This document shows positions 1 through 64,000 of a stretch of 64,000 bases of DNA, in pieces. The translations under genes were made by a program, and so were the position numbers. How positions within the stretch are numbered: the stretch's first letter is position 1; each line of letters opens with the position of its first letter. The stretch is taken from the IMG/VR virus record IMGVR_UViG_3300044699_000112, positions 1-64,000 of that record; one strand, 5' to 3'. Origin of the DNA: a virus. Under the pieces are notes generated by a model. It was not told the DNA's origin. It made no database searches and saw only the letters and a list, made by a program, of their open reading frames with translations.

Positions 1-648
1 CCCGTAAGACTCGTTCAAACCAGGGCAGCCCCCCTCGATGAGGGCTTCAGAGAGCTCCTCATCACGGCGTCAGCGAACCGCCTGCGGCGCATCCAGGCCA
101 GGGCGATTCAGCTTGAGGAGGTCCGCTCCGATCGGGCCGCGGCAGCGGACCCGGCGGTCCCCGGCGATCGCACCGGGCTGCTGGTGAAGCGGTACCGCTC
201 GATCAGGACAGGGCCGAAGGAGTGGCGCGAGGTGATCGATGCGGAGCTCGACACCGGGCTGCTGGCGGAGGAGCGAGCCCTGGAGGAGGCCGCGGCGAAG
301 GAGACCGGTGAGTGGCTCGCGCAACACGGTAGAGGTGCCTTCGGAGTGGACGGCAGCAGCGGCCGGGGGCCGCTGGTGGTGGTGCTGAGCTCCGGGCTGC
401 AGCCGCTGCCGGGCCCGGCGCCGGGCGCCGCCCGCCACCGGATCACCGATCCGCGGCGCCTCCGGCCCGCCACGGCGGCCGAGGCGGAGGCAGCGGGGGC
501 AATCCCCCTCTCCCTGGTCGACGTGGAGCAACAACCGGACTACGTCGTTGCTGTGGAGGATACCCGAGAACGAGCATTGTCAGGTGTGGTGGAGGGCCTC
601 GACCTCGACGAGGTCGCTGACCTCGACGACGTCGACGCCTCATCCTAG
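1..648 (+). CDS. 5'-truncated terminase-small-subunit-like protein
   Basis: The frame is open from the first base of the window to TAG at 646-648, so the start lies upstream. The part before residue 100 is charged and helical, with RIQARAIQLEEVR, then GDRTGLLVKRYRSI and DTGLLAEERALEEAA. This pattern (helix, TGLLV strand, xDTGLL helix, aliphatic helix ending in GEW) recalls the C-terminal half of phage HTH proteins of the small-terminase (phBC6A51-like) type. The last 110 residues are Ala/Gly/Pro-rich and end in an acidic Asp-rich tail. The role, DNA recognition for packaging, is inferred from memory of family patterns; the DNA-binding domain would lie outside the window. If correct, it sits 8 kb from the large terminase, which is unusual. 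Confidence 0.6.
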   Translation, partial: PVRLVQTRAAPLDEGFRELLITASANRLRRIQARAIQLEEVRSDRAAAADPAVPGDRTGLLVKRYRSIRTGPKEWREVIDAELDTGLLAEERALEEAAAKETGEWLAQHGRGAFGVDGSSGRGPLVVVLSSGLQPLPGPAPGAARHRITDPRRLRPATAAEAEAAGAIPLSLVDVEQQPDYVVAVEDTRERALSGVVEGLDLDEVADLDDVDASS

Positions 649-732
649 GCTCGAGCCAGGGCTCGAGCCGTTAGCCTCGTCTACGTCTGCGACGTAGCCT
701 CGTGGCATGGGGTACCCCTACCCCATGCCACG
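648..732 (+). terminator. Array of three hairpins after the first gene
   Basis: Starting at the stop codon there are two copies of the palindrome GGCTCGAGCC (648-657 and 660-669). Next is a 7-bp stem CTACGTC-TGC-GACGTAG (681-697), then a perfect 14-bp stem with arms 701-714 and 719-732 around a CCCC loop. None is followed by a T-run, so factor-independent termination is not certain. A transcript-end or processing structure is the likeliest role. Confidence 0.55.
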
Positions 733-1057
733 CTTCGCGCGGGTCCCCCGCCTGTCCGCCCGAGGGGTGTATCGCGGGACATGTGAGGTTCAGCGCATCG
801 AACCGGGGGAATAGTACTGCTCGATTGGAGGGGACGATCGACACGGGGGCGTGAAATATATTTGGGCGGGGGTGGAAAAAGGGGGAGGCGTGAAACGCAG
901 TAGGGGAGGAACGGAGCTCGGGCGTGCCGCCCTTGCAGGTAGCTCCCCCGGTGAGCTATCCCCCCATAAGAGTTTGAGTGGGGCCCCCCTGAAGAGGGTG
1001 GTAGAAGGTTTTTCTACCAGGGAGAAGAATCAGTGGGGGTAATAGTGCAGCGGATTG
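733..1057. other. Gene-poor G-rich intergenic stretch
   Basis: No convincing gene is seen in these 325 bases. The plus strand is G-rich, with several runs of four or five G between 855 and 925. Two small hairpins are visible: TAGCTC/GAGCTA (940-945 with 953-958) and GGTAGAA/TTCTACC (1000-1006 with 1012-1018). A GTG-initiated 63-codon frame at 851-1042 lacks protein-like composition. Confidence 0.4.
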
Positions 1058-1351
1058 ATGCAGGATTTGGCGATTTTGCGCAAACCGCGTATTGTGAGGG
1101 TTACGGGGGCGTATATGAACTCGAAGAAGGCGGTCTGCATCCGGTGCCGTGGAATCCATCGAGGGAGTACGTGCGGGCGGCCGCAGGCGGTGGTAAGGTT
1201 GCTCGAGGAGGCAGCGGCCTTGGACGCGGTGCTGGATCCGATCGAAGAAGCGATGTACAACGGGGAGCTCAAGGGGCGTGATGCGGTGAGGGCGTTTCGG
1301 GCGGCCTGGGAGAGCGTGTATGGGCCTCAGAAATGGAAGGTCGCTTTGTGA
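1058..1351 (+). CDS. Small hypothetical protein with a Cys motif
   Basis: A 97-residue basic protein with no recognised family. Residues 25-38 hold CIRCRGIHRGSTC, a possible small metal-binding knuckle. The C-terminal half is helical and acidic, then ends in RAAWESVYGPQKWK. The ATG at 1058 is used; a TTG lies directly before it at 1055. No good ribosome binding site precedes either. Its stop overlaps the GTG of the next gene (GTGA at 1348-1351), so the two are probably co-translated. A TTGCGCAA palindrome falls inside the gene at 1076-1083. Confidence 0.55.
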   Translation: MQDLAILRKPRIVRVTGAYMNSKKAVCIRCRGIHRGSTCGRPQAVVRLLEEAAALDAVLDPIEEAMYNGELKGRDAVRAFRAAWESVYGPQKWKVAL

Positions 1352-1995
1352 GGCGTGCTTCTATAAGTTCTATACAGAATAATAGTGGTGCAACCATTGC
1401 ACCAGACGCGGTGCAACCATTGCACCAGACGGAGCCTTGGAAATCGCTCAAGGGTTTCGTTCAAAAACCGATCAAACTAATTCAGGATCCGACCGTTCAC
1501 CATGCGGCGAAATGTGTGTACGATGCGGTGGCGTATTTGGTGTGGAAGGGGAAGGGCGCGTGTGACGAGCCGGTGGAGGTGATCGCCTCCTGGTGCAATG
1601 TTTCGAGGCGGCAGACGCTGACGGCGCTGCGGGCGCTGACGCAGAAGGGGTATATATGGCGTACGGTCCGGGGTTATATGCAGCCAGACCGTTACACGCT
1701 GCCGGATGCGAAGGCCGAGGCGCCGGTATTGGCACCGGTGGCGAAGGTGCACAAAAAGGCGTGGGCGCCGTGTCAGAAGTGCGGGGCCAAGGCGCCGCCG
1801 TCGAAGTTTGGGTGCTGTCAGGCTGGGATGAGGGCGGAGAACCGGTTCCGGAAGTACCTGGAGGCAAAGAAGGAGCTTGGGACTGGGGCTACTAGGGCGC
1901 TGATCGCGGCGCAGATGAAGGCAAACGAGCCGGAGATGGTGCGGTTTGAGCGGCTGGCGCGGGAGCGGGCAAATTTGCAGGTGAAAACGGCCTGA
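1348..1995 (+). CDS. Winged-helix DNA-binding protein with C-terminal zinc ribbon
   Basis: The GTG at 1348 has GGAAGG seven bases upstream and overlaps the previous stop; an ATG at 1333 in the same frame is the alternative. Around residues 75-110 the sequence EVIASWCNVSRRQTLTALRA followed by a strand pair (GYIWRTVRG) reads as a winged helix like those of phage replication initiators and DnaD-like proteins. Near residue 145 the cysteines CQKCGAK...CCQAG form a likely zinc ribbon. The tail is helical and basic. Two tandem palindromes lie inside the first 30 codons, so the protein may bind its own gene. Regulator or initiator cannot be separated from sequence alone. Confidence 0.65.
   Translation: MRRASISSIQNNSGATIAPDAVQPLHQTEPWKSLKGFVQKPIKLIQDPTVHHAAKCVYDAVAYLVWKGKGACDEPVEVIASWCNVSRRQTLTALRALTQKGYIWRTVRGYMQPDRYTLPDAKAEAPVLAPVAKVHKKAWAPCQKCGAKAPPSKFGCCQAGMRAENRFRKYLEAKKELGTGATRALIAAQMKANEPEMVRFERLARERANLQVKTA
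1387..1430 (+). repeat. Two tandem palindromes, candidate operator
   Basis: The sequence GGTGCAA-CCA-TTGCACC occurs at 1387-1403 and again at 1410-1426. Each copy is followed by AGAC, making a 21-base direct repeat with a 23-base period. The 7-bp arms are perfect in both copies. The repeat lies inside the start of the winged-helix gene, where a dimeric regulator could block its expression. Confidence 0.6.
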
Positions 1996-1999
1996 TTTG

Positions 2000-2008
2000 T
2001 GATACGCT
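2000..2008 (+). promoter_or_regulatory. Candidate extended -10 promoter TGnTACGCT
   Basis: TGATACGCT lies immediately after the winged-helix gene. The same TGnTACGCT element occurs at 5449-5457 in a divergent intergenic region, which supports its use as an extended -10. No clear -35 is seen. A terminator follows about 40 bases downstream. Confidence 0.35.
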
Positions 2009-2040
2009 CGCCTCTGGGTTCAAAAGAGCCGCACGCATTT

Positions 2041-2077
2041 GCCCTGGGGATCACTCCTCCGGGGCTTTCGTGTTTTT
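2041..2077 (+). terminator. Intrinsic terminator
   Basis: GCCCTGG (2041-2047) pairs with CCGGGGC (2059-2065), including one G-U pair, around an 11-base loop. It is followed by TTTCGTGTTTTT. This closes either the winged-helix gene or a short transcript starting near 2015. Confidence 0.55.
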
Positions 2078-2087
2078 GAGCGGGGTG

Positions 2088-2096
2088 TGATAGGCT
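2088..2096 (+). promoter_or_regulatory. Candidate extended -10 promoter TGATAGGCT
   Basis: TGATAGGCT resembles the element at 2000-2008 and lies just after the first terminator. A transcript starting near 2103 would reach the strong terminator at 2165-2212 before any gene. Confidence 0.3.
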
Positions 2097-2164
2097 CAAC
2101 GGTGTCTGGTTGGGAACCTCCTGTTAGGTTTGGTTTGTTTGTGGCATTTGGGTATTGGGCCGCA

Positions 2165-2212
2165 TGCGCCCCGGAGTTTACAGCCATTTTCTCCGGGGCG
2201 CACGTGTTTTGG
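2165..2212 (+). terminator. Strong intrinsic terminator
   Basis: TGCGCCCCGGAG (2165-2176) pairs perfectly with 2191-2202 (12 bp) around a 14-base loop. It is followed by CGTGTTTT. It lies between the second short promoter and the PDNxLP gene. Confidence 0.65.
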
Positions 2213-2257
2213 GGGGGATTCCTGGTGTAGAGTGGGGGGCTGAAGGAGAAGCATCCA

Positions 2258-2803
2258 ATGCCTCTTGTCCATGTTTCCGGCTGGTTACAGGCTTCTGAGC
2301 TTGAAGGCGGCCAGATTGACAACACACTTCCCTCGCGGCCTGCGCGGCCGGTGAGACCGGACAATTCCTTACCGGATAATCCCTACTATCCGGACAATTC
2401 CCTGCCTGGGTGGATTCAGAAGCCGATCGGGAAGCCTCCGGGGCGGCCGGTATTGCCGGATAACACGTTACCGCCTCCTGCGGCGCCGCCGCATCCGTGG
2501 CTGCCTGGGGGGTGGGTGCCGGTCGATCCGGGGTTCGGGAAGCCGCCGTTGTGGGGATGGATGCCGGGGCCGGATAACGGGTTACCGGCGCCGCCGGTGG
2601 GGCCTGGGCAGCCTCCGGGCGGTGGTGGCGGTGGTGGGGGCTCGTGGGTGCCGACCGATCCGGATTATGGCAAGCCGGTGCATCCGTGTCCTCCGCAGGC
2701 TGGTACCAAGCCGGTGCCGCCGGTGTGGATCTGGATTCCGGTGCAGCCGCCGGATCTGGCCAAGCCGGTGCCGTCGCCGACGCCCGAGCCCAAGTTGCGG
2801 TAA
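2258..2803 (+). CDS. Proline-rich PDNxLP-repeat protein
   Basis: ATG at 2258 is preceded by AAGGAG at 2243-2248. The 181-residue protein is dominated by Pro and Gly. It has repeated units IDNTLP, PDNSLPDNP, PDNSLP, PDNTLP and PDNGLP, then VPVDPGFGKP and VPTDPDYGKP units, and an eight-glycine run near residue 125. There is no signal peptide or membrane segment. I recall similar DNxLP-repeat proteins among phage hypothetical proteins, but the function is unknown; an extended, elastic virion or surface component is only a guess. It stands as its own transcription unit, flanked by terminators at 2165-2212 and 2861-2903. Confidence 0.75.
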   Translation: MPLVHVSGWLQASELEGGQIDNTLPSRPARPVRPDNSLPDNPYYPDNSLPGWIQKPIGKPPGRPVLPDNTLPPPAAPPHPWLPGGWVPVDPGFGKPPLWGWMPGPDNGLPAPPVGPGQPPGGGGGGGGSWVPTDPDYGKPVHPCPPQAGTKPVPPVWIWIPVQPPDLAKPVPSPTPEPKLR

Positions 2804-2860
2804 GCTCAAGCCAACGACGTTTTCGATCTGTGACAGTCTTGTGATTTGTTATCCAGCGAG

Positions 2861-2903
2861 GCGCCCGCGGAGGAATCCCACACTCCGCGGGCGCTTTTGC
2901 GTT
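2861..2903 (+). terminator. Intrinsic terminator of the PDNxLP gene
   Basis: GCGCCCGCGGAG (2861-2872) and its perfect complement (2883-2894) form a 12-bp stem with a 10-base loop. It is followed by TTTTGCGTTT. Confidence 0.85.
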
Positions 2904-2914
2904 TCCCGGTGGCG

Positions 2915-2950
2915 TTTGGGGTACATTCTGGGGTACATTCTGGGGTACAT
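2915..2950 (+). repeat. Three tandem 12-bp repeats in a gene-free region
   Basis: TTTGGGGTACAT, TCTGGGGTACAT and TCTGGGGTACAT follow each other at 2915-2926, 2927-2938 and 2939-2950. They lie in a 215-base gap (2904-3118) with no credible gene and precede the phased GTGGAAC array. Confidence 0.7.
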
Positions 2951-3015
2951 TGATCCACCTGTTGGTGACATGAACGCCACGAAGGGCCCTTGGTGAATCA
3001 GACGCCGGGGCCCGC

Positions 3016-3066
3016 GTGGAACACTCGTGGAACAGTGCCAGTAAAAGCGTGGAACGCTTGTGGAAC
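3016..3066 (+). repeat. Helically phased GTGGAAC array
   Basis: Exact GTGGAAC occurs at 3016, 3027, 3049 and 3060, with offsets of 11, 22 and 11 bases. All four therefore face the same side of the helix. The array lies just upstream of the small gene at 3119. It looks like a multi-site protein-binding region, either an iteron-type origin or an operator. Confidence 0.65.
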
Positions 3067-3118
3067 AAGGAGTAAGGCGCAAAAGCAGGAAAATCTGCCG
3101 CGGCGCTTCAGAAATGGC

Positions 3119-3328
3119 ATGAATATCTGTACCGTGCCGGGGATGATCGAGTTGACGCTCGAGTTCTCGCGGTCGACCTCGTGGTTTGTGGCGAAATCGA
3201 TCGTGGCCGTTACGAATTCGACGCGGGTGAGGCGGGGGACGTGCGTGGAAATGGCGGGCGGGGGCCGGTACGAGGTGATGGAGACGCCGCCGGAGGTGAT
3301 GGCGGCGATCGAGGAGGCGCTCAGTTGA
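3119..3328 (+). CDS. Small FlbD-like protein
   Basis: A 69-residue protein. From residue 9 it reads MIELTLEF, a strand pair (WFVAKSIVAVTNST), a turn with GTCVEMAGG, a strand YEVMETP and a final helix EVMAAIEEAL. This strand order and the MIxLT opening recall the FlbD family of small proteins also seen in phages; the homology is inferred. The ATG at 3143 would start exactly at MIELT and is a realistic alternative. Its TGA overlaps the TTG of the next gene. The phased GTGGAAC array directly upstream probably controls this rightward cluster. Confidence 0.6.
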   Translation: MNICTVPGMIELTLEFSRSTSWFVAKSIVAVTNSTRVRRGTCVEMAGGGRYEVMETPPEVMAAIEEALS

Positions 3329-3615
3329 CCTCCAAGGCGCTCCAGGAGGCGTTGCGGCCGCGGGCTGAGGGAAATACCCGGCAGAACCTCCACACGTGCC
3401 GCAAGGGGCCCCTGCTGCTCCGGCACGGGGGGCCGTGTGAGCAGTGCGAGGCGGCCAAGTACCTGACCAAGGTGTTTTTCGGGCCGCGGGAGTGCCAGAA
3501 GGGGGTGCCGCACCTCTACGACGGGCCGGTGATCTCCGAGGCCAGCGGTTTGTGGAGCTCGAAGACGTGTTCGCGGTGCGGTAGACTCGCGATCACGGAC
3601 ACGGTATGGGAATGA
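3325..3615 (+). CDS. Small cysteine-rich (zinc-ribbon-like) protein
   Basis: The TTG start at 3325 overlaps the preceding stop (TTGA). The 96-residue product has HTCRKGPLLLRHGGPCEQC and CSRCG near the end, enough ligands for one or two zinc knuckles. It resembles no family I can name. Small phage proteins of this type often act on host enzymes, but nothing here shows that. The stop overlaps the next ATG (ATGGGAATGA). Confidence 0.6.
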   Translation: MTSKALQEALRPRAEGNTRQNLHTCRKGPLLLRHGGPCEQCEAAKYLTKVFFGPRECQKGVPHLYDGPVISEASGLWSSKTCSRCGRLAITDTVWE

Positions 3616-3869
3616 CCCTCAACGAGGCGCTGGCGGCGGTGGTGGACCGGGTGCGGGCGCGCACTCTCTACACGGCCGACATCGAAACCGACCACGAGGG
3701 GGTACTTCTGGTGCATGTCAACGTGCCGATGGAGGACCACAAAAAGCTCGAGCACAAAAAGACGGGGCCGGTTTTGGCGGCGGCGCGCGAGGCGGCCCAA
3801 GAGCACGGGTTTAAGATTGCGGGGGGGCGGGCGAGTGCCCGCGGCATGGGGCTCCTGGTGGAGGTGTAA
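3606..3869 (+). CDS. Hypothetical 87-residue protein
   Basis: The protein has an N-terminal helix (TLNEALAAVVDRVRA), a central region rich in Asp, Glu and His (DIETDHEG, VNVPMEDHKKLEHKK), a helix (VLAAAREAAQEHG) and a basic glycine-rich end. No catalytic motif is recognised. It is translationally coupled to its neighbours on both sides. Confidence 0.6.
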   Translation: MGMTLNEALAAVVDRVRARTLYTADIETDHEGVLLVHVNVPMEDHKKLEHKKTGPVLAAAREAAQEHGFKIAGGRASARGMGLLVEV

Positions 3870-3870
3870 G

Positions 3871-4044
3871 TTGAAAATATCCGAACTGATGGGCATGCTG
3901 CGCGATTACGAGACCAAGTTCGGCGATCAGGAGATCAAGATCCTCAACCTGGACGACGCCGAGAGTAATGCGCTTTTCATTCTCGACCTTGTCCCGGCGG
4001 ACGGGGAAGTAGCGGCGCTGCGCGTGGGTTTATTCGGCAACTAA
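3871..4044 (+). CDS. Hypothetical 57-residue protein
   Basis: TTG at 3871 follows GGAGG by about eight bases. The product LKISELMGMLRDYETKFGDQE... has a helix followed by strands IKILNLDD and NALFILDLV. It looks like a small alpha/beta protein of the kind common in phages that monitor or bind host factors; the function is unknown. It is the last rightward gene before a convergent leftward block and overlaps its end by four bases. Confidence 0.6.
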   Translation: MKISELMGMLRDYETKFGDQEIKILNLDDAESNALFILDLVPADGEVAALRVGLFGN

Positions 4045-4481
4045 CCCATGAGGGACTTATTGAGGGCCTTGATGGCCTCAACGTGTTCTTCTTCCTCCTG
4101 GTCGGTACCGGCGGAGTAAGCGGGCACGGGCGGCTTGTGCGCCTGGGCGTATTTCTCCTTGGGCTGGAGCTTGGAGATAATGTCGGCGCGCTCGCGGCGC
4201 TGGGCGAGGATGTTATAGGCGTTGACGCCGCCGATGCGCTCGATCGCCAAATCGCAGGCCGCCTCAAATTCCTCCACAGCAAAGCTGATTTCTTCGTTCA
4301 TGGGTTTTCTCTTCTCCAGGTGGATCATAATGGCGGCGCGGCGGCCGCAGTCGTTGCAGATGCCGTCTTCGTTGATCGATTTGTGCCAGCAGTGCTGCCA
4401 CTCGCCCGGCCGCGGGTCGTCATTCATTTCACGGTCCTCCCTGCGCCATTCCTCGAGACGCTTAGCGAGCGGGTAGCTCAT
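4041..4481 (-). CDS. Hypothetical protein with a CWH/CNDC zinc motif
   Basis: ATG at 4481 overlaps the stop of the upstream gene (ATGA). The protein is about 146 residues. Its first part has HCWHKSINEDGICNDCGRRA, a small zinc-binding knuckle, followed by EISFAVEEFEAACDLAIERIG and an acidic C-terminal helix with QEEEEHVEAIKALNK. An internal Met (MNEEIS, near 4300) could start a separate shorter product. It is the last gene of the leftward cluster 5306-4041. Confidence 0.65.
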   Translation of the reverse strand: MSYPLAKRLEEWRREDREMNDDPRPGEWQHCWHKSINEDGICNDCGRRAAIMIHLEKRKPMNEEISFAVEEFEAACDLAIERIGGVNAYNILAQRRERADIISKLQPKEKYAQAHKPPVPAYSAGTDQEEEEHVEAIKALNKSLMG

Positions 4482-4687
4482 AGCACCTTGTCCTCTTCGC
4501 AGAAGGTCGGCTCGGGGGCGGGCGGAGTGTGCATCGCCGCGGGGGCGCGCATCACCTCGCGCACGATCCGCGCGAAGTCGAACGCCTCGTCGAGTGTGAG
4601 CTTGGCCGCGGGCGCCGCGAGCGTCACGAACCACTCACCTTTTTCATCCTGGATAGTATTGAGGTCGATCTGTCCGAATACTTGCAT
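4478..4687 (-). CDS. Hypothetical 69-residue protein
   Basis: The start at 4687 follows TTAGGAG on the minus strand. The fold appears to be beta-alpha: VFGQIDLNTIQDEKGEWFVTLAAP is followed by a helix TLDEAFDFARIVREVM. The C-terminus is Pro-rich and ends in EEDKVL. The product is unknown. It is coupled to the next gene by an ATGA overlap. Confidence 0.65.
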   Translation of the reverse strand: MQVFGQIDLNTIQDEKGEWFVTLAAPAAKLTLDEAFDFARIVREVMRAPAAMHTPPAPEPTFCEEDKVL

Positions 4688-4697
4688 GTAAGTGCTC

Positions 4698-4946
4698 CTA
4701 AGTAATCAGTGGGTATAACTGCGGCGCCGGGTCCTTGCCTTTACGCGCAGCGAGCATACGGCGCCGGGCGGTCAACTTAGACAAAATGCCGCCGGTGTTA
4801 CGAATAGCAAAGACCTTGTAAGGTACTAAGTGCGAAGCCAGCCCGGCCGAGTAGCATTTGGGGCAGGCAAACTCACCGGTGTCCTCGATCAGAGTAACTT
4901 CCAGCAACCTGCACACCGGGCACTGTAAATCAATAATCATACTCAT
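4698..4946 (-). CDS. Small zinc-ribbon protein
   Basis: The 82-residue product starts MSMIIDLQCPVC and continues to CPKC near residue 33. The CPVC-x17-CPKC spacing is typical of a zinc ribbon. The rest is basic (KLTARRRMLAARKGKD), suggesting nucleic-acid or polymerase contact by analogy with other zinc ribbons. The start overlaps the upstream gene's end by 17 bases. Confidence 0.7.
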   Translation of the reverse strand: MSMIIDLQCPVCRLLEVTLIEDTGEFACPKCYSAGLASHLVPYKVFAIRNTGGILSKLTARRRMLAARKGKDPAPQLYPLIT

Positions 4947-5109
4947 TGCTCTTCTTCACCATACTCTCCGGCAGCACGTCCCAGGTCTCGAGCGACTCGT
5001 TCCAGACCATCGGCCGTTTGCAGGTGATGCAGCAGTTGGGGAGGTGGAGCGAGGCGAAGGCGGGCGCGTGGCCGAAGAGGCGGCAGGCTACTTCTTTCCA
5101 CCACTTCAT
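4930..5109 (-). CDS. Small Cys-rich protein, 59 residues
   Basis: The minus strand reads from ATG at 5107-5109 to TGA at 4930-4932: MKWWKEVACRLFGH, then NCCITCKRP, then an acidic-aromatic tail. Cys9, His14 and the CCITC cluster could bind zinc. I recall short phage proteins with a CRLFGH...C..C layout. It is joined to the upstream gene by an ATGA overlap and runs 17 bases into the next, which supports it as real despite its size. Confidence 0.65.
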   Translation of the reverse strand: MKWWKEVACRLFGHAPAFASLHLPNCCITCKRPMVWNESLETWDVLPESMVKKSNEYDY

Positions 5110-5306
5110 TTCTTTTTTCCTTGCGAGCGGGCGAAGTCCATCGCTGCCTTTTGATGCATTTCGAGCAGACTGAAGTCGGTCTTCGACATCATGCCGTGGC
5201 TGGGGTTATACACGTCAACCTCCAGGCGCGGCTTCATCACGCCGAGCGGGTCGACCTTCTGGGGCGTGGGATCAGAATTACGGCAGCCGGGGCAATGTTC
5301 ACTCAT
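5106..5306 (-). CDS. Hypothetical 66-residue protein with N-terminal CxxC
   Basis: ATG at 5306 has GGGAAAGG upstream on the minus strand. The product starts MSEHCPGCRNSDPTPQ and continues with KPRLEVDVYNPSHGM and a C-terminal helix ending GKKK. It is the first gene of the leftward cluster and would be transcribed from the divergent region at 5307-5554. Confidence 0.65.
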   Translation of the reverse strand: MSEHCPGCRNSDPTPQKVDPLGVMKPRLEVDVYNPSHGMMSKTDFSLLEMHQKAAMDFARSQGKKK

Positions 5307-5398
5307 GGGGTTCGCCTTTCCCTTCGGCGGGCACGAGTTGCTAAAAGGAGCCTCCTCCGAAACGCTCCCGCGCGAATCGCGCCCGCAGCAGGAATTCC

Positions 5399-5427
5399 AG
5401 CGTAAAAGGGGGCGCGGAAAAAAGCAA
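5399..5427 (-). promoter_or_regulatory. Candidate leftward promoter
   Basis: On the minus strand TTGCTT (5427-5422) and TACGCT (5404-5399) are separated by exactly 17 bases. The spacing is ideal, and the -10 matches the hexamer seen in other intergenic regions of this phage. It would drive the 5306-4041 gene block. Confidence 0.4.
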
Positions 5428-5436
5428 GGGGAATCT

Positions 5437-5457
5437 TTGCGCAAGCTGTGCTACGCT
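5437..5457 (+). promoter_or_regulatory. Candidate rightward promoter with TTGCGCAA palindrome
   Basis: TTGCGCAA (5437-5444) is followed by the extended -10 element TGCTACGCT (5449-5457). The palindrome is shared with the intergenic sites at 47096 and 52488. The rest of 5307-5554 holds no gene. Confidence 0.4.
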
Positions 5458-5554
5458 CAGATTGTCGCTTCACCTCGACATTGGCCGGTGCGGTTGTGGC
5501 GCCAACGCACTGCATCGGCCATCCGTTTCGGCGGGAAGGTGAACGAGGTGAAAG

Positions 5555-5914
5555 ATGGCGAAGATCAAACCGGCCGTAGCGCCGCCCGTGGACAACCTCT
5601 GGCTGCTCGAGCTCGACATGCAGGAGGTCCTGACGTTTGTGGGGCTGATGTCGGCGGCGATGGCCCATGTCCAGCGGATGCTCAACCCGATGACGGCGAG
5701 CTCGGGTTCCAAGTGCGAGGCGGTGAAGTACCTGCTGATGACGGCCGAGGCGGTCGAGAGGGGCGGTGACCTTGTGCGCCGCCTGCCCCCGTCGCAGGCT
5801 CATCCGTTCTACGAGGAGATCGAGACGCGGGTGCTCGCCAATATTGCCGATCTGCTCGAAGCCAACCGGCACGTGCACGACGACGAGGTCGAGGACAGGA
5901 CCAGGGTGAACTGA
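5555..5914 (+). CDS. Hypothetical helical protein
   Basis: The 119-residue product is mostly alpha-helical, with an N-terminal segment LLELDMQEVLTFVGLMSAAM and an acidic C-terminus. The start at 5555 is preceded by GAGGTGAAAG. No family is recognised. Its stop overlaps the next ATG (TGATG), so the two genes are coupled. Confidence 0.65.
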   Translation: MAKIKPAVAPPVDNLWLLELDMQEVLTFVGLMSAAMAHVQRMLNPMTASSGSKCEAVKYLLMTAEAVERGGDLVRRLPPSQAHPFYEEIETRVLANIADLLEANRHVHDDEVEDRTRVN

Positions 5915-6480
5915 TGAGCCCGAGTGATCTGGCGTTCCTCAAGGCGCTCGGCATCAAGGCCGAGGAGGTGCAACCGGCGGCGAAGCAGTGGAACGATGAG
6001 GCGCCGGTGTATGAGACGTGCCCGGAGTGCGGCGGCAAGCGCCACCGCTACCTCTCGGACGGACAGGTGTTCTGCCTCTCGTGCACGAACCGCAAACAGA
6101 GGGAGGCGCGCTACCAGAAGGCCCTGGCGGAGGCCCAGAAGGGCGCCATGATGTCCCGTGACCTCTATCTGGCGCAGCTTGCGTACCAGCGGGCCAAGGA
6201 AGAGTCCGCGGTTCTGAAATACCGGGGCTTCGAGATCTCCCACCTCAACGGCGTGGGCTGGTCCTATCGCCTGCCCAATGACAATGTCTTCGGCCACTGG
6301 ATGAAGGCCCACTCGCTCCAGGATGCCGAGCGCCGGGTCGATCGCGTCTGCGGCCCCGAGATCCGCCATGATGACGACGAGATCGCCTTCCCGCTCCTTG
6401 AAAACCAGTGCCGCGGTTGTGGGGCGCCCTGCGGAGCGCGGCGCTGGTGCCTCTCCTGCGCCAGGGACAAGTTCCTATGA
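5914..6480 (+). CDS. Protein with two zinc ribbons
   Basis: A 188-residue protein with CPECGGKRHRYLSDGQVFCLSC near residue 35 and CRGCGAPCGARRWCLSC near the C-terminus. It therefore has a zinc-binding module at each end around a helical middle. The central GFEISHLNGVGWSYRLPN reads as a small beta sheet. Nucleic-acid binding is likely by analogy, but no enzyme motif is seen. Confidence 0.7.
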   Translation: MSPSDLAFLKALGIKAEEVQPAAKQWNDEAPVYETCPECGGKRHRYLSDGQVFCLSCTNRKQREARYQKALAEAQKGAMMSRDLYLAQLAYQRAKEESAVLKYRGFEISHLNGVGWSYRLPNDNVFGHWMKAHSLQDAERRVDRVCGPEIRHDDDEIAFPLLENQCRGCGAPCGARRWCLSCARDKFL

Positions 6481-6494
6481 GAAGGCGGTGAACG

Positions 6495-6914
6495 ATGGCA
6501 GGACGTAACAATGGCCCCAAGACCACCTGGGGCGAGCTTTTAACCCTGGAGGCGGTGGGTCCTGAAAAATGGGCCGAGGGCGTCCACCAGCGCCGGTACT
6601 GGGCGCTGCTCAATGCTCCGTCGAGCGACAAGGCCACTCTGACGGAGCGCATCAAGGACTTGCGCGAGCTCTACGAGCGCGCCAAAGCCGATCCGAATAT
6701 CTTGAAGCCGATGGCTATGTCCCTGGTCGACCTCGAACTGGGGCTGATCAAGAACATCAAGTGGCTGAAGGCGGGCGGCAAAGACTTCGCGGCCAAGTTC
6801 GACGCCCAGGGCGCCGAGATGGCCGAGCGCAAAGGCTTCCTTCACCAGTTCGAGCGGCTCCACCGGGGCTCGGCGCGGGCGGGCGCCCGCGGCCGCCCTT
6901 CAAGGACGCGATGA
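6495..6914 (+). CDS. Hypothetical helical protein
   Basis: The start follows GAAGGCGG. The 139-residue protein is charged and helical (LTERIKDLRELYERAKADPN, VDLELGLIKNIKWLKAGGKDF) with an Arg/Gly-rich end. The N-terminal MAGRNNGPKTTWGE motif is not one I can assign. The last 15 bases overlap the convergent gene at 6900. Confidence 0.55.
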   Translation: MAGRNNGPKTTWGELLTLEAVGPEKWAEGVHQRRYWALLNAPSSDKATLTERIKDLRELYERAKADPNILKPMAMSLVDLELGLIKNIKWLKAGGKDFAAKFDAQGAEMAERKGFLHQFERLHRGSARAGARGRPSRTR

Positions 6915-7184
6915 ATCCTCGCCGCGCAAATCGTAGAGGAACAGCGGCGTCAGTTCGCCCATGTAGGCGCCGGTCACATTGAAGCTGATAAATTCCTCGG
7001 CGTCTTCTTCACTCATGCCGTCGCGCTCCACCAGGATCGCGACGCACTTGCGGTAGTCGTAGCAGACCACCGGCGTGCGGCAGGCCCCGTGCACCATGCC
7101 GATGACGGCTTCGTCGAATCCGTCTGCGAACATCACCTCGTCGTTGTTCTCAGAGAGATACTCGCGAATTTCGCTTCCAGTCAT
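6900..7184 (-). CDS. Conserved phage protein, ADGFDEAVIG family
   Basis: The product reads MTGSEIREYLSENNDEV, ADGFDEAVIGMVHG, VVCYDYRKCVAILVERDGMS, EEDAEEFISFNVTGAYMG and ELTPLFL. I recognise this order of motifs from a widespread small phage protein of unknown function: a helix, an ADGFDEA loop, a V.YD..KC strand-helix, and a FNVxGAYxGExTPxF end. A GTG at 7220 would extend it by 12 residues, but that runs into the ribosome binding site of the divergent gene at 7226, so ATG at 7184 is preferred. Confidence 0.75.
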   Translation of the reverse strand: MTGSEIREYLSENNDEVMFADGFDEAVIGMVHGACRTPVVCYDYRKCVAILVERDGMSEEDAEEFISFNVTGAYMGELTPLFLYDLRGEDSSRP

Positions 7185-7225
7185 GCTCAAGATGTTACAC
7201 TTCCCCTCGAAGGAGCCCACACGCT

Positions 7226-7969
7226 TTGAGCCCTACTTACGATCCCAACCCTCGCGTCGTCCGCGATCCCAACGTTGCCTACGATCCTAATTTGGATCTC
7301 GATCCCAACGCCGATCCCAATCTCCCCTACGATTCGCGATTCGACGTTCCGCCGGTTGTCGCGCCGCTCGTGGTCGAGCCGCCCACCGCCGAACAGTTAA
7401 CCGTTTTGCTGACGGCGATCCGGCGCATCGCGCCCCTGAGCGCCCGGCGCGTGGTGGAAATCATCGATGCGTTCGCCCTCCACTATTACCCCGATGGCTG
7501 GCCCGAGCCGGGTCCACCGGAGCCGCCGCCCGATGTGCTCATGAACAATTCGATCAGTTCGGCCACGATCCTCACGCTCTCGACGGTGCCCAAGGAAGTA
7601 GTGCCGTGTTTCCCTCCCGGTACATCGCTCGAATTCCGCGGGTGCGCGGTCACCTTCACGTTCGGCACGCTCCCTTACGTCGATGCCGGAGGCGTGGCCA
7701 TGCTTCAGATGAAGATCGGCGGGGTGGTGGTGTCCGAAGACCTCTCATGCGACTTCATGCTGGGTTCGGCGAACTCAACGGCGTCGTTTGTCGCGCTCCC
7801 CGGCATCGCGCTCCAGCCCGATCTGGGGATCACGCTCGTCATAGTAGGCGGCACGCTGACCGGCGGCGATTCGAACATGGTGCTCGACATCACCTACGGC
7901 AAGCATCCGCCTGCCGACGCCGCGGCGCTCGAACGCTCGCTGCCGCCCTACAAATTCGGAGTTGCCTGA
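7226..7969 (+). CDS. DPN-repeat protein with beta-rich C-terminal domain
   Basis: TTG at 7226 has AAGGAG at 7210-7215. The first 40 residues repeat DPN six or more times ([26 protein letters not shown]). A Pro-rich linker follows, then a helix [20 protein letters not shown]. From residue 110 on the protein is beta-rich ([40 protein letters not shown]), like a jelly-roll or decoration domain. A structural role is possible, but no family is recognised. Confidence 0.65.
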
Positions 7970-7979
7970 AGGAGGTATC

Positions 7980-8111
7980 ATGCCGCTGAAATCAGGGTCA
8001 TCCCAGAAGACGATCTCCCAGAACATCAAGACCGAGATGACGCACGGGAAACCGCAGAAGCAAGCCGTGGCGATTGCCCTCTCCAAAGCGGGCAAGTCGA
8101 ACAAGAAATAG
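7980..8111 (+). CDS. Small conserved phage protein [15 protein letters not shown]
   Basis: The 43-residue product starts [20 protein letters not shown] and ends [19 protein letters not shown] plus NKK. This is a very widespread small phage protein (SGSS..TIS.NI..E...GKP..QA.AIALSKA), usually near head genes; the function is unknown. AGGAGG directly before ATG at 7980 gives strong translation initiation. It lies just after the DPN protein and ten bases before the next gene. Confidence 0.85.
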
Positions 8112-8120
8112 AGGAGAGAA

Positions 8121-8453
8121 ATGCCCGAAGAGACTGTTGAAGAAACCATCGCTCGCGAGCGCGCAGAGCAACTGACCTATCCGGTTCCGGCTCCGGTTCC
8201 GCAAACTGCGCCGCCCACGCTCGAAGGGCTGCACGCCTTCCTCCTCGCGCTGCGGGCGAGCGCGTACGTTTCGGCCCTTACGACCGCCAAGATGATCGAC
8301 GCTTGGCTCGAGAAGTATCCTCTGCCTGAAGAACTGGAAGCTCGCGAAGCCCGCGAGCGCGAAGAGCGAGAAGCCCTCGAAACTCGCGAGGAGCGCGAAG
8401 AGCGAGAAGCCCGCGAGCGCGAAGAGCGCGATCGCGAAGTGGCCGCGGCGTAA
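8121..8453 (+). CDS. Charged coiled-coil protein with ER-rich tail
   Basis: GAGGAGAG precedes ATG at 8121. Residues 1-75 include a helix LEGLHAFLLALRASAYVSALTTAKMIDAWLEKY-type segment, and LTTAKMIDAWLEKY resembles the [18 protein letters not shown] segment of the 7226 protein. The last 35 residues are an almost pure Glu/Arg heptad-like stretch (REAREREEREALETREERE). The matching helices suggest the two proteins share a domain. Function unknown. Confidence 0.65.
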   Translation: MPEETVEETIARERAEQLTYPVPAPVPQTAPPTLEGLHAFLLALRASAYVSALTTAKMIDAWLEKYPLPEELEAREAREREEREALETREEREEREAREREERDREVAAA

Positions 8454-8458
8454 CGATT

Positions 8459-8488
8459 CCGGCCCTTTCAGGTTCCTTTGAGGGCCGG
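8459..8488 (+). terminator. Hairpin after the ER-rich gene
   Basis: CCGGCCCT (8459-8466) pairs perfectly with AGGGCCGG (8481-8488) six bases after the stop codon. No T-run follows. Confidence 0.55.
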
Positions 8489-8504
8489 GCCAACAAATAC
8501 GAGG

Positions 8505-8536
8505 CCGTGGCGGAAGTCCGGACGACTCCGCCACGG
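8505..8536 (+). terminator. Second hairpin in the terL leader region
   Basis: CCGTGGCGGA (8505-8514) pairs perfectly with TCCGCCACGG (8527-8536) around a 12-base loop. Confidence 0.55.
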
Positions 8537-8583
8537 TCGTTGGTCTACAATTGGCTTGTCTCTTTCCAAGGAGACGTTCAGGA

Positions 8584-8637
8584 GCCGCGGGGGCGCGAAA
8601 GTACCTTGACTAAACGGTCGCGCCCCGTGCGGCTTTG
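8584..8637 (+). terminator. Third, longer hairpin before terL
   Basis: GCCGC and GGGCGCG (from 8584) pair with CGCGCCC and GCGGC (8619-8633) with small internal bulges. TTTG follows. The three hairpins insulate terL from upstream transcription. Confidence 0.5.
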
Positions 8638-8643
8638 TATACT
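8638..8643 (+). promoter_or_regulatory. Candidate -10 for leaderless terL mRNA
   Basis: TATACT ends eight bases before the GTG at 8652. Transcription would therefore start at or next to the start codon, and no ribosome binding site precedes that GTG. No good -35 with normal spacing is seen; TTGACT at 8606 is 26 bases away. Confidence 0.35.
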
Positions 8644-8651
8644 CCCCTTCA

Positions 8652-10631
8652 GTGCCCCGTCCGAATAAGCCCGCCTCTCCCGATTCCTCCGTCCTCCTCA
8701 CGCCCGAGCAGCTTGCCATGTCGGTGGGCGGCTACAACCGCACCAAGTTCATCGCCTCGAATGGTGAGTTGATCTGGCAGGCCAACCCCGGCATGCAGGA
8801 GATGATCTTCTACTGGTCGAATCCGGAGGGCGTCGTCTTCATCGACCCGGCCACACACGCGCCGCTCCCGCCCAACAAGGGATTCATCTGCGATGAAATC
8901 CTCGCCGGTGGACCGCGCGGCGGAGGCAAGACGGCGGCCGGTATCGCCTGGGCCGCGGGCTACGTGAACAACCCGAAGTATGTCGGCACGCTCCTCCGCC
9001 TCTCGAACGAAGCGATGAAGGAAACGATTGAAAAAGCCTGGGCGATTTACCGCATGATGGGCGCCGTCAAGAAGGGCAATCCGGTCTCGTTTTTATTCCC
9101 CACGGGGGCGATGATTTACACCGGATACTTGAAGGACGACGCCTCATTTGAGCAGTACAGAGGGCATGAATACCATAGGATTGTCATTGAGGAAGCCGAG
9201 CAGATTAAAAGCGAAGCCCTCTACGCCGCGATCCTGTCATCGAATCGCACCACGGTGCCGGGATTGCGGCCGCAAATCCTCCTGACGGCCAACCCGGACG
9301 GCCCCGGCGCGCAGTGGCTGAAGGCCCGGTTTGTGAAGGTGCGCCAGCACGCCAACGGCGAGCTCTTCCCGTACGGCACGCCCATGTACGACCCGCATTC
9401 GCGGCGCGTGAAGATCTACCTGCACGGGCCGCTCAAAGACAATCCGCAGTTATTGCAGCAGGACCCGCACTACGCCGATCGCCTCGCCGATCCGGCGCAT
9501 CCCGAGTCCAGGCGCAAGGCGTGGATCGACGGCGATTGGGACATCAGCGCGGGCATGTTCTATCCGAACTTCCGGCCGCGCGGCATTTCCTCAGAGCTTA
9601 AAGAATTCCCCGAGGCGTTCCACGTCATCCCCGCCTACAACCTTCCGCCCTGGTGTCATCGCTGGATGAGTTGTGACTGGGGCCACCAGCATCACACCGC
9701 GGTCTACTGGTACGCCCTGGGCCCGGATAAACGCATCCACGTCGAGGACGAGTTGGTCGTTGCGGGCATGGGCGCCGACGAGCTCGGCGCCGAGATCGCG
9801 CGCCGGTCGCTCGCCAAACTCGAGACGATGCCGGAGCCGCGGCTGCGCTGCTACCTCTCGCCCGATGCGTTTCAAGTGAGAGACAAAGATCACATGATCT
9901 CGGATCAGATCGCGTACGGCGTGCAGCGGATCCTCGGGCCGGGGAGCTCGGTGCTGATGGAGTTCACGCCGGTCGAACTGGCGATGTCGCAGATGGACCT
10001 GCAAGGGGCCCTGCGGCTGCGCGAGGAGCGGCTGGCAGCGAGTGAGCTTGACGGGTCGTCGATCTGGTTCACCAGGGCCAACAACGACCGCAAGGCGGGT
10101 TGGGAATTCATCCGCGGGCTGCTCCGCTTTACACCGCTCCGCAAGAAGGCCGAGCCCGATCACGCCTACGGCGATCAGATCCTGGCCACGCGCGGCATCG
10201 TGGCTTACCAGAAGTACATGGCGATGTTCGCCGAGGAAAAGAACGAGGTGCTGCCGCGGATCCGCATTCACGACAAGTGCCCGATCCTGATTGAGACCTT
10301 CCCCAAACTCATCAGCGATTACCCCAACAATCCCGAGGACGTGAAGAAGTTCGATAGCACCGAGACCACGATCGGTGACGATCCGGCGGACTCGCTCCGC
10401 TACGGCTGCATGGGCTTCAAAGACCATGAGTCGAAGGTCCCGCGCGATGTCTACATCGGCGAGGAAATCGACCGCATTGCCGCGGCCAATCCGCAGGATC
10501 AGGACTTCAACATGAAAATCCTGATCGCTCAGCAGGCGCAGCGAAGGTACGATAAACAAAATAATGAAAACGCGGAGTGCGTTCTGCTGCGTGACGCTAT
10601 GCTAGCCAGGAAAGGTCAGATGAAACAATGA
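8652..10631 (+). CDS. terL: Terminase large subunit (TerL)
   Basis: This is the ATP-driven packaging motor and headful or cos nuclease. The protein has 659 residues. The ATPase domain has Walker A GGPRGGGKT at residues 86-94 and Walker B IVIEE at 177-181, with a coupling motif LLTANPDGPG. The C-terminal RNase H-like nuclease shows acidic residues in SCDWG (Asp342), SPDAF (Asp405) and DHAYGDQ (Asp503/Asp508). The length is normal to slightly long for the family. GTG at 8652 is the only good start before the conserved region and has no ribosome binding site. The next gene starts inside its last codons. A small terminase partner is not adjacent; the candidate is at the left window edge. Confidence 0.95.
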   Translation: MPRPNKPASPDSSVLLTPEQLAMSVGGYNRTKFIASNGELIWQANPGMQEMIFYWSNPEGVVFIDPATHAPLPPNKGFICDEILAGGPRGGGKTAAGIAWAAGYVNNPKYVGTLLRLSNEAMKETIEKAWAIYRMMGAVKKGNPVSFLFPTGAMIYTGYLKDDASFEQYRGHEYHRIVIEEAEQIKSEALYAAILSSNRTTVPGLRPQILLTANPDGPGAQWLKARFVKVRQHANGELFPYGTPMYDPHSRRVKIYLHGPLKDNPQLLQQDPHYADRLADPAHPESRRKAWIDGDWDISAGMFYPNFRPRGISSELKEFPEAFHVIPAYNLPPWCHRWMSCDWGHQHHTAVYWYALGPDKRIHVEDELVVAGMGADELGAEIARRSLAKLETMPEPRLRCYLSPDAFQVRDKDHMISDQIAYGVQRILGPGSSVLMEFTPVELAMSQMDLQGALRLREERLAASELDGSSIWFTRANNDRKAGWEFIRGLLRFTPLRKKAEPDHAYGDQILATRGIVAYQKYMAMFAEEKNEVLPRIRIHDKCPILIETFPKLISDYPNNPEDVKKFDSTETTIGDDPADSLRYGCMGFKDHESKVPRDVYIGEEIDRIAAANPQDQDFNMKILIAQQAQRRYDKQNNENAECVLLRDAMLARKGQMKQ

Positions 10632-10990
10632 GCCCAACAATGGATCCCGAGTTAGGCGCACCGCCGCGCTCGCTGGAAGATGTTGCGCCGCCGCCGCCCC
10701 CGGCGCCTAAACGATCCGAGGCCACGGGCCCGGTGAAGAAAGTCGGCGCCACCTCGCCGACTCACGAGTCCGTCAATTATACGAGTGCGGCCGAACGCTG
10801 CGAGACGTGCGAACACTTCAACGAGGAAGAAATGAAGTGCAACAAGCACAACTTTGAAGCTGAGCCCGAGGGCCACTGCGACGACTTCGAGTTGCTGGGC
10901 GCCGGTGAAGGCGGCGGCGAAGCGGTGGGCGAGGTCCCGCTCGAGGAGGGCGGGGAAGAGGAAGAAGATCTCGAAGAAGAAGTGTACTGA
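10628..10990 (+). CDS. Acidic protein with four-Cys (HiPIP/rubredoxin-like) motif
   Basis: A 120-residue protein. Its first 50 residues are Pro/Ala-rich and the last 30 almost all Gly and Glu. The middle has SAAERCETCEHFNEEEMKCN and GHCDDFE, giving Cys-x2-Cys, Cys, Cys. I recall small phage proteins near terL and portal with this C.x2.C...C...GxC.x.F/Y pattern, resembling high-potential iron-sulfur or rubredoxin-like knuckles. Metal binding is inferred. The start overlaps the terL stop (ATGA). Confidence 0.7.
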   Translation: MSPTMDPELGAPPRSLEDVAPPPPPAPKRSEATGPVKKVGATSPTHESVNYTSAAERCETCEHFNEEEMKCNKHNFEAEPEGHCDDFELLGAGEGGGEAVGEVPLEEGGEEEEDLEEEVY

Positions 10991-10992
10991 CC

Positions 10993-11394
10993 ATGCGGCC
11001 CGGTTTCTGGACTTCCCTCATCCTGCTCATACCGGGCGTGCGCCGCGCGTTCGACATCGCCGCGGAGAAGTCGCTTGAGGCGGCCCGATTCCAGGGCGAA
11101 ATACTCGCCATGCGCTCACGCATCGACACCCTAGAGACCGAGCGCGCCGACATGAGCCGGGAGAAAGACGCCGCCTACAAGCTGGTGATCAATGTTTTCT
11201 CACAATATGCGTGGGGGACCAAGCAGTTTGCTGAAGCGAGCGGGATGCCGCCGCAGTTCCATCCCCAGGGCGGGGCGATGCCCGCCGATTCCATCAACGC
11301 GAGCGCGCTGATCGAACGGGGCAATAAGCAGGCGATGGAAGACTTCCTCCGCGAAATGGACAATCGGGGATACCAGGAAGCCGGGAGCACTTAA
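10993..11394 (+). CDS. Hypothetical protein with N-terminal hydrophobic helix and coiled coil
   Basis: A 133-residue protein. The start FWTSLILLIPGVRRAF may be a short membrane-touching helix. It is followed by a coiled-coil segment with EILAMRSRIDTLETERADMS. The second half is unassigned. It lies two bases after the cysteine-motif gene and directly before the next ATG, so it belongs to the head operon; scaffold or virion-core accessory roles are possible but unproven. Confidence 0.65.
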   Translation: MRPGFWTSLILLIPGVRRAFDIAAEKSLEAARFQGEILAMRSRIDTLETERADMSREKDAAYKLVINVFSQYAWGTKQFAEASGMPPQFHPQGGAMPADSINASALIERGNKQAMEDFLREMDNRGYQEAGST

Positions 11395-11790
11395 ATGGCT
11401 GAATATAACGGACGGCCGATCACGCGCTACGGTTCACCGGCCACCAAGTTCAACACCAAGCTCTCGTTCGACGAGGAGTTGCGGTTCCAGAAGCACAAGG
11501 CCGTCCACTCGCCGCAAGATTCGGGCGAGGACTACGACGAGCGCGGCGCATGGCTCGCCGGGCAGAAGTCCGATCAGACCAAGGGCGAGCACGGCAACGA
11601 CCTCTGGAAGAAGCCCAACCATCCGACGCAGTCGGACGAAAGCCTCTACGCCGGTCACGGCCCGGCTGGCAAATGGCTCCCCGAGGGCGGCTACGTGCCC
11701 CACGGCGGACTGCTCAAGGCCAAGCTCCAGGATGAGATCAAGGCCGCGCGCCCCAAAGGCAACCGCACCCGGTACTGGGAACAGGAGTAA
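11395..11790 (+). CDS. Conserved pre-portal phage protein (KPNHPT motif)
   Basis: The 131-residue product contains DYDERGAWLAGQKSDQ, HGNDLWKKPNHPTQSDES and LPEGGYVPHGG. The order 'YD.RG.W...G....H..D..KKPNHPT.S..S.Y' marks a small protein commonly encoded beside podovirus and siphovirus portal genes; its function is unknown. Basic and acidic residues are evenly mixed, with no membrane segment. It begins at the base after the preceding stop and ends four bases before the portal start. Confidence 0.8.
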   Translation: MAEYNGRPITRYGSPATKFNTKLSFDEELRFQKHKAVHSPQDSGEDYDERGAWLAGQKSDQTKGEHGNDLWKKPNHPTQSDESLYAGHGPAGKWLPEGGYVPHGGLLKAKLQDEIKAARPKGNRTRYWEQE

Positions 11791-11793
11791 ACG

Positions 11794-14082
11794 TTGATCG
11801 CCGATACCGATTCCAAAACAGTCGTAACGCCCGCGGACTTCGTCCAGGTGCACTCGCAGGCCCTCGGCAAGTGGATCATCGAGGATCTCGACCGACCGCT
11901 TTCGGCGGCCCGCTGCGCCCAACTTCTCCGGGCCAAGCGGGCCCTTTTCTACTGGGAGGGGAAGCAGTACGGCCACCTCAAGTGGGACTCGCATCTGGGC
12001 GCGTTCGATTGGGTTCCGATGGATTTTAAAGAGGAAACCCAGCGCGTTTTTGCGAACGTGTACAACATCATCTATAGCGACGGCCAGAAGTTCAACTCGC
12101 TCGTAGGCCAGCGGAGATTGAATCAAAAAGCGGTTCCTGACGACGCGAAGAATTACACCCAGTTGCAGGTGGCCTCGAAGGCCAACACGATGGCGCGGCA
12201 TCTGCTCAGATATTGGAAGCTGCAGCGCCGGGCGCCGAACGAAATCGCCGAGGTCGTCTGGAATACCGGGCCGGTGTTCGGCTTCGTCGATCACGTGGTT
12301 GACGGAAGGAAGCACGGCTTCCATACCGAGCCGGTCTATGGCCTCGAAGAGGTCGAAGGCCCCGGTGAAATGGTCTGCGCAGTGTGCGGCGGCAAGAGCC
12401 CCGAGGGGAGCCCTGCGTGCGAGAACTGCGGCTCGCCGCTTGACCCGATGTCGTCCCCCACGGTCCCCGGCCCGCCGATCCAGCAGACGATCCAGATGGG
12501 CGAGATGGAATACGCCAAGGGCATGCCGGAATTGCAACTGCTCAGTTGCGTCCAGGTGATGGTCCCGTATGACGCCAAGTGGATCGATGACGATTGCGAG
12601 TGGCTCGACTACTCGTTCCCACTCACCAAGCTGAAAGCCAAGCTCGTGCTGCAGCGCCTCAACGCGGCGAAGAAAGACATGTCGCCGCTCGCCGATTGGG
12701 ACACCGACGAGAACGTGGCCGAAGCCGCGCGCATGCTCGAAGAGATTCAGAATCCCAACGACCGGACGATCGATCGCACCGCCGAAACGGTGAGCTACGG
12801 CCGACGCTGGCTGAACCCGAAGGCGTACGACGGGATGCCGCGCGAGATCCGCCGCGCCGCCGAGCGGCTCTACCCCGATGGCTGCCTCATTCATCGCATG
12901 GGCGGGCGCCCGGTAGCGGTGGATGCGGCGAAGATGACCGAGCACTGGAGCGTCTGCAAAAGCGGGACCAATGCGTATATCAATGGGCCAGGGCTCGCGC
13001 ACACCATCATCGGGCAGCAGGACAGCATCAACAATTTTTGGAATATGGCTGATGAAACGGTGATGCGAGGGATCCCCAAGCACATTGTCGACAGTCAGAT
13101 TCTCAATCCGGAGACGGTCAAGAAATCCGGCACAGTGGGCGAGCTCCTGTTCACCAGGACCGGCGGCGTCGACTTGCAAAAAGCGTTTGTCACGATCCCC
13201 ACCGCGGTCCTGCACAACGGGCTGATGCCGGTGGCCGAGGCGATGCGGCAGTACACGCGCGAGGCCGACAACATTCAGCCCGCGTTGTTCGGAGGCGGCG
13301 ATCCGGCGCCGACGTGGCGCCAGGACCAGCAGCAGAAGGCAGGCGCCCTGCAGGGCCTGCAGCTTCCGTTTGAGGGCATGCAGAACTTTGTGTCGGACAT
13401 GCTCGAGGACGGCGTGCGCCTGGGCGCCCGTCACGGCATCGGCGAGGTGACAGTTCCCTCGACCGGCTTCGGCGAGGTGGGCGAATCCATCGATCTCGCC
13501 GAGCTCCAGGAAGAGGGCTGGCATATCGAGGCGGTCGACACCGCGCCGCAGTCCTTCACCGAAAAAGTGACCAAGCTCAGCGGACTCGCGCAGGAGGCGC
13601 CGCAGCTTGCTGCTTCCATCGGCCTGGGTCATCCGATCAACGCCGCGCAAACGAAGGCGTACTTTGGGGTCGATGATTTTTATGCGCCGGGCGAGTTCAT
13701 GTTCTCGATGGTGATGGACCGGATCCAGAAGCTGCTCGGCGAGCCGACGATCCCGCCGCAGATGGATCCGATGACCGGCCAGCCCCTGGTCGACCCGATG
13801 AGCGGGATGCCTGCGGTCGAGACGAGCTCTGTCCCGGTCGATCCATTCCTCGACCAGGACCATACGACGATCGCGACGATCATCCGCGAGTGGTGCATGT
13901 CCCCGGCCGGTCAGCAGGCCGCTGCGGACCCGTCACAGTACTTCCAGAATGTGAAGCTTCACGGCCAGGAACAGGACGCCGCGGCGCAGGCCGCAATGAT
14001 GGCGATGCAGCCCCCGCCCGCCGAAGGCGGCGAAGCACCGCCTGCAGGGCCTCCCGCAGAAACTGCTGCGCCACCACAATAA
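11794..14082 (+). CDS. Portal protein with inserted zinc ribbon
   Basis: The dodecameric head vertex through which DNA is packaged and ejected. The 762-residue product has the features of long podovirus portals: an N-terminal helical part (YNIIYSDGQKFNSLVGQRR), a central region with WLDYSFPLTKLKAKLVLQ, clip/stem motifs (GQQDSINNFWNMADETVMRG) and a Met/Pro-rich C-terminus. Residues 195-212 hold CAVCGG...CENCG (Cys195, 198, 209, 212), a zinc ribbon not usual in portals. TTG at 11794 follows AGGAG. Position (after terL, before scaffold and capsid) supports the call. Confidence 0.85.
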   Translation: MIADTDSKTVVTPADFVQVHSQALGKWIIEDLDRPLSAARCAQLLRAKRALFYWEGKQYGHLKWDSHLGAFDWVPMDFKEETQRVFANVYNIIYSDGQKFNSLVGQRRLNQKAVPDDAKNYTQLQVASKANTMARHLLRYWKLQRRAPNEIAEVVWNTGPVFGFVDHVVDGRKHGFHTEPVYGLEEVEGPGEMVCAVCGGKSPEGSPACENCGSPLDPMSSPTVPGPPIQQTIQMGEMEYAKGMPELQLLSCVQVMVPYDAKWIDDDCEWLDYSFPLTKLKAKLVLQRLNAAKKDMSPLADWDTDENVAEAARMLEEIQNPNDRTIDRTAETVSYGRRWLNPKAYDGMPREIRRAAERLYPDGCLIHRMGGRPVAVDAAKMTEHWSVCKSGTNAYINGPGLAHTIIGQQDSINNFWNMADETVMRGIPKHIVDSQILNPETVKKSGTVGELLFTRTGGVDLQKAFVTIPTAVLHNGLMPVAEAMRQYTREADNIQPALFGGGDPAPTWRQDQQQKAGALQGLQLPFEGMQNFVSDMLEDGVRLGARHGIGEVTVPSTGFGEVGESIDLAELQEEGWHIEAVDTAPQSFTEKVTKLSGLAQEAPQLAASIGLGHPINAAQTKAYFGVDDFYAPGEFMFSMVMDRIQKLLGEPTIPPQMDPMTGQPLVDPMSGMPAVETSSVPVDPFLDQDHTTIATIIREWCMSPAGQQAAADPSQYFQNVKLHGQEQDAAAQAAMMAMQPPPAEGGEAPPAGPPAETAAPPQ

Positions 14083-14087
14083 ACTCG

Positions 14088-14096
14088 TGTTATAAA
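14088..14096 (+). promoter_or_regulatory. Candidate extended -10 promoter before scaffold gene
   Basis: TGTTATAAA is one mismatch from the extended -10 consensus TGnTATAAT. It ends eight bases before the ATG at 14105, so the scaffold/capsid mRNA could be leaderless or nearly so. Confidence 0.5.
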
Positions 14097-14104
14097 TATC
14101 TCCA

Positions 14105-15514
14105 ATGGAAGATCCCGGAGTCGTTGCAGCCTCTTCGACGCCCGCTGCAACAACCGTTAGCGCCGAGCTCGACGCGATGTTCGAAGACGTTTCGAGCGAG
14201 GCGACCGAGACGGAAGCGGCTTCTCCCGAGACGGAAACGACCACAAGCGAGACGATTGCGCAGGACTCCACCGTCCAGCCGCGCTCGCCCGAAAGCGACG
14301 ACGAACCTGCCATAGAAGCAGCCGACACCGACACGACCACCACCGAGGTGGCCAAGGCCCCCCTTGAAGCGACGCCGGTCCCCGAAGATGAGCGCGGCGG
14401 CGAAGAGTACGAGGTCCGCGGCAAGAAGTGGATCCGGTACCCCGAAGCCCGCGGCCGGGAAGTCTACGCCGGGTATCAGGCGGCCAAGAGCTTATCCAGG
14501 GAGCTCGGCCTGCAGGGCCCGGTGACTCCCGAAGCCGTCAAGGCGCTGGCTTCGGACAAGCAACTCCTCGACGCAATCGACTTCGACGTGATGTCGAGCG
14601 ATCCGGTCGATCAGGCCAAGGCGTTCCGTTACCTGTTCACCACCGCCAAGAAGGCGCACGACGCCGGGCACACCGCGCACAACCCGCACGAGACGATGGC
14701 CGACGCCATGCTCCACGCGGCCGCGACCGCGGCGCCCGAGGTGATCCAGGGGATCGAGCAGCGCGTCAACTCCCACACCTTCGACAAGCTCTATCAGAAG
14801 GCCCTGGCGGCCGGGCTGGACACCGAAGCAGGCCGGGACCTGCTCGCCTCGGTGCAGCGCGCCGATCAGGCGCTGACCGGGACCTTCCGCAAGAAGGCCG
14901 AAGTGGCCGCGCAGCAGCAGGCGGCCGATCCGCTCGCCGTCCGAGCCCAGGAGCTCGACAAGCAAGAGAACAGAATCCGACAGTACGAGGCAGAGCAGGC
15001 CGAAGCGGCCCAGCGGCAATGGGACAAGGCGACCAACGCCGCCATCGAGACGGGTGTCTCTGGGTCCATTGCCGCGACGATCAAGCCGGTCGTCGCCTCG
15101 TTGAAGAATTTTCCCCAGACGCAGAAGAACGTGGAAATACGCCTGCGCGAGGAGATTAAAACGGCGTTCCTGTCCGACCCGAAATTTAAGGTCGAGCGGG
15201 ATCGCTATTTCAAGCAAGCTAACATTGCCGGAACTGAACAGATTCGGGATGGGTGGCGAGCGCGCATCGTTCAGCTATACACCTCCAGGGCAGAGCAGGT
15301 GCTTCGAGAGAAGGCTCCTGCCATTCTGTCCGAGTCCGCGATGGCCATTAAAGCCAAAAGCGATAAGACTCACGAGAGGCTCAAAGGTACGCAGCAGCTA
15401 CGCGGGACGCCCGCTGGGGGAAGTTCTCCCAACGGCACGACGGGGCCACCATCCGGCAGCGAAAAGTTCGACAGCAAAAGCTGGGCGCGCGAAATCGACG
15501 CCGCATTCAACTAA
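14105..15514 (+). CDS. Scaffolding-like protein
   Basis: A 469-residue hydrophilic protein. The first 95 residues are very rich in Glu, Thr, Ser and Pro. A segment EYEVRGKKWIRYPEARGREVY starts a folded part, followed by long Ala/Gln/Glu helices (DPLAVRAQELDKQENRIRQ). The C-terminus has a Gly/Pro linker and a terminal amphipathic helix KFDSKSWAREIDAAF. An acidic N-terminus, coiled-coil middle and C-terminal helix directly before the major capsid gene are characteristic of scaffolds that are expelled or cleaved during head maturation. The assignment rests on composition and position. Confidence 0.75.
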   Translation: MEDPGVVAASSTPAATTVSAELDAMFEDVSSEATETEAASPETETTTSETIAQDSTVQPRSPESDDEPAIEAADTDTTTTEVAKAPLEATPVPEDERGGEEYEVRGKKWIRYPEARGREVYAGYQAAKSLSRELGLQGPVTPEAVKALASDKQLLDAIDFDVMSSDPVDQAKAFRYLFTTAKKAHDAGHTAHNPHETMADAMLHAAATAAPEVIQGIEQRVNSHTFDKLYQKALAAGLDTEAGRDLLASVQRADQALTGTFRKKAEVAAQQQAADPLAVRAQELDKQENRIRQYEAEQAEAAQRQWDKATNAAIETGVSGSIAATIKPVVASLKNFPQTQKNVEIRLREEIKTAFLSDPKFKVERDRYFKQANIAGTEQIRDGWRARIVQLYTSRAEQVLREKAPAILSESAMAIKAKSDKTHERLKGTQQLRGTPAGGSSPNGTTGPPSGSEKFDSKSWAREIDAAFN

Positions 15515-15559
15515 CCGTCACTCCAGGCGTGGCATTGTTCTGACTCAATAGGGAGAACT

Positions 15560-16816
15560 ATGGCCACCGATCTCGTTTTTGCGCAGATGGAAAAAGTCGC
15601 GCCCAAGCTACCGGAATGGTTTGGGAAATTCGACAACGTAGTAAACATGATCAACTCCAAAGCCGACGTGGAGAAGGTCTCAGAGCGCGATTTCCGCGCC
15701 ACTTATTTGACGACCAATGGCGGAAGGGTTGGCACGTACAATCCTGACGGCGGCGGGCTGGGACTGGGCTCGGCGCAGGAAGGCGGCGTGATGATCACGA
15801 CTTACTTCCCTTTCTCGTTTCGTGGTCAGATCACGCAACTGGCGTCCCGTGCTACTGCGGCTGCCGAGCAGAGTCGTTTGCAGGGCTTCAAGAAGCTCCT
15901 CAAAACGATGATCCCGGATTTCTCTGACTTCCTGGACCGCGCGTGGCACATGGGCGACGGCACCGCGGTGCTCGGCACTTCGCTCTCATTCTCGACCGTG
16001 GGCGGCAAGACCGTGTATGTGATGGACACCGCCAACGGCGTCCAGGGCTTTCGCAGGGGCGAATGGTATCAGGTCTACGACACGGCGCTGGCGGCTCCCA
16101 AGGCGGGCGGGCCGTTCAAGCTCCTGACCATCAACTACGCGACTCGCGCGCTGACGTTCGCGGTGACGATCGCGGGCGCGGCCGCCGGAGACAAGATCTG
16201 CTTTGAAGGCACCAGCGGCGCCACGCCAGGGGGTCTGAAGGGTTTGCTCTATCACAACAACATCGCCACTTCGGGCACCACGCACGGTGTGAACCGCGCC
16301 AACGAGCCCGAGATCCTCGTCAACGTGCGCGACGGCGGCAACTCCGTGCCAACCGTGCAGATGGGCATGCAGATCGCTCATCAGATCATCGAGCGGCGCA
16401 AAATTGACCAGGGCACTCCGGCCGGAATGCAGGCCCTGGTGAATCAAAAACAACAAGCGAATATTCGCCAAAACGTGTACGACATGGCCAACTACGATCT
16501 GACCAACGGCAAGGCGAATGCCGACATCGGCGTGAAGGTCGACATGAAGTTCATGTTCGCCGGAGTGCCCGCGCAAGTAGACCCGCATCAGGCCACCAAC
16601 CGCATCGATTACATCACTCCGCAAGACTGGTCGATCGCCGAGATCGACCCAGTCGGATGGTTTGAGATGAACGGCAACAAGCTGTTTCCGCTCTATGCAA
16701 CAGACGGCTCTCCGGCCGCCACGGCGTGGTTCGCGTTGTATGTATTACGCGACTATTTGTGTCAAAATTTTGGCAACGCGGGGGTGATTTACAACCTCGC
16801 GCAACCGACCTACTAG
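15560..16816 (+). CDS. Major capsid protein
   Basis: AGGGAGAACT precedes ATG at 15560. The 418-residue protein has an N-terminal arm (FAQMEKVAPKLPEWFGKFDN), a long helix after residue 90 (LASRATAAAEQSRLQGFKKL), beta-strands (SFSTVGGKTVYVMDTANGV, RALTFAVTIAGAAAGDKICF) and a C-terminal domain ending AGVIYNLAQPTY. Length and layout suit an HK97-fold capsid protein, and the position after the scaffold gene is typical. No maturation-protease gene is visible. A strong hairpin follows at 16828-16855. Confidence 0.85.
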   Translation: MATDLVFAQMEKVAPKLPEWFGKFDNVVNMINSKADVEKVSERDFRATYLTTNGGRVGTYNPDGGGLGLGSAQEGGVMITTYFPFSFRGQITQLASRATAAAEQSRLQGFKKLLKTMIPDFSDFLDRAWHMGDGTAVLGTSLSFSTVGGKTVYVMDTANGVQGFRRGEWYQVYDTALAAPKAGGPFKLLTINYATRALTFAVTIAGAAAGDKICFEGTSGATPGGLKGLLYHNNIATSGTTHGVNRANEPEILVNVRDGGNSVPTVQMGMQIAHQIIERRKIDQGTPAGMQALVNQKQQANIRQNVYDMANYDLTNGKANADIGVKVDMKFMFAGVPAQVDPHQATNRIDYITPQDWSIAEIDPVGWFEMNGNKLFPLYATDGSPAATAWFALYVLRDYLCQNFGNAGVIYNLAQPTY

Positions 16817-16827
16817 CAAGGTCAAAT

Positions 16828-16855
16828 CGGGGCCGGATATGCCAGCCCGGCCCCG
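16828..16855 (+). terminator. Hairpin after the capsid gene
   Basis: CGGGGCCGG (16828-16836) pairs perfectly with CCGGCCCCG (16847-16855) around a 10-base loop. It is followed by AAAATTATC rather than a T-run, so it may be an RNA-stability or attenuation element that raises capsid mRNA levels. Confidence 0.55.
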
Positions 16856-16871
16856 AAAATTATCCACTTAC

Positions 16872-17468
16872 ATGGAACAAAAGCTACTTGCCGAGCTCAA
16901 CGGGCGCCTCGCCACGGAGTTCGGGAGGAACCATCTTGGCGAGAACAACTACAAGTGGAGCCTGACCCAGGACCTCTGGGGCTTCGAGCATAAGGGCCAC
17001 TTAGTCCCCCGGCAGATCCTCACGCCGGGCGGTCCCTTGTGGGCGGTCGAGTCGCGCTACGAACGCTTCACAGTGGCGGACATCGTGGGCGCCAACCGCT
17101 GGGCCTTCAGCAAGTGGTCCCACATGCGGCGCGGCGAGTGGATGGCTATCTTCGGCGAGTCCTGGCCGTACCCGGCGCGCGGTGAATATCACCTAGTCGG
17201 CAGCCCGATGCCGGATGGCGAGGAGCCCTGCCACAAGTCGACAGAGACGCTCATCTTCCATCTCCGGATCCATTTGGGGATGACTCTCGAGGATCACGAG
17301 CAGGATCTGCTGGTGAAGCTCGAGGAGAAGCGGCGCATCGAGACCGGCCCGGTGTCCGACGCGATCGACGACGCAATGTTCGCCTTCTCGCATCTGCCCG
17401 GCGCCAAGGATCACGTATCCCTTCCAACGAAAGAATTCCGAGAGAACCAGGAGACATCAGTTGAGTAA
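16872..17468 (+). CDS. Head-module hypothetical protein
   Basis: ATG at 16872 is preferred to ATG at 16839, which lies in the loop of the capsid hairpin. The 198-residue product has aromatic-rich motifs (WSLTQDLWGFEHKGHLVPRQ, NRWAFSKWSHMRRGEWMAIF) and a C-terminal helical region (LTLEDHEQDLLV-type, DAIDDAMFAFSHLP). No family is recognised. Its position between capsid and connector genes makes a head-completion or virion role likely. The next gene overlaps its end by eight bases. Confidence 0.6.
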   Translation: MEQKLLAELNGRLATEFGRNHLGENNYKWSLTQDLWGFEHKGHLVPRQILTPGGPLWAVESRYERFTVADIVGANRWAFSKWSHMRRGEWMAIFGESWPYPARGEYHLVGSPMPDGEEPCHKSTETLIFHLRIHLGMTLEDHEQDLLVKLEEKRRIETGPVSDAIDDAMFAFSHLPGAKDHVSLPTKEFRENQETSVE

Positions 17469-18126
17469 GAGCATCATTTCGATCTGGCCGATGCAGGAGA
17501 CCGCTTACCGTCCGCTGCACATGCCCAAGAATCCGGGCGAGTCGAATCTGTTCATCCTCCAGCCGGGATCGGTCGAGATCCCTTTCGTGCTGAGAGTCCC
17601 CGATTTCGACAATCACATTTACATGGGGAAGGGCGTTTCGCAGACCATTACCATTCCTTCCTACGAGACCGCCAACGATCTTGTGCGCCACTGGCGGGAC
17701 GCCAAGAATTCGCCCGAGGACGGCGGCATTCCCGGCATCTGGCTCTCGCCGGTCGACAACCCGACGATGGAACAGGTGCTCTACTCCGAAGAGTTGGTCG
17801 ACTACAGCGAGAAGCAGGTCATGTTCGCCTCATCGAAGGTGCGCGAGGCCCGGCTCTTCGCCGCCCAGGGCGAGTGGCGGAACATCACCAAGCTGCATTT
17901 GTTTATGGGCAAGCTGCTCAATATCCAGGGCGAGCCGTGGCAGGACTTCGATGCCAAAGCCAAACTCGGGAAGGTGCGCTGCCCTTACTGCGATACGCCC
18001 ATGCCGATCGGCGCCGCCATCTGCGGCACTTGCCGCGAGATCGTGGACATCGAGAAGTACAATCAGATTCGAGCGAGCCAGAATCTTCCTTTGAAGACCG
18101 TGGCCGCTGCTGCGAAGCCGAGCTAA
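17461..18126 (+). CDS. Virion-region protein with C-terminal zinc ribbon
   Basis: TTG at 17461 lies inside the end of the preceding gene and has AGGAGA ten bases upstream. The 221-residue product begins with strands (SIISIWPMQETAYRP, IFVLRV-type segment). It has a helical middle and ends with CPYCDTPMPIGAAICGTC near residue 180, a clear zinc ribbon. Together with the portal this is a second head-module protein with a four-cysteine ribbon. Its exact role is unknown. Confidence 0.65.
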   Translation: MSKSIISIWPMQETAYRPLHMPKNPGESNLFILQPGSVEIPFVLRVPDFDNHIYMGKGVSQTITIPSYETANDLVRHWRDAKNSPEDGGIPGIWLSPVDNPTMEQVLYSEELVDYSEKQVMFASSKVREARLFAAQGEWRNITKLHLFMGKLLNIQGEPWQDFDAKAKLGKVRCPYCDTPMPIGAAICGTCREIVDIEKYNQIRASQNLPLKTVAAAAKPS

Positions 18127-18141
18127 GCGAGGTAACACGCT

Positions 18142-18840
18142 ATGGCCATCCCCACTGTTGAACAAGCGATCGAGGAGGCAGCATTCCACCTCGGAGACAT
18201 CGCCAAGCGCCGGTTTACCATGCCGACGCTTCAGATGGCGGTGGGGCTGGCTTGGCGTGAAGTAATCGACGAGATGGTTAAGTGCCAGGACTCCCAGGTG
18301 GAGCTCCAGACCCTCTACGTGCTGCCTGCCGGTACGTTGACGCTGACGCCGCAGACCGTGGGCATTACCAACTTCGGCCAACTCCTGCGGCTCGAGGAGC
18401 GGCCGAACGGTCAGCAGAACACGGCCTTTTTCCCCGTCGATTACACCGAGGTCATCCCGTTGCCTTGGAGCGCAACCGACAAGCTGGTCTACTACACGTG
18501 GCGCTCGGCAACCTTCACCTTCCCGCCCGCCACGCGCGACATCGAGCTCCGGATCACCTTCTTGCATTCAGGTGACAATCCGGTGACGGGCACGCTGGGG
18601 ATCGACAATTGCCTCACCGTCGTAGGCAAGCTGGCCGCGGCGCTGGCTGGCCCCACCAAGGGCCTCGCGGATATCCCCAAGCGGCTTCGCGACGAGGTGT
18701 ACGTGTTTCCGAACCACATGCAGGCTTTGATCCAGCCCTCGCTGCGCATGCAGCAGGAGCGACGGATTCAACCTGCCGCGTACGCAGTCGGCAGTAACCG
18801 GCGCCGCCCCCGCGGCCAATATCCCTATTTTGGTCCGTAA
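18142..18840 (+). CDS. Head-tail connector-like protein
   Basis: The 232-residue product begins with a helix pair (TVEQAIEEAAFHLGDIAKRR, LQMAVGLAWREVIDEM). A beta-rich centre follows (TLYVLPAGTLTLTPQTVGIT, IELRITFLHSGDNP). It ends in an Arg-rich tail with YPYFGP. N-terminal helices followed by a beta domain, placed two genes after capsid, fit a connector/adaptor that docks on the portal. This is inference from architecture and location, without family recognition. Confidence 0.6.
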   Translation: MAIPTVEQAIEEAAFHLGDIAKRRFTMPTLQMAVGLAWREVIDEMVKCQDSQVELQTLYVLPAGTLTLTPQTVGITNFGQLLRLEERPNGQQNTAFFPVDYTEVIPLPWSATDKLVYYTWRSATFTFPPATRDIELRITFLHSGDNPVTGTLGIDNCLTVVGKLAAALAGPTKGLADIPKRLRDEVYVFPNHMQALIQPSLRMQQERRIQPAAYAVGSNRRRPRGQYPYFGP

Positions 18841-18876
18841 CGACATTTACCGTACTGGAGAAAATGGAACACCACC

Positions 18877-19292
18877 ATGTCCTTTGCAACTGAAAAGATT
18901 CCCGGCACTTACCTCTACAAATCCCGCACGCCGCAAGTGGCCAACGGGACGCTCACGCTCGCGCAGTTGAATGCGGGCCAGACTATCGTCGCGCCCGAAG
19001 GCCGACAAATTCAGATCACCGGCTTCCTGCTCCACATGAACGGGACGTTTGGGGGCTTGACCGATATGCGCCTGCAGACCACCGAGACCGTGCCCACGCC
19101 GCTGGTGACCGTCGCGGCGGCCGGTATGGGCGACACGATCATTCACACCGAGACGCTCGGCACGCATGTGATCGCTCCGCAGTACTGGACTCCCTGACCA
19201 AAGGCGCGGGCCTTGCGATCGCCAAGACCGGAGCCGCGGCGACCGGCGGCACCTCGATCGACTACACGGTTCACTACGTCAACGAGGGGTAA
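18877..19292 (+). CDS. Small virion-type protein, apparent -1 frameshift
   Basis: From ATG at 18877 the frame codes a beta-rich protein (YLYKSRTPQVANGTLTLAQL, QIQITGFLLHMNGTF) and stops at 19197. A one-base loss near 19183-19190 would continue it in the next frame as VLDSLTKGAGLAIAK and TSIDYTVHYVNEG to TAA at 19290-19292. That ending is protein-like and abuts the next gene, so I treat 18877-19292 as one gene of about 137 residues. It could be a tail-connector or decoration protein; no family is recognised. Confidence 0.6.
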
Positions 19293-19295
19293 GGG

Positions 19296-21228
19296 TTGAG
19301 CCTTTCTGAACTGAAGCAACGCTCAGTGGCGGATCTGAGGGCTCGTGGGACGCGGGCCCGCACAGATATGCCAGTCGCCTCACGCGCCCAGAACACCTAT
19401 CTCACCAACCGGGCATCGAACGCCATCAATGTCCGGTACGACGGGGGCCGGGTGATCGGCCGCGACGGGTTCCTGCCGGTCTGGCGGCCACCGGCAAGAT
19501 GACCATGATGTACCAGTGGTTCGCCTACTCGACCTCGGTGACGGGGCAGGCGCACCGCAGAACTTCCTGGTCACCTTTGAAAATGGCGCGATCCGCTACC
19601 GCAATCTCTACTTCACTACGAGACGACCGCCGAGGCGATTGCCGGAGCCTACGGCGCCACGGTCGTCGAAGCAGGCGACCGTCTCTACGTTGCGCTGTAC
19701 TCGCCGGCCCGGTCGGCGCCACCGAGACGCGGATCCTCTTCCCCTTCGCAGGCGAGGGCTTCGACAGTATCAGTAATGCGTTCATGGGCCCGATGTCGGA
19801 GGTCCCCACCTTCACTGAACCCTTCGCTGGCCTCGTGACCGCGGGCCTGCACAAGTGGGGCTACATCGTCACTTCGCGCTCCGGCTCGCAACTGAAGCCA
19901 TCGCCCTACAGTGCGGCGATCTTCACGCCGCCTTCGTTCACCGCCGCCGTGATACGACGGTGCAGATGCAGGTCTCGGCGGTCTGGCCCGACGACGCAAT
20001 GTTTGTCTCGCCGATCATGACCACCATCGAGAACCTCGAGAAGTTCTTCATCGTTCCCGGCATGGAGCTCTCCGTCATTCCCGGCATGCTCTACCCGGTG
20101 CAGTTCCAGATCTCGATCACCGACGAGGTGCTCGAAGCCACGGCCACCGAGCTCACCGACAACTTCGGGTACATGACGCAGTACACCGATGGCACCGGCC
20201 CGTTCAAGCCATTCAACCTTGCGCAGCTTGGGCGGCGCATCGCTTACTTCGTCGAGAACAAGGTCTACATCTCGGACCAGGACGACTACGAGCGCGTGAC
20301 CGAGGACCAGCATGTCCTCCAGCTTCCCGGCGAGCGGTACGTGGTGACCGCCTGCCAGATTCGCGGAGTGAACTATTTTTTCGGCCCCAAGTGGACGTAT
20401 GCGGCGGTCGACAACGAGGACGTACCGGTTCTGTGGGCGGCGCCGTACGCGGTCTCGCTGGGGCAGGGCACGAGCGCCGTCCACGGCGTGGTGCGTCAAC
20501 ACGACCGGAGACATGGCCTGGGTAGCGAACGAATACGGGCTCTGGGATTTCGGCGGCGGGTATGACGCCATCCCGGTCAGTGACATGAACGAGCCCGAGT
20601 GGGCGCCGCATCAACTGGGGGCAAGCGCAGACGACCATGTGGATCGTGGACGATCCGATTGCACAGACGGTGATGGTCTTCGCGCCGCTCGACGGCGCCA
20701 CCGAGAACACGCACCGGCTGACGTGGTCCTACTCGCGTGGCCGCGGTCCCACGCAGGTAGACTTCTCGCTCGACACGCTACCGGCCGCGAGTGCGTGCAT
20801 GGTGCGCGAGCAGACCAGCCAACGATCGCGGCTCTGGCTGGGCCCGAACGCCTCGACGACGCCGATCCTCGTCGAGGACTCCGTCGCCTTCGACGACAAC
20901 GGCATAGCCGATCGTGTCGATCTGGGAATCGGGCGAAGTGTTCAAGCGCCGACACGAGGCGTCGTCGATCGACATGAAGGTACATGCGGTCGAGGCCAAG
21001 GCCAAGGGAATCGGCATCCTGCGCACGCGCGTCTATGAGGCGAGCCGGAACCTCTTCGAAGATCTCGCGACGAATGATCTCAAGGAGCTCCCGCGCGACG
21101 CTATCGAGATGGGCTGCGACGTGATGTCGCACGATGCCACGGTCGAGTTCAAGACTACCGGCCTCGGCGAACGCCTGGACCTCAACGACTTCACGGTCTT
21201 TTATATGCCCTGGCTCACGGGCCGTTGA
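19296..21228 (+). CDS. Tail nozzle-like protein, frame broken eight times
   Basis: Successive frames each give protein-like sequence that joins to a single product of about 640 residues. It runs from TTG at 19296 (SLSELKQRSVADLRARG), through LGDGAGAPQNFLVTFENGAI, ETRILFPFAGEGFDSISNAF, FVSPIMTTIENLEKFF, MAWVANEYGLWDFGG, DPIAQTVMVFAPLDGATE to LRTRVYEASRNLFEDLA and LNDFTVFYMPWLTGR at 21228. Apparent breaks lie near 19480, 19532, 19616, 19703, 19948, 20491, 20605 and 20905. Repeated beta segments, and the position between connector and tailspike genes, suggest the long beta-propeller nozzle (P22 gp10/T7 gp12-type) of podovirus tails. Sequencing indels are likelier than real decay, because codon-level sense is kept throughout. 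Confidence 0.6.
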
Positions 21229-21240
21229 TACTATCCAGAA

Positions 21241-23253
21241 ATGGCTGACAAGCTGAAGCTGATTGTCACGTCGATTCGCCCCGACGTGAATTCGATCCGC
21301 ACGGCTGGCACGTTCAAACTCGTGGCCGAGGCTCTCGACCGGCTCGACGGTAACGTGGGCAGGACCGCGGGATTCGTCAACGACCTGGAGGTGGGAGGGA
21401 CCACCATCATCAATGAGCCCGGCGAGCCGCCGCCACCGGCCGAGCAAAACCGGGCAGATCTCCTACGAACCCTAATGGCCATCATCTATCCGGACTCCAT
21501 CATTCGCGACCCCTGGGTCAAACACGGCGAGCGTGTTTCGGTGAAGGACTTCGGCGCCGTCTCGGACGGCGTGTCCGATTGCAGTGAGGCGTTCCAGGAA
21601 GCCTACGACTCTGTCGTTGGGAAGGGTGGCGGAAGCATCGACATCCCCGGCGTGGGCACGCCCGGCGAAAGCTACAAGCTCAACACGCCGATCGTGCTCG
21701 ACTCCGACGTACCGATCTCCTGGCTCGGGCAGGGCCGGAGCTCAAAGATCACGCGCGGCGCCGCGCTTTCCGCAAACAAGGGCCTCTTCCATCTCGCCAG
21801 CCCCAAGAACCTCATCTTTCGCAATTTCCTGGTGGACGGAGCAGTCACGACCTCGACTGGGCTCCTCTACTCCGAGTTTGCCAGCAACCCGATGCATCCG
21901 CTGCTAACGTTGAACACGACCTTCTGGGCTGAGGGCGGAGAGGATCTCGAGTGGGACGGCGTGCATATCGAGCACACGGGCGGCTACGCGATCCTTCTCG
22001 ATGCGCGTCTCGTCAACGTCAAGCGCGTGAAGATCCACCGCGGCATGCTTCGCAACAACCGGCCGCACACGTTCGGCACCGCGGCCGCCGATATGATGGA
22101 GGCGACGCGGCGGGTCCGCGGCGTCAAGATCGATTGGGAGCGCCACTTCCCCGAGCTCCTCGCGGGCAGCGCCTCGGTCTACGGATCCTGGACCGGCGGC
22201 ATCCTCGCGCAGAACCAAGCGACCGGCGGCTCGTCGACCAAGGTGCAAGACCTCACCGTCGATCACAACCGCTTCGAGCGGAACACCGGCAACTGCGTGT
22301 GGCAGCACGGCTACGGCTTTGACTCGTTCCATCAGCAGATCCACATCGACTACAACTCGTTCCTCGACTGCGGCCTCGACGGCATCCTCTTTGGCAACGT
22401 GATCGGCGGCTCGGCGATCGGCAACTCGTTCCGCAGGATCGGCTACATCTGCTCGGACGACACCTCGCCCGGCATCCCCCGGTGGCTGCCGAATCTCAAC
22501 GCGACGGGCCTCGACACCTCAGGCGTCGTCAAGCTGGTGAACTACGCGAACAACTCGTTCCTCAACGTGAACGGCGGCGCGATCAACGGGGACGGCTTCG
22601 CCTACGGCACGATCAACGGCAACTCGATCCGCGTCTCGCGCCCCGGTGAACCGGAGTTCAGCGAGGACTCAATCGGCTCCGGGTTCGGCCCCGGCGGCGC
22701 CGGGGCGAACTGGTCCCAAGGCATCGTGCTCGGTAACACCGCGGACAAGGAGGGCGGTCTCGGCGTCACCATCTCTGGCAACTTCTTCGACAACCTGGGC
22801 GGCACCGCGATCGGCCTCTACGCCGCACGCAAGTGCCAAGCGCAAAACAACCTGATCATCGCGCCCGACGCCCCCGGCCAGAACCCGATCATGATCGGCG
22901 GTCTGCTCACCGGCTCCAATCAGGTGGCGCGGGACAACCTCGTCACCGAGAACAGTATTCACTTCAATCCGGCCCAACCGGCCCCGGCGATCTTTGAAGA
23001 TCCCACTTACCGCCCGTTCACACCGGCAGATATGAATCGCGTGGTGAAGAACGTCTGCCTCGGCGGCCCGAATGTTTTCGAGTTCAAGCGCGACCCCAAC
23101 ACCGACACCAAGTGCGCGATTCACTTCACCACCGAGGCAGTGGCGAGCTACTCTTCCGGCACGGGATCGCGCGCGAAGGGATCGGCGAAGGCTCCTCGCT
23201 CCGCTTCTACGCGCAGGACTCGGACCCGTGGGGCAACATTCACATGTCCCTGA
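21241..23253 (+). CDS. Tailspike, N-terminal part with beta-helix domain
   Basis: The first 85 residues are helical and would attach to the tail. Near residue 95 the motif VSVKDFGAVSDGVSDCSEAF is the classic start of a pectate-lyase-like right-handed beta-helix of phage tailspikes. Repeated short strands with Asn/Gly turns follow for about 500 residues (NLIFRNFLVDGAV, DHNRFERNTGNCVWQ, NNSFLNVNGGAINGDG). These spikes bind and often cut surface polysaccharide. After about 23150 the frame becomes Arg/Ser-rich nonsense while frame 0 continues the protein. It is therefore joined to the next entry by an apparent one-base deletion near 23155, giving about 1,630 residues in all. Confidence 0.8.
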   Translation: MADKLKLIVTSIRPDVNSIRTAGTFKLVAEALDRLDGNVGRTAGFVNDLEVGGTTIINEPGEPPPPAEQNRADLLRTLMAIIYPDSIIRDPWVKHGERVSVKDFGAVSDGVSDCSEAFQEAYDSVVGKGGGSIDIPGVGTPGESYKLNTPIVLDSDVPISWLGQGRSSKITRGAALSANKGLFHLASPKNLIFRNFLVDGAVTTSTGLLYSEFASNPMHPLLTLNTTFWAEGGEDLEWDGVHIEHTGGYAILLDARLVNVKRVKIHRGMLRNNRPHTFGTAAADMMEATRRVRGVKIDWERHFPELLAGSASVYGSWTGGILAQNQATGGSSTKVQDLTVDHNRFERNTGNCVWQHGYGFDSFHQQIHIDYNSFLDCGLDGILFGNVIGGSAIGNSFRRIGYICSDDTSPGIPRWLPNLNATGLDTSGVVKLVNYANNSFLNVNGGAINGDGFAYGTINGNSIRVSRPGEPEFSEDSIGSGFGPGGAGANWSQGIVLGNTADKEGGLGVTISGNFFDNLGGTAIGLYAARKCQAQNNLIIAPDAPGQNPIMIGGLLTGSNQVARDNLVTENSIHFNPAQPAPAIFEDPTYRPFTPADMNRVVKNVCLGGPNVFEFKRDPNTDTKCAIHFTTEAVASYSSGTGSRAKGSAKAPRSASTRRTRTRGATFTCP

Positions 23254-26144
23254 ACATGTACCGCGCGCAGGGCGCCCGCGGTCCCTTGCTGAACGTCTCC
23301 GAAACCGGCCCTGGCCCTCCTGAGGTGGAGGCCGAGGGCGGCTGCATCACCACCGGCAACGTCACGCAATTACCGTTCGGCAACGCGATGGCGACCAGTA
23401 AGCTCTCGGCGAGCGGGTTCCTCGCGCTCGGCGATTCGACGTACTGGGAGGTCGAAGCCGATATGCTGCCGAGCACTCATCCCAATGGCTGGGCGCTCCT
23501 GCGCTGGGACGGCTTGCTCGCCAAGTGGCAACAGTCGGTCGAAGGCGGCGGCGCGGCGGGGCCCAGGATCTGGACCGACTTCTCCGCAGGCGGCGGCGGC
23601 TCGACGGCCAAACCGGCCGATCCAGTGGATTCGGTGCAGTTCAATCGCGCGGGCGCGTTCGGCGGCAGCGCCGATTTTCTCTACACGGAGAGCATCAGGC
23701 GCGTGACCGTGATCTGCGATGCCGCCACTCCCGGCATCAATGTGGCCGGTGGCTACATCTCCTCCGCGCAAGGGTTCGTGGCGATGCCCGCGACCGCCAC
23801 CACCTACAACGCCATCCAGGCTTCCAACGGCGGCGTGTTCGCTCTGTCGGCGACCATCAAAAACTACGTAACCTGGGGCTCAAACGCCGCGCCGGTCCCC
23901 ACGATCAACGACTCGTTCCTGGACAACGGAGTCATTTACTACGACGACCCGAATAAGATCTTCAACTTTCGCACCGGCCAGTACAACCCTACGACGGAGT
24001 ACACCGACCTCGTCGAGGTGAGTTGCTACGCGCTGGGCTTTGCGGCCTCGAGCCCCCAGGTCAATGCGGTTCACGCTCGCAACGGCGGCGTGCAGGCGCA
24101 GTGGCTCGTGGCCGAAGACTCACTGATCTTCATCGGCCGCGGGCAGCCTCCGGTGTCCGGGCCTGGACAGGTGCGGATCTACGCAGCCCCGAGCGGGCAG
24201 ATGTACGTCTCCTCGAATACCGCCCCGTATGGCCCGTTTGGGAATACGCCCCCCGGCGCCCCGGAGGGCAGCGTTCAGTACAACCGCGGCGGCCAGTTCG
24301 GCGGGAGTGCCAATCTCTTCTGGGACGAGGGGACCAACCGGCTCTACGTCACTTGCGCGTCGACGGCCCCGGCGATCAACGTCGACGGCGGCTGGATTCA
24401 ATCGCAGGGCGGGTTCCTTACTACCAGCGCCGGTCTGGCGGTCCAGGCTCTGAGCGGCGTGATCATCAGCCGGTATCTGGCAACCAACGAGTCGCTCATC
24501 TTCCAGGGACAGGCCACGCCTCCTGGCCTCTCTGACGCCTCCGGCGGGCCCCAGGTGCGCCTCTACGCCAGTTCGGGCGGCGTGATGTACATCTCGAGCA
24601 ATGGGGCGGCGTGGGGACCGCTGATGGGTACCGGGACTCCTCCGGCTGGCGTAAGCGGTCAGATCCAGTTCAATCAGAACGGGGCCTTTGGTGCGCATCC
24701 TTACCTGCTCTGGGATTGGAACAGTTTCATCCTGAATATGTACGGGTACTTTCAGGTCAACAGCGTCAACAACCCGGTCATGTGGGTGATGAATCGCGCG
24801 TACGGCGCGAACCAGACTGTCTGGTATCAGGGCGTCGATGACTCGGCGCGGTTTTTTATCCAGGCGGCTTCGTTCGGCCCCGTGCTGCTCTACCTTACCC
24901 CAAGCGGGGACGGCGCCTTGTCGACCTTATCGACTCCAGGAACAGTGCAGTCGCTCTATGTCAACGCGCTCGGCTCCAGTGCCGTCAGCATTCAGGCGGC
25001 CTATGGCGGCGTGACGGCCCGGTGGATCTGCCCTAACGAATCACTGATCTTCCTTGCAATAGGCCAGCCAGCCCTTTCAAGCCCTGGTCAGGTGCGAATG
25101 TACGCCTCGACGAGCGGAGTCCTGTACGTCTCATCGAACGGTCAAGCCTACGGCCCAATCGGCGGCCAGCCCCCGGCGGGCACCAATCAGCAGGTACAGT
25201 TCAACAACAACGGTCAATTCGGAGCGTCTGCCAACTTCGCTTGGGACAACGTCAACAATGTTCTGGGCATTAATGGCCCCAACGGCTACATGGCAACGAC
25301 CACCTCGAATGACTGTCAGTGGTACATGCACCGCCCCAACGTTTATATCTACTGGGTTGGCATCAATGGTTCGGCGCAGTGGATCGTCAGAGGCATGGAT
25401 GGCTTCACTCAGTTGGCCGTTTCCCCCAATGGCGCATCTGGCATGATCGTCTCTACTCCCGGCACGTTCCAGGGACTCTACGTGAACGCGCTCGGTGGAG
25501 CAGGCCAGTTCATCTATAACGCCATTCAAGCGGCGAGCGGCGGCGTGACCGGCCGATGGCTCGTGGCGAACGAATCGCTGATCCTGAAGCAGGGCGGCGA
25601 ACCGGCACGCTCGAACGGCGGCGAGGTGCGGATGTATGCCAATTACAACGGAGTGGTGTATATTTCGACCGCCGGTCAAGCCTATGGGCCCCTCGGCGGC
25701 GGCGTTCAGTCGACGACGCAGCCCCAGTGGACCGGCTCCAACAGCGGCTATAACTACACGTTCAACAACGCGAATAACTATTTCATCGTAAATGGCAACG
25801 GCGACGTTACTTCGAACGGCGTGATCAGCAGTGTCGGCGGCATCTACACGAGCAATCAGGCGCAGAACGCGATGCAGTCTGCGGGCGGGTTCAACGCCGG
25901 GTACGGCGGCAGCGGCAACGGCGTCTATCAAATCTACGGAAACACCGTCATCAACAACTCCCGTCAGTTTGTTGGTTCTGGCGGTATCAATACGAGCGGC
26001 CACATGATCGCCAGCGGCAATTGCTCGGCGGCTTCCTACCAGATCACCACTGGTTACTATGGGCAGGATGCCATCAACGGAATAGCCGTTGGCAACGGCC
26101 ATGTGCTTTATTTCAAAGGCGGCATTCTGTACGCCTGGAGTTAG
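23112..26144 (+). CDS. Tailspike, C-terminal part with four repeat modules
   Basis: The true sequence of this part starts near 23155 with HGIAREGIGEGSSLRFYAQ, continuing the upstream frame. Two kinds of module alternate: VQFNRAGAFGGSADFL-type (four copies: VQFNRAGAFGG, VQYNRGGQFGG, IQFNQNGAFGA, VQFNNNGQFGA) and SLIFxGQPxxSxPGQVRxYA followed by YVSSNGxAYGP (four copies). Such repeats form trimeric fibre shafts. The tip (SAASYQITTGYYGQDAINGI) has no recognised chaperone domain. Repeat copy number could change by recombination and alter fibre length. Confidence 0.8.
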   Translation: MRDSLHHRGSGELLFRHGIAREGIGEGSSLRFYAQDSDPWGNIHMSLNMYRAQGARGPLLNVSETGPGPPEVEAEGGCITTGNVTQLPFGNAMATSKLSASGFLALGDSTYWEVEADMLPSTHPNGWALLRWDGLLAKWQQSVEGGGAAGPRIWTDFSAGGGGSTAKPADPVDSVQFNRAGAFGGSADFLYTESIRRVTVICDAATPGINVAGGYISSAQGFVAMPATATTYNAIQASNGGVFALSATIKNYVTWGSNAAPVPTINDSFLDNGVIYYDDPNKIFNFRTGQYNPTTEYTDLVEVSCYALGFAASSPQVNAVHARNGGVQAQWLVAEDSLIFIGRGQPPVSGPGQVRIYAAPSGQMYVSSNTAPYGPFGNTPPGAPEGSVQYNRGGQFGGSANLFWDEGTNRLYVTCASTAPAINVDGGWIQSQGGFLTTSAGLAVQALSGVIISRYLATNESLIFQGQATPPGLSDASGGPQVRLYASSGGVMYISSNGAAWGPLMGTGTPPAGVSGQIQFNQNGAFGAHPYLLWDWNSFILNMYGYFQVNSVNNPVMWVMNRAYGANQTVWYQGVDDSARFFIQAASFGPVLLYLTPSGDGALSTLSTPGTVQSLYVNALGSSAVSIQAAYGGVTARWICPNESLIFLAIGQPALSSPGQVRMYASTSGVLYVSSNGQAYGPIGGQPPAGTNQQVQFNNNGQFGASANFAWDNVNNVLGINGPNGYMATTTSNDCQWYMHRPNVYIYWVGINGSAQWIVRGMDGFTQLAVSPNGASGMIVSTPGTFQGLYVNALGGAGQFIYNAIQAASGGVTGRWLVANESLILKQGGEPARSNGGEVRMYANYNGVVYISTAGQAYGPLGGGVQSTTQPQWTGSNSGYNYTFNNANNYFIVNGNGDVTSNGVISSVGGIYTSNQAQNAMQSAGGFNAGYGGSGNGVYQIYGNTVINNSRQFVGSGGINTSGHMIASGNCSAASYQITTGYYGQDAINGIAVGNGHVLYFKGGILYAWS

Positions 26145-26152
26145 GAGAACTT

Positions 26153-26575
26153 ATGCAAATTTCAATCCCGATGCGGGCGCGGCTCTATCTGCTCGCGCTG
26201 ATCGGTCAGGACTCGGGCGGCTTGGAAGATGAGAAGCGCCTGCTCTCGTCCGACTTACTAGAAAAGCTCGAAGTCCCGCAGAGCGAACTTATGCTCTACG
26301 AAACGGCGATCCCGAGCGGCGGCGCCTACCTGCACCTCGACCGCATCGCCCAGGCGCCGGTCCTCGAGGTGGACCTTTCACCAGCCGAGCTCCGGCGGGC
26401 CCAGTCGCTCATCACCGAGTGGAAGAACTACCGCCCCGGTGACGATCGGTTCATACGTCCACTCCTCAAAGACATTCGCGCCGCGCTCGATAGCGGGGAG
26501 ACCGGCGGACAGGCCGATGCCCTCCTGCGGGTCACCAATGGCGCACCAGTTCCGCGGCAGAAGGCCGCGAGATAG
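26153..26575 (+). CDS. Helical protein after the tailspike
   Basis: AGGAGA precedes ATG at 26153. The 140-residue product is helical and charged (MRARLYLLALIGQDSGGLED, LSPAELRRAQSLITEWKNYR) and begins with a basic amphipathic segment. Its place immediately after the tailspike suggests a fibre chaperone or attachment factor, but no motif proves it. Confidence 0.6.
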   Translation: MQISIPMRARLYLLALIGQDSGGLEDEKRLLSSDLLEKLEVPQSELMLYETAIPSGGAYLHLDRIAQAPVLEVDLSPAELRRAQSLITEWKNYRPGDDRFIRPLLKDIRAALDSGETGGQADALLRVTNGAPVPRQKAAR

Positions 26576-26587
26576 AAAGAAGGAACC

Positions 26588-27088
26588 ATGCCAACACCCA
26601 TGCCACCACCTCCGGCTCCCGTGCCGGTACCTGCCGCTCCGAAGACAATTGATCTGTCGAAGGTCCTGGTCCGCGCCATGCCGGGCTACTTATACAGCCC
26701 GTTCACCAAGAAGCTCTACTACACGAACAACCGGCAGGAAGTCGGAGCCTCCACATACGAACGCCCGTGGAGCGTGAGCCCCGGCTACGGCTTTGAGACT
26801 CCCGTTTATCCGCTGAACCCGGTGGACTTTCCCACGGCGGAGACGGCCAACAAGGTTCTCGAACAGGCCCGTGCGTGGTTCCCCACACTGTTGTTCGACG
26901 TGATGGCCCCCAAACCAACCGGGGGCGTCGTCACTCAACTTCAATACTGGTTAATCTGCTGGAACGGCGCCGACCTCTATGAGATCTTCTCGTGCGGCTG
27001 GTGGGCCTTCGACTGCGACAAGGACGGCGAGACCGCTGCGAAACAGCAGCGCACCGCCGAGCTCAAGAGCGCGGGATTCTCCGTATAG
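26588..27088 (+). CDS. Hypothetical protein with Pro-rich N-terminus
   Basis: The start follows AAGAAGGAACC. The first 20 residues are mostly Pro (TPMPPPPAPVPVPAAP). The rest is aromatic-rich (AMPGYLYSPFTKKLYYTNNR, TQLQYWLICWNGADLYEIFS, CGWWAFDC). No catalytic triad or peptidoglycan-hydrolase motif is seen, although the gene lies just before a holin-like gene. Function unknown. Confidence 0.6.
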   Translation: MPTPMPPPPAPVPVPAAPKTIDLSKVLVRAMPGYLYSPFTKKLYYTNNRQEVGASTYERPWSVSPGYGFETPVYPLNPVDFPTAETANKVLEQARAWFPTLLFDVMAPKPTGGVVTQLQYWLICWNGADLYEIFSCGWWAFDCDKDGETAAKQQRTAELKSAGFSV

Positions 27089-27111
27089 GGGAGTAAACTT
27101 GGTGCAACTTT

Positions 27112-27183
27112 GCTGGCTGTTTTCCCAATCTCCGTAACGCATAGCCAGCGAGGCAGGGCGGACGACCCGATGCGGCCGCCCTG
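27112..27183 (+). terminator. Two hairpins before the holin-like gene
   Basis: GCTGGCT (27112-27118) pairs with AGCCAGC (27143-27149). CAGGGCGG (27154-27161) pairs with CCGCCCTG (27176-27183), just before AAAAAAAGGAG, the ribosome binding site of the next gene. Either could slow upstream transcription or tune holin translation. Confidence 0.45.
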
Positions 27184-27200
27184 TAAAAAAAGGAGTCCGT

Positions 27201-27395
27201 ATGCCAATCATTCAAGTGATCGTCCTGATCGTCGTTGTCGGCGTGATCCTCTATCTGGTCAACACGTACGTCCCGATGGCAGCGCCGATTAAGACGATCC
27301 TCAATATCGTGGTCATTCTCTTCCTGGTTCTCTGGCTGCTCTCAGTCTTCGGTCTACTCCCCGGTGGCACGGTTCCCCGGCTCCGAACTCCGTAG
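27201..27395 (+). CDS. Two-helix membrane protein, holin candidate
   Basis: The 64-residue product has two hydrophobic helices: IIQVIVLIVVVGVILYLVN and ILNIVVILFLVLWLLSVFG, separated by TYVPMAAPIKT. This matches a small membrane-protein family (Thivi_2564-like: Y-L-V-N-x-Y-I-P-M, KxILNxVV, LWLLxxFG) often carried by phages and treated as holin-like. AAAAAGGAG lies ten bases upstream. No endolysin is recognisable beside it. Confidence 0.75.
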   Translation: MPIIQVIVLIVVVGVILYLVNTYVPMAAPIKTILNIVVILFLVLWLLSVFGLLPGGTVPRLRTP

Positions 27396-27398
27396 GCG

Positions 27399-27427
27399 TT
27401 GACAACAAATCGCGGTGGTATTGTAAG
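27399..27427 (+). promoter_or_regulatory. Candidate promoter for the ejection-protein genes
   Basis: A perfect -35 TTGACA (27399-27404) is followed after 17 bases by TGTAAG, or after 16 by TTGTAA. The downstream gene starts at 27446 with AAAGGA upstream. The -10 is weak. Confidence 0.4.
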
Positions 27428-27445
27428 CGAAAGGATCTGAGCCTC

Positions 27446-29014
27446 ATGGCGAGCAAGGCAGAACAATACAGTGCTGAAGACCGAGAGCTTGCCAAACGGC
27501 GTGGCGATCGTTTCAACATCGAGGCCGAGCAGCGCGCCACCAACGCGCAGAACCGCCAGAAGTGGGCGCAGGACTATCAGGCCGAACAGTACGACCCGAT
27601 GCTCGCCGGGCGCGGCGGCTACAGCCCCGAGGAAGGCGCCGACATTCGAGGCGACTACGGTGGTCTCGCCGCTACGCCTGAGGAGCTCGAGGGCAACTAC
27701 CGCACCCAGCAAGAGCAGAACGATATCGTTGGGAACCCGTGGGACCGCGCGGCCTACTTCAACCCGGAAGGCATGGAGGCGGCGGGTTATGGCGAGAGCG
27801 ATCGCGTGCGCGGTGCGATGGGCGGTTACCGGAGCGATCTGAACGCCGCGCTCGATCCCTACGGTAAAAATCTGCGCGGCGCGATCGGCGATGAAACGGC
27901 CCAGTCGATAGATCCCGAGTACACCGCCTATCAAAAAGGGGTAGTCGGACGCACCGGCTCAGACCGGCGCGCGGCGGTCGATCCGTCTCTCCTGCGCGCC
28001 GATAAGGCGGCGCTCGACACGATCCGGATGAGCCCCGAGGAATACCAACAAACCCTCACCGGCGCCGGTAACGTGGTCGGCGAAAGCTACCGCGCGGCCG
28101 CCGATGACTCCGCTCGACGCGCCAGGGCTGCGGGCGCGAGCGCGCTCGGCGTAGGCGCCATGCGTGACCGGCTCGAGAGAGGCTCGGCCGTCGACAGGGC
28201 CGATGCGATGCTCAGAGCCAAGATTGCCGCGGGCGCGGCACGTGCAGGCCGGGCGGGGACCGCCGAGGAATTCCGGTTGCGAGGCGAAGAAGGAACCTCT
28301 GACCGTCTCGGCCGCGCGGCGATGGAAGCGGGCGACTTCGAGTTCGGTAACCGCTACCGCCTGGAAGACCAGCGCCTCGCCGCCGAGAAAGCCAAACAGG
28401 GCGCGCGGCTCCAGGTGGAGAGCGAGCTCGGCCGAGCGGGCATGGGCGCGGCTTCCGAGCTTGGCCGCGCGGGGATCGGCGTCGAAGAAGGAGCCGCGCA
28501 GCGCGCCGCGCAGCAGCGCCAATACAACGCGAGCCTCGGCACCGAGATGGCGACCGGGATCGAGCGCGACACGCAGGCTCGCAAGATGTCGAATACGACG
28601 GACCGGCAGGCGGTGCGGCGAGCCAACCAAGCGCAGCGTTTCGGCCAGGGCATGGATGTCCAACAGGCCAAGCGCCAGGGTGCTCAGCAGGTGGCCGATA
28701 AGCGGCTCGAGGCGCAGTACCGCGGACAGGATTACCTGACCCGCGCGGAGGCCGGATCGACTGCCGACAAGAACCAGGAGCTCGAGCGGCAGATGAACGC
28801 TTGGCAGGCGCAGGCGGGTATGCAGCAGAACACCACGCAGCAGCAGTATGCCAAGGAAGCGCAGCCGAAGACTTGGGAGAAGGTTGTGGGCGCCGCATCA
28901 GGAGCCGTGGGCGCCGCGGTCCCGATGATTGGCGCGGGCCAGAAAATCGCCAAAGTGGCAATGAAGCCCAACTACAACTACACAGATCCTTACGGCGCTT
29001 ACGGCGGCGGGTAA
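27446..29014 (+). CDS. Ejection-type internal virion protein (Ala/Gln/Arg-rich)
   Basis: A 522-residue, very helical protein with Ala, Arg, Gln and Glu as main residues. Early motifs are QNRQKWAQDYQAEQYDPM and NPWDRAAYFNPEGMEAAGYG. The middle is a long coiled-coil-like region (SARRARAAGASALGVGAMRD, LQVESELGRAGMGAASELGR). The end has GAVGAAVPMIGAGQKIAKVA, a short hydrophobic segment, then Tyr/Gly-rich NYNYTDPYGAYGGG. Composition and neighbours match podovirus DNA-ejection proteins that form the channel into the host cell. The assignment is by analogy. Confidence 0.65.
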   Translation: MASKAEQYSAEDRELAKRRGDRFNIEAEQRATNAQNRQKWAQDYQAEQYDPMLAGRGGYSPEEGADIRGDYGGLAATPEELEGNYRTQQEQNDIVGNPWDRAAYFNPEGMEAAGYGESDRVRGAMGGYRSDLNAALDPYGKNLRGAIGDETAQSIDPEYTAYQKGVVGRTGSDRRAAVDPSLLRADKAALDTIRMSPEEYQQTLTGAGNVVGESYRAAADDSARRARAAGASALGVGAMRDRLERGSAVDRADAMLRAKIAAGAARAGRAGTAEEFRLRGEEGTSDRLGRAAMEAGDFEFGNRYRLEDQRLAAEKAKQGARLQVESELGRAGMGAASELGRAGIGVEEGAAQRAAQQRQYNASLGTEMATGIERDTQARKMSNTTDRQAVRRANQAQRFGQGMDVQQAKRQGAQQVADKRLEAQYRGQDYLTRAEAGSTADKNQELERQMNAWQAQAGMQQNTTQQQYAKEAQPKTWEKVVGAASGAVGAAVPMIGAGQKIAKVAMKPNYNYTDPYGAYGGG

Positions 29015-29028
29015 GAAGGAGACCTTAG

Positions 29029-30042
29029 ATGCCAACTTATTGGGAGAACGATATGCAGCCCGCGGGGGGAGCTCCGGCTCCGGCCGCGGCCCCGAAGCCG
29101 CCAATGGCTGCCCAGCAACCAGCGATGGGCGCCGCGCCTCAGCAGGCCCGGCCGCGAGGGCAACAGCCCCCAGGCGCCCGCTGGTGGCAGAATCCTGGTA
29201 GCGCGGTGCGCCCCCCGATGGCGACACCACCGCCAGCACCGGGCGCTCCTCCTGCACCTTCGTCTCCTCCGGCAGGAGGAGCGCCCCCGGCCCCGTACAA
29301 TGCCGGTGCTCGATTCAACCAGCCCCCTGCTGCGCCTCCAGCCGCCGCGCCAGCCGCGCCACCTCCGGCCGCGGCCGCTGCTCCGTACAATGCGGGCGCC
29401 CGCTTCGCGCAGCCACCTGCTGCGCCTCCTGCGCCAGCCCAGCAACCCGCACCGCCTCCCGGCGCAGTTCCGGCGGGCGGAGGCTACATCCAACCGATCG
29501 CCAGCGAGGGGAACGCCTCTAAGGTCTGGGCAGCCCAGCAGCAGCAGTACGGCGGCGCCGCTGATCGTGCCTCCGGTAGGGCCCGACTGGATCAGATGAG
29601 CCGGGAAGATGCTGCCAGGAATCCGAACGCCAGCATGTATGGGAATCCTGGTGGCGCCGACGTTCCTGGCGGGGAAAGTTATATCCGGGCGATGGATCCA
29701 GGAGAGGCCGGTGATGCGAGGAATCGCATGGCTCAGATGATGGAGGCGTCGAATTTCGACCGCCGGAGCAAAGCCTTTGGACCGCCACCGCCGACCGGCG
29801 TCGCCTCGTACGGAGTAGCTCCGGAGGGCGGCGAGAGCTCTATCCAGGCGATGGAAGATTCGCCCGAGGCCCGCACCAGGATGGAAGAGGCGATGGCCGC
29901 CGCGTCCGATCGCAGCCGCATGGCACCGGCGCCGCCAAGCAGCATTGACCCTGGCCGCGCTGCGATGGGTCTGGGGCGTGGCTTGCCCCCAGGCCGCATG
30001 GGCGGGCGATCACTCGGACGAGGCCGCGGGCCAGTCTACTAA
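29029..30042 (+). CDS. Pro/Ala-rich low-complexity virion protein candidate
   Basis: AAGGAGACC precedes the ATG. About the first 150 of 337 residues are Pro/Ala repeats, with two nearly identical units APYNAGARFNQPPAAPPAA and APYNAGARFAQPPAAPPAP. The rest has repeated units ESYIRAMDPGEAGDARNRM and ESSIQAMEDSPEARTRM. Runs of CCG/GCG codons make internal expansion easy. It sits between two ejection-type genes and is probably co-expressed with them. Confidence 0.6.
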   Translation: MPTYWENDMQPAGGAPAPAAAPKPPMAAQQPAMGAAPQQARPRGQQPPGARWWQNPGSAVRPPMATPPPAPGAPPAPSSPPAGGAPPAPYNAGARFNQPPAAPPAAAPAAPPPAAAAAPYNAGARFAQPPAAPPAPAQQPAPPPGAVPAGGGYIQPIASEGNASKVWAAQQQQYGGAADRASGRARLDQMSREDAARNPNASMYGNPGGADVPGGESYIRAMDPGEAGDARNRMAQMMEASNFDRRSKAFGPPPPTGVASYGVAPEGGESSIQAMEDSPEARTRMEEAMAAASDRSRMAPAPPSSIDPGRAAMGLGRGLPPGRMGGRSLGRGRGPVY

Positions 30043-30045
30043 GCT

Positions 30046-31632
30046 ATGGCCACCTACCCCGGCCTGAGATACGGCACACCGCCATTCGTGGATCCACGGT
30101 ACAACTGGGAAGACGAGGAAGACCCTCTCGCGCTTCCTGCGCGGGCGCAGTACGGCCCTGGCGCAGGAGCCGCTCCCCCTCCCGTAGATCTGCGTAACCC
30201 GGCGGTGGAGGATACCAATCCTTTCTCGTATGCAAGGCTGGCGGCCCGGAAGTCGGAGCCGTTCCAGATGGCCCCAAAGCCCCCGATGAAACCTCCCGTT
30301 GGCGGATGGTCGAGCGGGCCTCCCCAACTGGGTGCAGCCCTGGAGGGCGCCGGTCCCCTGCCCCAAGTGCCGCAAGGCCCGATTCAGACCATGACCGGCA
30401 AGCCGCCCTCGGTCGAGGAGGACTGGATCAACCCAGGCGCCGACCCGTTCCTCACGGACTGGAATTCAGCCGCCGCGCGGCGGGACGCCCACAAAAGAGA
30501 GAAGCCGCAACTGGGCTCCAAAGAGTACGACCTCCCCGCGTGGCAGAAGGCGCTAATGGTCGGCACCAATGCCGCAGCGGGCTACGTGAATGCCGCGGGC
30601 CGTACCCGCGTCGCTCCGATCGACCAGAAGACTCTGATGCACCGGCCCAAGTACGATCAGGCGATGGATGCCTGGGAGACGGAGGGCAGGGCACTCGACT
30701 CCGAGCTCGGCAGTCTCCAGCAGCAGTATGCGCTGAAGCGCCAGGGCGAACAGGACGAGCGCGCCAACAAGCTCTCCAAGCGTCAGAATATGATCGCCGA
30801 CGCGCAGATCGAAGACCTCACCGCGCGGGCCGAGCAGCGGCGGAAGGCTGCGACGGCGCCTCCTACCAAGCGGACGAATATCTACGCTGCCGATCGCTGG
30901 GGCACAATCAACACCGAGACCGGCGAGTACGTGCAGCCGCCATCCTGGGCGCAGAAGCCGCCGCCGGAGAAGAAGGAGTTCAACCAGACGCTCGAAGACG
31001 CAGCCCTCGAAGGTCTGACCGGAGCGGATCGAGCCGCGGAGGCCAAGAGACTACTGGCCATGAAGCAGGCCAAGAAGGGCGGCGGTGGTGCTGGCGGCCT
31101 GACTCCGGCACAGAAAGCCGACGACGATCGCGCCGATGCCGCCCGTGCCGCGGCGCTCGACCACCAGAACCGCCAGGAAGTGGCCAAGCTCGAAGAGGAA
31201 GAAAACTACCGGATGGGCCAGGGCGCTGATAAGGGGATCCACGAGCGCCTGGGCGAGTTAGGGCCTCTCCTGACGCCGCCCACCGACAAGGACGAGCTCA
31301 AGAACTGGACGCGCGCCGACGCGAATGTGGCCGAGTTCATCCGGCTGAACAACCGGCTCAAGAGCATCTACGGGCGCAAGCTGGAACTGAATGCGCTGAA
31401 GGGCGGCCGGGCCGAGTACGAGGCCATGATCCAGGGGATCAACAAGAACTTGGCGCGGCTGACTCAGCGCGGCGGCACTGCCGCGGAGTCCGCGGGCGCG
31501 GGCCCGACAGCCTCCCAACTAGGCACCTCCCGCGGCGCCGGGCCGACCATTCCTCAGCAGGGAGCATCGAGAGTAACGCCCGGCAAGACGCAGCAAACCC
31601 GTCCACCAATCGGTTCAATCATCACAAGGTAG
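30046..31632 (+). CDS. Ejection-module hypothetical protein
   Basis: A 528-residue protein. The N-terminal third is Pro-rich (PFVDPRYNWEDEEDPLALP). The middle has long charged helices (DSELGSLQQQYALKRQGEQD, DLTARAEQRRKAATAPP), and a Gly/Thr/Pro-rich C-terminal tail follows. The segment ADANVAEFIRLNNRLKSIYG resembles the linker helices of ejection proteins. It starts four bases after the preceding stop and ends nine bases before the giant gene. Confidence 0.6.
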   Translation: MATYPGLRYGTPPFVDPRYNWEDEEDPLALPARAQYGPGAGAAPPPVDLRNPAVEDTNPFSYARLAARKSEPFQMAPKPPMKPPVGGWSSGPPQLGAALEGAGPLPQVPQGPIQTMTGKPPSVEEDWINPGADPFLTDWNSAAARRDAHKREKPQLGSKEYDLPAWQKALMVGTNAAAGYVNAAGRTRVAPIDQKTLMHRPKYDQAMDAWETEGRALDSELGSLQQQYALKRQGEQDERANKLSKRQNMIADAQIEDLTARAEQRRKAATAPPTKRTNIYAADRWGTINTETGEYVQPPSWAQKPPPEKKEFNQTLEDAALEGLTGADRAAEAKRLLAMKQAKKGGGGAGGLTPAQKADDDRADAARAAALDHQNRQEVAKLEEEENYRMGQGADKGIHERLGELGPLLTPPTDKDELKNWTRADANVAEFIRLNNRLKSIYGRKLELNALKGGRAEYEAMIQGINKNLARLTQRGGTAAESAGAGPTASQLGTSRGAGPTIPQQGASRVTPGKTQQTRPPIGSIITR

Positions 31633-31641
31633 GAGCCCGGC

Positions 31642-34600
31642 TTGGCTATAAACGCGAACTCTATCGATCGAGCTCGGCAGGCCGGTTACAACGATGCCGA
31701 GATCATCGACCACATTGCCAGCCTGAAGGGCTACAAGGGCGTGCCCGAAGCACGCTCCGCGGGCTACTCCGACATGGAGATCCTCGGCCACCTGCGGACA
31801 CTCGAAGATCCCGTCAGTACGCCGACAGTGATACCTGGAGCGGAGAAGACCGGCACGCCCGGCATTGCCCCCACAACCCTGCCGAAGGGCCTGGGCGGCG
31901 GACCGGCCGGTTACCAGCCTCCGACCGAGGAGCCCTCGCCCTATGCACTCCCCGGCGCGGGCCTGACCGGCCGCCCCGGCATTCCGGAGGTAGAGCTCCC
32001 GGTGGGCCTCGGCGGCACCAAAGCTCCGTTCTCCACCGCCTACGATCCCTACAAGCGAGTCGGCCGCGCGCTCCCCAATCAGGTGTTCGGGGCGCCGCTG
32101 AAGACCGACGTGGGCGAGCTCGCCAAGCTCAAGGCCAAGGTGGCGCCTGGGTACTTGCCCGACGACGACACCGTTCTGCAAGGGTTCATGGGAGAGCCGA
32201 AGCCGGAGCCCCTATCCGAAGACCCAGGCTACGTAGAACGGATCCAGCACGGGCTTCGCGTAGGCTCCGAAGGAGTCGTATCGAGTGCGCTCAGCGGGGG
32301 CGAGGCCCTGGCCCGCCGCGCCGCCGTAGCACTTCCCAAGAAGTTCAAGCCTATCGCCGAAAGGGCTGAGTGGGAGCTCGCGCAGGCCAATGCCGGTAGA
32401 CCGGAAATGGAGCCAATGCCGGGCTCGAGCGTCCAGGAGCTCGCTGCGGACTCCGATCTCACTCTGAACAAAGTAGGCAAGTACGCTGTGGGATCTACGG
32501 CTCAGGCGATCCCGAGCATCGGGGCCACCGTGATTGCGTCCATGCTGCCGGGCGGCAAGATTGCCGGGCCTGCGCTTTCCTACCTGATGAGCGTGGGCGA
32601 GCTCTACGAGAACAACGTCAACAAGGGAGTCCACCCAGACGAAGCGGCCACGATCGCTGGACTAGGCGGCGGCCCGTCCGCCGCGCTGGACTACCTGGAG
32701 CCGTTCCGCATCAAGGCGGCCCTCACGGGCAAAACAACAAAGGCCCTCATTGAGGAGACGTACAAGAAACTGGGCATCCTGCGGCGGGCCGGTAAGGCGA
32801 CGGCCGAGGGCCTTGTCGAATCCGGCACCGAGATGGGCCAGGAGCTCATTGCGATTCTCTCTGAGTGGTACGGGACCGGGAAAGCCCCAGGCCTCAACGA
32901 GTCGCTCTGGCGGCTCGGCGAGTCTGGCGCCGGAGCGTTTGGCGCGGGCGGCATCGGCGGCGGAGTGCAGCAGGTCAGCGAGGCAAGGCACAACGCCGGT
33001 GCGCGGGCGTGGCAGGACTACCTGGAAAAGGAGAAGGCGGCCAGGGCAGGCGTCGCGCCTATGGCCCCTGGCGGCCCAGTCCCTGCCCCCGGAGCTCCCG
33101 CAGAGGCAGCGCCAGCCGAGGGGGAAGTGCCGCCGCCTGGAGCCGCGCCACCAGGAGCAGCCGCTGCGGGCCCGGCAGCCGATACGGCGCCGCCCAGGCC
33201 GCTCTTCGATAGCCCGGAGGACCTCTACCAGGACGCGACCCAGTTTGCCGGTGGCTTCCGCCAACTCGGCGTGACCGCGCTTTCCCAGAAGTACGGCATC
33301 ACCAAGGACGAGGCACATGCGATCCTCGAGCGTTTTGTTGAGGATGGCCTTTTTGCCGCTAAGCCGCTGAAGGGCGGCGGTGTCAGTTACGTGAACCTCG
33401 CGTTACAGCGCGAAGCCCGCGAGATCGACCCGGCTACCGGCCAGCGTATCCGTTCGCCGATCACCAAGAAGGGGGCCCTCGAAGAAGCAGCCGGGCAGTT
33501 CATCCCTCCAGGCGAGGGCGCGATCGCCCCCGGCGAGGGCCCGGCCGTAGAGGACGAAGAGGCTCCCCTGGCGGCCGCGCCGGTCATCGAGCAGCCGCGG
33601 ACCGAGCCGCCACCACTACCCACTCAACAAGCGCCTCCGCCCGCTCAGCAAGAGGCGCCGCCCCAGGAAGCCGGGCCGCAGCCTGACCAAGCCGACCTGG
33701 ACATGATCTACAGCGCCCCTTTGACCCAGGAGCAACAGGCGTGGGCCGTCGAGTTGCTGGGCCAGGGCCACTCTGTCGAAGACGCGATGGAGATCGCGCA
33801 CCGCGGCGAGGAAGCTCCGGCCGCGCCAGCACCAGTCCAAGCAAAGGAGGAGGCACCACAGAGACCAGAACCACTGCCGTCAGCATCGGAGCAGGCACCT
33901 CCGCCTGCTCCGGCGGCACCAGAGGTCCAGCAGGAACCCCTGGCAGCCGCCAAGCTACCCGAGGAGCAGCAGGCGCCTGCTGCCCAGGCTCCGGCGCCCG
34001 CGGTCCAAGAACCCTTAGAAGCAGCCAAGCCGCCCGAGCAGGCCGCGGCGCCGACAGGTACGCCATTCGACCAAGCGAAAGAGCACGCTAGGGGCAATAA
34101 AGCCATCAAGGCAGATGAGCTTATCCAAGGCTTCGGCCTCACGGCAGACGAGGCCCACAACGTCCTCTGGGATTTGTACCCGGCTCGTATGCGCAAGGAG
34201 AAGGCGAAGGCCATCGCCGCCGAGAGGCGCAGCGCCACCATCGAGGCCAGGAAGGCAAAGGCTGGCCAGCCGGAGCAGAAGCCAGGGCCGACCCCAGCGC
34301 CCTGGGAGATGACTCTGGAAGAGGTAAACCAGACCGGGTACATCGCCCGCGACGTTAACGCCGGGAACATGCCAATCGTGCGGCCCGCCACGATAGATGC
34401 TGGAACCGCGGCGTCGAACGCTTCCGAGCATAAGCGCGTAGTGGCCGAGGCAGTCGCTCAGGGTAAGCCGGTCCCGGCGAAGGTCCTGGCCGAATACCCT
34501 GACTTAGTTGCCATCGATCCGGCAGTTAAGGCCGCCATCAAGAGGCGCGAACGGGAGCGCGCAAAGGCTGCCCAGGCCGCGGCGCCCAAGACTGAACAGC

Positions 34601-37600
34601 AGGAGCCCTTGGCGGCGGCTAAGCCGCCCGAGCAGCAGCAGGCGCCACCTCCCCCAACAACCCAGGTTGCGGCCCCGTCAACTCAGGTTGAGCAGCCATT
34701 GGCTGCCGCCAAACCGATCGAGAAGGAGGCACCAAGTGGCACAGAAGCCAAAGCCGAGGAAGATTTTGCCCTCCCCGCCGGGGATGAGTCGACAGGCGGT
34801 CAAGCACTTCAACGTGGCCCAACTGGCGGCCGAGAAGGCGCGCCTGGAGGGGAAAGACGAGAAGGAGGCGTTCAAGGCCGCACTGCGGAAGCAGTGGAAG
34901 GAAAAGGCGAACTAGACTTCAGCGACGTACCTCTGAAGGCGGTCGCCAAGCCGAGCAGGGAAGGCTTCCTCGAACGGCTGAAGGCGGGCGATGTCAGGGG
35001 TATGTCGGTCGAGGTAATGGGCGCCGTCGCCAGGGGCCTCGTTAAAGCGGAGGACGCCGCGGCTCACATGGTCAAGACCTACGGCGCCAAGGCGAAGGCT
35101 TACGCCAAAGACGTTGCCGCCCAGGTCCAGGAGTGGGAGCAGAACCCGGCGCGCCTCGAAGAGATGGAGGCGTCGACCGCCCTGCCGAAGGGCAAGAACA
35201 AGACGGTTGACCCGATCACCGGCCTCGCCGTTACCGGCTACAACAACGCCATCAAGGACCCGAGCGCCTTTGCCAAGGCGATCGCCCTGATGAACAAGTA
35301 TGTGAACTTCGCCGACATTAACGAGGCGACGCCCGAGGCGACGGCCGAGAAGATGATCCAGCGGATCGTCGACAATCTGCTGTTCCTCCACGACAAGTAC
35401 AAGGAGCTCGGCTTCTCCGAGCGGGCACGTCTCTGGTACGACGGCGGGCGCAAGAAGGTCCTGGCGAACGCCGAAGAGTATGGCATCAACGAATTCCAGT
35501 CCGCCGCGGTGTTAGCCGTGTTCTCGCCGGAGAAGGACTGGTTCCAGAACGTCGACATGGCGCGGCGCATGCTCGAGTGGTGGAAGAACCGCAAGACGTT
35601 GAAGTGGACTCCGCAGATGGACGCCATCTACGTCAACAAGATCCTGCCAGCCAAGAGGAATCAGGACAAGAACACCGCCAAGAAGCGCGAGGCCAAGTAC
35701 CTGAAGGACCGCGCCGAGTTCCCGGCCAAGGTGGCCGAGTGGCGCAAAGCCAATCGCGAGGCGAGGCTCGCCGGGACCGCGAGACCGAAGAGGCCGAAGA
35801 GGCCGGAGCGGAAGCCGTTCGAGCCCAGCACCAAGGTCACCGATGCGCTCGCCGCCATCCAGGGCAAGGGCGCCAGCGAAATCAAGAGCACCTACCAGCA
35901 GGCCGTCTGGTTCCGGCTCTGGGACGAAGCGCATAACAGCCGGAACTACCAGATCATCAGCCCCGAGGGCGAGTACACCGGCCTCGCCATGACCGAGGCG
36001 AAAGAGGGCAAGGTCGGCAAGGGCGGCAAGATCGGCAAGGCGAAGGAAGCTAAGCCTGCCAAGGTGGCATGGTCGAGCTACAACCCGATGGTCAAGGCCC
36101 TGATGGTCCTCAAGGACGGCTCCTTTGAGAACATCAGCAGGCAGGTCGGCCAGCGGCACAAGGTCCGGAACTTTTACAACAACCTCCTCGACCCTGAGAA
36201 CCCCAACGGACACGTCACCTCCGACACACATGCCGTAGCGGCTGGCCTGATGCGGCCGCTGGGCGGCTCGGCGCTCGAGGTCGAGCACAATCTCGGCAAG
36301 GGCGTGGCCTCGGCCCGGACCGGCGAATCGGGCACCTACTGGATGTTCGCCGAAGCCTACCGGCGCGCCGCGCGCGAGCGCCATCTCCTGCCGCGGGAGA
36401 TGCAGTCGATCACCTGGGAAGCGGTGCGCGGGCTCTACAAAAATCTGAAGAGTAAGGCCAATAAAGATCGCGTTGTCGAGATCTGGAATGAAGTGAATAG
36501 TGGTAAAATTACTCCAGGTGAAGCACGTGAAAAGATCTATAAAGAGTTCAACGGAATCGACACGCCAGCCTGGGCCGGAAGCGGAACGGGACGAGGGCGG
36601 GATACTGCAGTTGATGAGGGAAGAGGGGGCGCCAAGGACGAGGAAGGAGTTCTTCGCTTACGCCTACCCGGACCTGGATCCGGAGGAGCCTCTGTCGGTG
36701 GAGGAGGAGGCGGATCTCCCCGAGGACTTGCAGCACGAGTCAATGAGGGAATCCGAAAAGTAGGCGATGCGCTCCGCGCGAGGCATCCGGCCAGTACGAA
36801 TGCCGCTATCGGCGCTTCCCTGGCTGGCTCGGATTACACGTTCAAGACCGGCCCCGGCCAGACCGGCACGGTGTACGCAAACCCGGCGGGCATCGAGTTC
36901 ATCGGCCACCTCACCAACGATCCGCATATCGGCGGAATAAACCTACCGGGCAAATCAGTCGATAACGTTCTCACCTTCATCGACAGCTTCGTCAACGGCC
37001 CGAACCCGAACCGGGCCCAGCTTGCCAAGCTGCAGCCGCTCTACGAGGGGATGGAGAAGTGGCGGCAGGCGAACCCTGGAACAGATGTCTCGCTGAACTT
37101 CGCCGTCCTCGACAATAAGCGCCCCTTCGCCTGGACCCGCCAGACCGCACGCGAAGAGCTCATCCACGGCTTCCAGCGCCTCAAGCAGGTCACCCGTGCC
37201 GCCCGCGAGACCATCCTGAAGACGCCGGTGTTTGAGAAAGCCCGCCTGGATCTGATCCGGCAGGGGTACGGTGACGACGTTGAGATCCGGCCCGGCGACA
37301 CCGCCGACGAGAAGGCCCAGAAGCACTTCATCGCCTGGATGGAGATCACCGCCAAGGTGCTCTCCGGGGACACGCTGGGGCTCACCATCTCCGAGCGCGA
37401 GGACGTGGCCTATGCGTACCGGGAGGCGCTGATCGCCGAGCATGGTGATGACGCCGTTCTCGTTTTCCGCTACCTGAAAGCCGGGTCCGTGAAGGATGTT
37501 TTCCTCGGCAAGAAGCTGCCGGGAGAGGGACTGCAGCGGGCACAGGCTGACCTGCAAGAGGGAGAGGCTGAACTGCAGCGGCTGCTGAAAGAACTACAGC

Positions 37601-40600
37601 AGATACTGGATGAGGAGAAGGCGAAGGGGGGTCCGCTGGCCGACCTCGACTTCGCCGAAGTCGACCTGCCTCACCTGACTGAGCCGGAAGGAGCCCTGAG
37701 GGCCCGCCAGCCCCAGCAGCCCCCGCAGCAGCCACAGACCACCCAGGCCCTGGCCACCACCACCCAGCAGCAGCAAGGCCAGCAGCAGAGCCAGCAGGGG
37801 CCGCAGCAGCCGCGAGGCGCCGGGCCCGGCGGCACCGGCCCCACTGTCGCCCAACGCTTCGACCAGACCAACGCGGCGGCGGAGCACGCGCGCCAGTCTG
37901 ACGAGAAGACGCGCATGGAAAAGTTCAAGGAGGGCATGAAGTTCATTGGCACGGCCTTCACGCGGCAGTTCCACCATATCCCCGCCGGTGCACTCTATGC
38001 CGAGTTCAAGCAGAAGCTGAACTTCGTTTCGAAGAGCCAGGGCAACGCGATCCACAAGGCGGCCCAGGCCATCATCGACCAGTTAGAGAAGCTCGACCCG
38101 GACGAGTACACTCAGTTCCTCCACGTGGTCCTCTACGACGATCTGGCCGCGCGCGTGATCCAGTCGATCAAAGAGAAAAAGCCGATACTCGCCAAGGACC
38201 TGCCGTTGGGCATCCAGGATGCCCGCGAGGTCATCAACTTCAAGACCGAGGCCCGCAACCGCGTCCGCGGCAATCCCAAGATCGTCGAGGCGCTCCGGCA
38301 GCGCAAGGCCATGTGGGACAAGATCAAGCCCGAGTACGTCGCGGCCATGCGCAGGGCTGGCGTCGACGTGTCCAAGGCCGTGGCGCGCAAGGACTACTTC
38401 CGCCATCGCGTGATCAAGCACCAGAAGGCCAAGGAACTGATCGGCGGAGGCGGCACCGGCGCCGGTCAACGCTTCAAGCTGCCCACGGCGCGTAGCTGGA
38501 TGAAGAAGGCCGAGGTCAACGCGAACACCTACTCGCTCGACTACATCCGCTCGGAGTTTGAAGTGCTCTCGGAGATGATGTACGACACCGAGCGCGCCAA
38601 CTTCATCGGCTGGCTCAAGAACGACTCCGGGCACAACATCTCTTCGCAACTGAAGCGGATGGCAGCGGCGCACAACAAGGCCGAAATCATGCCGACCTTC
38701 GCCCGCATGGCGCGCCACTACAACCAGAAGAATCCCCGCGCCCCCAGGATGACCGCCGAGATGGCCTACCAGAAGGTCATGAAGATGCGGCCGCGGGATC
38801 CAAGCTGGCGCACGCGCGTCACCAAGCGGATGGCAGGCGCCGAGTACGTGGGGAGCCTCGAGGCGGCGTATAACAAACTGACGCTGCCCAACGGCAACAA
38901 GGCGCTCGATACCCACGCCCTCTATCAGGCCAACGAGAAGGACCACTTCTTCCTGGCCGCGACCATCCCCGATTCGCTGGCGGCGGCGATCGAGGCCAAC
39001 GGCCAGGGGCGGGTCACGGCCGACAAGATCCGGAAGATCAAAGCCAAGGGCGCCCGCCAGGGGCAGATGGTGCTGCCGCGCGAAGTCATCGAGACCATGA
39101 AGGAGTTCATGCAGCCCCCGAGCACCAAGTGGGGGCAGTTTGTCGACAAGTGGAGCCGCAAGCCGCTGGCGTGGTGGAAGCAGTCCAAGCTAATCCATCC
39201 GGTGGCGGTGATCAAGTACAACCTGCGGAACCTCTCAGGCGACCTCGAGCGCGTGCTGATCACCAACCCGTACGCCCTGAAGCACGTGGGGCGGTCGATG
39301 GATGAGATTCGCAAGTTCATGAAGACCGGCCACCCGCCGAGCCCGGAGTTCGAGGCATGGTGGGAGCGCGGCGGCATGGACGCCAACCTCCAAGTGGCCG
39401 AGATCGGCGAGGTCAACCGGCTGCAGAAGCTCGTCCACCTCAAACTGAAGGATCCGAAACTGGGGCGGACCGAGAAGGGATTCGACAAGGCTGGTAAAGC
39501 CTGGGACGCCGTATGGAATACCACGAGGAAGATGACCGACTTCCGCGAAGGGATCCTGCGCTACGCCACGTTCCTGGAATATCAGAAGCAGATCGCGGCC
39601 AGCGGGACCGGCAAGCCGAACAACTTCGGGGCCTCGATCCGCGAGGAAGTGATGGCGCTCCGGAACATGGACGACCGGGCGTACAAACTCTCGAACGACC
39701 TGATGCTCGCCTACGACGAGGTGAGCGTGGCCGGTCAGACGCTGCGCCGTCACTTCATCCCCTTCTGGTCGTTCCAGGAGAAGAACCTCGGGGCCTACAA
39801 GCGCATGGTGGTCAACTCCTACAAGGACGGGAGGACTTCGGCGGCGATCGGCTATGCCGCGCTCGGCGCCAGCGCCTCGGCCCTGCGCGTGGGCCTCTGG
39901 ACCGCGGCGAAGATCGGCAAAACCCTGACCCTGGCGATGGCGCTCAAGGCACTCACCGAGATCTGGAACAACTATGTGATGGACGACGAGGAGGAGGATC
40001 TCCCCGAGGGCGTCAAGAAGTCGACCCACCTCATCCTGGGCCGGGACTCCAACGGCAAGGTGATCGCGTTCACACGCCTGGGCACGGCCGACGACATCCT
40101 CGAATGGGGCGGCCTCGAAGCGGCGCCCTACTACGTCAGGGAATTCCTCAACAACCGCATGACCTACGAGGATCTGGCCAAGGAGATCGCGCTCCGGCCG
40201 TTTGGCATCCCGCTGCCAATCAAACCGGCCATCAACAAGGTTGCGCAGAGCATCCATCCGGGGATCAAGACCACCGCCGAGTACGTCAGCGGCCGCGCTT
40301 GGTTCCCGAACGTCTTCGATCAGCGCGAGATTCGCGATCGCTACGAGTACATCGCCCGCGAGCTCGGCATGACCGCCGTCTACAAGGCAGCCGCCAGGAA
40401 GCCGCAGCCGAAGTTCTGGACGCCCGAGCGGGTCCTCGACCTGATGGTCTACCGCTACGATCCCAAGGAAACGCACTACAACTCCTTCAAGTACGACAAG
40501 GTGGCCAAGTGGGGCGCCGAGCATGGCGCCGACCCAGGAGGGGGCCTCTCGCAGAAGAAGGCGGCCGCGGCGCTCTACGACCTCCGCATGGCCGTCCGGT

Positions 40601-40878
40601 ACAACGATGACCGGGCGCGCGATGCGGCCCTCGTTGCGTACGGGGAGGCGGGCGGCACCCAGCAGAACCTGAAGAAGTCGATCGAGCGGCTCCATCCGCT
40701 CGGGACGTTGAAGAAGGCTCTGTGGAAGGACTTCGAGAAGTCGCTGAGCAAACCGGAAGCCGCTCAATTGAAAAAGGCTATACAGTTCTGGGAGGAAAAC
40801 TTCCACTCCAAGGTGGCGCAGATTGAAGGCGCCGCTTCCCGGCAAGGTCTGCCGGAGAAAAGAAAGCGAGGAAAGTGA
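31642..40878 (+). CDS. Giant multi-domain ejection protein (3,078 residues)
   Basis: TTG at 31642 follows AGGAG. N-terminus: two copies of an AGYxDxEIxxHI motif (QAGYNDAEIIDHIA, SAGYSDMEILGHL). Near residue 285 is a hydrophobic Gly/Ala segment (GSTAQAIPSIGATVIASMLP). At 534-590 and near 820 are small winged-helix-like units. Residues 1200-1600 resemble the phage DUF7178-type domain (AIKDPSAFAKAIALMNKYVN, AAVLAVFSPEKDWFQNV, DTHAVAAGLMRPLGG). Near 1837 is REELIHGFQ, a HExxH-like motif with the first His replaced. After 2476 comes a large-polyvalent-protein C-terminal module (LPD38-like: WWKQSKLIHPVAVIKYNLRN, LRRHFIPFWSFQEKNLGAYK). Such giants are packaged and enter the cell with the DNA. Confidence 0.8.
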   Translation: MAINANSIDRARQAGYNDAEIIDHIASLKGYKGVPEARSAGYSDMEILGHLRTLEDPVSTPTVIPGAEKTGTPGIAPTTLPKGLGGGPAGYQPPTEEPSPYALPGAGLTGRPGIPEVELPVGLGGTKAPFSTAYDPYKRVGRALPNQVFGAPLKTDVGELAKLKAKVAPGYLPDDDTVLQGFMGEPKPEPLSEDPGYVERIQHGLRVGSEGVVSSALSGGEALARRAAVALPKKFKPIAERAEWELAQANAGRPEMEPMPGSSVQELAADSDLTLNKVGKYAVGSTAQAIPSIGATVIASMLPGGKIAGPALSYLMSVGELYENNVNKGVHPDEAATIAGLGGGPSAALDYLEPFRIKAALTGKTTKALIEETYKKLGILRRAGKATAEGLVESGTEMGQELIAILSEWYGTGKAPGLNESLWRLGESGAGAFGAGGIGGGVQQVSEARHNAGARAWQDYLEKEKAARAGVAPMAPGGPVPAPGAPAEAAPAEGEVPPPGAAPPGAAAAGPAADTAPPRPLFDSPEDLYQDATQFAGGFRQLGVTALSQKYGITKDEAHAILERFVEDGLFAAKPLKGGGVSYVNLALQREAREIDPATGQRIRSPITKKGALEEAAGQFIPPGEGAIAPGEGPAVEDEEAPLAAAPVIEQPRTEPPPLPTQQAPPPAQQEAPPQEAGPQPDQADLDMIYSAPLTQEQQAWAVELLGQGHSVEDAMEIAHRGEEAPAAPAPVQAKEEAPQRPEPLPSASEQAPPPAPAAPEVQQEPLAAAKLPEEQQAPAAQAPAPAVQEPLEAAKPPEQAAAPTGTPFDQAKEHARGNKAIKADELIQGFGLTADEAHNVLWDLYPARMRKEKAKAIAAERRSATIEARKAKAGQPEQKPGPTPAPWEMTLEEVNQTGYIARDVNAGNMPIVRPATIDAGTAASNASEHKRVVAEAVAQGKPVPAKVLAEYPDLVAIDPAVKAAIKRRERERAKAAQAAAPKTEQQEPLAAAKPPEQQQAPPPPTTQVAAPSTQVEQPLAAAKPIEKEAPSGTEAKAEEDFALPAGDESTGGQALQRGPTGGREGAPGGERREGGVQGRTAEAVEGKGELDFSDVPLKAVAKPSREGFLERLKAGDVRGMSVEVMGAVARGLVKAEDAAAHMVKTYGAKAKAYAKDVAAQVQEWEQNPARLEEMEASTALPKGKNKTVDPITGLAVTGYNNAIKDPSAFAKAIALMNKYVNFADINEATPEATAEKMIQRIVDNLLFLHDKYKELGFSERARLWYDGGRKKVLANAEEYGINEFQSAAVLAVFSPEKDWFQNVDMARRMLEWWKNRKTLKWTPQMDAIYVNKILPAKRNQDKNTAKKREAKYLKDRAEFPAKVAEWRKANREARLAGTARPKRPKRPERKPFEPSTKVTDALAAIQGKGASEIKSTYQQAVWFRLWDEAHNSRNYQIISPEGEYTGLAMTEAKEGKVGKGGKIGKAKEAKPAKVAWSSYNPMVKALMVLKDGSFENISRQVGQRHKVRNFYNNLLDPENPNGHVTSDTHAVAAGLMRPLGGSALEVEHNLGKGVASARTGESGTYWMFAEAYRRAARERHLLPREMQSITWEAVRGLYKNLKSKANKDRVVEIWNEVNSGKITPGEAREKIYKEFNGIDTPAWAGSGTGRGRDTAVDEGRGGAKDEEGVLRLRLPGPGSGGASVGGGGGGSPRGLAARVNEGIRKVGDALRARHPASTNAAIGASLAGSDYTFKTGPGQTGTVYANPAGIEFIGHLTNDPHIGGINLPGKSVDNVLTFIDSFVNGPNPNRAQLAKLQPLYEGMEKWRQANPGTDVSLNFAVLDNKRPFAWTRQTAREELIHGFQRLKQVTRAARETILKTPVFEKARLDLIRQGYGDDVEIRPGDTADEKAQKHFIAWMEITAKVLSGDTLGLTISEREDVAYAYREALIAEHGDDAVLVFRYLKAGSVKDVFLGKKLPGEGLQRAQADLQEGEAELQRLLKELQQILDEEKAKGGPLADLDFAEVDLPHLTEPEGALRARQPQQPPQQPQTTQALATTTQQQQGQQQSQQGPQQPRGAGPGGTGPTVAQRFDQTNAAAEHARQSDEKTRMEKFKEGMKFIGTAFTRQFHHIPAGALYAEFKQKLNFVSKSQGNAIHKAAQAIIDQLEKLDPDEYTQFLHVVLYDDLAARVIQSIKEKKPILAKDLPLGIQDAREVINFKTEARNRVRGNPKIVEALRQRKAMWDKIKPEYVAAMRRAGVDVSKAVARKDYFRHRVIKHQKAKELIGGGGTGAGQRFKLPTARSWMKKAEVNANTYSLDYIRSEFEVLSEMMYDTERANFIGWLKNDSGHNISSQLKRMAAAHNKAEIMPTFARMARHYNQKNPRAPRMTAEMAYQKVMKMRPRDPSWRTRVTKRMAGAEYVGSLEAAYNKLTLPNGNKALDTHALYQANEKDHFFLAATIPDSLAAAIEANGQGRVTADKIRKIKAKGARQGQMVLPREVIETMKEFMQPPSTKWGQFVDKWSRKPLAWWKQSKLIHPVAVIKYNLRNLSGDLERVLITNPYALKHVGRSMDEIRKFMKTGHPPSPEFEAWWERGGMDANLQVAEIGEVNRLQKLVHLKLKDPKLGRTEKGFDKAGKAWDAVWNTTRKMTDFREGILRYATFLEYQKQIAASGTGKPNNFGASIREEVMALRNMDDRAYKLSNDLMLAYDEVSVAGQTLRRHFIPFWSFQEKNLGAYKRMVVNSYKDGRTSAAIGYAALGASASALRVGLWTAAKIGKTLTLAMALKALTEIWNNYVMDDEEEDLPEGVKKSTHLILGRDSNGKVIAFTRLGTADDILEWGGLEAAPYYVREFLNNRMTYEDLAKEIALRPFGIPLPIKPAINKVAQSIHPGIKTTAEYVSGRAWFPNVFDQREIRDRYEYIARELGMTAVYKAAARKPQPKFWTPERVLDLMVYRYDPKETHYNSFKYDKVAKWGAEHGADPGGGLSQKKAAAALYDLRMAVRYNDDRARDAALVAYGEAGGTQQNLKKSIERLHPLGTLKKALWKDFEKSLSKPEAAQLKKAIQFWEENFHSKVAQIEGAASRQGLPEKRKRGK
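36614..36763 (+). CDS. Possible overlapping small gene inside the giant gene
   Basis: In the +2 frame of the giant gene, ATG at 36614 opens a 49-residue reading frame: MREEGAPRTRKEFFAYAYP, then DLDPEEPLSVEEEADLPEDL, then a short tail to TAG at 36763. This looks more protein-like than the in-frame Gly/Arg-rich sequence of the giant gene over the same bases, and it resembles small phage proteins of the 'R.GxPxTRxxYLxLAYPxxxPExxxxExExxLPxEL' kind that I recall. Either dual coding or a pair of compensating indels would explain it. No clear ribosome binding site. Confidence 0.35.
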   Translation: MREEGAPRTRKEFFAYAYPDLDPEEPLSVEEEADLPEDLQHESMRESEK

Positions 40879-40881
40879 AAG

Positions 40882-41112
40882 ATGGTACAAGGTCCCTACA
40901 AGCGCGTAACGGTGATCACGCCGCATGACACCAATCCGATCAATGTGCCCTGCGAGGCCCTGATCGCCGACACCGGGGGCACCGTGAACGTCGTCGACTG
41001 GGGCGGTGTTACCTCCACGATCACACTCGCCACGGGCGTGCCGTTTGAGTTTGCGCCGCGCATCGTAAAAACCGGGGGAGCGGCCATCGGAATCAAGGCT
41101 TTGTGCAGGTAA
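40882..41112 (+). CDS. Small spike-base-type structural protein
   Basis: The 76-residue beta-rich product has VTVITPHDTNPINVPCEALI, DTGGTVNVVDWGG and FEFAPRIVKTGGAAIGIKAL. It resembles the short phage 'spike base' proteins (RCAP_Rcc01079-like) with the pattern ITPsD...ALyvg..G.v.v....G..........G.....v..V...GT.A..I.AL. It probably caps or links the second fibre to the tail. The start follows GGAAAGTGAAAG. Confidence 0.65.
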   Translation: MVQGPYKRVTVITPHDTNPINVPCEALIADTGGTVNVVDWGGVTSTITLATGVPFEFAPRIVKTGGAAIGIKALCR

Positions 41113-41120
41113 GATAAGCC

Positions 41121-41468
41121 ATGCCCATGCTCAGCGAGGACCTGGAAATCTACCAGGGCGACGATTACGTGGTGACTGTCACGGTCAAAAACGCAGACGG
41201 CACGGCCGCGAATCTGGCGGGCTACACCGCCAAGGCCGAGGTGCGCCGTACGCCCGCCGATAACGGTCCGGTGATGGCGGCGTTCACCGCCGTGATCCAG
41301 ACGCCGAACCTCGTTGTGCTGACGCTTTCGAATGCGCAGACGCTCCTCCTCGCGGGCACCTTCTTCTGGGACGTGCAGATCAAGAGCCCGGCCGGTGGAG
41401 TAACGACGCTCGCCAAGGGGCGGGTCCTGGCGACGCCTGAGATCACGCGCGAGGTGGTGATGACGTGA
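41121..41468 (+). CDS. BppU-like fibre-base domain protein
   Basis: The 115-residue product begins [20 protein letters not shown], then [16 protein letters not shown], then [20 protein letters not shown] and ends with [11 protein letters not shown]. The Q-G-D opening, the G-Y-x-A-x-x-x-x-R motif and the W-D-V-Q strand are typical of the small beta-sandwich that attaches fibres to baseplates (BppU N-terminal/DUF2479-like). It overlaps the start of the collagen-like fibre by four bases, as expected for partners. Confidence 0.7.
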
Positions 41469-44400
41469 CAAGGATCATCGAGCTCGAGGCGACGATCCAA
41501 AAGCCGAACCTGATCGTCACTCTCGCCCCGGCGAACGGGTACACGGTTTCGCTCGCCGCGGGTACGCCGATTCCAGGCCCTCCCGGTCCCCAGGGCCCGC
41601 AAGGGATACCCGGTCCGGTCGGTCCAAAAGGTGATACCGGCGATACCGGTTCGACAGGTCCACCCGGTCCGACCGGAAGTACCGGAGCCACCGGGAGTGT
41701 CGGTCCCCAGGGCCCGAAAGGCGATACCGGGAGCACCGGAGCGACCGGCGCCACTGGTAGTACCGGAGCTCAAGGTGTCCCCGGTCCCCCTGGCAGTCAG
41801 GGCCCTGCCGGAAGTGCCGGTCCACAAGGTATCCCCGGTGTTCCAGGTGAGGTCGGTCCAGTCGGCCCGGCCGGAGCGACCGGAGCCCAGGGCCTCAAAG
41901 GTGATCAAGGCGATCAAGGTATCCCAGGGACTCCTGGTATCACCGGCCCGCAGGGCCCGATCGGAGCCACCGGCGCGACCGGCGCGACCGGCGCCACGGG
42001 CAGTCCCGGCGCCCCCGGTGCGATCTCGATCGTGCAGGACGAGGGCGTGGCCCTCGCGGTCCAGAACACGCTGAACTTTGTCGGAGCAGGCGTTGTGGCC
42101 GCCGACGATTCGGCGAACGGCAGAACCACGATTACCATCTCCGGCGGCAGCGCCGGTCACGTCATCCAGGAGGAAGGTACACCTCTCATCGCCAGGGCTG
42201 CCCTGAACTTCACCGGCCCCGGCGTCATTGCCACCGACGACGTAGCCAATAGCCGCACCAATGTCACCATCACGGGCGTCCCTCAGACGCCGTGGCTCCA
42301 GAACATCAACGCCGCGGGCTTCACTCTCGGCCGTGTCGCGGCGATCGGTGTCGGCCCCTCTGCCGACGCTATAGCGAGCATCGGCATCTTCATCGACGGC
42401 ACTGGTTTCTTCGACGGTCTCAAACAAATCAACTCCAGCCCCACCGGCTGGGCGGGCTGCCAGTTACAGAACGACGCCGGGTCCACTATCACCATGCGCG
42501 TCTACGGGACTGGCCGGTCACCGTCGAACCTCGCGCGCATCGAAACGAGCGGGCCGCTTTCCTTCACTGTCCAAAGCGTCGAGGTGGTGCGCCTGTCGCT
42601 CGATGGCAAAGTAGGCATCCGCAAAGCGCCGACCACTTACTCGCTGGAGGTCTCCGGGGACTGCGATATTACAGGCGTCTACAGGGTTAACGGTGTCCCA
42701 TTCACCTCTGGTCAACCCCAAACGCCTTGGGCGCAGCATGTCAGCGCCGCCAACTTCAACCTTACTAACCTCGCCTCCCTGATGATGGATCACCCTACCA
42801 ATCAGGTGTACATGGACATCCGCACCAACGGCGTAACCGGCTTCACGTTTGCGCGGTACACCGGAATCGCTGGTGTCAACGGCGATACCGAGATGATCCA
42901 CTGGGGGACCGGGGTACTCACACTCGAAACCGCTGATGCCGCTTCCAAGCTGAAACTCAGGTCCAATACTGTCCAGGTCATTGGCACCGCTGCCACCACC
43001 GACCTCGTTATCGACACCACCACCGCTGGCACACCTTACCTCAACTTTAAATCGGCTGGTTTCGTCAAAGGGCAAATCATGGCTACCAACGGCGGGTCCA
43101 TGAACCATATCACCGACGTTGGCGTCATCGCCATCACCATCGTGTCTGACGGCAGGGTAGGGATAGGCAAGACCCCTGCCTCGTTCAAGCTGGACGTGAA
43201 TGGCAGCGTGAATGTCCCAACGGGCAGCACCTATAACATTAACGGCGTGCCACTCACCAGCGGCCAACCGCAGACACCGTGGGCGCAGAACATCGACGCC
43301 GCCACCTTCACCCTGTCCAACGTTGGCGCTATCGGCGTAGGAACCGGGGCTGGCCCAGCAGCGTCCTATAACTCCGTCAGTGCCACTGTTAGCGATGGGT
43401 TCCGCCATACCTGCACTGCCGCTGCCGCATTCTCTGGCGTCAGGCTCCTCAACGACATTGGCACCACTCTCCAAGTGCGAATGTATGGGTCTACGCAGGG
43501 GCTTTTTCCCGACATTGCCGTGATCAACAGCGATAAGATCCTGGTCCTGGCAACAGCGAATACTGATCGTCTGCGGATCACTGCGGATGGCAACGTGGGC
43601 ATCGGCAACACCGGTGTACCACCACATAGCGCCGCAGGGTTTCAGCACCTCATATTTGGTCCCGCCTCACCCGTATCCACCGTCTCCCCAATGCTCACCA
43701 TCGCCGGTGATGGGGCTACCCTCGCCTTTGCCAACTACAAGATCACCGCCACCGAGAAGCGTATAACGCAGATTGTGTGCTCTGCCAGTGGAGTCAACGG
43801 TGACAGCGGCAGCTTTGTCTTCTACACATGGAATGCCGGGGCCGCTGTCGGTGGGATGACCATCGACCCGTCTGGCAAAGTTCAGGTAGGCCCAGGCGCG
43901 ACAGCCACGTACCCACTCAACGTTGCGGGGGATTGCAACGTGACCGGCGTATACCGGATCAACGGTGTCCCACTTAGTACGGGCGGCGGCTCGCAGACGC
44001 CGTGGCTCACTGACATCGACGGCGGTGGCAAATCCCTGACGAATTGCTCTTCGATCACACTCGTGGGTGGCGTTGCTCTAACTCTCTTCGGGCCGACTTC
44101 GGTGGGTGTGGCGCAAATAGAACTTCAAAACCAAGGCGCAGCCAGATGGGCATTTGGGCGCGGCCCAGGCGATGGGTCAGACAACTTCAATTTCTATAGC
44201 TATGTCACCAGCGGCATCATTATGCGGATTTCGCCGACCGCCGCCGCCAACCGATTGAACATAACAGGCAACAATGTCGGCATTGGTACAGCCACTCCCC
44301 CATTGCCTCTGAGCGTGATGGGAGGGTATGCCGATCCCGTCCTGGGTACAGGATACAAGGGTACTCTGGCCGTCCTCCCGAGCGACACCACCTGGGGGAT

Positions 44401-45214
44401 GCTCTTCGGCGCCCGCGCTGATGGGACCGGCTGGATTCAAATGCAGCGCACAGATGCCACCGCTGCCTCTTACCCACTGGCGCTGAACCCGCTGGGCGGC
44501 AGCCCGGTCGGCATTGGCTGCATTGCCCCCAATCTCTACACGGGCGCTGGGTTGGTTGTCGTCAGCGGAACTGCGGGTAAGCAAATTCAAGTCATAGAAC
44601 CGGGCGGCAATGCTCAATACCGCCTGGAAGTGGGTTACGCCGTCCTTGCCGGGAACTGGGCCGGCCGCATCCAGGCCCTAGTGACGGAGACGCCCTACCA
44701 ACTGCACTTGAACCCGCTGGGCGGTGGCGTGAGCATTGGTCCCTCTACTACTATTCCAGCCGTTGGGTTACAACTTGTGGGGACTGGGCAAGCAACTACT
44801 ACGCCGACTTTTCCAGGGGGGGCTCATGGATGCACTCTATTAATAGCTGATACTAACCCGCCGGGGGCTGCGGGTGGGATGCTGGCCTTTGGAGGCCGCG
44901 GTTCGGATGGCAGCGCCTTCGCCGCAATCAAGGGCTACTACAGTAATGGCGGGGGCAACACTGCCGGGTGGCTGATGTTCCTCACTCGCCGTAGTGTCGA
45001 TTCCGCAACCCTCACTCCTGCGATGACGATTGTAGAGAACGGCTCAGTCGGCATCGATTGTCTGCCGGGATGTACTCTCTCAACTGGCAGTACTCTTGCT
45101 ACCTGTAAGATCGCCACCTACGAACTGTCAAATGGGTTCTTCGGCATCGGTGTTCAGAACGGCGTCCTGACCTTCGCGCTGGCATCGTTGGGGTCGATGC
45201 CGCGGCCACGATGA
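41465..45214 (+). CDS. Collagen-like tail fibre, main part
   Basis: GTG at 41465. After a short beta-domain matching the preceding gene ([18 protein letters not shown]), residues about 35-185 are Gly-X-Y collagen repeats ([19 protein letters not shown] and similar) that form a triple-helical shaft. Two [20 protein letters not shown]-type units follow. Then come five repeats with [20 protein letters not shown]-type linkers, and a C-terminal region with VGIGxxxP knots. In-frame sequence ends in a Pro/Arg tail at 45214. A one-base loss near 45180 would continue it as [13 protein letters not shown] into the next entry, giving about 1,455 residues. Confidence 0.8.
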
Positions 45215-45831
45215 ACCTGTCCTCGGCCGGTAAGTTGGCAATCGGCAACGGCAATACTGCTAGCCCTGCCTGTACCATCCATGTTGCATCTGGAGGAATA
45301 TATGCTGGGCCATCAGGTCTCTTTATAGAAGGTGCAGATATGACCAGCCTTGTCAATGGCGCACCTTACTATGGAGTTGGGAGAAACAATGCCACTGGTG
45401 GGACGCAGGTAGCTGGGTATAACTATGTTCATCTTCAGACTAGTGGGTTTCAAACGATCCAATATGGTAACAGGATGCATTTTGTCCCAACTGCTGTGGT
45501 GAACACCTTCGCGCAAGCATCCCAGCACCTTAAGATCTGTGAGCCGTCCAATGCCGCTGGCTATGGCATGACTCTTGGGTATGGGATTCCAAGTGCCAGA
45601 TACGGCGGCATGATCCAGGCATGGGACAACGGTGCGCCGGGAACATTGTACCTGAATCCTGGCGGCGGCAATATCGTCATGGCGAATTCGGCAGCCTGGG
45701 GAGCAGACACCGCGAATATGCCGCTTGGGACGATGATGATCTACTACAATCATACGGACGGTCGATTGTACTTCTACGTTAAGAGAACTGATTCCCAAAC
45801 AATAAGACAGACTAACTTGTTATTGTCATAG
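45211..45831 (+). CDS. Collagen-like tail fibre, C-terminal tip
   Basis: This frame continues the preceding gene: [20 protein letters not shown], then [19 protein letters not shown] and [19 protein letters not shown], ending [20 protein letters not shown] at 45831. It forms the last 200 residues and probably the receptor-binding tip. Base composition is visibly less GC-rich than the shaft, as expected for tips acquired or exchanged between phages. As a separate gene it would lack a ribosome binding site. Confidence 0.7.
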
Positions 45832-45846
45832 AGAAAAGAGGTTCCA

Positions 45847-46134
45847 ATGACTTACACAGAGAGCGCCGCGCTGATGAGCGACCAGACGTTCAGAGGGCGC
45901 GTCCAGGTGGCCGTCCTGAAGTACGCTGACTCGATCATGATCGAGGCTTCGAGCGTGCCAGCGCATAACACGCGCGAGCGGTGGGCGCTGCAAGCGATGC
46001 AGAACCCGTCGATGGTGGCCTCGCAGATTCAGCCGCCCACGGTGATGGACCCAGCAGTGCAAGCGGCGGGCGCTGCCGTCGAAGATCTCGCGTTGCAGGG
46101 GGCCGTTGAGTCGGTTGTGAATAAGCTCCTTTGA
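45847..46134 (+). CDS. Small fibre-associated phage protein
   Basis: The start follows AAAAGAGG. The 95-residue helical product (MTYTESAALMSDQTFRGRVQ, AVLKYADSIMIEASSV, NTRERWALQAMQNPSMVASQ) resembles a small conserved protein found downstream of podovirus fibres and spikes. A chaperone or scaffold-like task in fibre assembly is possible. It is the last gene of the virion block. Confidence 0.65.
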   Translation: MTYTESAALMSDQTFRGRVQVAVLKYADSIMIEASSVPAHNTRERWALQAMQNPSMVASQIQPPTVMDPAVQAAGAAVEDLALQGAVESVVNKLL

Positions 46135-46135
46135 C

Positions 46136-46582
46136 CTATGAGGCTTTCTTTCGATGCAAATAGGCAAGCGTACGCTGGCGTCCACATTCCCGGCAGAAAT
46201 ATCCCTTTTTGCCGATGTAGGTGTTGGCGGCATCGTAGGGGTGGCCATGAATGCAGTGGGTCCGTTTCTGGTAATAGCTCTTGCCACGGCGCATATTCTC
46301 CGCATGTGTAACCGGTTCCAAGTGAGCGGGGTTGACGCAGTGCCGCGTTCTGCACAGGTGGTCGATTTCCAAGCCCTTGGGGATAGCGCCGATGAGATGC
46401 TCATAAATCAACCGGTGGGCCAAATAGCGTTTATACTGCCAGCCACAAAGGCCATAACCATTTGGCATGATCGTTCCAGTCCAGAGCCAACATTGGCCCG
46501 GTTGTCTGTCTGGGATACGTTTATCCAGCAGTTCCTCAATCGTCTTAAACTTGGGGCGGCGGATAGAATTGATTCGTGGCAT
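46136..46582 (-). CDS. HNH homing endonuclease
   Basis: The 148-residue product has WLWTGTIMPNGYGLCGWQYK, then AHRLIYEHLIGAIPKGLEI, the catalytic HNH core DHLCRTRHCVNPAHLEPVTH, and a C-terminal CxxH/CxxC zinc motif (CIHGHPYDAAN, CRECGRQR). This is the standalone HNH_3-type homing endonuclease common in phages. It lies opposite to its neighbours, its stop abuts the preceding gene, and its GC content is lower than the surroundings. These are signs of insertion as a mobile gene. It would nick or cut related genomes that lack it. Confidence 0.9.
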   Translation of the reverse strand: MPRINSIRRPKFKTIEELLDKRIPDRQPGQCWLWTGTIMPNGYGLCGWQYKRYLAHRLIYEHLIGAIPKGLEIDHLCRTRHCVNPAHLEPVTHAENMRRGKSYYQKRTHCIHGHPYDAANTYIGKKGYFCRECGRQRTLAYLHRKKAS

Positions 46583-46666
46583 TCGGGAAACCTCAACTTT
46601 CCTGGTGTCGGGCGGGGGACGTTACTAGCGTCTACCCGCCCACTCATTTAACCATAGGAAAGTGTG

Positions 46667-47017
46667 ATGCAAAGTCTGACCTTACCCTTCTACCAACGAA
46701 TCCTCCTTTGGAATATCGTTGGTAATCACGCCGCCCCCAACCTCAAGGAGGCCAGCGTGGGTCTGCGCGTCATCGAGAAGCTCAGGCTCACCGACGAGGA
46801 GCAGTTGGAAAGCGAGTTCTCCGTCAACGGCCAGCAGTACGGCTGGAAGCTGCCAGACCCAGACTACGGGACCAAGACCGTGGACCTGGAGACGGACGAG
46901 GGAAAGTCGCTGGCGGCGGCGATTGAGGCCGCGCCGACGCGCGTGATGGACGCCGTCTGGCTGCAACCGATCGTCGACAAGCTGACCGCTTCCCCGAACG
47001 GCGCCAAGCCCTCCTAA
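46667..47017 (+). CDS. Hypothetical protein of the early region
   Basis: ATG at 46667 follows AGGAAAG. The 116-residue product has QRILLWNIVGNHAAPNLKEA, VGLRVIEKLRLTDEEQLESE and FSVNGQQYGWKLPDPDYGTK, a mixed alpha/beta protein. I cannot assign a family with confidence. It is the first rightward gene after the homing endonuclease. Confidence 0.65.
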   Translation: MQSLTLPFYQRILLWNIVGNHAAPNLKEASVGLRVIEKLRLTDEEQLESEFSVNGQQYGWKLPDPDYGTKTVDLETDEGKSLAAAIEAAPTRVMDAVWLQPIVDKLTASPNGAKPS

Positions 47018-47095
47018 TCCTCCGGGTCCAAGCCAGGGGTAAGGGCGTACTCGTAGACGCTGGCTTCTTTTCACTGGAGCGCCGCCCGGAATACC

Positions 47096-47140
47096 TTGCG
47101 CAAAGAGTCAACTTGCCTCATACTTGACTCTGCGTTAAGT
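47096..47140 (+). promoter_or_regulatory. Promoter/operator of the small HTH gene
   Basis: TTGCGC (47096-47101) and CATACT (47119-47124) are 17 bases apart. A perfect inverted repeat GAGTCAA (47105-47111) / TTGACTC (47124-47130) lies between and over them, immediately upstream of the HTH gene. This layout suits autorepression. Confidence 0.5.
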
Positions 47141-47353
47141 ATGGACACCATCAATGGCTTCGGCTCCGATTCCGAGCGTGCCGCATTCCTCAAGACTCAC
47201 CGCGGCATTCTGAGCCGCATCGCCGAGCGGCTCCACATGTCGACGGCGGCCGTCTCGAGGACGTATCACGGCATCACCAGGGAGACCAATCCCCACATTG
47301 TCGAAGCCATCGCTGAAGCCATCGCTGAAACGCGGAAAGCAAAGAAGAGGTGA
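47141..47353 (+). CDS. Small HTH (Cro-like) DNA-binding protein
   Basis: The 70-residue product has LKTHRGILSRIAERLHMSTA followed by AVSRTYHGITRETNPHIVEA and EAIAETRKAKKR. This is a short helix-turn-helix of the xre/Cro kind with recognition helix TAAVSRTYHG. ATG at 47141 fits; an upstream TTG at 47096 would add 15 unlikely residues. The palindrome upstream is its probable operator, so it may switch the replication/recombination genes that follow. Confidence 0.75.
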   Translation: MDTINGFGSDSERAAFLKTHRGILSRIAERLHMSTAAVSRTYHGITRETNPHIVEAIAEAIAETRKAKKR

Positions 47354-47359
47354 GGTTGA

Positions 47360-48616
47360 ATGGCTGATCAAGAACAAGCCCTGGTGCGCTCCGGCGGAGA
47401 CGTGACGCGCAACCAGATGGGGGAAGTGACCCAGCGTACCGCGGTGGACGTTGCGGCCGCGACCCAGGTGGCGCATGCCCAGGCGGTGGTGCAGGCCCGG
47501 TACGTGATGGCGATCCAGCGGCCGCGCAACGAGGCGCAGTTCCGCTCGAAGCTGATGGAGGCCGTGGCCGATCCCGAGTTTGCGGCGCTCTGTGAGTACC
47601 GCAGACCCGTGGGGAAAGAGAAGAACGCGCAGGGCAAGTGGGTGGATAAGATTGCCACGGGGCCCACGATCCACCTGCTGCGGTGCGCGTTGAGATTGTT
47701 CGGCAACAACTCCAGCGAGCCCGCGATCATCACCGAGACGCCCGACCTGCGGATCGGCGCCGTCACGATCTCCGACTATGAGACGAATTTTCACGTGGTG
47801 AGGACGTACTCGATCGAGAAGCGGATCGAGAAGCGCGGCTACGAGAACCGGCAGACCCACAAGCTCGAGCCGCCCGCGGGCCGCGAGATCCTGGGTACGC
47901 GCCTGAACACCGAGGGCGAGGAAGTCTACGTCGTCCGCATGACGCTCGACGAGCTCAGGAAAGAAGAGCTCCGGCAGACGGCCCTGGCCAAGCGCGCCGC
48001 GGCCGAGGAGTTCCTGCCCAGGCATACCATCCGGGCGGCCCTGCTGCGGGCGGTGCAGATCACCAAGGAAGCCGACGCCAAGGACCCGCAGGGCGCCAAG
48101 AACAAACTGATCGACGCCTTTGCCGAGCTCCGCATCATGGCGCTCGACCTCGAACAGTACCTGGGGCATACCCTCGACCGGCTCTCCACCGAGGAGCTCG
48201 GCGACCTCCGCGGCGTCTGGACGCGCCTCAGCAATGAGGAGGCGACCTGGGAGGAGTGCCTCCGCGAGCGCAATCCCACCGGCACCAGCGAGGACGCTGA
48301 GAAGGTGAAGGCCGAGAAGCTCGCCGCACTGCGCGCCGGGACGCCGGAGAAGCCTGAGCCGAAGTCGGCCGAGCAGGCGGCGACCGGAACGGTAGTTGCG
48401 CCGGTGGACGCCCCCGCTGGCGATCCCCGCTTCATCACCGTCGATCAGGCGCAGGAGTTCGCCCAGATCATCCACGCTAACAACCTCGACGACGAGCAGA
48501 TCCAGAAGCTCGTGAAGGCCGGGGGCGCCGATCGCTACGACCGGATGAAGCCGGAGCTCTACCCGGCCGTGCTGCTCATGGCCAAGGGCACCAAGGGCAA
48601 AGGGGGGAAGAAATGA
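47360..48616 (+). CDS. RecT-like single-strand annealing protein candidate
   Basis: A 418-residue protein. Residues 40-60 read AQAVVQARYVMAIQRPRNEA, then YRRPVGKEKNAQGKWVDKIA, TGPTIHLLRCALRLFGNNSS, a strand region with ISDYETNFHVVRTYSIEKR, and helices FLPRHTIRAALLRAVQITKE. The order 'QxRYxMAxxRPR...P.G....GPSIR.AE....' is one I recall from phage proteins that sit beside SMC-like ATPases or exonucleases and are compared with RecT/Sak3-type annealing proteins. The last third is a separate helical tail. The next gene overlaps it by four bases. Confidence 0.6.
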   Translation: MADQEQALVRSGGDVTRNQMGEVTQRTAVDVAAATQVAHAQAVVQARYVMAIQRPRNEAQFRSKLMEAVADPEFAALCEYRRPVGKEKNAQGKWVDKIATGPTIHLLRCALRLFGNNSSEPAIITETPDLRIGAVTISDYETNFHVVRTYSIEKRIEKRGYENRQTHKLEPPAGREILGTRLNTEGEEVYVVRMTLDELRKEELRQTALAKRAAAEEFLPRHTIRAALLRAVQITKEADAKDPQGAKNKLIDAFAELRIMALDLEQYLGHTLDRLSTEELGDLRGVWTRLSNEEATWEECLRERNPTGTSEDAEKVKAEKLAALRAGTPEKPEPKSAEQAATGTVVAPVDAPAGDPRFITVDQAQEFAQIIHANNLDDEQIQKLVKAGGADRYDRMKPELYPAVLLMAKGTKGKGGKK

Positions 48617-49953
48617 CCCGGCGCCTGAAGAGTGTTCAAATCAAGAACATCAAGGGCATCGAATCGCTCGCCTTTGAGACCGGCGCTGTTACCATCCTGC
48701 GGGGGAGGAATGGCGCCGGGAAAACCTCTGTGGTCGATGCGCTCCTGGCCGTGTTCGAAGGGGGCCACGACCCGGACCTGATCCGCCGCGGAACCAAGGA
48801 GGGCTCAGTCCTCCTCTCTTTGGACGACGGCGTGACGATCAAGAAGACAATCAAGCCCGAACGGTCTACACTTGAAGTCCGCACGGCTGATTCCGGCAAA
48901 GTCAACGCGGAAGCGACCTACGTCAAAAAACTCACCAGCGGCCTCCGCTTCAACCCGGCCGCGTTCATCTCAATGTCAGGGCGGGAGCGGGCCGCAGAGC
49001 TCGCCAAGGCCATGCCAGTCCAGTTCCAGGGGACCGAGGTGAACGCGGCCGCGAACGAGGCCATCCTGGCCGACCAGGAGGTGATCGACCAGCGGCGCCT
49101 CGACGAGATCCGCAACGGGCGCTACGCCTCCAGGACCGACGTACGGCGCGAGCAGGACGCCGCCGAGGGATTCATTATCGAGACCGAGCGGAACCTGCCC
49201 ACGGGCACGCCAGCGTCCTGGGCGGGCGTCGTAGAGATGCTCCGGGTCCAGGTGGGCGATGCCAAGGCCGCCCTGGAGAAGGAGCTCGCCGAGGTGGAGC
49301 GCAAGGCAATCGGTGTCGTCAACGGGATGCGCGACACCCTGGACGAGAACCTCGCCGTGCTGAAGAAGCAGTACGACGAGGCGGTCGCCACGCTCAACTG
49401 GAACTACAACTCCGGCCAAGCAGAAGTGGTCAAGAGCATGGAGGCCGAGAAGCACGATCTCCGGGCCTCCGCCGCTGCCCAACTCGAGGACCTGACCCAG
49501 AGCTTGGGCCAAGCCGAGGCTTCCCTGGCCGAGCAGAACCGGGTCGAAGGCCAGCGCGCCCAACTCGAGAAAATGCGTGTCTCGGCTCAGAAGCTAAACA
49601 AACGCTGGAACCAACTCGACACCGCGGTCAAGGGCCTGGACCGCCTGAAGTCCGAGAAGCTCGCGACACTTCCCATTCCTGGCATCGAAGTGCGGCTGGA
49701 CGAAAAGAACATGCCCGAGGTCTACATCGATAACGTGCCCTGGCCGCATGTGAATAAATCCATGCAGTGCAAAGTCGCGATCACGATCGCCGCGCAGGCC
49801 CTCGGCGAGCTCCCGCTCATGGTGTTAGATGAGTCCGAGGTGCTCGACGCCGAGAATATGATGTTACTAACAGCCTCGGCGAAGGATCTGGGCATGCAGA
49901 TCATCCTGGCGCGCGTAGAAAGCGGCGCTGAGTTACAGGCGGTGGAGGCTTGA
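48613..49953 (+). CDS. SMC/RecF-like ABC ATPase
   Basis: A 446-residue ATPase. Walker A GRNGAGKT is at residues 31-38 and Walker B LPLMVLDES (Asp406, Glu407) near the C-terminus. They are separated by a helical middle with coiled-coil segments (AKAALEKELAEVERKAIGVV, EAEKHDLRASAAAQLEDLTQ). This is a mini SbcC/RecF architecture. The ABC signature LSGGQ is replaced by NKSMQCKVAITIA. It starts four bases inside the RecT-like gene, suggesting joint work in recombination or end processing. A paired nuclease subunit is not adjacent. Confidence 0.8.
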   Translation: MTRRLKSVQIKNIKGIESLAFETGAVTILRGRNGAGKTSVVDALLAVFEGGHDPDLIRRGTKEGSVLLSLDDGVTIKKTIKPERSTLEVRTADSGKVNAEATYVKKLTSGLRFNPAAFISMSGRERAAELAKAMPVQFQGTEVNAAANEAILADQEVIDQRRLDEIRNGRYASRTDVRREQDAAEGFIIETERNLPTGTPASWAGVVEMLRVQVGDAKAALEKELAEVERKAIGVVNGMRDTLDENLAVLKKQYDEAVATLNWNYNSGQAEVVKSMEAEKHDLRASAAAQLEDLTQSLGQAEASLAEQNRVEGQRAQLEKMRVSAQKLNKRWNQLDTAVKGLDRLKSEKLATLPIPGIEVRLDEKNMPEVYIDNVPWPHVNKSMQCKVAITIAAQALGELPLMVLDESEVLDAENMMLLTASAKDLGMQIILARVESGAELQAVEA

Positions 49954-50387
49954 AAGCTATAACTTTGCATCAGCCTTTTGCGACCCTAGTTAGTATAGGT
50001 GCGAAGAAATACGAAACCCGCACGTGGGCCCCCGAGGACTATCGGGGGCCGCTCGCCATCCACGCCGGAAAGAAGACCGACGAGCTCCCGCTGTTCTGGG
50101 ATGAGTCGTTCTGCGAGGTGCTCCAACCGGCAGGCTACGAGGGTCCGGAGACGCTGCCGCTCGGCGCCGTCGTCTGCATCGCCACGCTCGCCGAGTGCAT
50201 CTCCACCAATCACACTCAATTCCCCGAGGACTCGCCGAAAGACTGGCTGGCCTTCGGGGACTTCGGGCCTGACCGCTGGGCCTGGAAACTTACCAACATC
50301 AAGCGCCTGGATCCGCCAATCCCGGCGCGCGGCTATCAGAACTTATGGGACTGGGATGCGCCGCCGGAGGTGCTGGCGCTTCTGTAA
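49950..50387 (+). CDS. ASCH-domain protein
   Basis: The 145-residue product starts with KAITLHQPFATLVSIGAKKY followed by ETRTW, the signature opening of ASCH domains (SLxQPxAxLIxxGxKxxExRxW). YRGPLAIHAGKK and LPLGAVVCIATLAECI follow, and DRWAWKLTNIKRLDPPIPAR closes the fold. ASCH proteins have a PUA-like beta-barrel and bind or cleave RNA or modified nucleosides. TTG at 49950 overlaps the ATPase stop, so it is translated with the recombination pair. Confidence 0.85.
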   Translation: MKAITLHQPFATLVSIGAKKYETRTWAPEDYRGPLAIHAGKKTDELPLFWDESFCEVLQPAGYEGPETLPLGAVVCIATLAECISTNHTQFPEDSPKDWLAFGDFGPDRWAWKLTNIKRLDPPIPARGYQNLWDWDAPPEVLALL

Positions 50388-50404
50388 CCACGGGGGTTCA
50401 ACCG

Positions 50405-50752
50405 ATGGCGATCAACCGGAAACGATTCCAGGAGTTAGATGCCCTGATCCGGGGCGGCTACGGTGACATGAAGCAGGACGACATTCCGGACGAGGTGCTC
50501 GATGCCGTCGAGGCCGGTGAGGAAGTCCCCTTCCGCGGGCCTAACCGGGACACAAATTTCTGGCGCCCGATCGACGCGGCGCCGGTCCGTCCCCCGCCCA
50601 AGCGGCGCTCCCATGAGAAAAAAAAACGAGTGATCACCCAGTCCCAGCGCGACCGGATTAACGCCCGCGCCAGGGCCCGGTGGAACTACCGACCGCCCCG
50701 AAAGATAGAAAGGAACCCAGAACAATGCCCGTCCTTACCGTGCTCGGAGTAA
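50405..50752 (+). CDS. Basic hypothetical protein
   Basis: A 115-residue protein. It has an acidic first half (LIRGGYGDMKQDDIPDEVLD) and a strongly basic second half (KRRSHEKKKRVITQSQRDR, INARARARWNYRPPRK), so nucleic-acid contact is plausible. It overlaps the following gene by 28 bases. That is longer than elsewhere here, and its last residues (NPEQCPSLPCSE) may reflect an indel rather than a true end. Confidence 0.55.
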   Translation: MAINRKRFQELDALIRGGYGDMKQDDIPDEVLDAVEAGEEVPFRGPNRDTNFWRPIDAAPVRPPPKRRSHEKKKRVITQSQRDRINARARARWNYRPPRKIERNPEQCPSLPCSE

Positions 50753-51167
50753 CTCCCGAGACACTTACTCTCAGAGGCAAGAAGAACGCCTTCATGCTGA
50801 CAATGACGGCCAGCGGAGACATCTCCGCCAAGCTCGCCGAGATCATGGGTTGGGAGAGCCTGCTCTATGACGACGGCACGCTCCGCGAGAACTGGGATTC
50901 GATCGAGCTCGAAAGCTCGGTCGGCTCCGGAGAGATGGTACTTACTCCCAACGGCAGGGACGGCAAGAGCCGCGCACTTACTATCAACATCAGCGGCGCC
51001 GAGAACTTTAAGGCCGTCCGCAAGGGTGGTGATAACGGCGATCAAACGCGGCTCACCTTAAGATCAAGACCGCGGTCGAGAACGGCGAGGCCGTCCTGGG
51101 CGCCTTCTGGCGGGAGAATCAGAACGTCGTTTGCCGGATGCGGATCTCTTACGCCGTCCAGGCCTAA
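50725..51167 (+). CDS. Beta-rich protein, apparent -1 frameshift
   Basis: From ATG at 50725 (PVLTVLGVTPETLTLRGKKN) the protein reads well to GGDNGDQTRLT. Then frame 1 becomes Arg/Ser-rich while frame 0 gives KIKTAVENGEAVLGAFWREN and QNVVCRMRISYAVQA with TAA at 51165-51167. One base is therefore missing near 51054, and the repaired product is about 147 residues. The fold looks all-beta. Function is not recognised, but it lies among DNA-metabolism genes. Confidence 0.6.
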
Positions 51168-51239
51168 GTTATTCGAGCCGCCGACAGACGAAGAAGGCCA
51201 GTCGGCAGATGAAGATACCGGGGACCGAGGAGGAGTAAG

Positions 51240-51458
51240 TTGAACTCCTGGAAGGTCGAAGTAATCGCCGACGACAGTGATGTCTGGTGCACGAATGCCA
51301 TGCGCTACGCTACCGAGGTGTCCGCCCTCGCGGCGGGCACGAGTCTGGCGAACCGCTGGACGCTCGTCAGGGCGTGGCGCGTGGTCGAGAGCGAGGACAT
51401 GCCCAATGAGGTGGATCCTCTGGCTGCTGCTGCTGAAGCTGACGTGCCGACTGAATAA
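51240..51458 (+). CDS. Small conserved phage protein (WxVEVIADxxGxWCTN family)
   Basis: TTG at 51240 follows GGAGGAG. The 72-residue product reads NSWKVEVIADDSDVWCTNAM, RYATEVSALAAGTSLANRW and TLVRAWRVVESEDMPNEVDP. This pattern (WxVEVIAD...W.tNa.rFaT...A......L..RW..VR.WRVvEs) is a common small phage protein of unknown function, often beside replication genes. Confidence 0.8.
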   Translation: MNSWKVEVIADDSDVWCTNAMRYATEVSALAAGTSLANRWTLVRAWRVVESEDMPNEVDPLAAAAEADVPTE

Positions 51459-51477
51459 GAGGCTACAAGGAAAATAA

Positions 51478-51680
51478 ATGGAACCAATCATGCAGTTCTT
51501 CGCCTACGAGCACTTACCCGCTGCCCTTCAGGAGGTAAGTGCTCCCTTCGGCAAGCTCGCCGAGGCGATCCGTTATAACCTTGCCGCGGAACCCGGAGCG
51601 CACCGTGGCCCTGCGTAAGTTGCTCGAGAGTAAGGGACGCGGCTGTTCGTGCCAAACTCTACCAAGATCCCCAAGGCTAA
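51478..51680 (+). CDS. Small conserved phage protein, two apparent +1 frameshifts
   Basis: The start ATG at 51478 gives MEPIMQFFAYEHLPAALQEV and SAPFGKLAEAIRYN. Removing one C near 51580 continues it as LPRNPERTVALRKLLESK. Removing one G near 51632 continues it as DAAVRAKLYQDPQG with TAA at 51678. The repaired sequence matches a very common small phage protein ('MQFFxYEHLP..LQ.vS.PFg.LA......LPRNPERtvALRKLLeaKDAAVRa'). So the breaks are almost surely sequence errors. Confidence 0.75.
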
Positions 51681-52042
51681 GTCCGAGCCCGAGGAAAGGT
51701 TCAATATCGCTTGGCGATCGCTTGGCGGCCCGAAGCCCGAGCGGGAGTACCGATTCTGCGAGCGTAAGTGGCGCTTTGACTTCGCGTGGCCGGAGGTGCG
51801 GATCGCGGTGGAGATCGAGGGCGGGATCAACGAAGGGAAGCGCCGCGGCTACCACATGCGCAAGGAAGGGTTCCTCAAGGACCGCCGCCAAGTACAACCG
51901 CGCAAGCATCCTGGGCTGGAGGGTATTTCGATTGGCGCCTTCCCAGATCCAACCGGCGGCGCTCGAGGAAATCATTACCGAGGTGAGGCGTTCCCGTGCC
52001 GCAGGCTCACCGGCCGCGTGGTGGGCCGAAAAGACGCCCTGA
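51649..52042 (+). CDS. DUF559-like endonuclease, apparent +1 frameshift
   Basis: GTG at 51649. The product has IPKAKSEPEERFNIAWRSLG, PEREYRFCERKWRFDFAWPE and RIAVEIEGGINEGKRRGYHM. This is the conserved PD-(D/E)XK-like core (W.FDFA.P....VEIEGG...GRH) of phage DUF559/Vsr-related endonucleases. After KEGFLKDRR one extra base near 51887 moves the correct frame to KYNRASILGWRVFRLAPSQI and EEIITEVRRSR, ending at 52042. The repaired length, about 130 residues, is normal. A DNA-junction or strand-specific nuclease role is inferred from the family. Confidence 0.75.
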
Positions 52043-52060
52043 CAACGACAGGTTGACACT

Positions 52061-52267
52061 ATGGTATTCCCAAGAATCGTGACCGATCCAACGACCTCCT
52101 CGAACAAGCTCTACTTCATGCCGCAAGACGTGGCGGCGGCGCTGGGCCGACTCTACCTTAAGCTGTACTGGGGCGAGATCACCCAGAGCGAATACGATGA
52201 GAAGGCCCAGATCATCGTCGACGGCGCCAGAACCCGGATCGGTGTGATCCGGAACATAGGTGGATGA
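52061..52267 (+). CDS. Small hypothetical protein
   Basis: The 68-residue product reads VFPRIVTDPTTSSNKLYFMP, QDVAAALGRLYLKLYWGEIT and QSEYDEKAQIIVDGARTR. No family is recognised. Its stop overlaps the next ATG (ATGATG at 52264), so it is translationally coupled. Confidence 0.6.
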   Translation: MVFPRIVTDPTTSSNKLYFMPQDVAAALGRLYLKLYWGEITQSEYDEKAQIIVDGARTRIGVIRNIGG

Positions 52268-52482
52268 TGGAAGACAAAGAGATACTTGAGCGGGTCCGCG
52301 AGGCCATCGCCTGCCTGGACGAGGCCGCCTGGGCCACCCAGATGAACACGCGCGAGCAGCGCAAGCTGCACACCCGCATCCAGGACGCTGGCGACCGGCT
52401 GGTCGAGGTGCGCGAAGAGCTCCAGGTGCGGATCCAGGCCAGGGAAGACCTCCTCCGTGTGCTTGATCGTAAATCGCCGTAA
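52264..52482 (+). CDS. Small helical protein
   Basis: The protein has 71-72 residues, with ATG at 52264 or 52267. It has helices EILERVREAIACLDEAAWAT and QRKLHTRIQDAGDRLVEVRE, then QVRIQAREDLLRVLDRKS. The length and heptads suggest a dimeric coiled coil. Function unknown. A promoter-like region and a structured leader follow. Confidence 0.6.
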   Translation: MMEDKEILERVREAIACLDEAAWATQMNTREQRKLHTRIQDAGDRLVEVREELQVRIQAREDLLRVLDRKSP

Positions 52483-52487
52483 ACCTC

Positions 52488-52517
52488 TTGCGCAACGTTG
52501 AGCTAAGATGGTAGTGT
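52488..52517 (+). promoter_or_regulatory. Candidate promoter with TTGCGCAA palindrome
   Basis: TTGCGC (52488-52493, within TTGCGCAA) and TAGTGT (52512-52517) are 18 bases apart. Transcription would start near 52524, where the structured leader begins. The same palindrome lies at promoter-like sites 5437 and 47096. Confidence 0.4.
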
Positions 52518-52523
52518 AGATCG

Positions 52524-52635
52524 TCGACTCAAGCGGCTCGGACTGATCCCCAAGCCGTGTCGATGGAATTAGCCGGGGTTCCACGGCGGTGCTGCCCTTA
52601 ACAGCGCCGCCCCCGGTGAGCCTTAAGGGGGCACT
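52524..52635 (+). promoter_or_regulatory. Structured mRNA leader with loop complementary to ribosome binding site
   Basis: Hairpin I: TCGAC/GTCGA (52524-52528 with 52559-52563) around CGGCT/AGCCG (52534-52538 with 52553-52557). Hairpin II: CCGGG (52573-52577) with CCCGG (52612-52616), and GGCGGTGCTG (52585-52594) with CAGCGCCGCC (52602-52611, one G-U pair). Its seven-base loop CCCTTAA (52595-52601) is the exact complement of TTAAGGG (52623-52629), part of the purine-rich ribosome binding region before ATG at 52636. The loop can pair with it as a pseudoknot and block translation. Confidence 0.5.
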
Positions 52636-53388
52636 ATGAAAGCATCGAACGGCGCGTCGTCTGACGGGCCAACCATCAAACCAATCGAGACCGTCTACCG
52701 CGGGCACAGAATGCGCTCGCGCCTGGAGGCCCGCTGGGCCGTCTTCATGGACTGCCTCGGCATCGAGTGGGAGTACGAGAAAGAGGGCTATGACCTCGAT
52801 GGCGTCTGGTATCTGCCCGACTTCTGGCTCCCGAAGCAGGGCATGTGGATGGAGGTCAAAGGTTCCGAGACTGGCGACTGGAAAAACAAAGCTGAGAGGT
52901 TGTCTTTACTAAGTGGGCATCCTGTAGCGGTGTTCATAGGTGACTGCGCTCCAGTTAGTCATGCTTCTCCAGGGTTCAGGAATACGGCTAGGATCGCGCG
53001 GGATGGCGTGTGGCAACACCACGCGGGCTGCTGGGTGATGTGCGAAAACTGCAGCCACTGCGAGATCAACGGGCACCGTGATGGCGCATGCCCAGGGCAA
53101 TTCTGCTCTGGGAATATAACTTACTTCTTCTCTTTCGATGGACACTCCCCCAGGATACTAACCGCGTTTGCTATAGCGAAGCATGTTAGATTGGACGACC
53201 GTGAATTCATGGAGAAACTAAGTCCAGCGGCACTTACAGACTACACGGCGAGCGCCGCCGCGAACAAGATGATAGAGATTCTCTCATCCGACTTCGCCAG
53301 GGCGAAGTTCTCCTCCTGCGCAGAGTCCCTCTATGAGGACGTGAACGAGGAAGGGCCGAATTCATTTAACCCAGCCATAGCAGATTAG
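52636..53388 (+). CDS. PD-(D/E)XK-like phage nuclease
   Basis: A 250-residue protein. Residues 18-75 read ETVYRGHRMRSRLEARWAVF, CLGIEWEYEKEGYDLDGVWY and LPDFWLP...WMEVKG. The E...D...ExK layout (Glu in LEARWAVF, Asp in LPDFW, EVK) is the PD-(D/E)XK/VRR-like nuclease core of a very common phage family. The C-terminal part has cysteines (CENCSHC, CPGQFC) and is less GC-rich than the N-terminal part, suggesting a domain fusion or exchange. Translation is probably controlled by the structured leader. Confidence 0.8.
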   Translation: MKASNGASSDGPTIKPIETVYRGHRMRSRLEARWAVFMDCLGIEWEYEKEGYDLDGVWYLPDFWLPKQGMWMEVKGSETGDWKNKAERLSLLSGHPVAVFIGDCAPVSHASPGFRNTARIARDGVWQHHAGCWVMCENCSHCEINGHRDGACPGQFCSGNITYFFSFDGHSPRILTAFAIAKHVRLDDREFMEKLSPAALTDYTASAAANKMIEILSSDFARAKFSSCAESLYEDVNEEGPNSFNPAIAD

Positions 53389-53397
53389 GCCACCGAA

Positions 53398-54303
53398 GTG
53401 AACGAAGACAATCTGTCTCGCGGCTACGTCGCTCTGTACCGGAGCGTCATCGACAACCCGTTCTACACCCAACTCCCAGGCGATTACTTCAAAGTCTTCA
53501 TCTTCTGCCTCGTCCGGGCCGCCTATAAGCCGCGCCAATACTGGAACGGCCACGCTATGGCGGACCTCCCGATCGGGGCGTTTGTCGCCACGGTAGGCGA
53601 AATAGCGGCGAAAACTGGGGTTTCACAATCGACAGTCAGGAGGGCACTCCAGGCGCTTGAAAACAGCCAGATGGTCGTCACCAAATCGACAAACAAATTT
53701 TCCCTGTATACCGTTGTGAACTTTGAGGCTTACCAGAACGGCAGTCTCATGACCGACAAACAAACGGCAAACAACTGGGCAGACAAACGGCAAACAAGTG
53801 AGCAAACAACTGAGCAGTCCACCGACAAACCACCGACAAACCACCGACAAACATCTGTAATAAGGGAAGAAGGGAAGAAGAAGCTACAGCCGGTTCCTGC
53901 GGACCCGGCGGCAGTTGAGGCGGAGCCCTCCCTTCCCAAGTTCGATAGCGACAAGTTCTTCATGGAGCAGTGGTGGCCGATCGTCTGGTCGAAAGCAAAT
54001 GCCAAGAAAGCGGCAAGGAAGGCTTGGAACCGGATCGTCAAGGACGAAGCCAAGGCCAACTTCCTCACCGAAAGGGCCAAGCTGCTAGGCCCCCGTTACC
54101 TCGCGACTGCCGAAAAAACCGGAAGTACACCGCTATACCCGAGCACATGGCTTAACGACGAGCGGTTCGAAGACGAGCCCTTGCTGCCGGGGTTCGACCC
54201 GCCCCCCGATCCGGCCGAGGAAGCCGCCAAGCAGAAGCGAATCCTGGCCGCGATCAATCGTGACCTCGAAGAGCGCGGACTCCCCCCGCAAGAAAGTTTA
54301 TGA
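53398..54303 (+). CDS. DnaD-like replication initiator/helicase loader
   Basis: GTG at 53398. The 301-residue product begins SRGYVALYRSVIDNPFYTQL, a typical start of phage DnaD-like proteins. A winged helix is at residues 62-96 (VATVGEIAAKTGVSQSTVRR, ALQALENSQMVV). A Gln/Thr/Lys-rich linker (residues 118-155) is encoded by the DNA repeats at 53752-53852. The C-terminal half has MEQWWPIVWSKANAKKAARK and WLNDERF, the region that would load DnaB. It overlaps dnaB by four bases, the expected initiator-loader-helicase pairing. The N-terminal domain probably binds the internal repeats. Confidence 0.8.
   Translation: MNEDNLSRGYVALYRSVIDNPFYTQLPGDYFKVFIFCLVRAAYKPRQYWNGHAMADLPIGAFVATVGEIAAKTGVSQSTVRRALQALENSQMVVTKSTNKFSLYTVVNFEAYQNGSLMTDKQTANNWADKRQTSEQTTEQSTDKPPTNHRQTSVIREEGKKKLQPVPADPAAVEAEPSLPKFDSDKFFMEQWWPIVWSKANAKKAARKAWNRIVKDEAKANFLTERAKLLGPRYLATAEKTGSTPLYPSTWLNDERFEDEPLLPGFDPPPDPAEEAAKQKRILAAINRDLEERGLPPQESL
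53752..53852 (+). repeat. Iterons within the initiator gene, candidate replication origin
   Basis: Three perfect tandem copies of CACCGACAAAC lie at 53820-53830, 53831-53841 and 53842-53852. A fourth core ACCGACAAAC is at 53752-53761. ACGGCAAACAA occurs at 53764-53774 and 53787-53797. The 11-base period keeps the sites on one face of the helix. Origins inside the initiator gene are known from lambda O, so this is the best origin candidate in the window. The alternative is a simple repetitive linker code. Confidence 0.6.
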
Positions 54304-55637
54304 CAGAGCAAACCCTCCGAACCCTAAACCAACTGCTTCCCAATTTGCCCGAGGCCGTTGAAACCGAGAAGCTGGTACTTGGAGTCCTCCTGGACGATCC
54401 GGACGCCACCAGCGCCATCCTGGCGCTAGAGCGGGACGATCTATACCTCGAGCAGCACAAGCGAATCCTCGATGCCGCCCGCTGGTGCGCCGACAACGGC
54501 CAAGAGGTCTCGCTCACCTCGGTCAGCCAGCGGCTCAGCGACATGCGCCACCTCGAAAGCGTGGGCGGCCTCTCCTACCTGAGCGGGCTGGTGATCGTGC
54601 CGAAGGTACTCGACCTCGAAAGCTACCTCGGCCACCTGCGGCTCAAGTCCACGCTCCGGCGGGCCGCGATCGCCCATGCCAAGTTCGCCGAGGAGTGTTG
54701 CATGCCGGGCGCCGGTGCGGAAGTCCTGGCCTCGGCCGAGGTGTTTATGAGGGATCTCGGCTCTCGCGCCAGGACAAGGCCCGGCCCGCGCGGGTTTGAA
54801 GAGCTCCTCGACGCTGAGTATGGCGGCAGTTTTGCAAAATTCCTGGAGGCTCCCAAGCGTGCAGCCGTGCCGACTCCCTGGAAAAGTCTCAACAAGTTGC
54901 TGACCGGCGGCGGGTTCATGCCCGGCCAGTTGGTGGTGATCGGGGCCCTGCCGGGCCTGGGCAAGAGCGCCGCGGCGGCAATGATCGCCCGCTTCGCCGC
55001 CAGCCAGGGCGTGATCATCTTCTCGCTCGAGATGGACGCTCGGGACATCTGGCTCCGCATGATTGCCTCGCACGCCGAAGTCCCCTTGCAACCGCTCAGC
55101 GAGGGCGTGAAATTCGAGGACGAGGCCGCCCGGCGCCGGATCGCGGCGGCCGGGAGCGAACTGTCCAAGTTCCCCCTGCGGATCGACGACTGGAGCGGAT
55201 CGAACGTGGCGGCGATCATCGCGGCGGTCAAGCGGGTCAAGGAGGTCAAGCTCGTCATCGTCGACTACCTGCAACTCCTCAAGCCGCTGCACAAGGTGAG
55301 CAACCGCGTCGAAGCCGTGGGCGAGCTCAGCCGCGGCCTGAAGCTGGCCGCCAACGAGTTGAAGCTCCCGTTCGTGGTCCTCTCCCAACTCAACCGGGAG
55401 ACCGCCAAGAACGACCGGCCACCGGAGCTCTACGACCTGCGCGAATCTGGCTCCATCGAGCAGGACGCCAATACCGTGATGTTCCTGCACGCCAACCAGA
55501 AGGAGTTGCGTGCGGCGATCGACAACCACCGGCCCAACGAGATAGACCTGATTGTCCGCAAGCAGCGCAATGGCAGGACGGGGACCGTGAAACTTGTGTT
55601 CACGCCGTCCACGATGCGGATTGTAGAGGGGGCGTAG
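54300..55637 (+). CDS. dnaB: Replicative DNA helicase DnaB
   Basis: A 445-residue hexameric helicase. The N-terminal domain has VETEKLVLGVLLDDPDATSA and YLEQHKRILDAARWC. The RecA-like domain has WKSLNKLLTGGGFMPGQLVV, Walker A GALPGLGKSA near residue 215, SLEMDARDIWLRM, Walker B KLVIVDYLQLL, VVLSQLNRE, and LRESGSIEQDANTVMFLH. The Walker A is slightly unusual (LPGLGKS for RPSMGKT). Length is normal. It is co-transcribed with the initiator and ends at an intrinsic terminator. Confidence 0.95.
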   Translation: MTEQTLRTLNQLLPNLPEAVETEKLVLGVLLDDPDATSAILALERDDLYLEQHKRILDAARWCADNGQEVSLTSVSQRLSDMRHLESVGGLSYLSGLVIVPKVLDLESYLGHLRLKSTLRRAAIAHAKFAEECCMPGAGAEVLASAEVFMRDLGSRARTRPGPRGFEELLDAEYGGSFAKFLEAPKRAAVPTPWKSLNKLLTGGGFMPGQLVVIGALPGLGKSAAAAMIARFAASQGVIIFSLEMDARDIWLRMIASHAEVPLQPLSEGVKFEDEAARRRIAAAGSELSKFPLRIDDWSGSNVAAIIAAVKRVKEVKLVIVDYLQLLKPLHKVSNRVEAVGELSRGLKLAANELKLPFVVLSQLNRETAKNDRPPELYDLRESGSIEQDANTVMFLHANQKELRAAIDNHRPNEIDLIVRKQRNGRTGTVKLVFTPSTMRIVEGA

Positions 55638-55649
55638 GCCCCCATTTTT
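55628..55649 (+). terminator. Intrinsic terminator with the dnaB stop codon in its loop
   Basis: GGGGGC (55628-55633) pairs with GCCCCC (55638-55643) around GTAG and is followed by ATTTTTG. The TAG stop of dnaB (55635-55637) is in the loop, so terminating ribosomes cover the stem. Confidence 0.8.
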
Positions 55650-55672
55650 GATGGAAAAAGAAAGGAACCAAA

Positions 55673-56047
55673 ATGAGCAAGAGTTTTCCGAACTTGAATG
55701 AACTGTGGGAGAGGACGTACGAGGCGGAGCCGCCGACGCAATGGGCGTTCGATGGCGGATTCTGGAAGGTCTCCCCGGACGGGGAGGCCCTTATGCTGTA
55801 CCTCCAGAAGACGGCGGAGAGCGAGCCGTACGAGATGTACGACATCGAGCTCAGCCGCTGCCAGACGGTCGCCGGGCTACTGGACGCGGTCGTCCAGCTA
55901 CACAACAAAACCTGGATTGCAGAAGACAACCTGAGCGCCTTCCTGCGGGCAGTCGCTTACGTGGTGGTCAACCAGCAGCGGACGATGGTCAGCTTCGCCG
56001 AGCCGCGGCCGGGCAAGATAAACCGGATGCTCGCGAACACGCGGTAA
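55673..56047 (+). CDS. Hypothetical protein
   Basis: The start follows AAAGGAACC. The 124-residue product is mixed alpha/beta (SKSFPNLNELWERTYEAEPP, QWAFDGGFWKVSPDGEALML, CQTVAGLLDAVVQLHNKTWI). No family is recognised. It is the first gene after the dnaB terminator; no clear promoter is seen between them, so readthrough is likely. Confidence 0.65.
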   Translation: MSKSFPNLNELWERTYEAEPPTQWAFDGGFWKVSPDGEALMLYLQKTAESEPYEMYDIELSRCQTVAGLLDAVVQLHNKTWIAEDNLSAFLRAVAYVVVNQQRTMVSFAEPRPGKINRMLANTR

Positions 56048-56052
56048 GGACC

Positions 56053-56301
56053 ATGAGCAGGCCGCTGGAGGTTAAACTCATCCGCTTCGAGAAGAACGTG
56101 ATGGCGGCGCTGATCGGCCTTGCTATCAGCAACGTTCTGCCTCCGGCCAACATGACCGCCGAGCAGGTACTGGAGATGATCGGTCCCGAGGGCAGCACTC
56201 GCTGCCTTCGGGCCGCCGAGGCGGTCAAGAAGTACGTCTTCGCAGTGCTGAACGAGGAGTTCGGGGACCTGACGGCGATGATCAAGCCGGAGGTCCACTA
56301 G
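56053..56301 (+). CDS. Hypothetical helical protein
   Basis: AAGGACC precedes ATG at 56053. The 82-residue product has SRPLEVKLIRFEKNVMAALI, GLAISNVLPPANMTAEQVLE and CLRAAEAVKKYVFAVLNEEF. It is helical with one moderately hydrophobic helix, too short to claim membrane insertion. Unknown function. Confidence 0.65.
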   Translation: MSRPLEVKLIRFEKNVMAALIGLAISNVLPPANMTAEQVLEMIGPEGSTRCLRAAEAVKKYVFAVLNEEFGDLTAMIKPEVH

Positions 56302-56306
56302 GTTCA

Positions 56307-56372
56307 GGGGAGGCGGGCCACTGGCAGGTCATTTTTGATGAGGTCCGCCATCGATGGTGCGGCCGCCTCCCC
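56307..56372 (+). terminator. Long-loop inverted repeat
   Basis: GGGGAGGCGG (56307-56316) is perfectly complementary to CCGCCTCCCC (56363-56372), 46 bases apart. The loop includes CCATCGATGG. It lies between two genes and could form a structured spacer; no T-run follows. Confidence 0.4.
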
Positions 56373-56402
56373 CCGCTCACAAATCTACCGCAGGGAGGGA
56401 AG

Positions 56403-56786
56403 ATGCACGACCTGGGCGACGGCGAAGAGATGGAGCAGTACTCCTTCGACTGGGACGCACTGGACGCTCCCGAGCCTCCCGATCCGGAGTCTCCGGCCCT
56501 GGGCCGCGGGTCGATCCAGCAAGCCTTCCTCGACTTCGACGAGGCGCATCCGGAGGTCTACGAGTACCTGATGCAGTTGACCCGCGAGGTGCAGCAGCGC
56601 GGGTTCCGCCACTACGGGATCGGCGCCATGTGGGAGCGCATGCGCTGGCACTTTCAGATTGAGAAGGGGATGGACGAGGAGTTCAAGCTGAACAACAATT
56701 TCCGCAGCCGCTACGCCAGGAAGATCATGAAGGCGCATCCGGATCTTGAGGACTTCTTTGAACTCCGCATCCTGCGTGCCGACTAG
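56403..56786 (+). CDS. Conserved phage protein (HPxVYxxL...FKLNNNFRSRYAR family)
   Basis: GGAGGGAAG precedes ATG at 56403. The 127-residue product reads IQQAFLDFDEAHPEVYEYLM, TREVQQRGFRHYGIGAMWER and FKLNNNFRSRYARKIMKAHP, then LEDFFELR. This is a very common phage protein of unknown function (F..aNP.VY..l..la......G....gI..l.E.lRw.......d..fKlNn.y...YaR.im...P.la.fFe.R). Its stop overlaps the end of a convergent gene. Confidence 0.85.
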   Translation: MHDLGDGEEMEQYSFDWDALDAPEPPDPESPALGRGSIQQAFLDFDEAHPEVYEYLMQLTREVQQRGFRHYGIGAMWERMRWHFQIEKGMDEEFKLNNNFRSRYARKIMKAHPDLEDFFELRILRAD

Positions 56787-57061
56787 GGCTTGGCTTTGCG
56801 CGGCGGCGGCTTGGGTTTCGGGCTGATGCAGATCTCCGTGCCGTACTCCCCGATGTCCGACTCCTCGGTCACGAACCAGACCGCCCGCCCGTCGTCTAGC
56901 GTCAGCGTGGGCTGATGAATCCACCGCTTCCGCGTGTCGTCCCAGTGGGCCTCGCCTTCCACTGCCGTGATGGTGCGCCCGACGAGATCCCGCCTTTTGG
57001 CGGCGAGAGGGCTGGCGCTCACACGGGACCGCGGAATGGGTTTTGCCTCTTCGCTTTTCAT
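56783..57061 (-). CDS. Small beta-barrel-like hypothetical protein
   Basis: The 92-residue product starts MKSEEAKPIPRSRVSA and continues RRDLVGRTITAVEGEAHWDD, RWIHQPTLTLDDGRAVWFVT and EYGTEICISPKPKPPPRK. The alternating strands resemble small SH3-like phage proteins of unknown function. It is the last gene of the long leftward operon (60571-56783); its ATG overlaps the upstream stop. Confidence 0.65.
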   Translation of the reverse strand: MKSEEAKPIPRSRVSASPLAAKRRDLVGRTITAVEGEAHWDDTRKRWIHQPTLTLDDGRAVWFVTEESDIGEYGTEICISPKPKPPPRKAKP

Positions 57062-57399
57062 GGTTTCCGCCAATACTCCTGGGCGTGATACTGGCAGAGC
57101 AGGAAGACGCAGTTGTTCTCGCCATCCCAGTCGACTCCCCGCAGCCCGCCTACGCAGTCCTTGTTGCGGTGCTGGCAACCGGCCGCGCCCACCGGCTGGC
57201 GCGGCTCGGTCAGCTTGAGCTTCTCGAAGAGCTCGAGGTTGTACTCCTCGCACCCGTTCAGCGACTCGCGGATGTAGGTCTCGACCTCGGCGGGCGTGAG
57301 TTTGGTCTGCTCAACGATCTCGGCGATCGTCCTCCCGGCCCGGAAGTGGCGGAGGGCGAAGCGGCGGGTGAGATCCTGCGTGTTAGGGCCCCGTGTCAT
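57058..57399 (-). CDS. HTH protein with cysteine/histidine motif
   Basis: The 113-residue product has LTRRFALRHFRAGRTIAEIV and EQTKLTPAEVETYIRESLNG, a helix-turn-helix of the sigma-region-4/transposase-like kind. A segment CQHRNKDCVGG...CVFLLCQYH follows and could bind zinc. ATG at 57399 overlaps the upstream stop. A regulatory or recombination role is possible. Confidence 0.6.
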   Translation of the reverse strand: MTRGPNTQDLTRRFALRHFRAGRTIAEIVEQTKLTPAEVETYIRESLNGCEEYNLELFEKLKLTEPRQPVGAAGCQHRNKDCVGGLRGVDWDGENNCVFLLCQYHAQEYWRKP

Positions 57400-57668
57400 G
57401 AGGGAGCCCCCGCCTTCTCGGCCCGGTCGAGCATGATCAGTCCATCGCACCGGCCGTCATGCTCCACGACTTGCGCCTCAACGAGCATCTCGTCAGCCTC
57501 GGCGGGAGTCATCCCGATGCCCGCCATTTCGAACCCGCAGGTCTGGCACGTCCAGACGAACCGCAGCGGCTCGCCCGGTGCGGCCCCGGCATCGGCCCGC
57601 AGCGCGTCGAGGAACTTGCGCTCGATGGCGTCGAGCTTGTTCTGCACTTCCTTGGGCAGGATCGTCAT
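57396..57668 (-). CDS. Small zinc-knuckle protein
   Basis: The 90-residue product from ATG at 57668 reads TILPKEVQNKLDAIERKFLD and FVWTCQTCGFEMAGIGMTPA, then EADEMLVEAQVVEHDGRCDG. CQTC plus later His/Cys suggests one zinc site. A GTG at 57680 is an alternative start. It overlaps neighbours on both sides by four bases. Confidence 0.65.
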   Translation of the reverse strand: MTILPKEVQNKLDAIERKFLDALRADAGAAPGEPLRFVWTCQTCGFEMAGIGMTPAEADEMLVEAQVVEHDGRCDGLIMLDRAEKAGAPS

Positions 57669-58303
57669 AGCGGCAGCCACTTCTCGAACCGCTTCACGGC
57701 CTTGTGCAGCGCCTCCAGCCCTCCCGCTTCGGTCCTCGCCACGGCTTCCAAAATGGGAAGTCCACTATCGATCGATGCCTGGACCTCGGCCCTGGTAGCC
57801 TCCCGTCCCTCGCAGATCCAGTCCACCGAAGAGGGCTCGCCCATCTGGATCAGCGGCCCCGTCTCCGTTTTGAAGACCTCGTACTCGCGGGTCAGCCAGA
57901 GCATGGCCACACCGGGGTTGCGGGCGATGACCATACCGGCCGTGCCCTCGCGCAGCGTGTCGTTGTTGATCCGCTCGTCCTCGCGGCGCACCATCTTCGG
58001 GTTCGACAGGAACGGGCAGTTCTTCGCGCTCCAGGTGGCGCACTCGTAGTGCGAGGGCGGCTCGGACGAGGTGCGGTTGACGCCGCACATCGGCCCGGCC
58101 ACGAAGACCTTCCAGATGCCCAGGCGCTCGCCGCAGACCCAGCAGAGCTTCTGCTTGATCGCGGCGACGAGCTTGTAGGGGTCCATCCCCCGGAACTCTG
58201 GTTTGCCGTCGAGATAGGGGACGAACCAGGGAATGGGCAGCCCCGAGTCGGTGAGCTTGAGCGAGCGCATGCGCGCCGGTAGCGTTTCCATGTTGACGGT
58301 CAT
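57665..58303 (-). CDS. Conserved phage protein with CWVCG...C...C motif
   Basis: The 212-residue product reads LTDSGLPIPWFVPYLDGKPE, KQKLCWVCGERLGIWKVFVA, GPMCGVNRTSSEPPSHYECA, CPFLSNPKMVRRED and GMVIARNPGVAMLWLTREYE. This order (PIPWFV, LCWVCG, FV.GPMC.VNR.sSEPPSH.eCA..sa..CPfL) identifies a widespread phage protein family of unknown biochemical function, with a likely zinc-binding core. It is complete and of normal length. Confidence 0.85.
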   Translation of the reverse strand: MTVNMETLPARMRSLKLTDSGLPIPWFVPYLDGKPEFRGMDPYKLVAAIKQKLCWVCGERLGIWKVFVAGPMCGVNRTSSEPPSHYECATWSAKNCPFLSNPKMVRREDERINNDTLREGTAGMVIARNPGVAMLWLTREYEVFKTETGPLIQMGEPSSVDWICEGREATRAEVQASIDSGLPILEAVARTEAGGLEALHKAVKRFEKWLPL

Positions 58304-59112
58304 AACTTGATGTAGTCTCCTGCCGGATCCATCAGCAGGTCCACTGCCGACAGGTACCGGGACGTGGTCTGAATGCTGGCGTGTCCCAGGAACGCCTGGA
58401 TGCCCTGGAGCTTGGCGCCGCCCTTGTGCGAGAGCGCGGCAGCCGTCCGCCGCAAGTCATGCGGAGCGAGCCGTGGCACGCCGATCCGCGCTCCCGCTGC
58501 CTTCACGATGGCATGCACGTGGTCAGCCGACAATGCCTCCTCCATGACGTGGCCCCGGTAGGTGCGGCGCCAGACGGGCCCGGTGCGGATCGCGCCCGCG
58601 GCGAGCCACTCCTCGAGGAGCCCGGCCGTCCATGAGTTGAGCGCGAGCGACCGCAGGCGGCGCCCTTTGCCCGTCAGGTCGGTGATGCAGAGGCGCCCTT
58701 CGAGCGTCTGCAGGTGCGAGCAGTCGAGCGAGACGAGCTCGGCCCGGCGGAGCGCGGCGCCGCAGAGCATCCCGAGCAGCGCGCGGTTGCGCAGGCCCAC
58801 CAGCGGCTCGCCGGGCTGGCGTTCGACGAGGGCCGACACCTGGGCCGCCGAGAGCCACGTGCCCAGACGCACGCCGCGGATCGGCATCGACTTGAGCTCC
58901 TGGATCTTCGGGTCGGCCTCCTCTGCCCTGGCCTTGAACTTCAACGCGCTGAGCTTGACGTTGCACGTGCTCGGAGCGGCGCCGTTGTCCCTGTAGTTGG
59001 CGATGTAGGCCCGCACGCCCTCGGCGGTCAGCGGGCCGTCGAAGTCGCGATAGACGGCCGCGTAGCGCGCCCGCGAGTGCGGACTGTTGAGGCTATCGAG
59101 ATTTGCGTACAC
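58300..59112 (-). CDS. Tyrosine recombinase (XerC/D-sized integrase)
   Basis: A 270-residue protein with a core-binding N-terminal domain (NSPHSRARYAAVYRDFDGPL) and a catalytic domain. Catalytic residues: Arg122 in AALRRAEL, Lys149 in LTGKGRR, His218 and Arg221 in PHDLRRT, His244 in FLGHAS and nucleophile Tyr253 in TSRYL. The size matches XerC/D-type enzymes without an arm-binding domain. It could integrate the phage, resolve genome multimers or use host dif. It sits inside a leftward operon of small genes. No attachment core or excisionase is recognisable beside it. Confidence 0.92.
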   Translation of the reverse strand: MYANLDSLNSPHSRARYAAVYRDFDGPLTAEGVRAYIANYRDNGAAPSTCNVKLSALKFKARAEEADPKIQELKSMPIRGVRLGTWLSAAQVSALVERQPGEPLVGLRNRALLGMLCGAALRRAELVSLDCSHLQTLEGRLCITDLTGKGRRLRSLALNSWTAGLLEEWLAAGAIRTGPVWRRTYRGHVMEEALSADHVHAIVKAAGARIGVPRLAPHDLRRTAAALSHKGGAKLQGIQAFLGHASIQTTSRYLSAVDLLMDPAGDYIKL

Positions 59113-59320
59113 GTTTCACCTTCGGTTCCTTGGGCCCGCATTCGCTGGTGAAGAGGCCAGCCTCGGCCTCGGAGATCTCGTCGAGGTCGGCGGCGGCATG
59201 GCGCAAGCCGATATAGCTGTTCACGCCGAGCGGGTTCCGGCGCTTTACCTCGGCCCAGATCTGTTTGGTAAGGACGGCCATCTCGGCATACGTCATGGTT
59301 TCAAGGCTTGAGGAAGGCAT
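59093..59320 (-). CDS. Small hypothetical protein
   Basis: ATG at 59320 has AGAAGGAG eight bases upstream on the minus strand. The 75-residue product reads PSSSLETMTYAEMAVLTKQI, WAEVKRRNPLGVNSYIGLRH and ISEAEAGLFTSECGPKEPKV, with a basic tail. It overlaps the recombinase start by 20 bases. An excisionase role is conceivable from position, but no such motif is seen. Confidence 0.6.
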   Translation of the reverse strand: MPSSSLETMTYAEMAVLTKQIWAEVKRRNPLGVNSYIGLRHAAADLDEISEAEAGLFTSECGPKEPKVKRVRKSR

Positions 59321-59522
59321 CGGTATACTCCTTCTGCGCCACGCGCAGCGCAAGCTGGGCCTGCGCCCAGGTGGGTCCAATGTCCTGGCACTTGAACTCC
59401 TTGATGTCAAACAAGTTCCAGGCGCTCGACATTTCGAGGATCTCGGGATGATCCGGGATGAGCGCCTTGATGCGATCGACCAGTGTGTCGGCGGTCTGCT
59501 GGTAATTCTCGGAGGGCGTCAT
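59301..59522 (-). CDS. Small acidic helical protein
   Basis: The 73-residue product reads TPSENYQQTADTLVDRIKAL, PDHPEILEMSSAWNLFDIKE and AQAQLALRVAQKEYTDAFLK. It is helical and resembles small phage proteins with the 'HPEI..M..aw.LF.i' pattern. It overlaps both neighbours. Confidence 0.65.
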   Translation of the reverse strand: MTPSENYQQTADTLVDRIKALIPDHPEILEMSSAWNLFDIKEFKCQDIGPTWAQAQLALRVAQKEYTDAFLKP

Positions 59523-59836
59523 GCCGCCCTCCTGCGCTTGCGCATCACGTGCACCTCGGCTGGTTTCTTGAGCCCGTAGGCGGTCTCGTCGAAGTAGGCC
59601 GTCAGCGGCAGCAACGGGTTCTTCCTGGCGATGTCGGTGTGCATGAAGATCTCGTACGCATCGCGGCCCGCCTCGGTGATCTTGAAGCCGCGGCCCGGCC
59701 TGTAGTTGATCCACTTGCGGATCAACATACTGCGGAACGGGCGCTGGTCGTAATGCTTGGCCGTCTCGATCGACAGGTACTCGCCGCCGATGAAGAGCTC
59801 CAGCATGGGAAGCTGGCGGTTCGATAGGCGGATCAT
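59519..59836 (-). CDS. Winged-helix-like hypothetical protein
   Basis: The 105-residue product reads IRLSNRQLPMLELFIGGEYL and SIETAKHYDQRPFRSMLIRK, then GRGFKITEAGRDAYEIFMHT. The arrangement of helix, helix, then 'F.iT.aGr.a' is that of a small winged helix, the last motif being the wing/helix of MarR-like 'L.LT..G' proteins. The C-terminus is basic. A regulatory role is plausible. Confidence 0.65.
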   Translation of the reverse strand: MIRLSNRQLPMLELFIGGEYLSIETAKHYDQRPFRSMLIRKWINYRPGRGFKITEAGRDAYEIFMHTDIARKNPLLPLTAYFDETAYGLKKPAEVHVMRKRRRAA

Positions 59837-60120
59837 GCTGCCACCGCCTTTGCCTCAGCCCGCCGCCTCTTCGCCGCTACCCGCATCCGGCGCCGCATCT
59901 CCTGGCTGCGCGCTTCCGGGTCATCGGGCCAGCCCCGGTTCTGGCTCTTCGGCTCGCCGGGAGCCTTCGGCGGACGCCCCAGCTTCTTGCGTCCCTGGAG
60001 CCCGGCCAGTTGCTCGCGTAACCCTTCGACCTCGCGCTGCACGATATCGAGTATGTGCACCATGCCTGGGAGTAGGGCTGCCATACCCATCTGCGTATAC
60101 GTTGACTCGTTCGTCTTCAT
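59833..60120 (-). CDS. Basic protein with AT-hook-like motif
   Basis: The 95-residue product begins with a helix (LLPGMVHILDIVQREVEGLR, EQLAGLQGRKK). KLGRPPKAPGEPKS follows, where GRPPK is an AT-hook-like core. It ends with an Arg/Lys/Ala-rich helix (SQEMRRRMRVAAKRRRAEAK). A dimeric DNA-binding or RNA-binding protein is likely. It is linked to both neighbours by four-base overlaps. Confidence 0.65.
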   Translation of the reverse strand: MKTNESTYTQMGMAALLPGMVHILDIVQREVEGLREQLAGLQGRKKLGRPPKAPGEPKSQNRGWPDDPEARSQEMRRRMRVAAKRRRAEAKAVAA

Positions 60121-60377
60121 TTGCCCTTCACCTCTTTCTCCTCGTCCGCGCGCCGTACGCTGCGGATCGTGATCTCCTTGTGGAATTCTTTAAGCTCAAG
60201 CGCGGCCGCGGCGCGATCCTCAGCGGTGTCCTGCAACGCTTGGTGCGAGCGGGCGCCTGCCATGAACGTCAGCCGCAGCAGTTCCAGGCCGAAGCCGTCC
60301 TCGAAGTGCGGGGGCATCTTGCCGTGGAAGACGCTCTCCAGGTAGCCCCGGAAGTACTGGTGGAGTGGTCCTCTCAT
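60117..60377 (-). CDS. Small hypothetical protein
   Basis: The 86-residue product reads MRGPLHQYFRGYLESVFHGK, FEDGFGLELLRLTFMAGARS and HQALQDTAEDRAAAALELKE. The 'LRLTFMAGA...' motif is familiar from small phage proteins upstream of recombination genes, but has no known role. It is coupled by overlaps. Confidence 0.65.
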   Translation of the reverse strand: MRGPLHQYFRGYLESVFHGKMPPHFEDGFGLELLRLTFMAGARSHQALQDTAEDRAAAALELKEFHKEITIRSVRRADEEKEVKGK

Positions 60378-60571
60378 CGGCGCTTGGCCGCCATCCGGAT
60401 TGCTAGGCTCATCGCGATGCGCGCGAGGATCTGTTCCGGCCTCGACAGTTCCTCGGTCAGGATCACGGGAACGCCGTAGCGGCCTTTCTGAATCGCAATC
60501 GAACCGTCCTCCTGGAGTGCTGCCTCCAGCGATGGCATGCGGGTCTCTTCTGGAATGGTCAAGATAACCAT
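60374..60571 (-). CDS. Small hypothetical protein, first gene of the leftward operon
   Basis: The 65-residue product reads VILTIPEETRMPSLEAALQE, DGSIAIQKGRYGVPVILTEE and RPEQILARIAMSLAIRMAAK. The short beta-helix pattern could be an antitoxin- or Arc-like fold but is not diagnostic. It faces the divergent promoter at 60572-60646 and would be the first cistron of the long leftward transcript. Confidence 0.6.
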   Translation of the reverse strand: MVILTIPEETRMPSLEAALQEDGSIAIQKGRYGVPVILTEELSRPEQILARIAMSLAIRMAAKRR

Positions 60572-60610
60572 GTGGCGTTCACCTCAAAGCAATTTTACGA
60601 CTAATCGTTA

Positions 60611-60640
60611 TTGTGCCGCAATACAATATTGCATTATAAT
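60611..60640 (+). promoter_or_regulatory. Promoter with internal palindromic operator
   Basis: A perfect -10 TATAAT (60635-60640) is 18 bases from TTGTGC (60611-60616). The palindrome GCAATA-CAA-TATTGC (60618-60632) fills the spacer. The -10 ends six bases before the ATG at 60647, so the mRNA would be leaderless. A second small palindrome ACGA/TCGT (60597-60608) lies toward the leftward operon. Confidence 0.65.
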
Positions 60641-60646
60641 GGGGTT

Positions 60647-60883
60647 ATGCCCCAAGTGGTTATGAAGTTGAGCGACGAAGAACTCGAGCAGCTACGCGAC
60701 AAAGCCCAGGAGATTGCTCTATCGATGAGTGACTTCCTGCGCAAGAGGTCCGGATTCCGCCCGCTCCACCGCGGAGTCGGCAGGCCAGCCTTCCAGGTCA
60801 CCTGCCCCGTCCCCGGCTGCAAGGCCGTGGTCGGCGCCTCGGCCTATGCCAAGCACGTGCGGAACAACCATCCCAATGGGTGA
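60647..60883 (+). CDS. Ribbon-helix-helix regulator fused to a C2H2-type zinc finger
   Basis: The 78-residue product begins PQVVMKLSDEELEQLRDKAQ and EIALSMSDFLRKRSGF: a beta strand and two helices, the ribbon-helix-helix (Arc/CopG) fold. It continues FQVTCPVPGCKAVVGASAYA and KHVRNNHP, a C-x4-C-x12-H-x4-H zinc finger. RHH dimers bind short palindromes, and one sits in its own promoter, so autorepression is likely. The finger could add specificity or a protein contact. The combination is uncommon in my experience. Confidence 0.75.
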   Translation: MPQVVMKLSDEELEQLRDKAQEIALSMSDFLRKRSGFRPLHRGVGRPAFQVTCPVPGCKAVVGASAYAKHVRNNHPNG

Positions 60884-61334
60884 GCACAGCATCCGCACGC
60901 GCCGCGGGCAGTACGTCCGCTCGGATGAGTACTGCAAGCCGGAGTGCCGCGGCTCTTCGTTCAGCCACTGCGACATCTGCCTCAACACCGGATTTATTTA
61001 CGTACGAAAGGACCTCATGGACACCAGCATCCTCAAGAGCCTCGACACCTCGCGCTTCAACCTCGACGAGGTGATCGAGCTCTCCTGCGCAGCCAGCGTG
61101 CTCACCGCCCACTATGCCGCGCACGAGATCGAGCCGCCCGTCTGGCTCGCCGCCGCCAATGACAAACTCGCCGCGGCCATCAGCGAAAAGTACAAGCTGC
61201 GGCTGATCGAGAAGGCGCGCCAGATGCAGGCCGAGATCGACGAGCTCATGCCGCGGGACGAGAAGCGCAACAGGCTCAAGAAGGATCTGGCGAAGCTGAA
61301 GACGAAGGTCGGCAATGGAACAGCAGCCGCCTGA
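60876..61334 (+). CDS. Hypothetical protein with N-terminal zinc motif and helical tail
   Basis: The ATG at 60876 overlaps the regulator's stop. The 152-residue product has a Cys-rich start (SDEYCKPECRGSSFSHCDIC), helices with SAASVLTAHYAAHEIEPPVW and KLAAAISEKYKLRLIEKARQ, and a basic coiled-coil end (KRNRLKKDLAKLKTKVGN). The first zinc motif plus coiled coil suggest a nucleic-acid-binding dimer. Function unknown. Confidence 0.65.
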   Translation: MGEHSIRTRRGQYVRSDEYCKPECRGSSFSHCDICLNTGFIYVRKDLMDTSILKSLDTSRFNLDEVIELSCAASVLTAHYAAHEIEPPVWLAAANDKLAAAISEKYKLRLIEKARQMQAEIDELMPRDEKRNRLKKDLAKLKTKVGNGTAAA

Positions 61335-61698
61335 AACCGAGCAGATCACGCCGCAGCACGAAGCCTTCGACGCAATCTGGACGACGGTCTGCGCGATTGC
61401 CATGAAGGTCGGCGCCGCTCCGCTCAACCAGTGGCCGGGCCTCTGGCGGTTCGACGTGGACGAGCACTGGAAGATCGCGGTGAACGCGCACGACGAAGAG
61501 ATCGAGGGCATCCCGAAGTTCCGCCTGTACGCCGAGTGGAACGGCTGGCCCGCGGGCATGCTCTCGCCGACCGGCGGAGAGATCGCGGCCGGTACGCTGG
61601 CGAACATCTTCACGCTGCGCGAGGCGCTCGATCGGAAGCTGATTGCGATAGCAGTCTTCACGCTGGATGCTGAAAATATCGACCCTAGCCACGTCTAG
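61315..61698 (+). CDS. Hypothetical phage protein
   Basis: The 127-residue product reads EAFDAIWTTVCAIAMKVGAA, NQWPGLWRFDVDEHWKIAVN, FRLYAEWNGWPAGMLSPTGG and IAAGTLANIFTLREALDRKL. The W.i.vN.h......... .fr.yvEwNGWPAGl..p.gG.iaaG..AN......al pattern belongs to a conserved phage protein I recall next to MBL-fold genes. It overlaps both neighbours, 20 bases on the left and 32 on the right. Confidence 0.7.
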   Translation: MEQQPPETEQITPQHEAFDAIWTTVCAIAMKVGAAPLNQWPGLWRFDVDEHWKIAVNAHDEEIEGIPKFRLYAEWNGWPAGMLSPTGGEIAAGTLANIFTLREALDRKLIAIAVFTLDAENIDPSHV

Positions 61699-62479
61699 CG
61701 CCGGGAACTGCTCGTTCGTCAGCGATGGCACAACGCGCATCCTGATCGATGCGGGCCTCTGCCTCGCCGAAACCTTCCAGCGCCTGCGCTCGATCAACGA
61801 GGACCCGGACACGATCGACGCGGTGCTCCTCACGCATCCGCATGGCGATCACTCCGATGGCCTCGCGGTCATGCTGCGCTACTGGCGCCGCGCCGGTGGC
61901 GTTGTGCCGGTCTACTGCTCCCAGGCCACCTACGACGCGCTGCCAAATGCCATTCCGCCGCCCTGGTTCCGGCCCGTGGGCCAGTTGTCCTACTGGAGTG
62001 TGGGTTGTCTTGAATGCGAGACGTTTGCCGTTGAGCACGACACCGGCGAGCCGCTCGGCTTCACCGTGACCTCGGGTTCGTACCGGGCCTCGTTTGCGCT
62101 CGACCTGGGCACCATCCCTCCGGCGCTGGGCCAGCATCTGGCTGGCTCGGACTTCCTCCTGCTCGAAGCCAATCACGATCCGGATATGCTGCGCGCCGGG
62201 CCTTACTCGCACAAGCTCAAGGAGCGGATCGCGCGCACGCACCTGTCGAACGAAGCCGCCTGCCGGTGGATCGAAGAGTATATGAATGCGAGGACGAAAC
62301 ACCTCTGGCTCGGCCATCTGTCGATGACAACGAACGATCACGAGATCGTGCGCCTGATGGCAGCCCAGGCAATCGCGCACCGCAAGCTCGAGCCGGAGCT
62401 CGAGGTTATTTGGCCTGCGGCGCTGCAGCCTTCGCGAGTGGTGCTTGAGCCTTCGCGGGATCCGGACAAGGAGTTGTAG
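61667..62479 (+). CDS. Metallo-beta-lactamase-fold hydrolase, WalJ/YycJ-like
   Basis: The 270-residue product begins KISTLATSSAGNCSFVSDGT. It has the metal motif HPHGDH at residues 57-62 (His57, His59, Asp61, His62), a later EANHDPDMLRAGPYSHKLKE and RIARTHLSNEA, then WLGHLSMTTND. This matches the YycJ/WalJ group (S..GN, HxHxDH, ..NHD..mL..gpYp..Lk.Ri....HLSN). MBL-fold enzymes cut phosphodiesters in DNA, RNA or cyclic nucleotides. In a phage this could be a nuclease, or an anti-defence enzyme comparable in fold to Apyc1; the substrate is not shown by the sequence. Confidence 0.88.
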   Translation: MLKISTLATSSAGNCSFVSDGTTRILIDAGLCLAETFQRLRSINEDPDTIDAVLLTHPHGDHSDGLAVMLRYWRRAGGVVPVYCSQATYDALPNAIPPPWFRPVGQLSYWSVGCLECETFAVEHDTGEPLGFTVTSGSYRASFALDLGTIPPALGQHLAGSDFLLLEANHDPDMLRAGPYSHKLKERIARTHLSNEAACRWIEEYMNARTKHLWLGHLSMTTNDHEIVRLMAAQAIAHRKLEPELEVIWPAALQPSRVVLEPSRDPDKEL

Positions 62480-62717
62480 ACGTGCCGCCGGGCGCTGCAC
62501 CGTCGACCACCGTCGCGGTGTAGTAATTGCCCATCACGAACGTGTCGGAGGCGATCGGGAGCGTGACCGAAAGGGACGAGCGCGGCTGTATGCCAAGGGC
62601 CGCCACTTCCTGGAGGTTGACCGAGACGCCGTCCGTCGCGGGCGTTTCGCCGGTGGCGGGGATCGTCGCGAGGTTCTTGTTCTGACACCGGAAGTTGATC
62701 GTGAGACTCGTGGCCAT
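62406..62717 (-). CDS. Beta-rich hypothetical protein
   Basis: The 103-residue product reads ATSLTINFRCQNKNLATIPA, VSVNLQEVAALGIQPRSSLS and SDTFVMGNYYTATVVDGAAP, with a Pro/Ala/Lys tail. It is probably a small beta-sandwich. The gene converges on and overlaps the MBL gene by 74 bases. An ATG at 62717 starts it. Confidence 0.6.
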   Translation of the reverse strand: MATSLTINFRCQNKNLATIPATGETPATDGVSVNLQEVAALGIQPRSSLSVTLPIASDTFVMGNYYTATVVDGAAPGGTSTTPCPDPAKAQAPLAKAAAPQAK

Positions 62718-62722
62718 GCCGT

Positions 62723-62863
62723 CTATCGTACATGCCAGCCGCCCGTGACCCAGAAGATAATTGCGAGCGAGATGATGTAGTAGACCGCCACTGCCAGCCA
62801 GATGAACAGCTTCCTGGCCGTCTGGGCTCTCTCAGGGGTGTAGGTCCACCACGGCAGCTTCAT
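62723..62863 (-). CDS. Single-span membrane protein, 46 residues
   Basis: On the minus strand ATG at 62863 opens KLPWWTYTPERAQTARKLF, then the hydrophobic stretch WLAVAVYYIISLAIIFWV and TGGWHVR, ending at TAG (62723-62725). One clear transmembrane helix follows a basic segment. The ATG overlaps the upstream stop (ATGA), which supports translation. A lysis-related or regulatory membrane role is possible. Confidence 0.6.
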   Translation of the reverse strand: MKLPWWTYTPERAQTARKLFIWLAVAVYYIISLAIIFWVTGGWHVR

Positions 62864-63246
62864 CGATTGCACTCGCAGTCATCCTTGCGCCGGGCGCACA
62901 CCGGGCAGAAAATCTCCCAGGCCGAGCCCAGGTGCTCGGTCGGCCCAACGTAGACAATCACCGGCAACGGCTTCGGCGCCTCGTTAGCCGTCTGTACGTC
63001 AGCCGTCCGTTCGGCGTCCCTGTCGTCAGCAGCTTCCTGCTCCTCGATGGCCTCGAAGGTTCGCCCCTCGGCGAACCTCTCGAATGGATCGTCAGCCGTC
63101 TGTGGGTCAGCCGTCTGTAGGTGCAGCGGCGGCTCCGGCGCCCGAGCCGCCCCGGCGGCGGCCGCGGCCGCCGCCTTCCTGGCCGCCGCCGCCTTCCTGG
63201 CGTTAGCCGCCTGCCGCTCGAGAGCCGCGCGCTGCGCGTCCGTCAT
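62860..63246 (-). CDS. Ala-rich protein with QTAD repeats and C-terminal zinc motif
   Basis: The 128-residue product reads TDAQRAALERQAANARKAAA, a poly-Ala helix, then LQTADPQTADDPFERF, then ADVQTANEAPKPLPVIVYVG and finally CPVCARRKDDCECNR, a four-Cys knuckle. The QTAD repeats are encoded by copies of a 13-base DNA repeat also found in the next gene. Starts at ATG 63246, overlapping the upstream stop. Confidence 0.6.
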   Translation of the reverse strand: MTDAQRAALERQAANARKAAAARKAAAAAAAGAARAPEPPLHLQTADPQTADDPFERFAEGRTFEAIEEQEAADDRDAERTADVQTANEAPKPLPVIVYVGPTEHLGSAWEIFCPVCARRKDDCECNR

Positions 63247-63408
63247 CGCTTGCCCCCCTTCTTTTTGGGACGCCGCGGGCACTTCATCCAGTGCTCGCGG
63301 AGGATCCCGTGGTAGACCGTGGCGCCGCAGCCCCACCAGCACGGGACCGTCAGCTTCGGCTTCGACCCGCCCCTGTTCTTCACGGGCAGGTCCGGGTCAG
63401 CCGTCTGT
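62983..63408 (-). repeat. Five copies of a 13-base repeat (AC[A/G]GACGGCTGAC-like)
   Basis: On the plus strand GTCAGCCGTCTGT or a one-base variant occurs at 62983-62995, 62998-63010, 63091-63103, 63106-63118 and 63396-63408. Two pairs have exactly 15-base spacing. All five read QTAD-like peptide in two different genes. Confidence 0.6.
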
Positions 63409-63431
63409 CCTGGCAGTTCAAGCGTCGTCAT
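63243..63431 (-). CDS. Small zinc-finger-like protein
   Basis: The 62-residue product reads TTLELPGQTADPDLPVKNRG and PKLTVPCWWGCGATVYHGIL, then REHWMKCPRRPKKKGG. C-x3-C ... H ... H-x3-C offers a zinc site, and the tail is very basic. A QTAD unit occurs near the N-terminus. It is coupled to both neighbours by overlaps. Confidence 0.65.
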   Translation of the reverse strand: MTTLELPGQTADPDLPVKNRGGSKPKLTVPCWWGCGATVYHGILREHWMKCPRRPKKKGGKR

Positions 63432-64000
63432 CGTTCTCCTCCTCTTCCGCAGCCTCGCGCCGCTTCTCAATCTCGTCCCGGTACTGGCCCTCGGTGAACT
63501 CGACCGAGTGCAGTCCCTGCTCGCCGGTCTCGGGGTTCTGCGCCCAAGTGTCGATCACCTTGCCGCAGCCGCACTTCATGCACACCTCGTGCATGCGCAC
63601 TCCGCAGCCATGCCCTTCGACGCCAGGGCTCTCTTCGCAGCCGCCTACAATCTCAATGGGGTCGTCCCACTCGTGATGCTCTTCGCCTTTGAGGCAGGCG
63701 GGTTCGATCGCCTCGATCGTCACCGTGTGCGCCTCGCGATCGACATGCACGATATCGCCATCCGCATCGATCCCGTAGAGCCAAGTCCAAACCGTGACCC
63801 AGCCGGTCTCGTTGCGCTCGCCCCACTCGCCCCCTTCGACGTACTCTTCCGCCGCTTCCTGGGCGGAGTCGGCTTCGATCTCAATCTCGGCGTTGCCATC
63901 ATCCGCGGCCCAGGTGCTGGGTTTCTCTACCAAGCAGTCGTCGATGATATGCCAGCCAGTCCGCACCGCCGCGGTGTAGATCGTCTCCTGACCGCGGGCA
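63418..64000 (-). CDS. 5'-truncated phage protein with CxxC/GCG cysteine cluster
   Basis: The frame is open to the right edge of the window. Upstream of GTG at 63966 it continues in frame with ARGQETIYTAAVRTGWHIID, which reads as protein, so the true start is beyond 64000. Visible parts: DDCLVEKPSTWAADDGNAEI, SAQEAAEEYVEGGEWGERNE, WVTVWTWLYG and HEVCMKCGCGKVIDTW, plus an acidic C-terminal tail. The cysteines suggest one zinc site. Function unknown. Confidence 0.7.
   Translation of the reverse strand, partial: ARGQETIYTAAVRTGWHIIDDCLVEKPSTWAADDGNAEIEIEADSAQEAAEEYVEGGEWGERNETGWVTVWTWLYGIDADGDIVHVDREAHTVTIEAIEPACLKGEEHHEWDDPIEIVGGCEESPGVEGHGCGVRMHEVCMKCGCGKVIDTWAQNPETGEQGLHSVEFTEGQYRDEIEKRREAAEEEENDDDA

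Follow-up and report, generated by a model that had tools for sequence, protein, structure and literature searches.

A structured leader in front of a phage replication operon

We wondered whether the mRNA leader in front of a phage replication operon might serve as a genetic switch and, if so, to which gene it belongs and what it might respond to. The leader lies in a stretch of 64,000 nucleotides, hereafter the window (bases 1-64000 of an uncultured virus record of 74,233 bases in total). On the + strand of the window an early gene cluster ending in a small ORF (52264-52482) is followed by the intergenic leader and by the replication operon, which encodes a nuclease, a helicase loader and a replicative helicase (Table 1). 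The nuclease domain is N-terminal, with the motif EARWAVF...YLPDFWLP...MWMEVKG read from the translation, and the C-terminal half of the protein is Cys-rich. Besides the PHROG given in Table 1, the nuclease matched Holliday-junction resolvase and endonuclease PHROGs (E 1e-9); a search for Pfam families gave no match.

The leader fold spans 52521-52629 and consists of a 5' domain of two helices (P1/P2) and, behind it, a hairpin (P3/P4). The 10-bp stem, the five-pair extension and the preceding hairpin that an initial annotation of this DNA had described were all found in the sequence (as P4, P3 and P1/P2), and the exact complementarity it had noted between the loop CCCTTAA and TTAAGGG in the Shine-Dalgarno (SD) region was confirmed. 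The nested fold of 117 nt had an energy of -51.3 kcal/mol (z = -2.27, ViennaRNA). Two other pairings were considered and discarded. A local hairpin GCC...GGC closing the SD occurs in about half of the related leaders described below and was not adopted because it overlaps the pseudoknot or is missing in the other members, and a tertiary pairing between the loop and AGCC was dropped because it fails in several of them.

Table 1. Leader and operon features in the window; helix percentages refer to hand-drawn segments.
Feature	Position	Strand	Evidence or detail
Putative promoter	52488-52517	+	-35-like TTGCGC 52488-52493, 18-nt spacer, -10-like TAGTGT 52512-52517
5' domain P1/P2	52521-52566	+	pairing and covariation over 13 leaders; also in MAFFT alignment
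P1	52521-52527 with 52560-52566	+	98.9% standard pairs, 13 leaders; 4 doubly compensated pairs
P1/P2 junction, AA at its end	52528-52532	+	
P2	52533-52538 with 52553-52558	+	100% standard pairs, 13 leaders; 4 doubly compensated pairs
Apical loop region of 5' domain	52539-52552	+	
Interdomain linker AATTAG	52567-52572	+	alignments; AAU or AUU start in nearly all members
Pseudoknot hairpin P3/P4	52573-52616	+	MFE fold; double changes in P4
P3, CCGGG/CCCGG	52573-52577 with 52612-52616	+	extends P4
5' bulge between P3 and P4, 7 nt	52578-52584	+	
P4, 10 bp, GGCGGTGCTG/CAGCGCCGCC	52585-52594 with 52602-52611	+	7 doubly changed pairs
Loop CCCTTAA, 7 nt (pseudoknot 5' strand)	52595-52601	+	exact complement of 52623-52629
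Connecting strand TGAGCC	52617-52622	+	alignments; AGCC kept in clearly alignable members
TTAAGGG, SD region and pseudoknot 3' strand	52623-52629	+	ends 6 nt before ATG 52636
PD-(D/E)XK-like nuclease, 250 aa, first gene of operon	52636-53388	+	phrog_21138, E 1e-27
DnaD-like helicase loader, GTG start	53398-54303	+	phrog_2514, E 5e-24
DnaB-like replicative helicase	54300-55637	+	PF03796, E 3e-64

A scanner for hairpins of at least 9 bp with a loop 7-mer complementary to the purine-rich SD of an ORF returned a single site across both strands of the 64-kb window, which is the leader described here. The same scanner found one site in total in 60 dinucleotide-shuffled windows. On the window alone, complementarity that arose by chance and has no RNA function is only modestly improbable, and the evidence for the pseudoknot is suggestive rather than proof.

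The putative promoter ends 3 nt before P1. In most of the 13 leaders known to us a comparable pair was present (TTGC.., 17-18 nt, then a TAGAAT/TAGACT/TAGGAT-like hexamer) and ended 3-4 nt before P1; the fit was less good in the window (TAGTGT) and in L262. The consensus scanner reported no sigma-70 site in 52300-52800, and since it misses the putative promoter, the latter is weak in the window taken alone. The promoter-like site of the initial annotation is therefore backed by comparison across most of the 13 leaders and not by the consensus scan of the window. An intrinsic terminator or attenuator was also considered and rejected, as no terminator-like site (GC-rich hairpin plus U run) was found in 52300-52800.

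Loop and SD sequences change together in related leaders

Relatives were gathered using patterns on the conserved parts and a neighbouring gene as a marker. This yielded 13 distinct leader versions in 17 uncultured-phage records, with the same helices in all. A viral-contig search centred on the nuclease gave only two close relatives. L002 is the nearest distinct nuclease relative, with a protein that is 90% identical, and its leader has diverged far more than the gene: with the loop CCTAATC and the SD region GATTAGG, the pseudoknot has been rewritten in a matched fashion. The last four leaders, from 73-kb phages, were found with a protein marker and a profile search that used no pairing pattern, and they still pair loop and SD (CTCCTAT/ATAGGAG, CCCTCCA/TGGAGGG, CCTTCTTT/AAAGAAGG and CTCCTAG/CTAGGAG). 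In L264, P3 and P4 are exchanged for unrelated yet complementary sequences, P3 being swapped whole.

In each phage genome a covariance model found a single strong copy, always at this location; G003 gave one additional marginal match (E 0.016). The related phages L267 and L268, in which the gene order differs, contain no leader according to the covariance model and to reading through, and the leader is also absent from G007/G008. BLASTN found none in phages and plasmids, cultured phages included. A genome-contig pattern gave mostly chance matches, and among the matches listed none joins loop:SD pairing with the remainder of the leader; copies in prophages may still exist. Matches to the first loose pattern were likewise mostly due to chance, and L372, the sole addition of the final pattern, lacks the leader and has ORFs that look RNA-phage-like by eye.

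Pairing between loop and SD comprised 7-9 bp in all 13 leaders, which together use 11 different loop/SD combinations. All pairs were Watson-Crick in 12 of them, and L128 has 9 bp including one G-U. When each loop was compared with all 13 leader ends, pairing with the SDs of other phages averaged 4.3 bp. None of 200,000 permutations of the partners matched the observed sum, an outcome that did not change after identical combinations were collapsed to 11, and double changes were found at all seven pseudoknot pairs. Among the tests with hand-drawn segments this loop:SD test is the least biased, since manual delimitation was confined to the loop and the search covered the complete leader end. In the hand-drawn helices 96-100% of pairs were standard, and each helix had 4 to 7 doubly changed pairs; these values are inflated because the boundaries were drawn with the pairing already known. 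A test based on an unedited MAFFT alignment is free of such segments: 82.2% of cells pair, compared with 38-52% (maximum 51.9%) with slid partners, and P1 and P2 are recovered as well. Its covariation score was 0.290 versus 0.162 in shuffles, with none of 500 shuffles reaching the observed value; like the loop:SD and helix statistics, it treats the sequences as unrelated and ignores kinship throughout.

As the refutation test that the initial annotation had named for its pseudoknot reading, homologous leaders were checked for covariation. Covariation was present, and with the pairing kept in 13 of 13 leaders despite changed sequences, the reading held. We judge the comparative evidence for the leader pseudoknot to be decisive. 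Since all 13 leaders retain the pairing although their sequences differ, chance complementarity is already refuted by the comparative data and is practically out of the question.

At the base of P2 a G-U and then a C-G are invariant, and AA precedes them in nearly all members. The apical loops of the 5' domain (52539-52552 and relatives) are of two kinds, built around UAGCU or UGAUC, with cores that are self-complementary. This alternation could reflect loop-loop dimerisation or another contact.

The leader persists while the genes behind it are exchanged

The link to the nuclease drawn in the initial annotation did not survive the comparison. The first gene is the nuclease in three of the 13 leaders (the window, L002 and, as a more distant version, L068). 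In the other ten it is a DnaD-like loader (L019, L030, L034, L126), a DUF1376/primosomal protein (L128, L265), a replication initiator of other families (L062, L262, L264) or an unassigned protein (L263), thus a recognisable replication gene in nearly all. An autogenous nuclease operator, which needs the nuclease always downstream, was rejected on these counts, and nuclease autoregulation is unlikely. The leader belongs to the first-gene position of the replication operon and not to the nuclease. Because it persists while the controlled genes swap, the nuclease can no longer be the general regulator, and the same probably holds for every protein of the operon.

A broader form of autogenous repression would let an operon or nearby phage protein bind the leader, stabilise the pseudoknot and limit its own synthesis, like T4 gp32, uS15 or uS4. 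Pseudoknots at ribosome binding sites are classic operators of such repressors (PMC535899, PMC10931766), and the replication setting parallels T4 gene 32. Candidates exist, since nearly all members have phrog_503-like and orf52264-like genes upstream of the leader, at distances between a few hundred bases and about 2.8 kb. However, each of nuclease, loader and DnaB has been replaced in other phages that carry the leader, and the widely shared upstream genes are also present in the leaderless G007/G008. We regard this explanation as rather unlikely, though worth keeping in mind.

The genomes G000-G004 have many virion genes in common (60-93% identity), whereas the nuclease, loader and DnaB of the window are not shared; phages whose virion genes are closely related thus retain the leader and exchange the genes behind it. 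These different replication genes beside shared virion genes in G001-G004 are a clear sign of module exchange. Between window 8652-23250 and G001-G004 (L344-L359; 73-kb uncultured phages), the terminase is 83-84% and a capsid-like protein 91-93% identical. No close cultured relative was found, the best terminase matches being below 30% identity.

Several other features of these genomes were recorded. The proteins at L263:7105-7962 and L264:6165-7034 have similar C-terminal halves (SKARWEVDDQ...) and unrelated N-terminal halves, which suggests that the L263/L264 initiator underwent domain swapping. The product of a 3078-aa ORF (window 31642-40875) resembles giant proteins of G001-G004 (43-69% identity), and its first 500 residues gave no PHROG match. 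On the - strand (window 58303-59112) there is an ORF that by eye is tyrosine-recombinase-like, with relatives in L002, L019, L126 and G001-G004; it hints at a temperate lifestyle. The leaderless L267 encodes in the same region (5975-6319) a QueD-like protein with an HGHTYRI motif recognised by eye, suggesting 7-deazaguanine metabolism.

A model for control of replication-protein synthesis

The helices, the loop:SD pairing with its compensatory evolution, the position of the leader and its independence from the identity of the first gene are established here. We consider it likely that the leader is a conserved cis-acting mRNA switch over translation of the phage replication operon in which the 5' domain biases the pseudoknot, and very likely that it is a real, previously uncatalogued genetic switch. 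The promoter immediately upstream would start the transcript no more than about 3 nt from the foot of P1/P2. The P3/P4 hairpin would form next, its loop would pair with the first replication gene's SD, and the resulting pseudoknot, by occluding the SD, would keep the 30S subunit away (OFF state). Opening of the knot would free the SD and allow translation of nuclease, loader and helicase, or of whichever replication genes are present. The candidate sensor comprises the linker and the conserved AGCC strand together with the 5' domain, in which the G-U/C-G base is invariant and the junction ends in AA; the signal that biases the pseudoknot would be something other than the product of the downstream gene.

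With regard to the trigger, we infer that a host metabolite or host protein is a better candidate than a protein of the operon. Nuclease autoregulation is also less likely than a signal or metabolite derived from the host, or than a conserved phage factor encoded outside the operon. We prefer a sensed molecule or host factor because unpaired positions of the 5' domain are conserved and none of the phage proteins was seen to track the leader. The most specific version of this switch, a riboswitch-type class confined to uncultured phages whose 5' domain detects a host metabolite or protein and gates replication-protein synthesis through the SD pseudoknot, is an attractive but tentative proposal.

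Rough energies of the knotted and unknotted states, which assume a pseudoknot penalty of 9 kcal/mol, differ by about 5 kcal/mol or less (-5.4 to +3.6), a closeness that a switch would require. In most members the gap between the two states is just a few kcal/mol, so that a small input could shift the balance. In L030 and L128 another nested fold, in which loop and SD pair as an ordinary stem, has the lowest energy. Because the connecting strand of 6-7 nt must span P3 and P4, coexistence of P3 and the pseudoknot may require bending at the bulge; alternatively, the two may be mutually exclusive.

Closely balanced states would also suit a fixed brake or timer, in which an unregulated pseudoknot lowers or delays translation by slow folding or refolding, or shields the 5' end from RNases. 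The covariation demands loop:SD pairing alone, and such a brake predicts the same covariation. A simple brake would, however, have no use for the 5' domain and for the conserved AA junction, AGCC and invariant G-U/C-G, and we think it unlikely.

In IncI and IncB replicons, a replication gene is governed by a leader pseudoknot. These plasmid rep leaders offer a precedent for antisense-type or ribosome-loading control, in which loop pairing would aid initiation and a trans RNA would compete. Stable pseudoknots are described as able to serve as ribosome standby sites (PMC7708055). Nevertheless, a consensus scan detected no antisense promoter on either strand, and the pairing covers the SD itself, which favours occlusion over help with initiation; control of this kind is very improbable.

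Comparison with known systems

The initial annotation had likened the form of the leader to autoregulatory RNAs or compact translational riboswitches and could not match it to a known class, and both statements still apply. In the window and six related loci no Rfam 15 match reached the gathering threshold, and permissive Rfam scans gave only chance matches far below threshold. No published description of the leader was found in the literature searched, subscription papers being mostly outside its coverage. To our knowledge, regulatory RNAs that are the phages' own have rarely been documented. A control element that is kept while replication genes swap suggests that what the module conserves is regulation and not protein. 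Should the leader sense a host signal, it would provide a direct RNA link from host state to the replication decision, and its 13 aligned sequences form a family ready to probe.

The preQ1 classes are compact translational riboswitches, as is SAM-II. In SAM-II, the leader pseudoknot occludes the SD and is stabilised by the ligand (PMC9373788), and our leader resembles it in placing a pseudoknot over the SD. It differs in having a separate two-helix 5' domain, a bipartite P3/P4 hairpin and no Rfam match, and in regulating phage replication genes rather than metabolism, with a sensed ligand that is only a candidate. The covarying loop:SD pairing provides the SD-hiding structure expected of a translational riboswitch, which speaks to pairing alone and not to switching.

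uS15 requires a U-G/C-G motif with both G on one strand. The only invariant wobble of the leader is a G-U followed by C-G, with G and C on the same strand, and a uS15-type operator was rejected. Like our leader, the uS15 (rpsO) and uS4 (alpha operon) operators are pseudoknots that embrace the ribosome binding site of an operon's first gene (PMC10931766), but the genes behind the leader are not ribosomal. The T4/RB69 gene 32 operator is likewise a leader pseudoknot on a phage replication mRNA, in which the knot lies 5' of the SD and of UUAAA repeats and nucleates gp32 binding (PMC535899). Here the SD is inside the knot and the downstream gene varies; an operator of that type, with a knot 5' of an unstructured SD and an SSB gene, does not match first genes that encode a nuclease, loader or initiator. 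Melnitz-like marine phages carry glutamine riboswitches (PMC9004378), which share with the leader a riboswitch form on a phage. Those represent a known bacterial class that was borrowed, whereas the present leader has been seen only in phages. As it lacks the defining features of SAM-II, gene 32 and the ribosomal-protein operators, we file the leader as a new family of a known general kind, namely SD-occluding pseudoknot leaders that are riboswitch-like in form.
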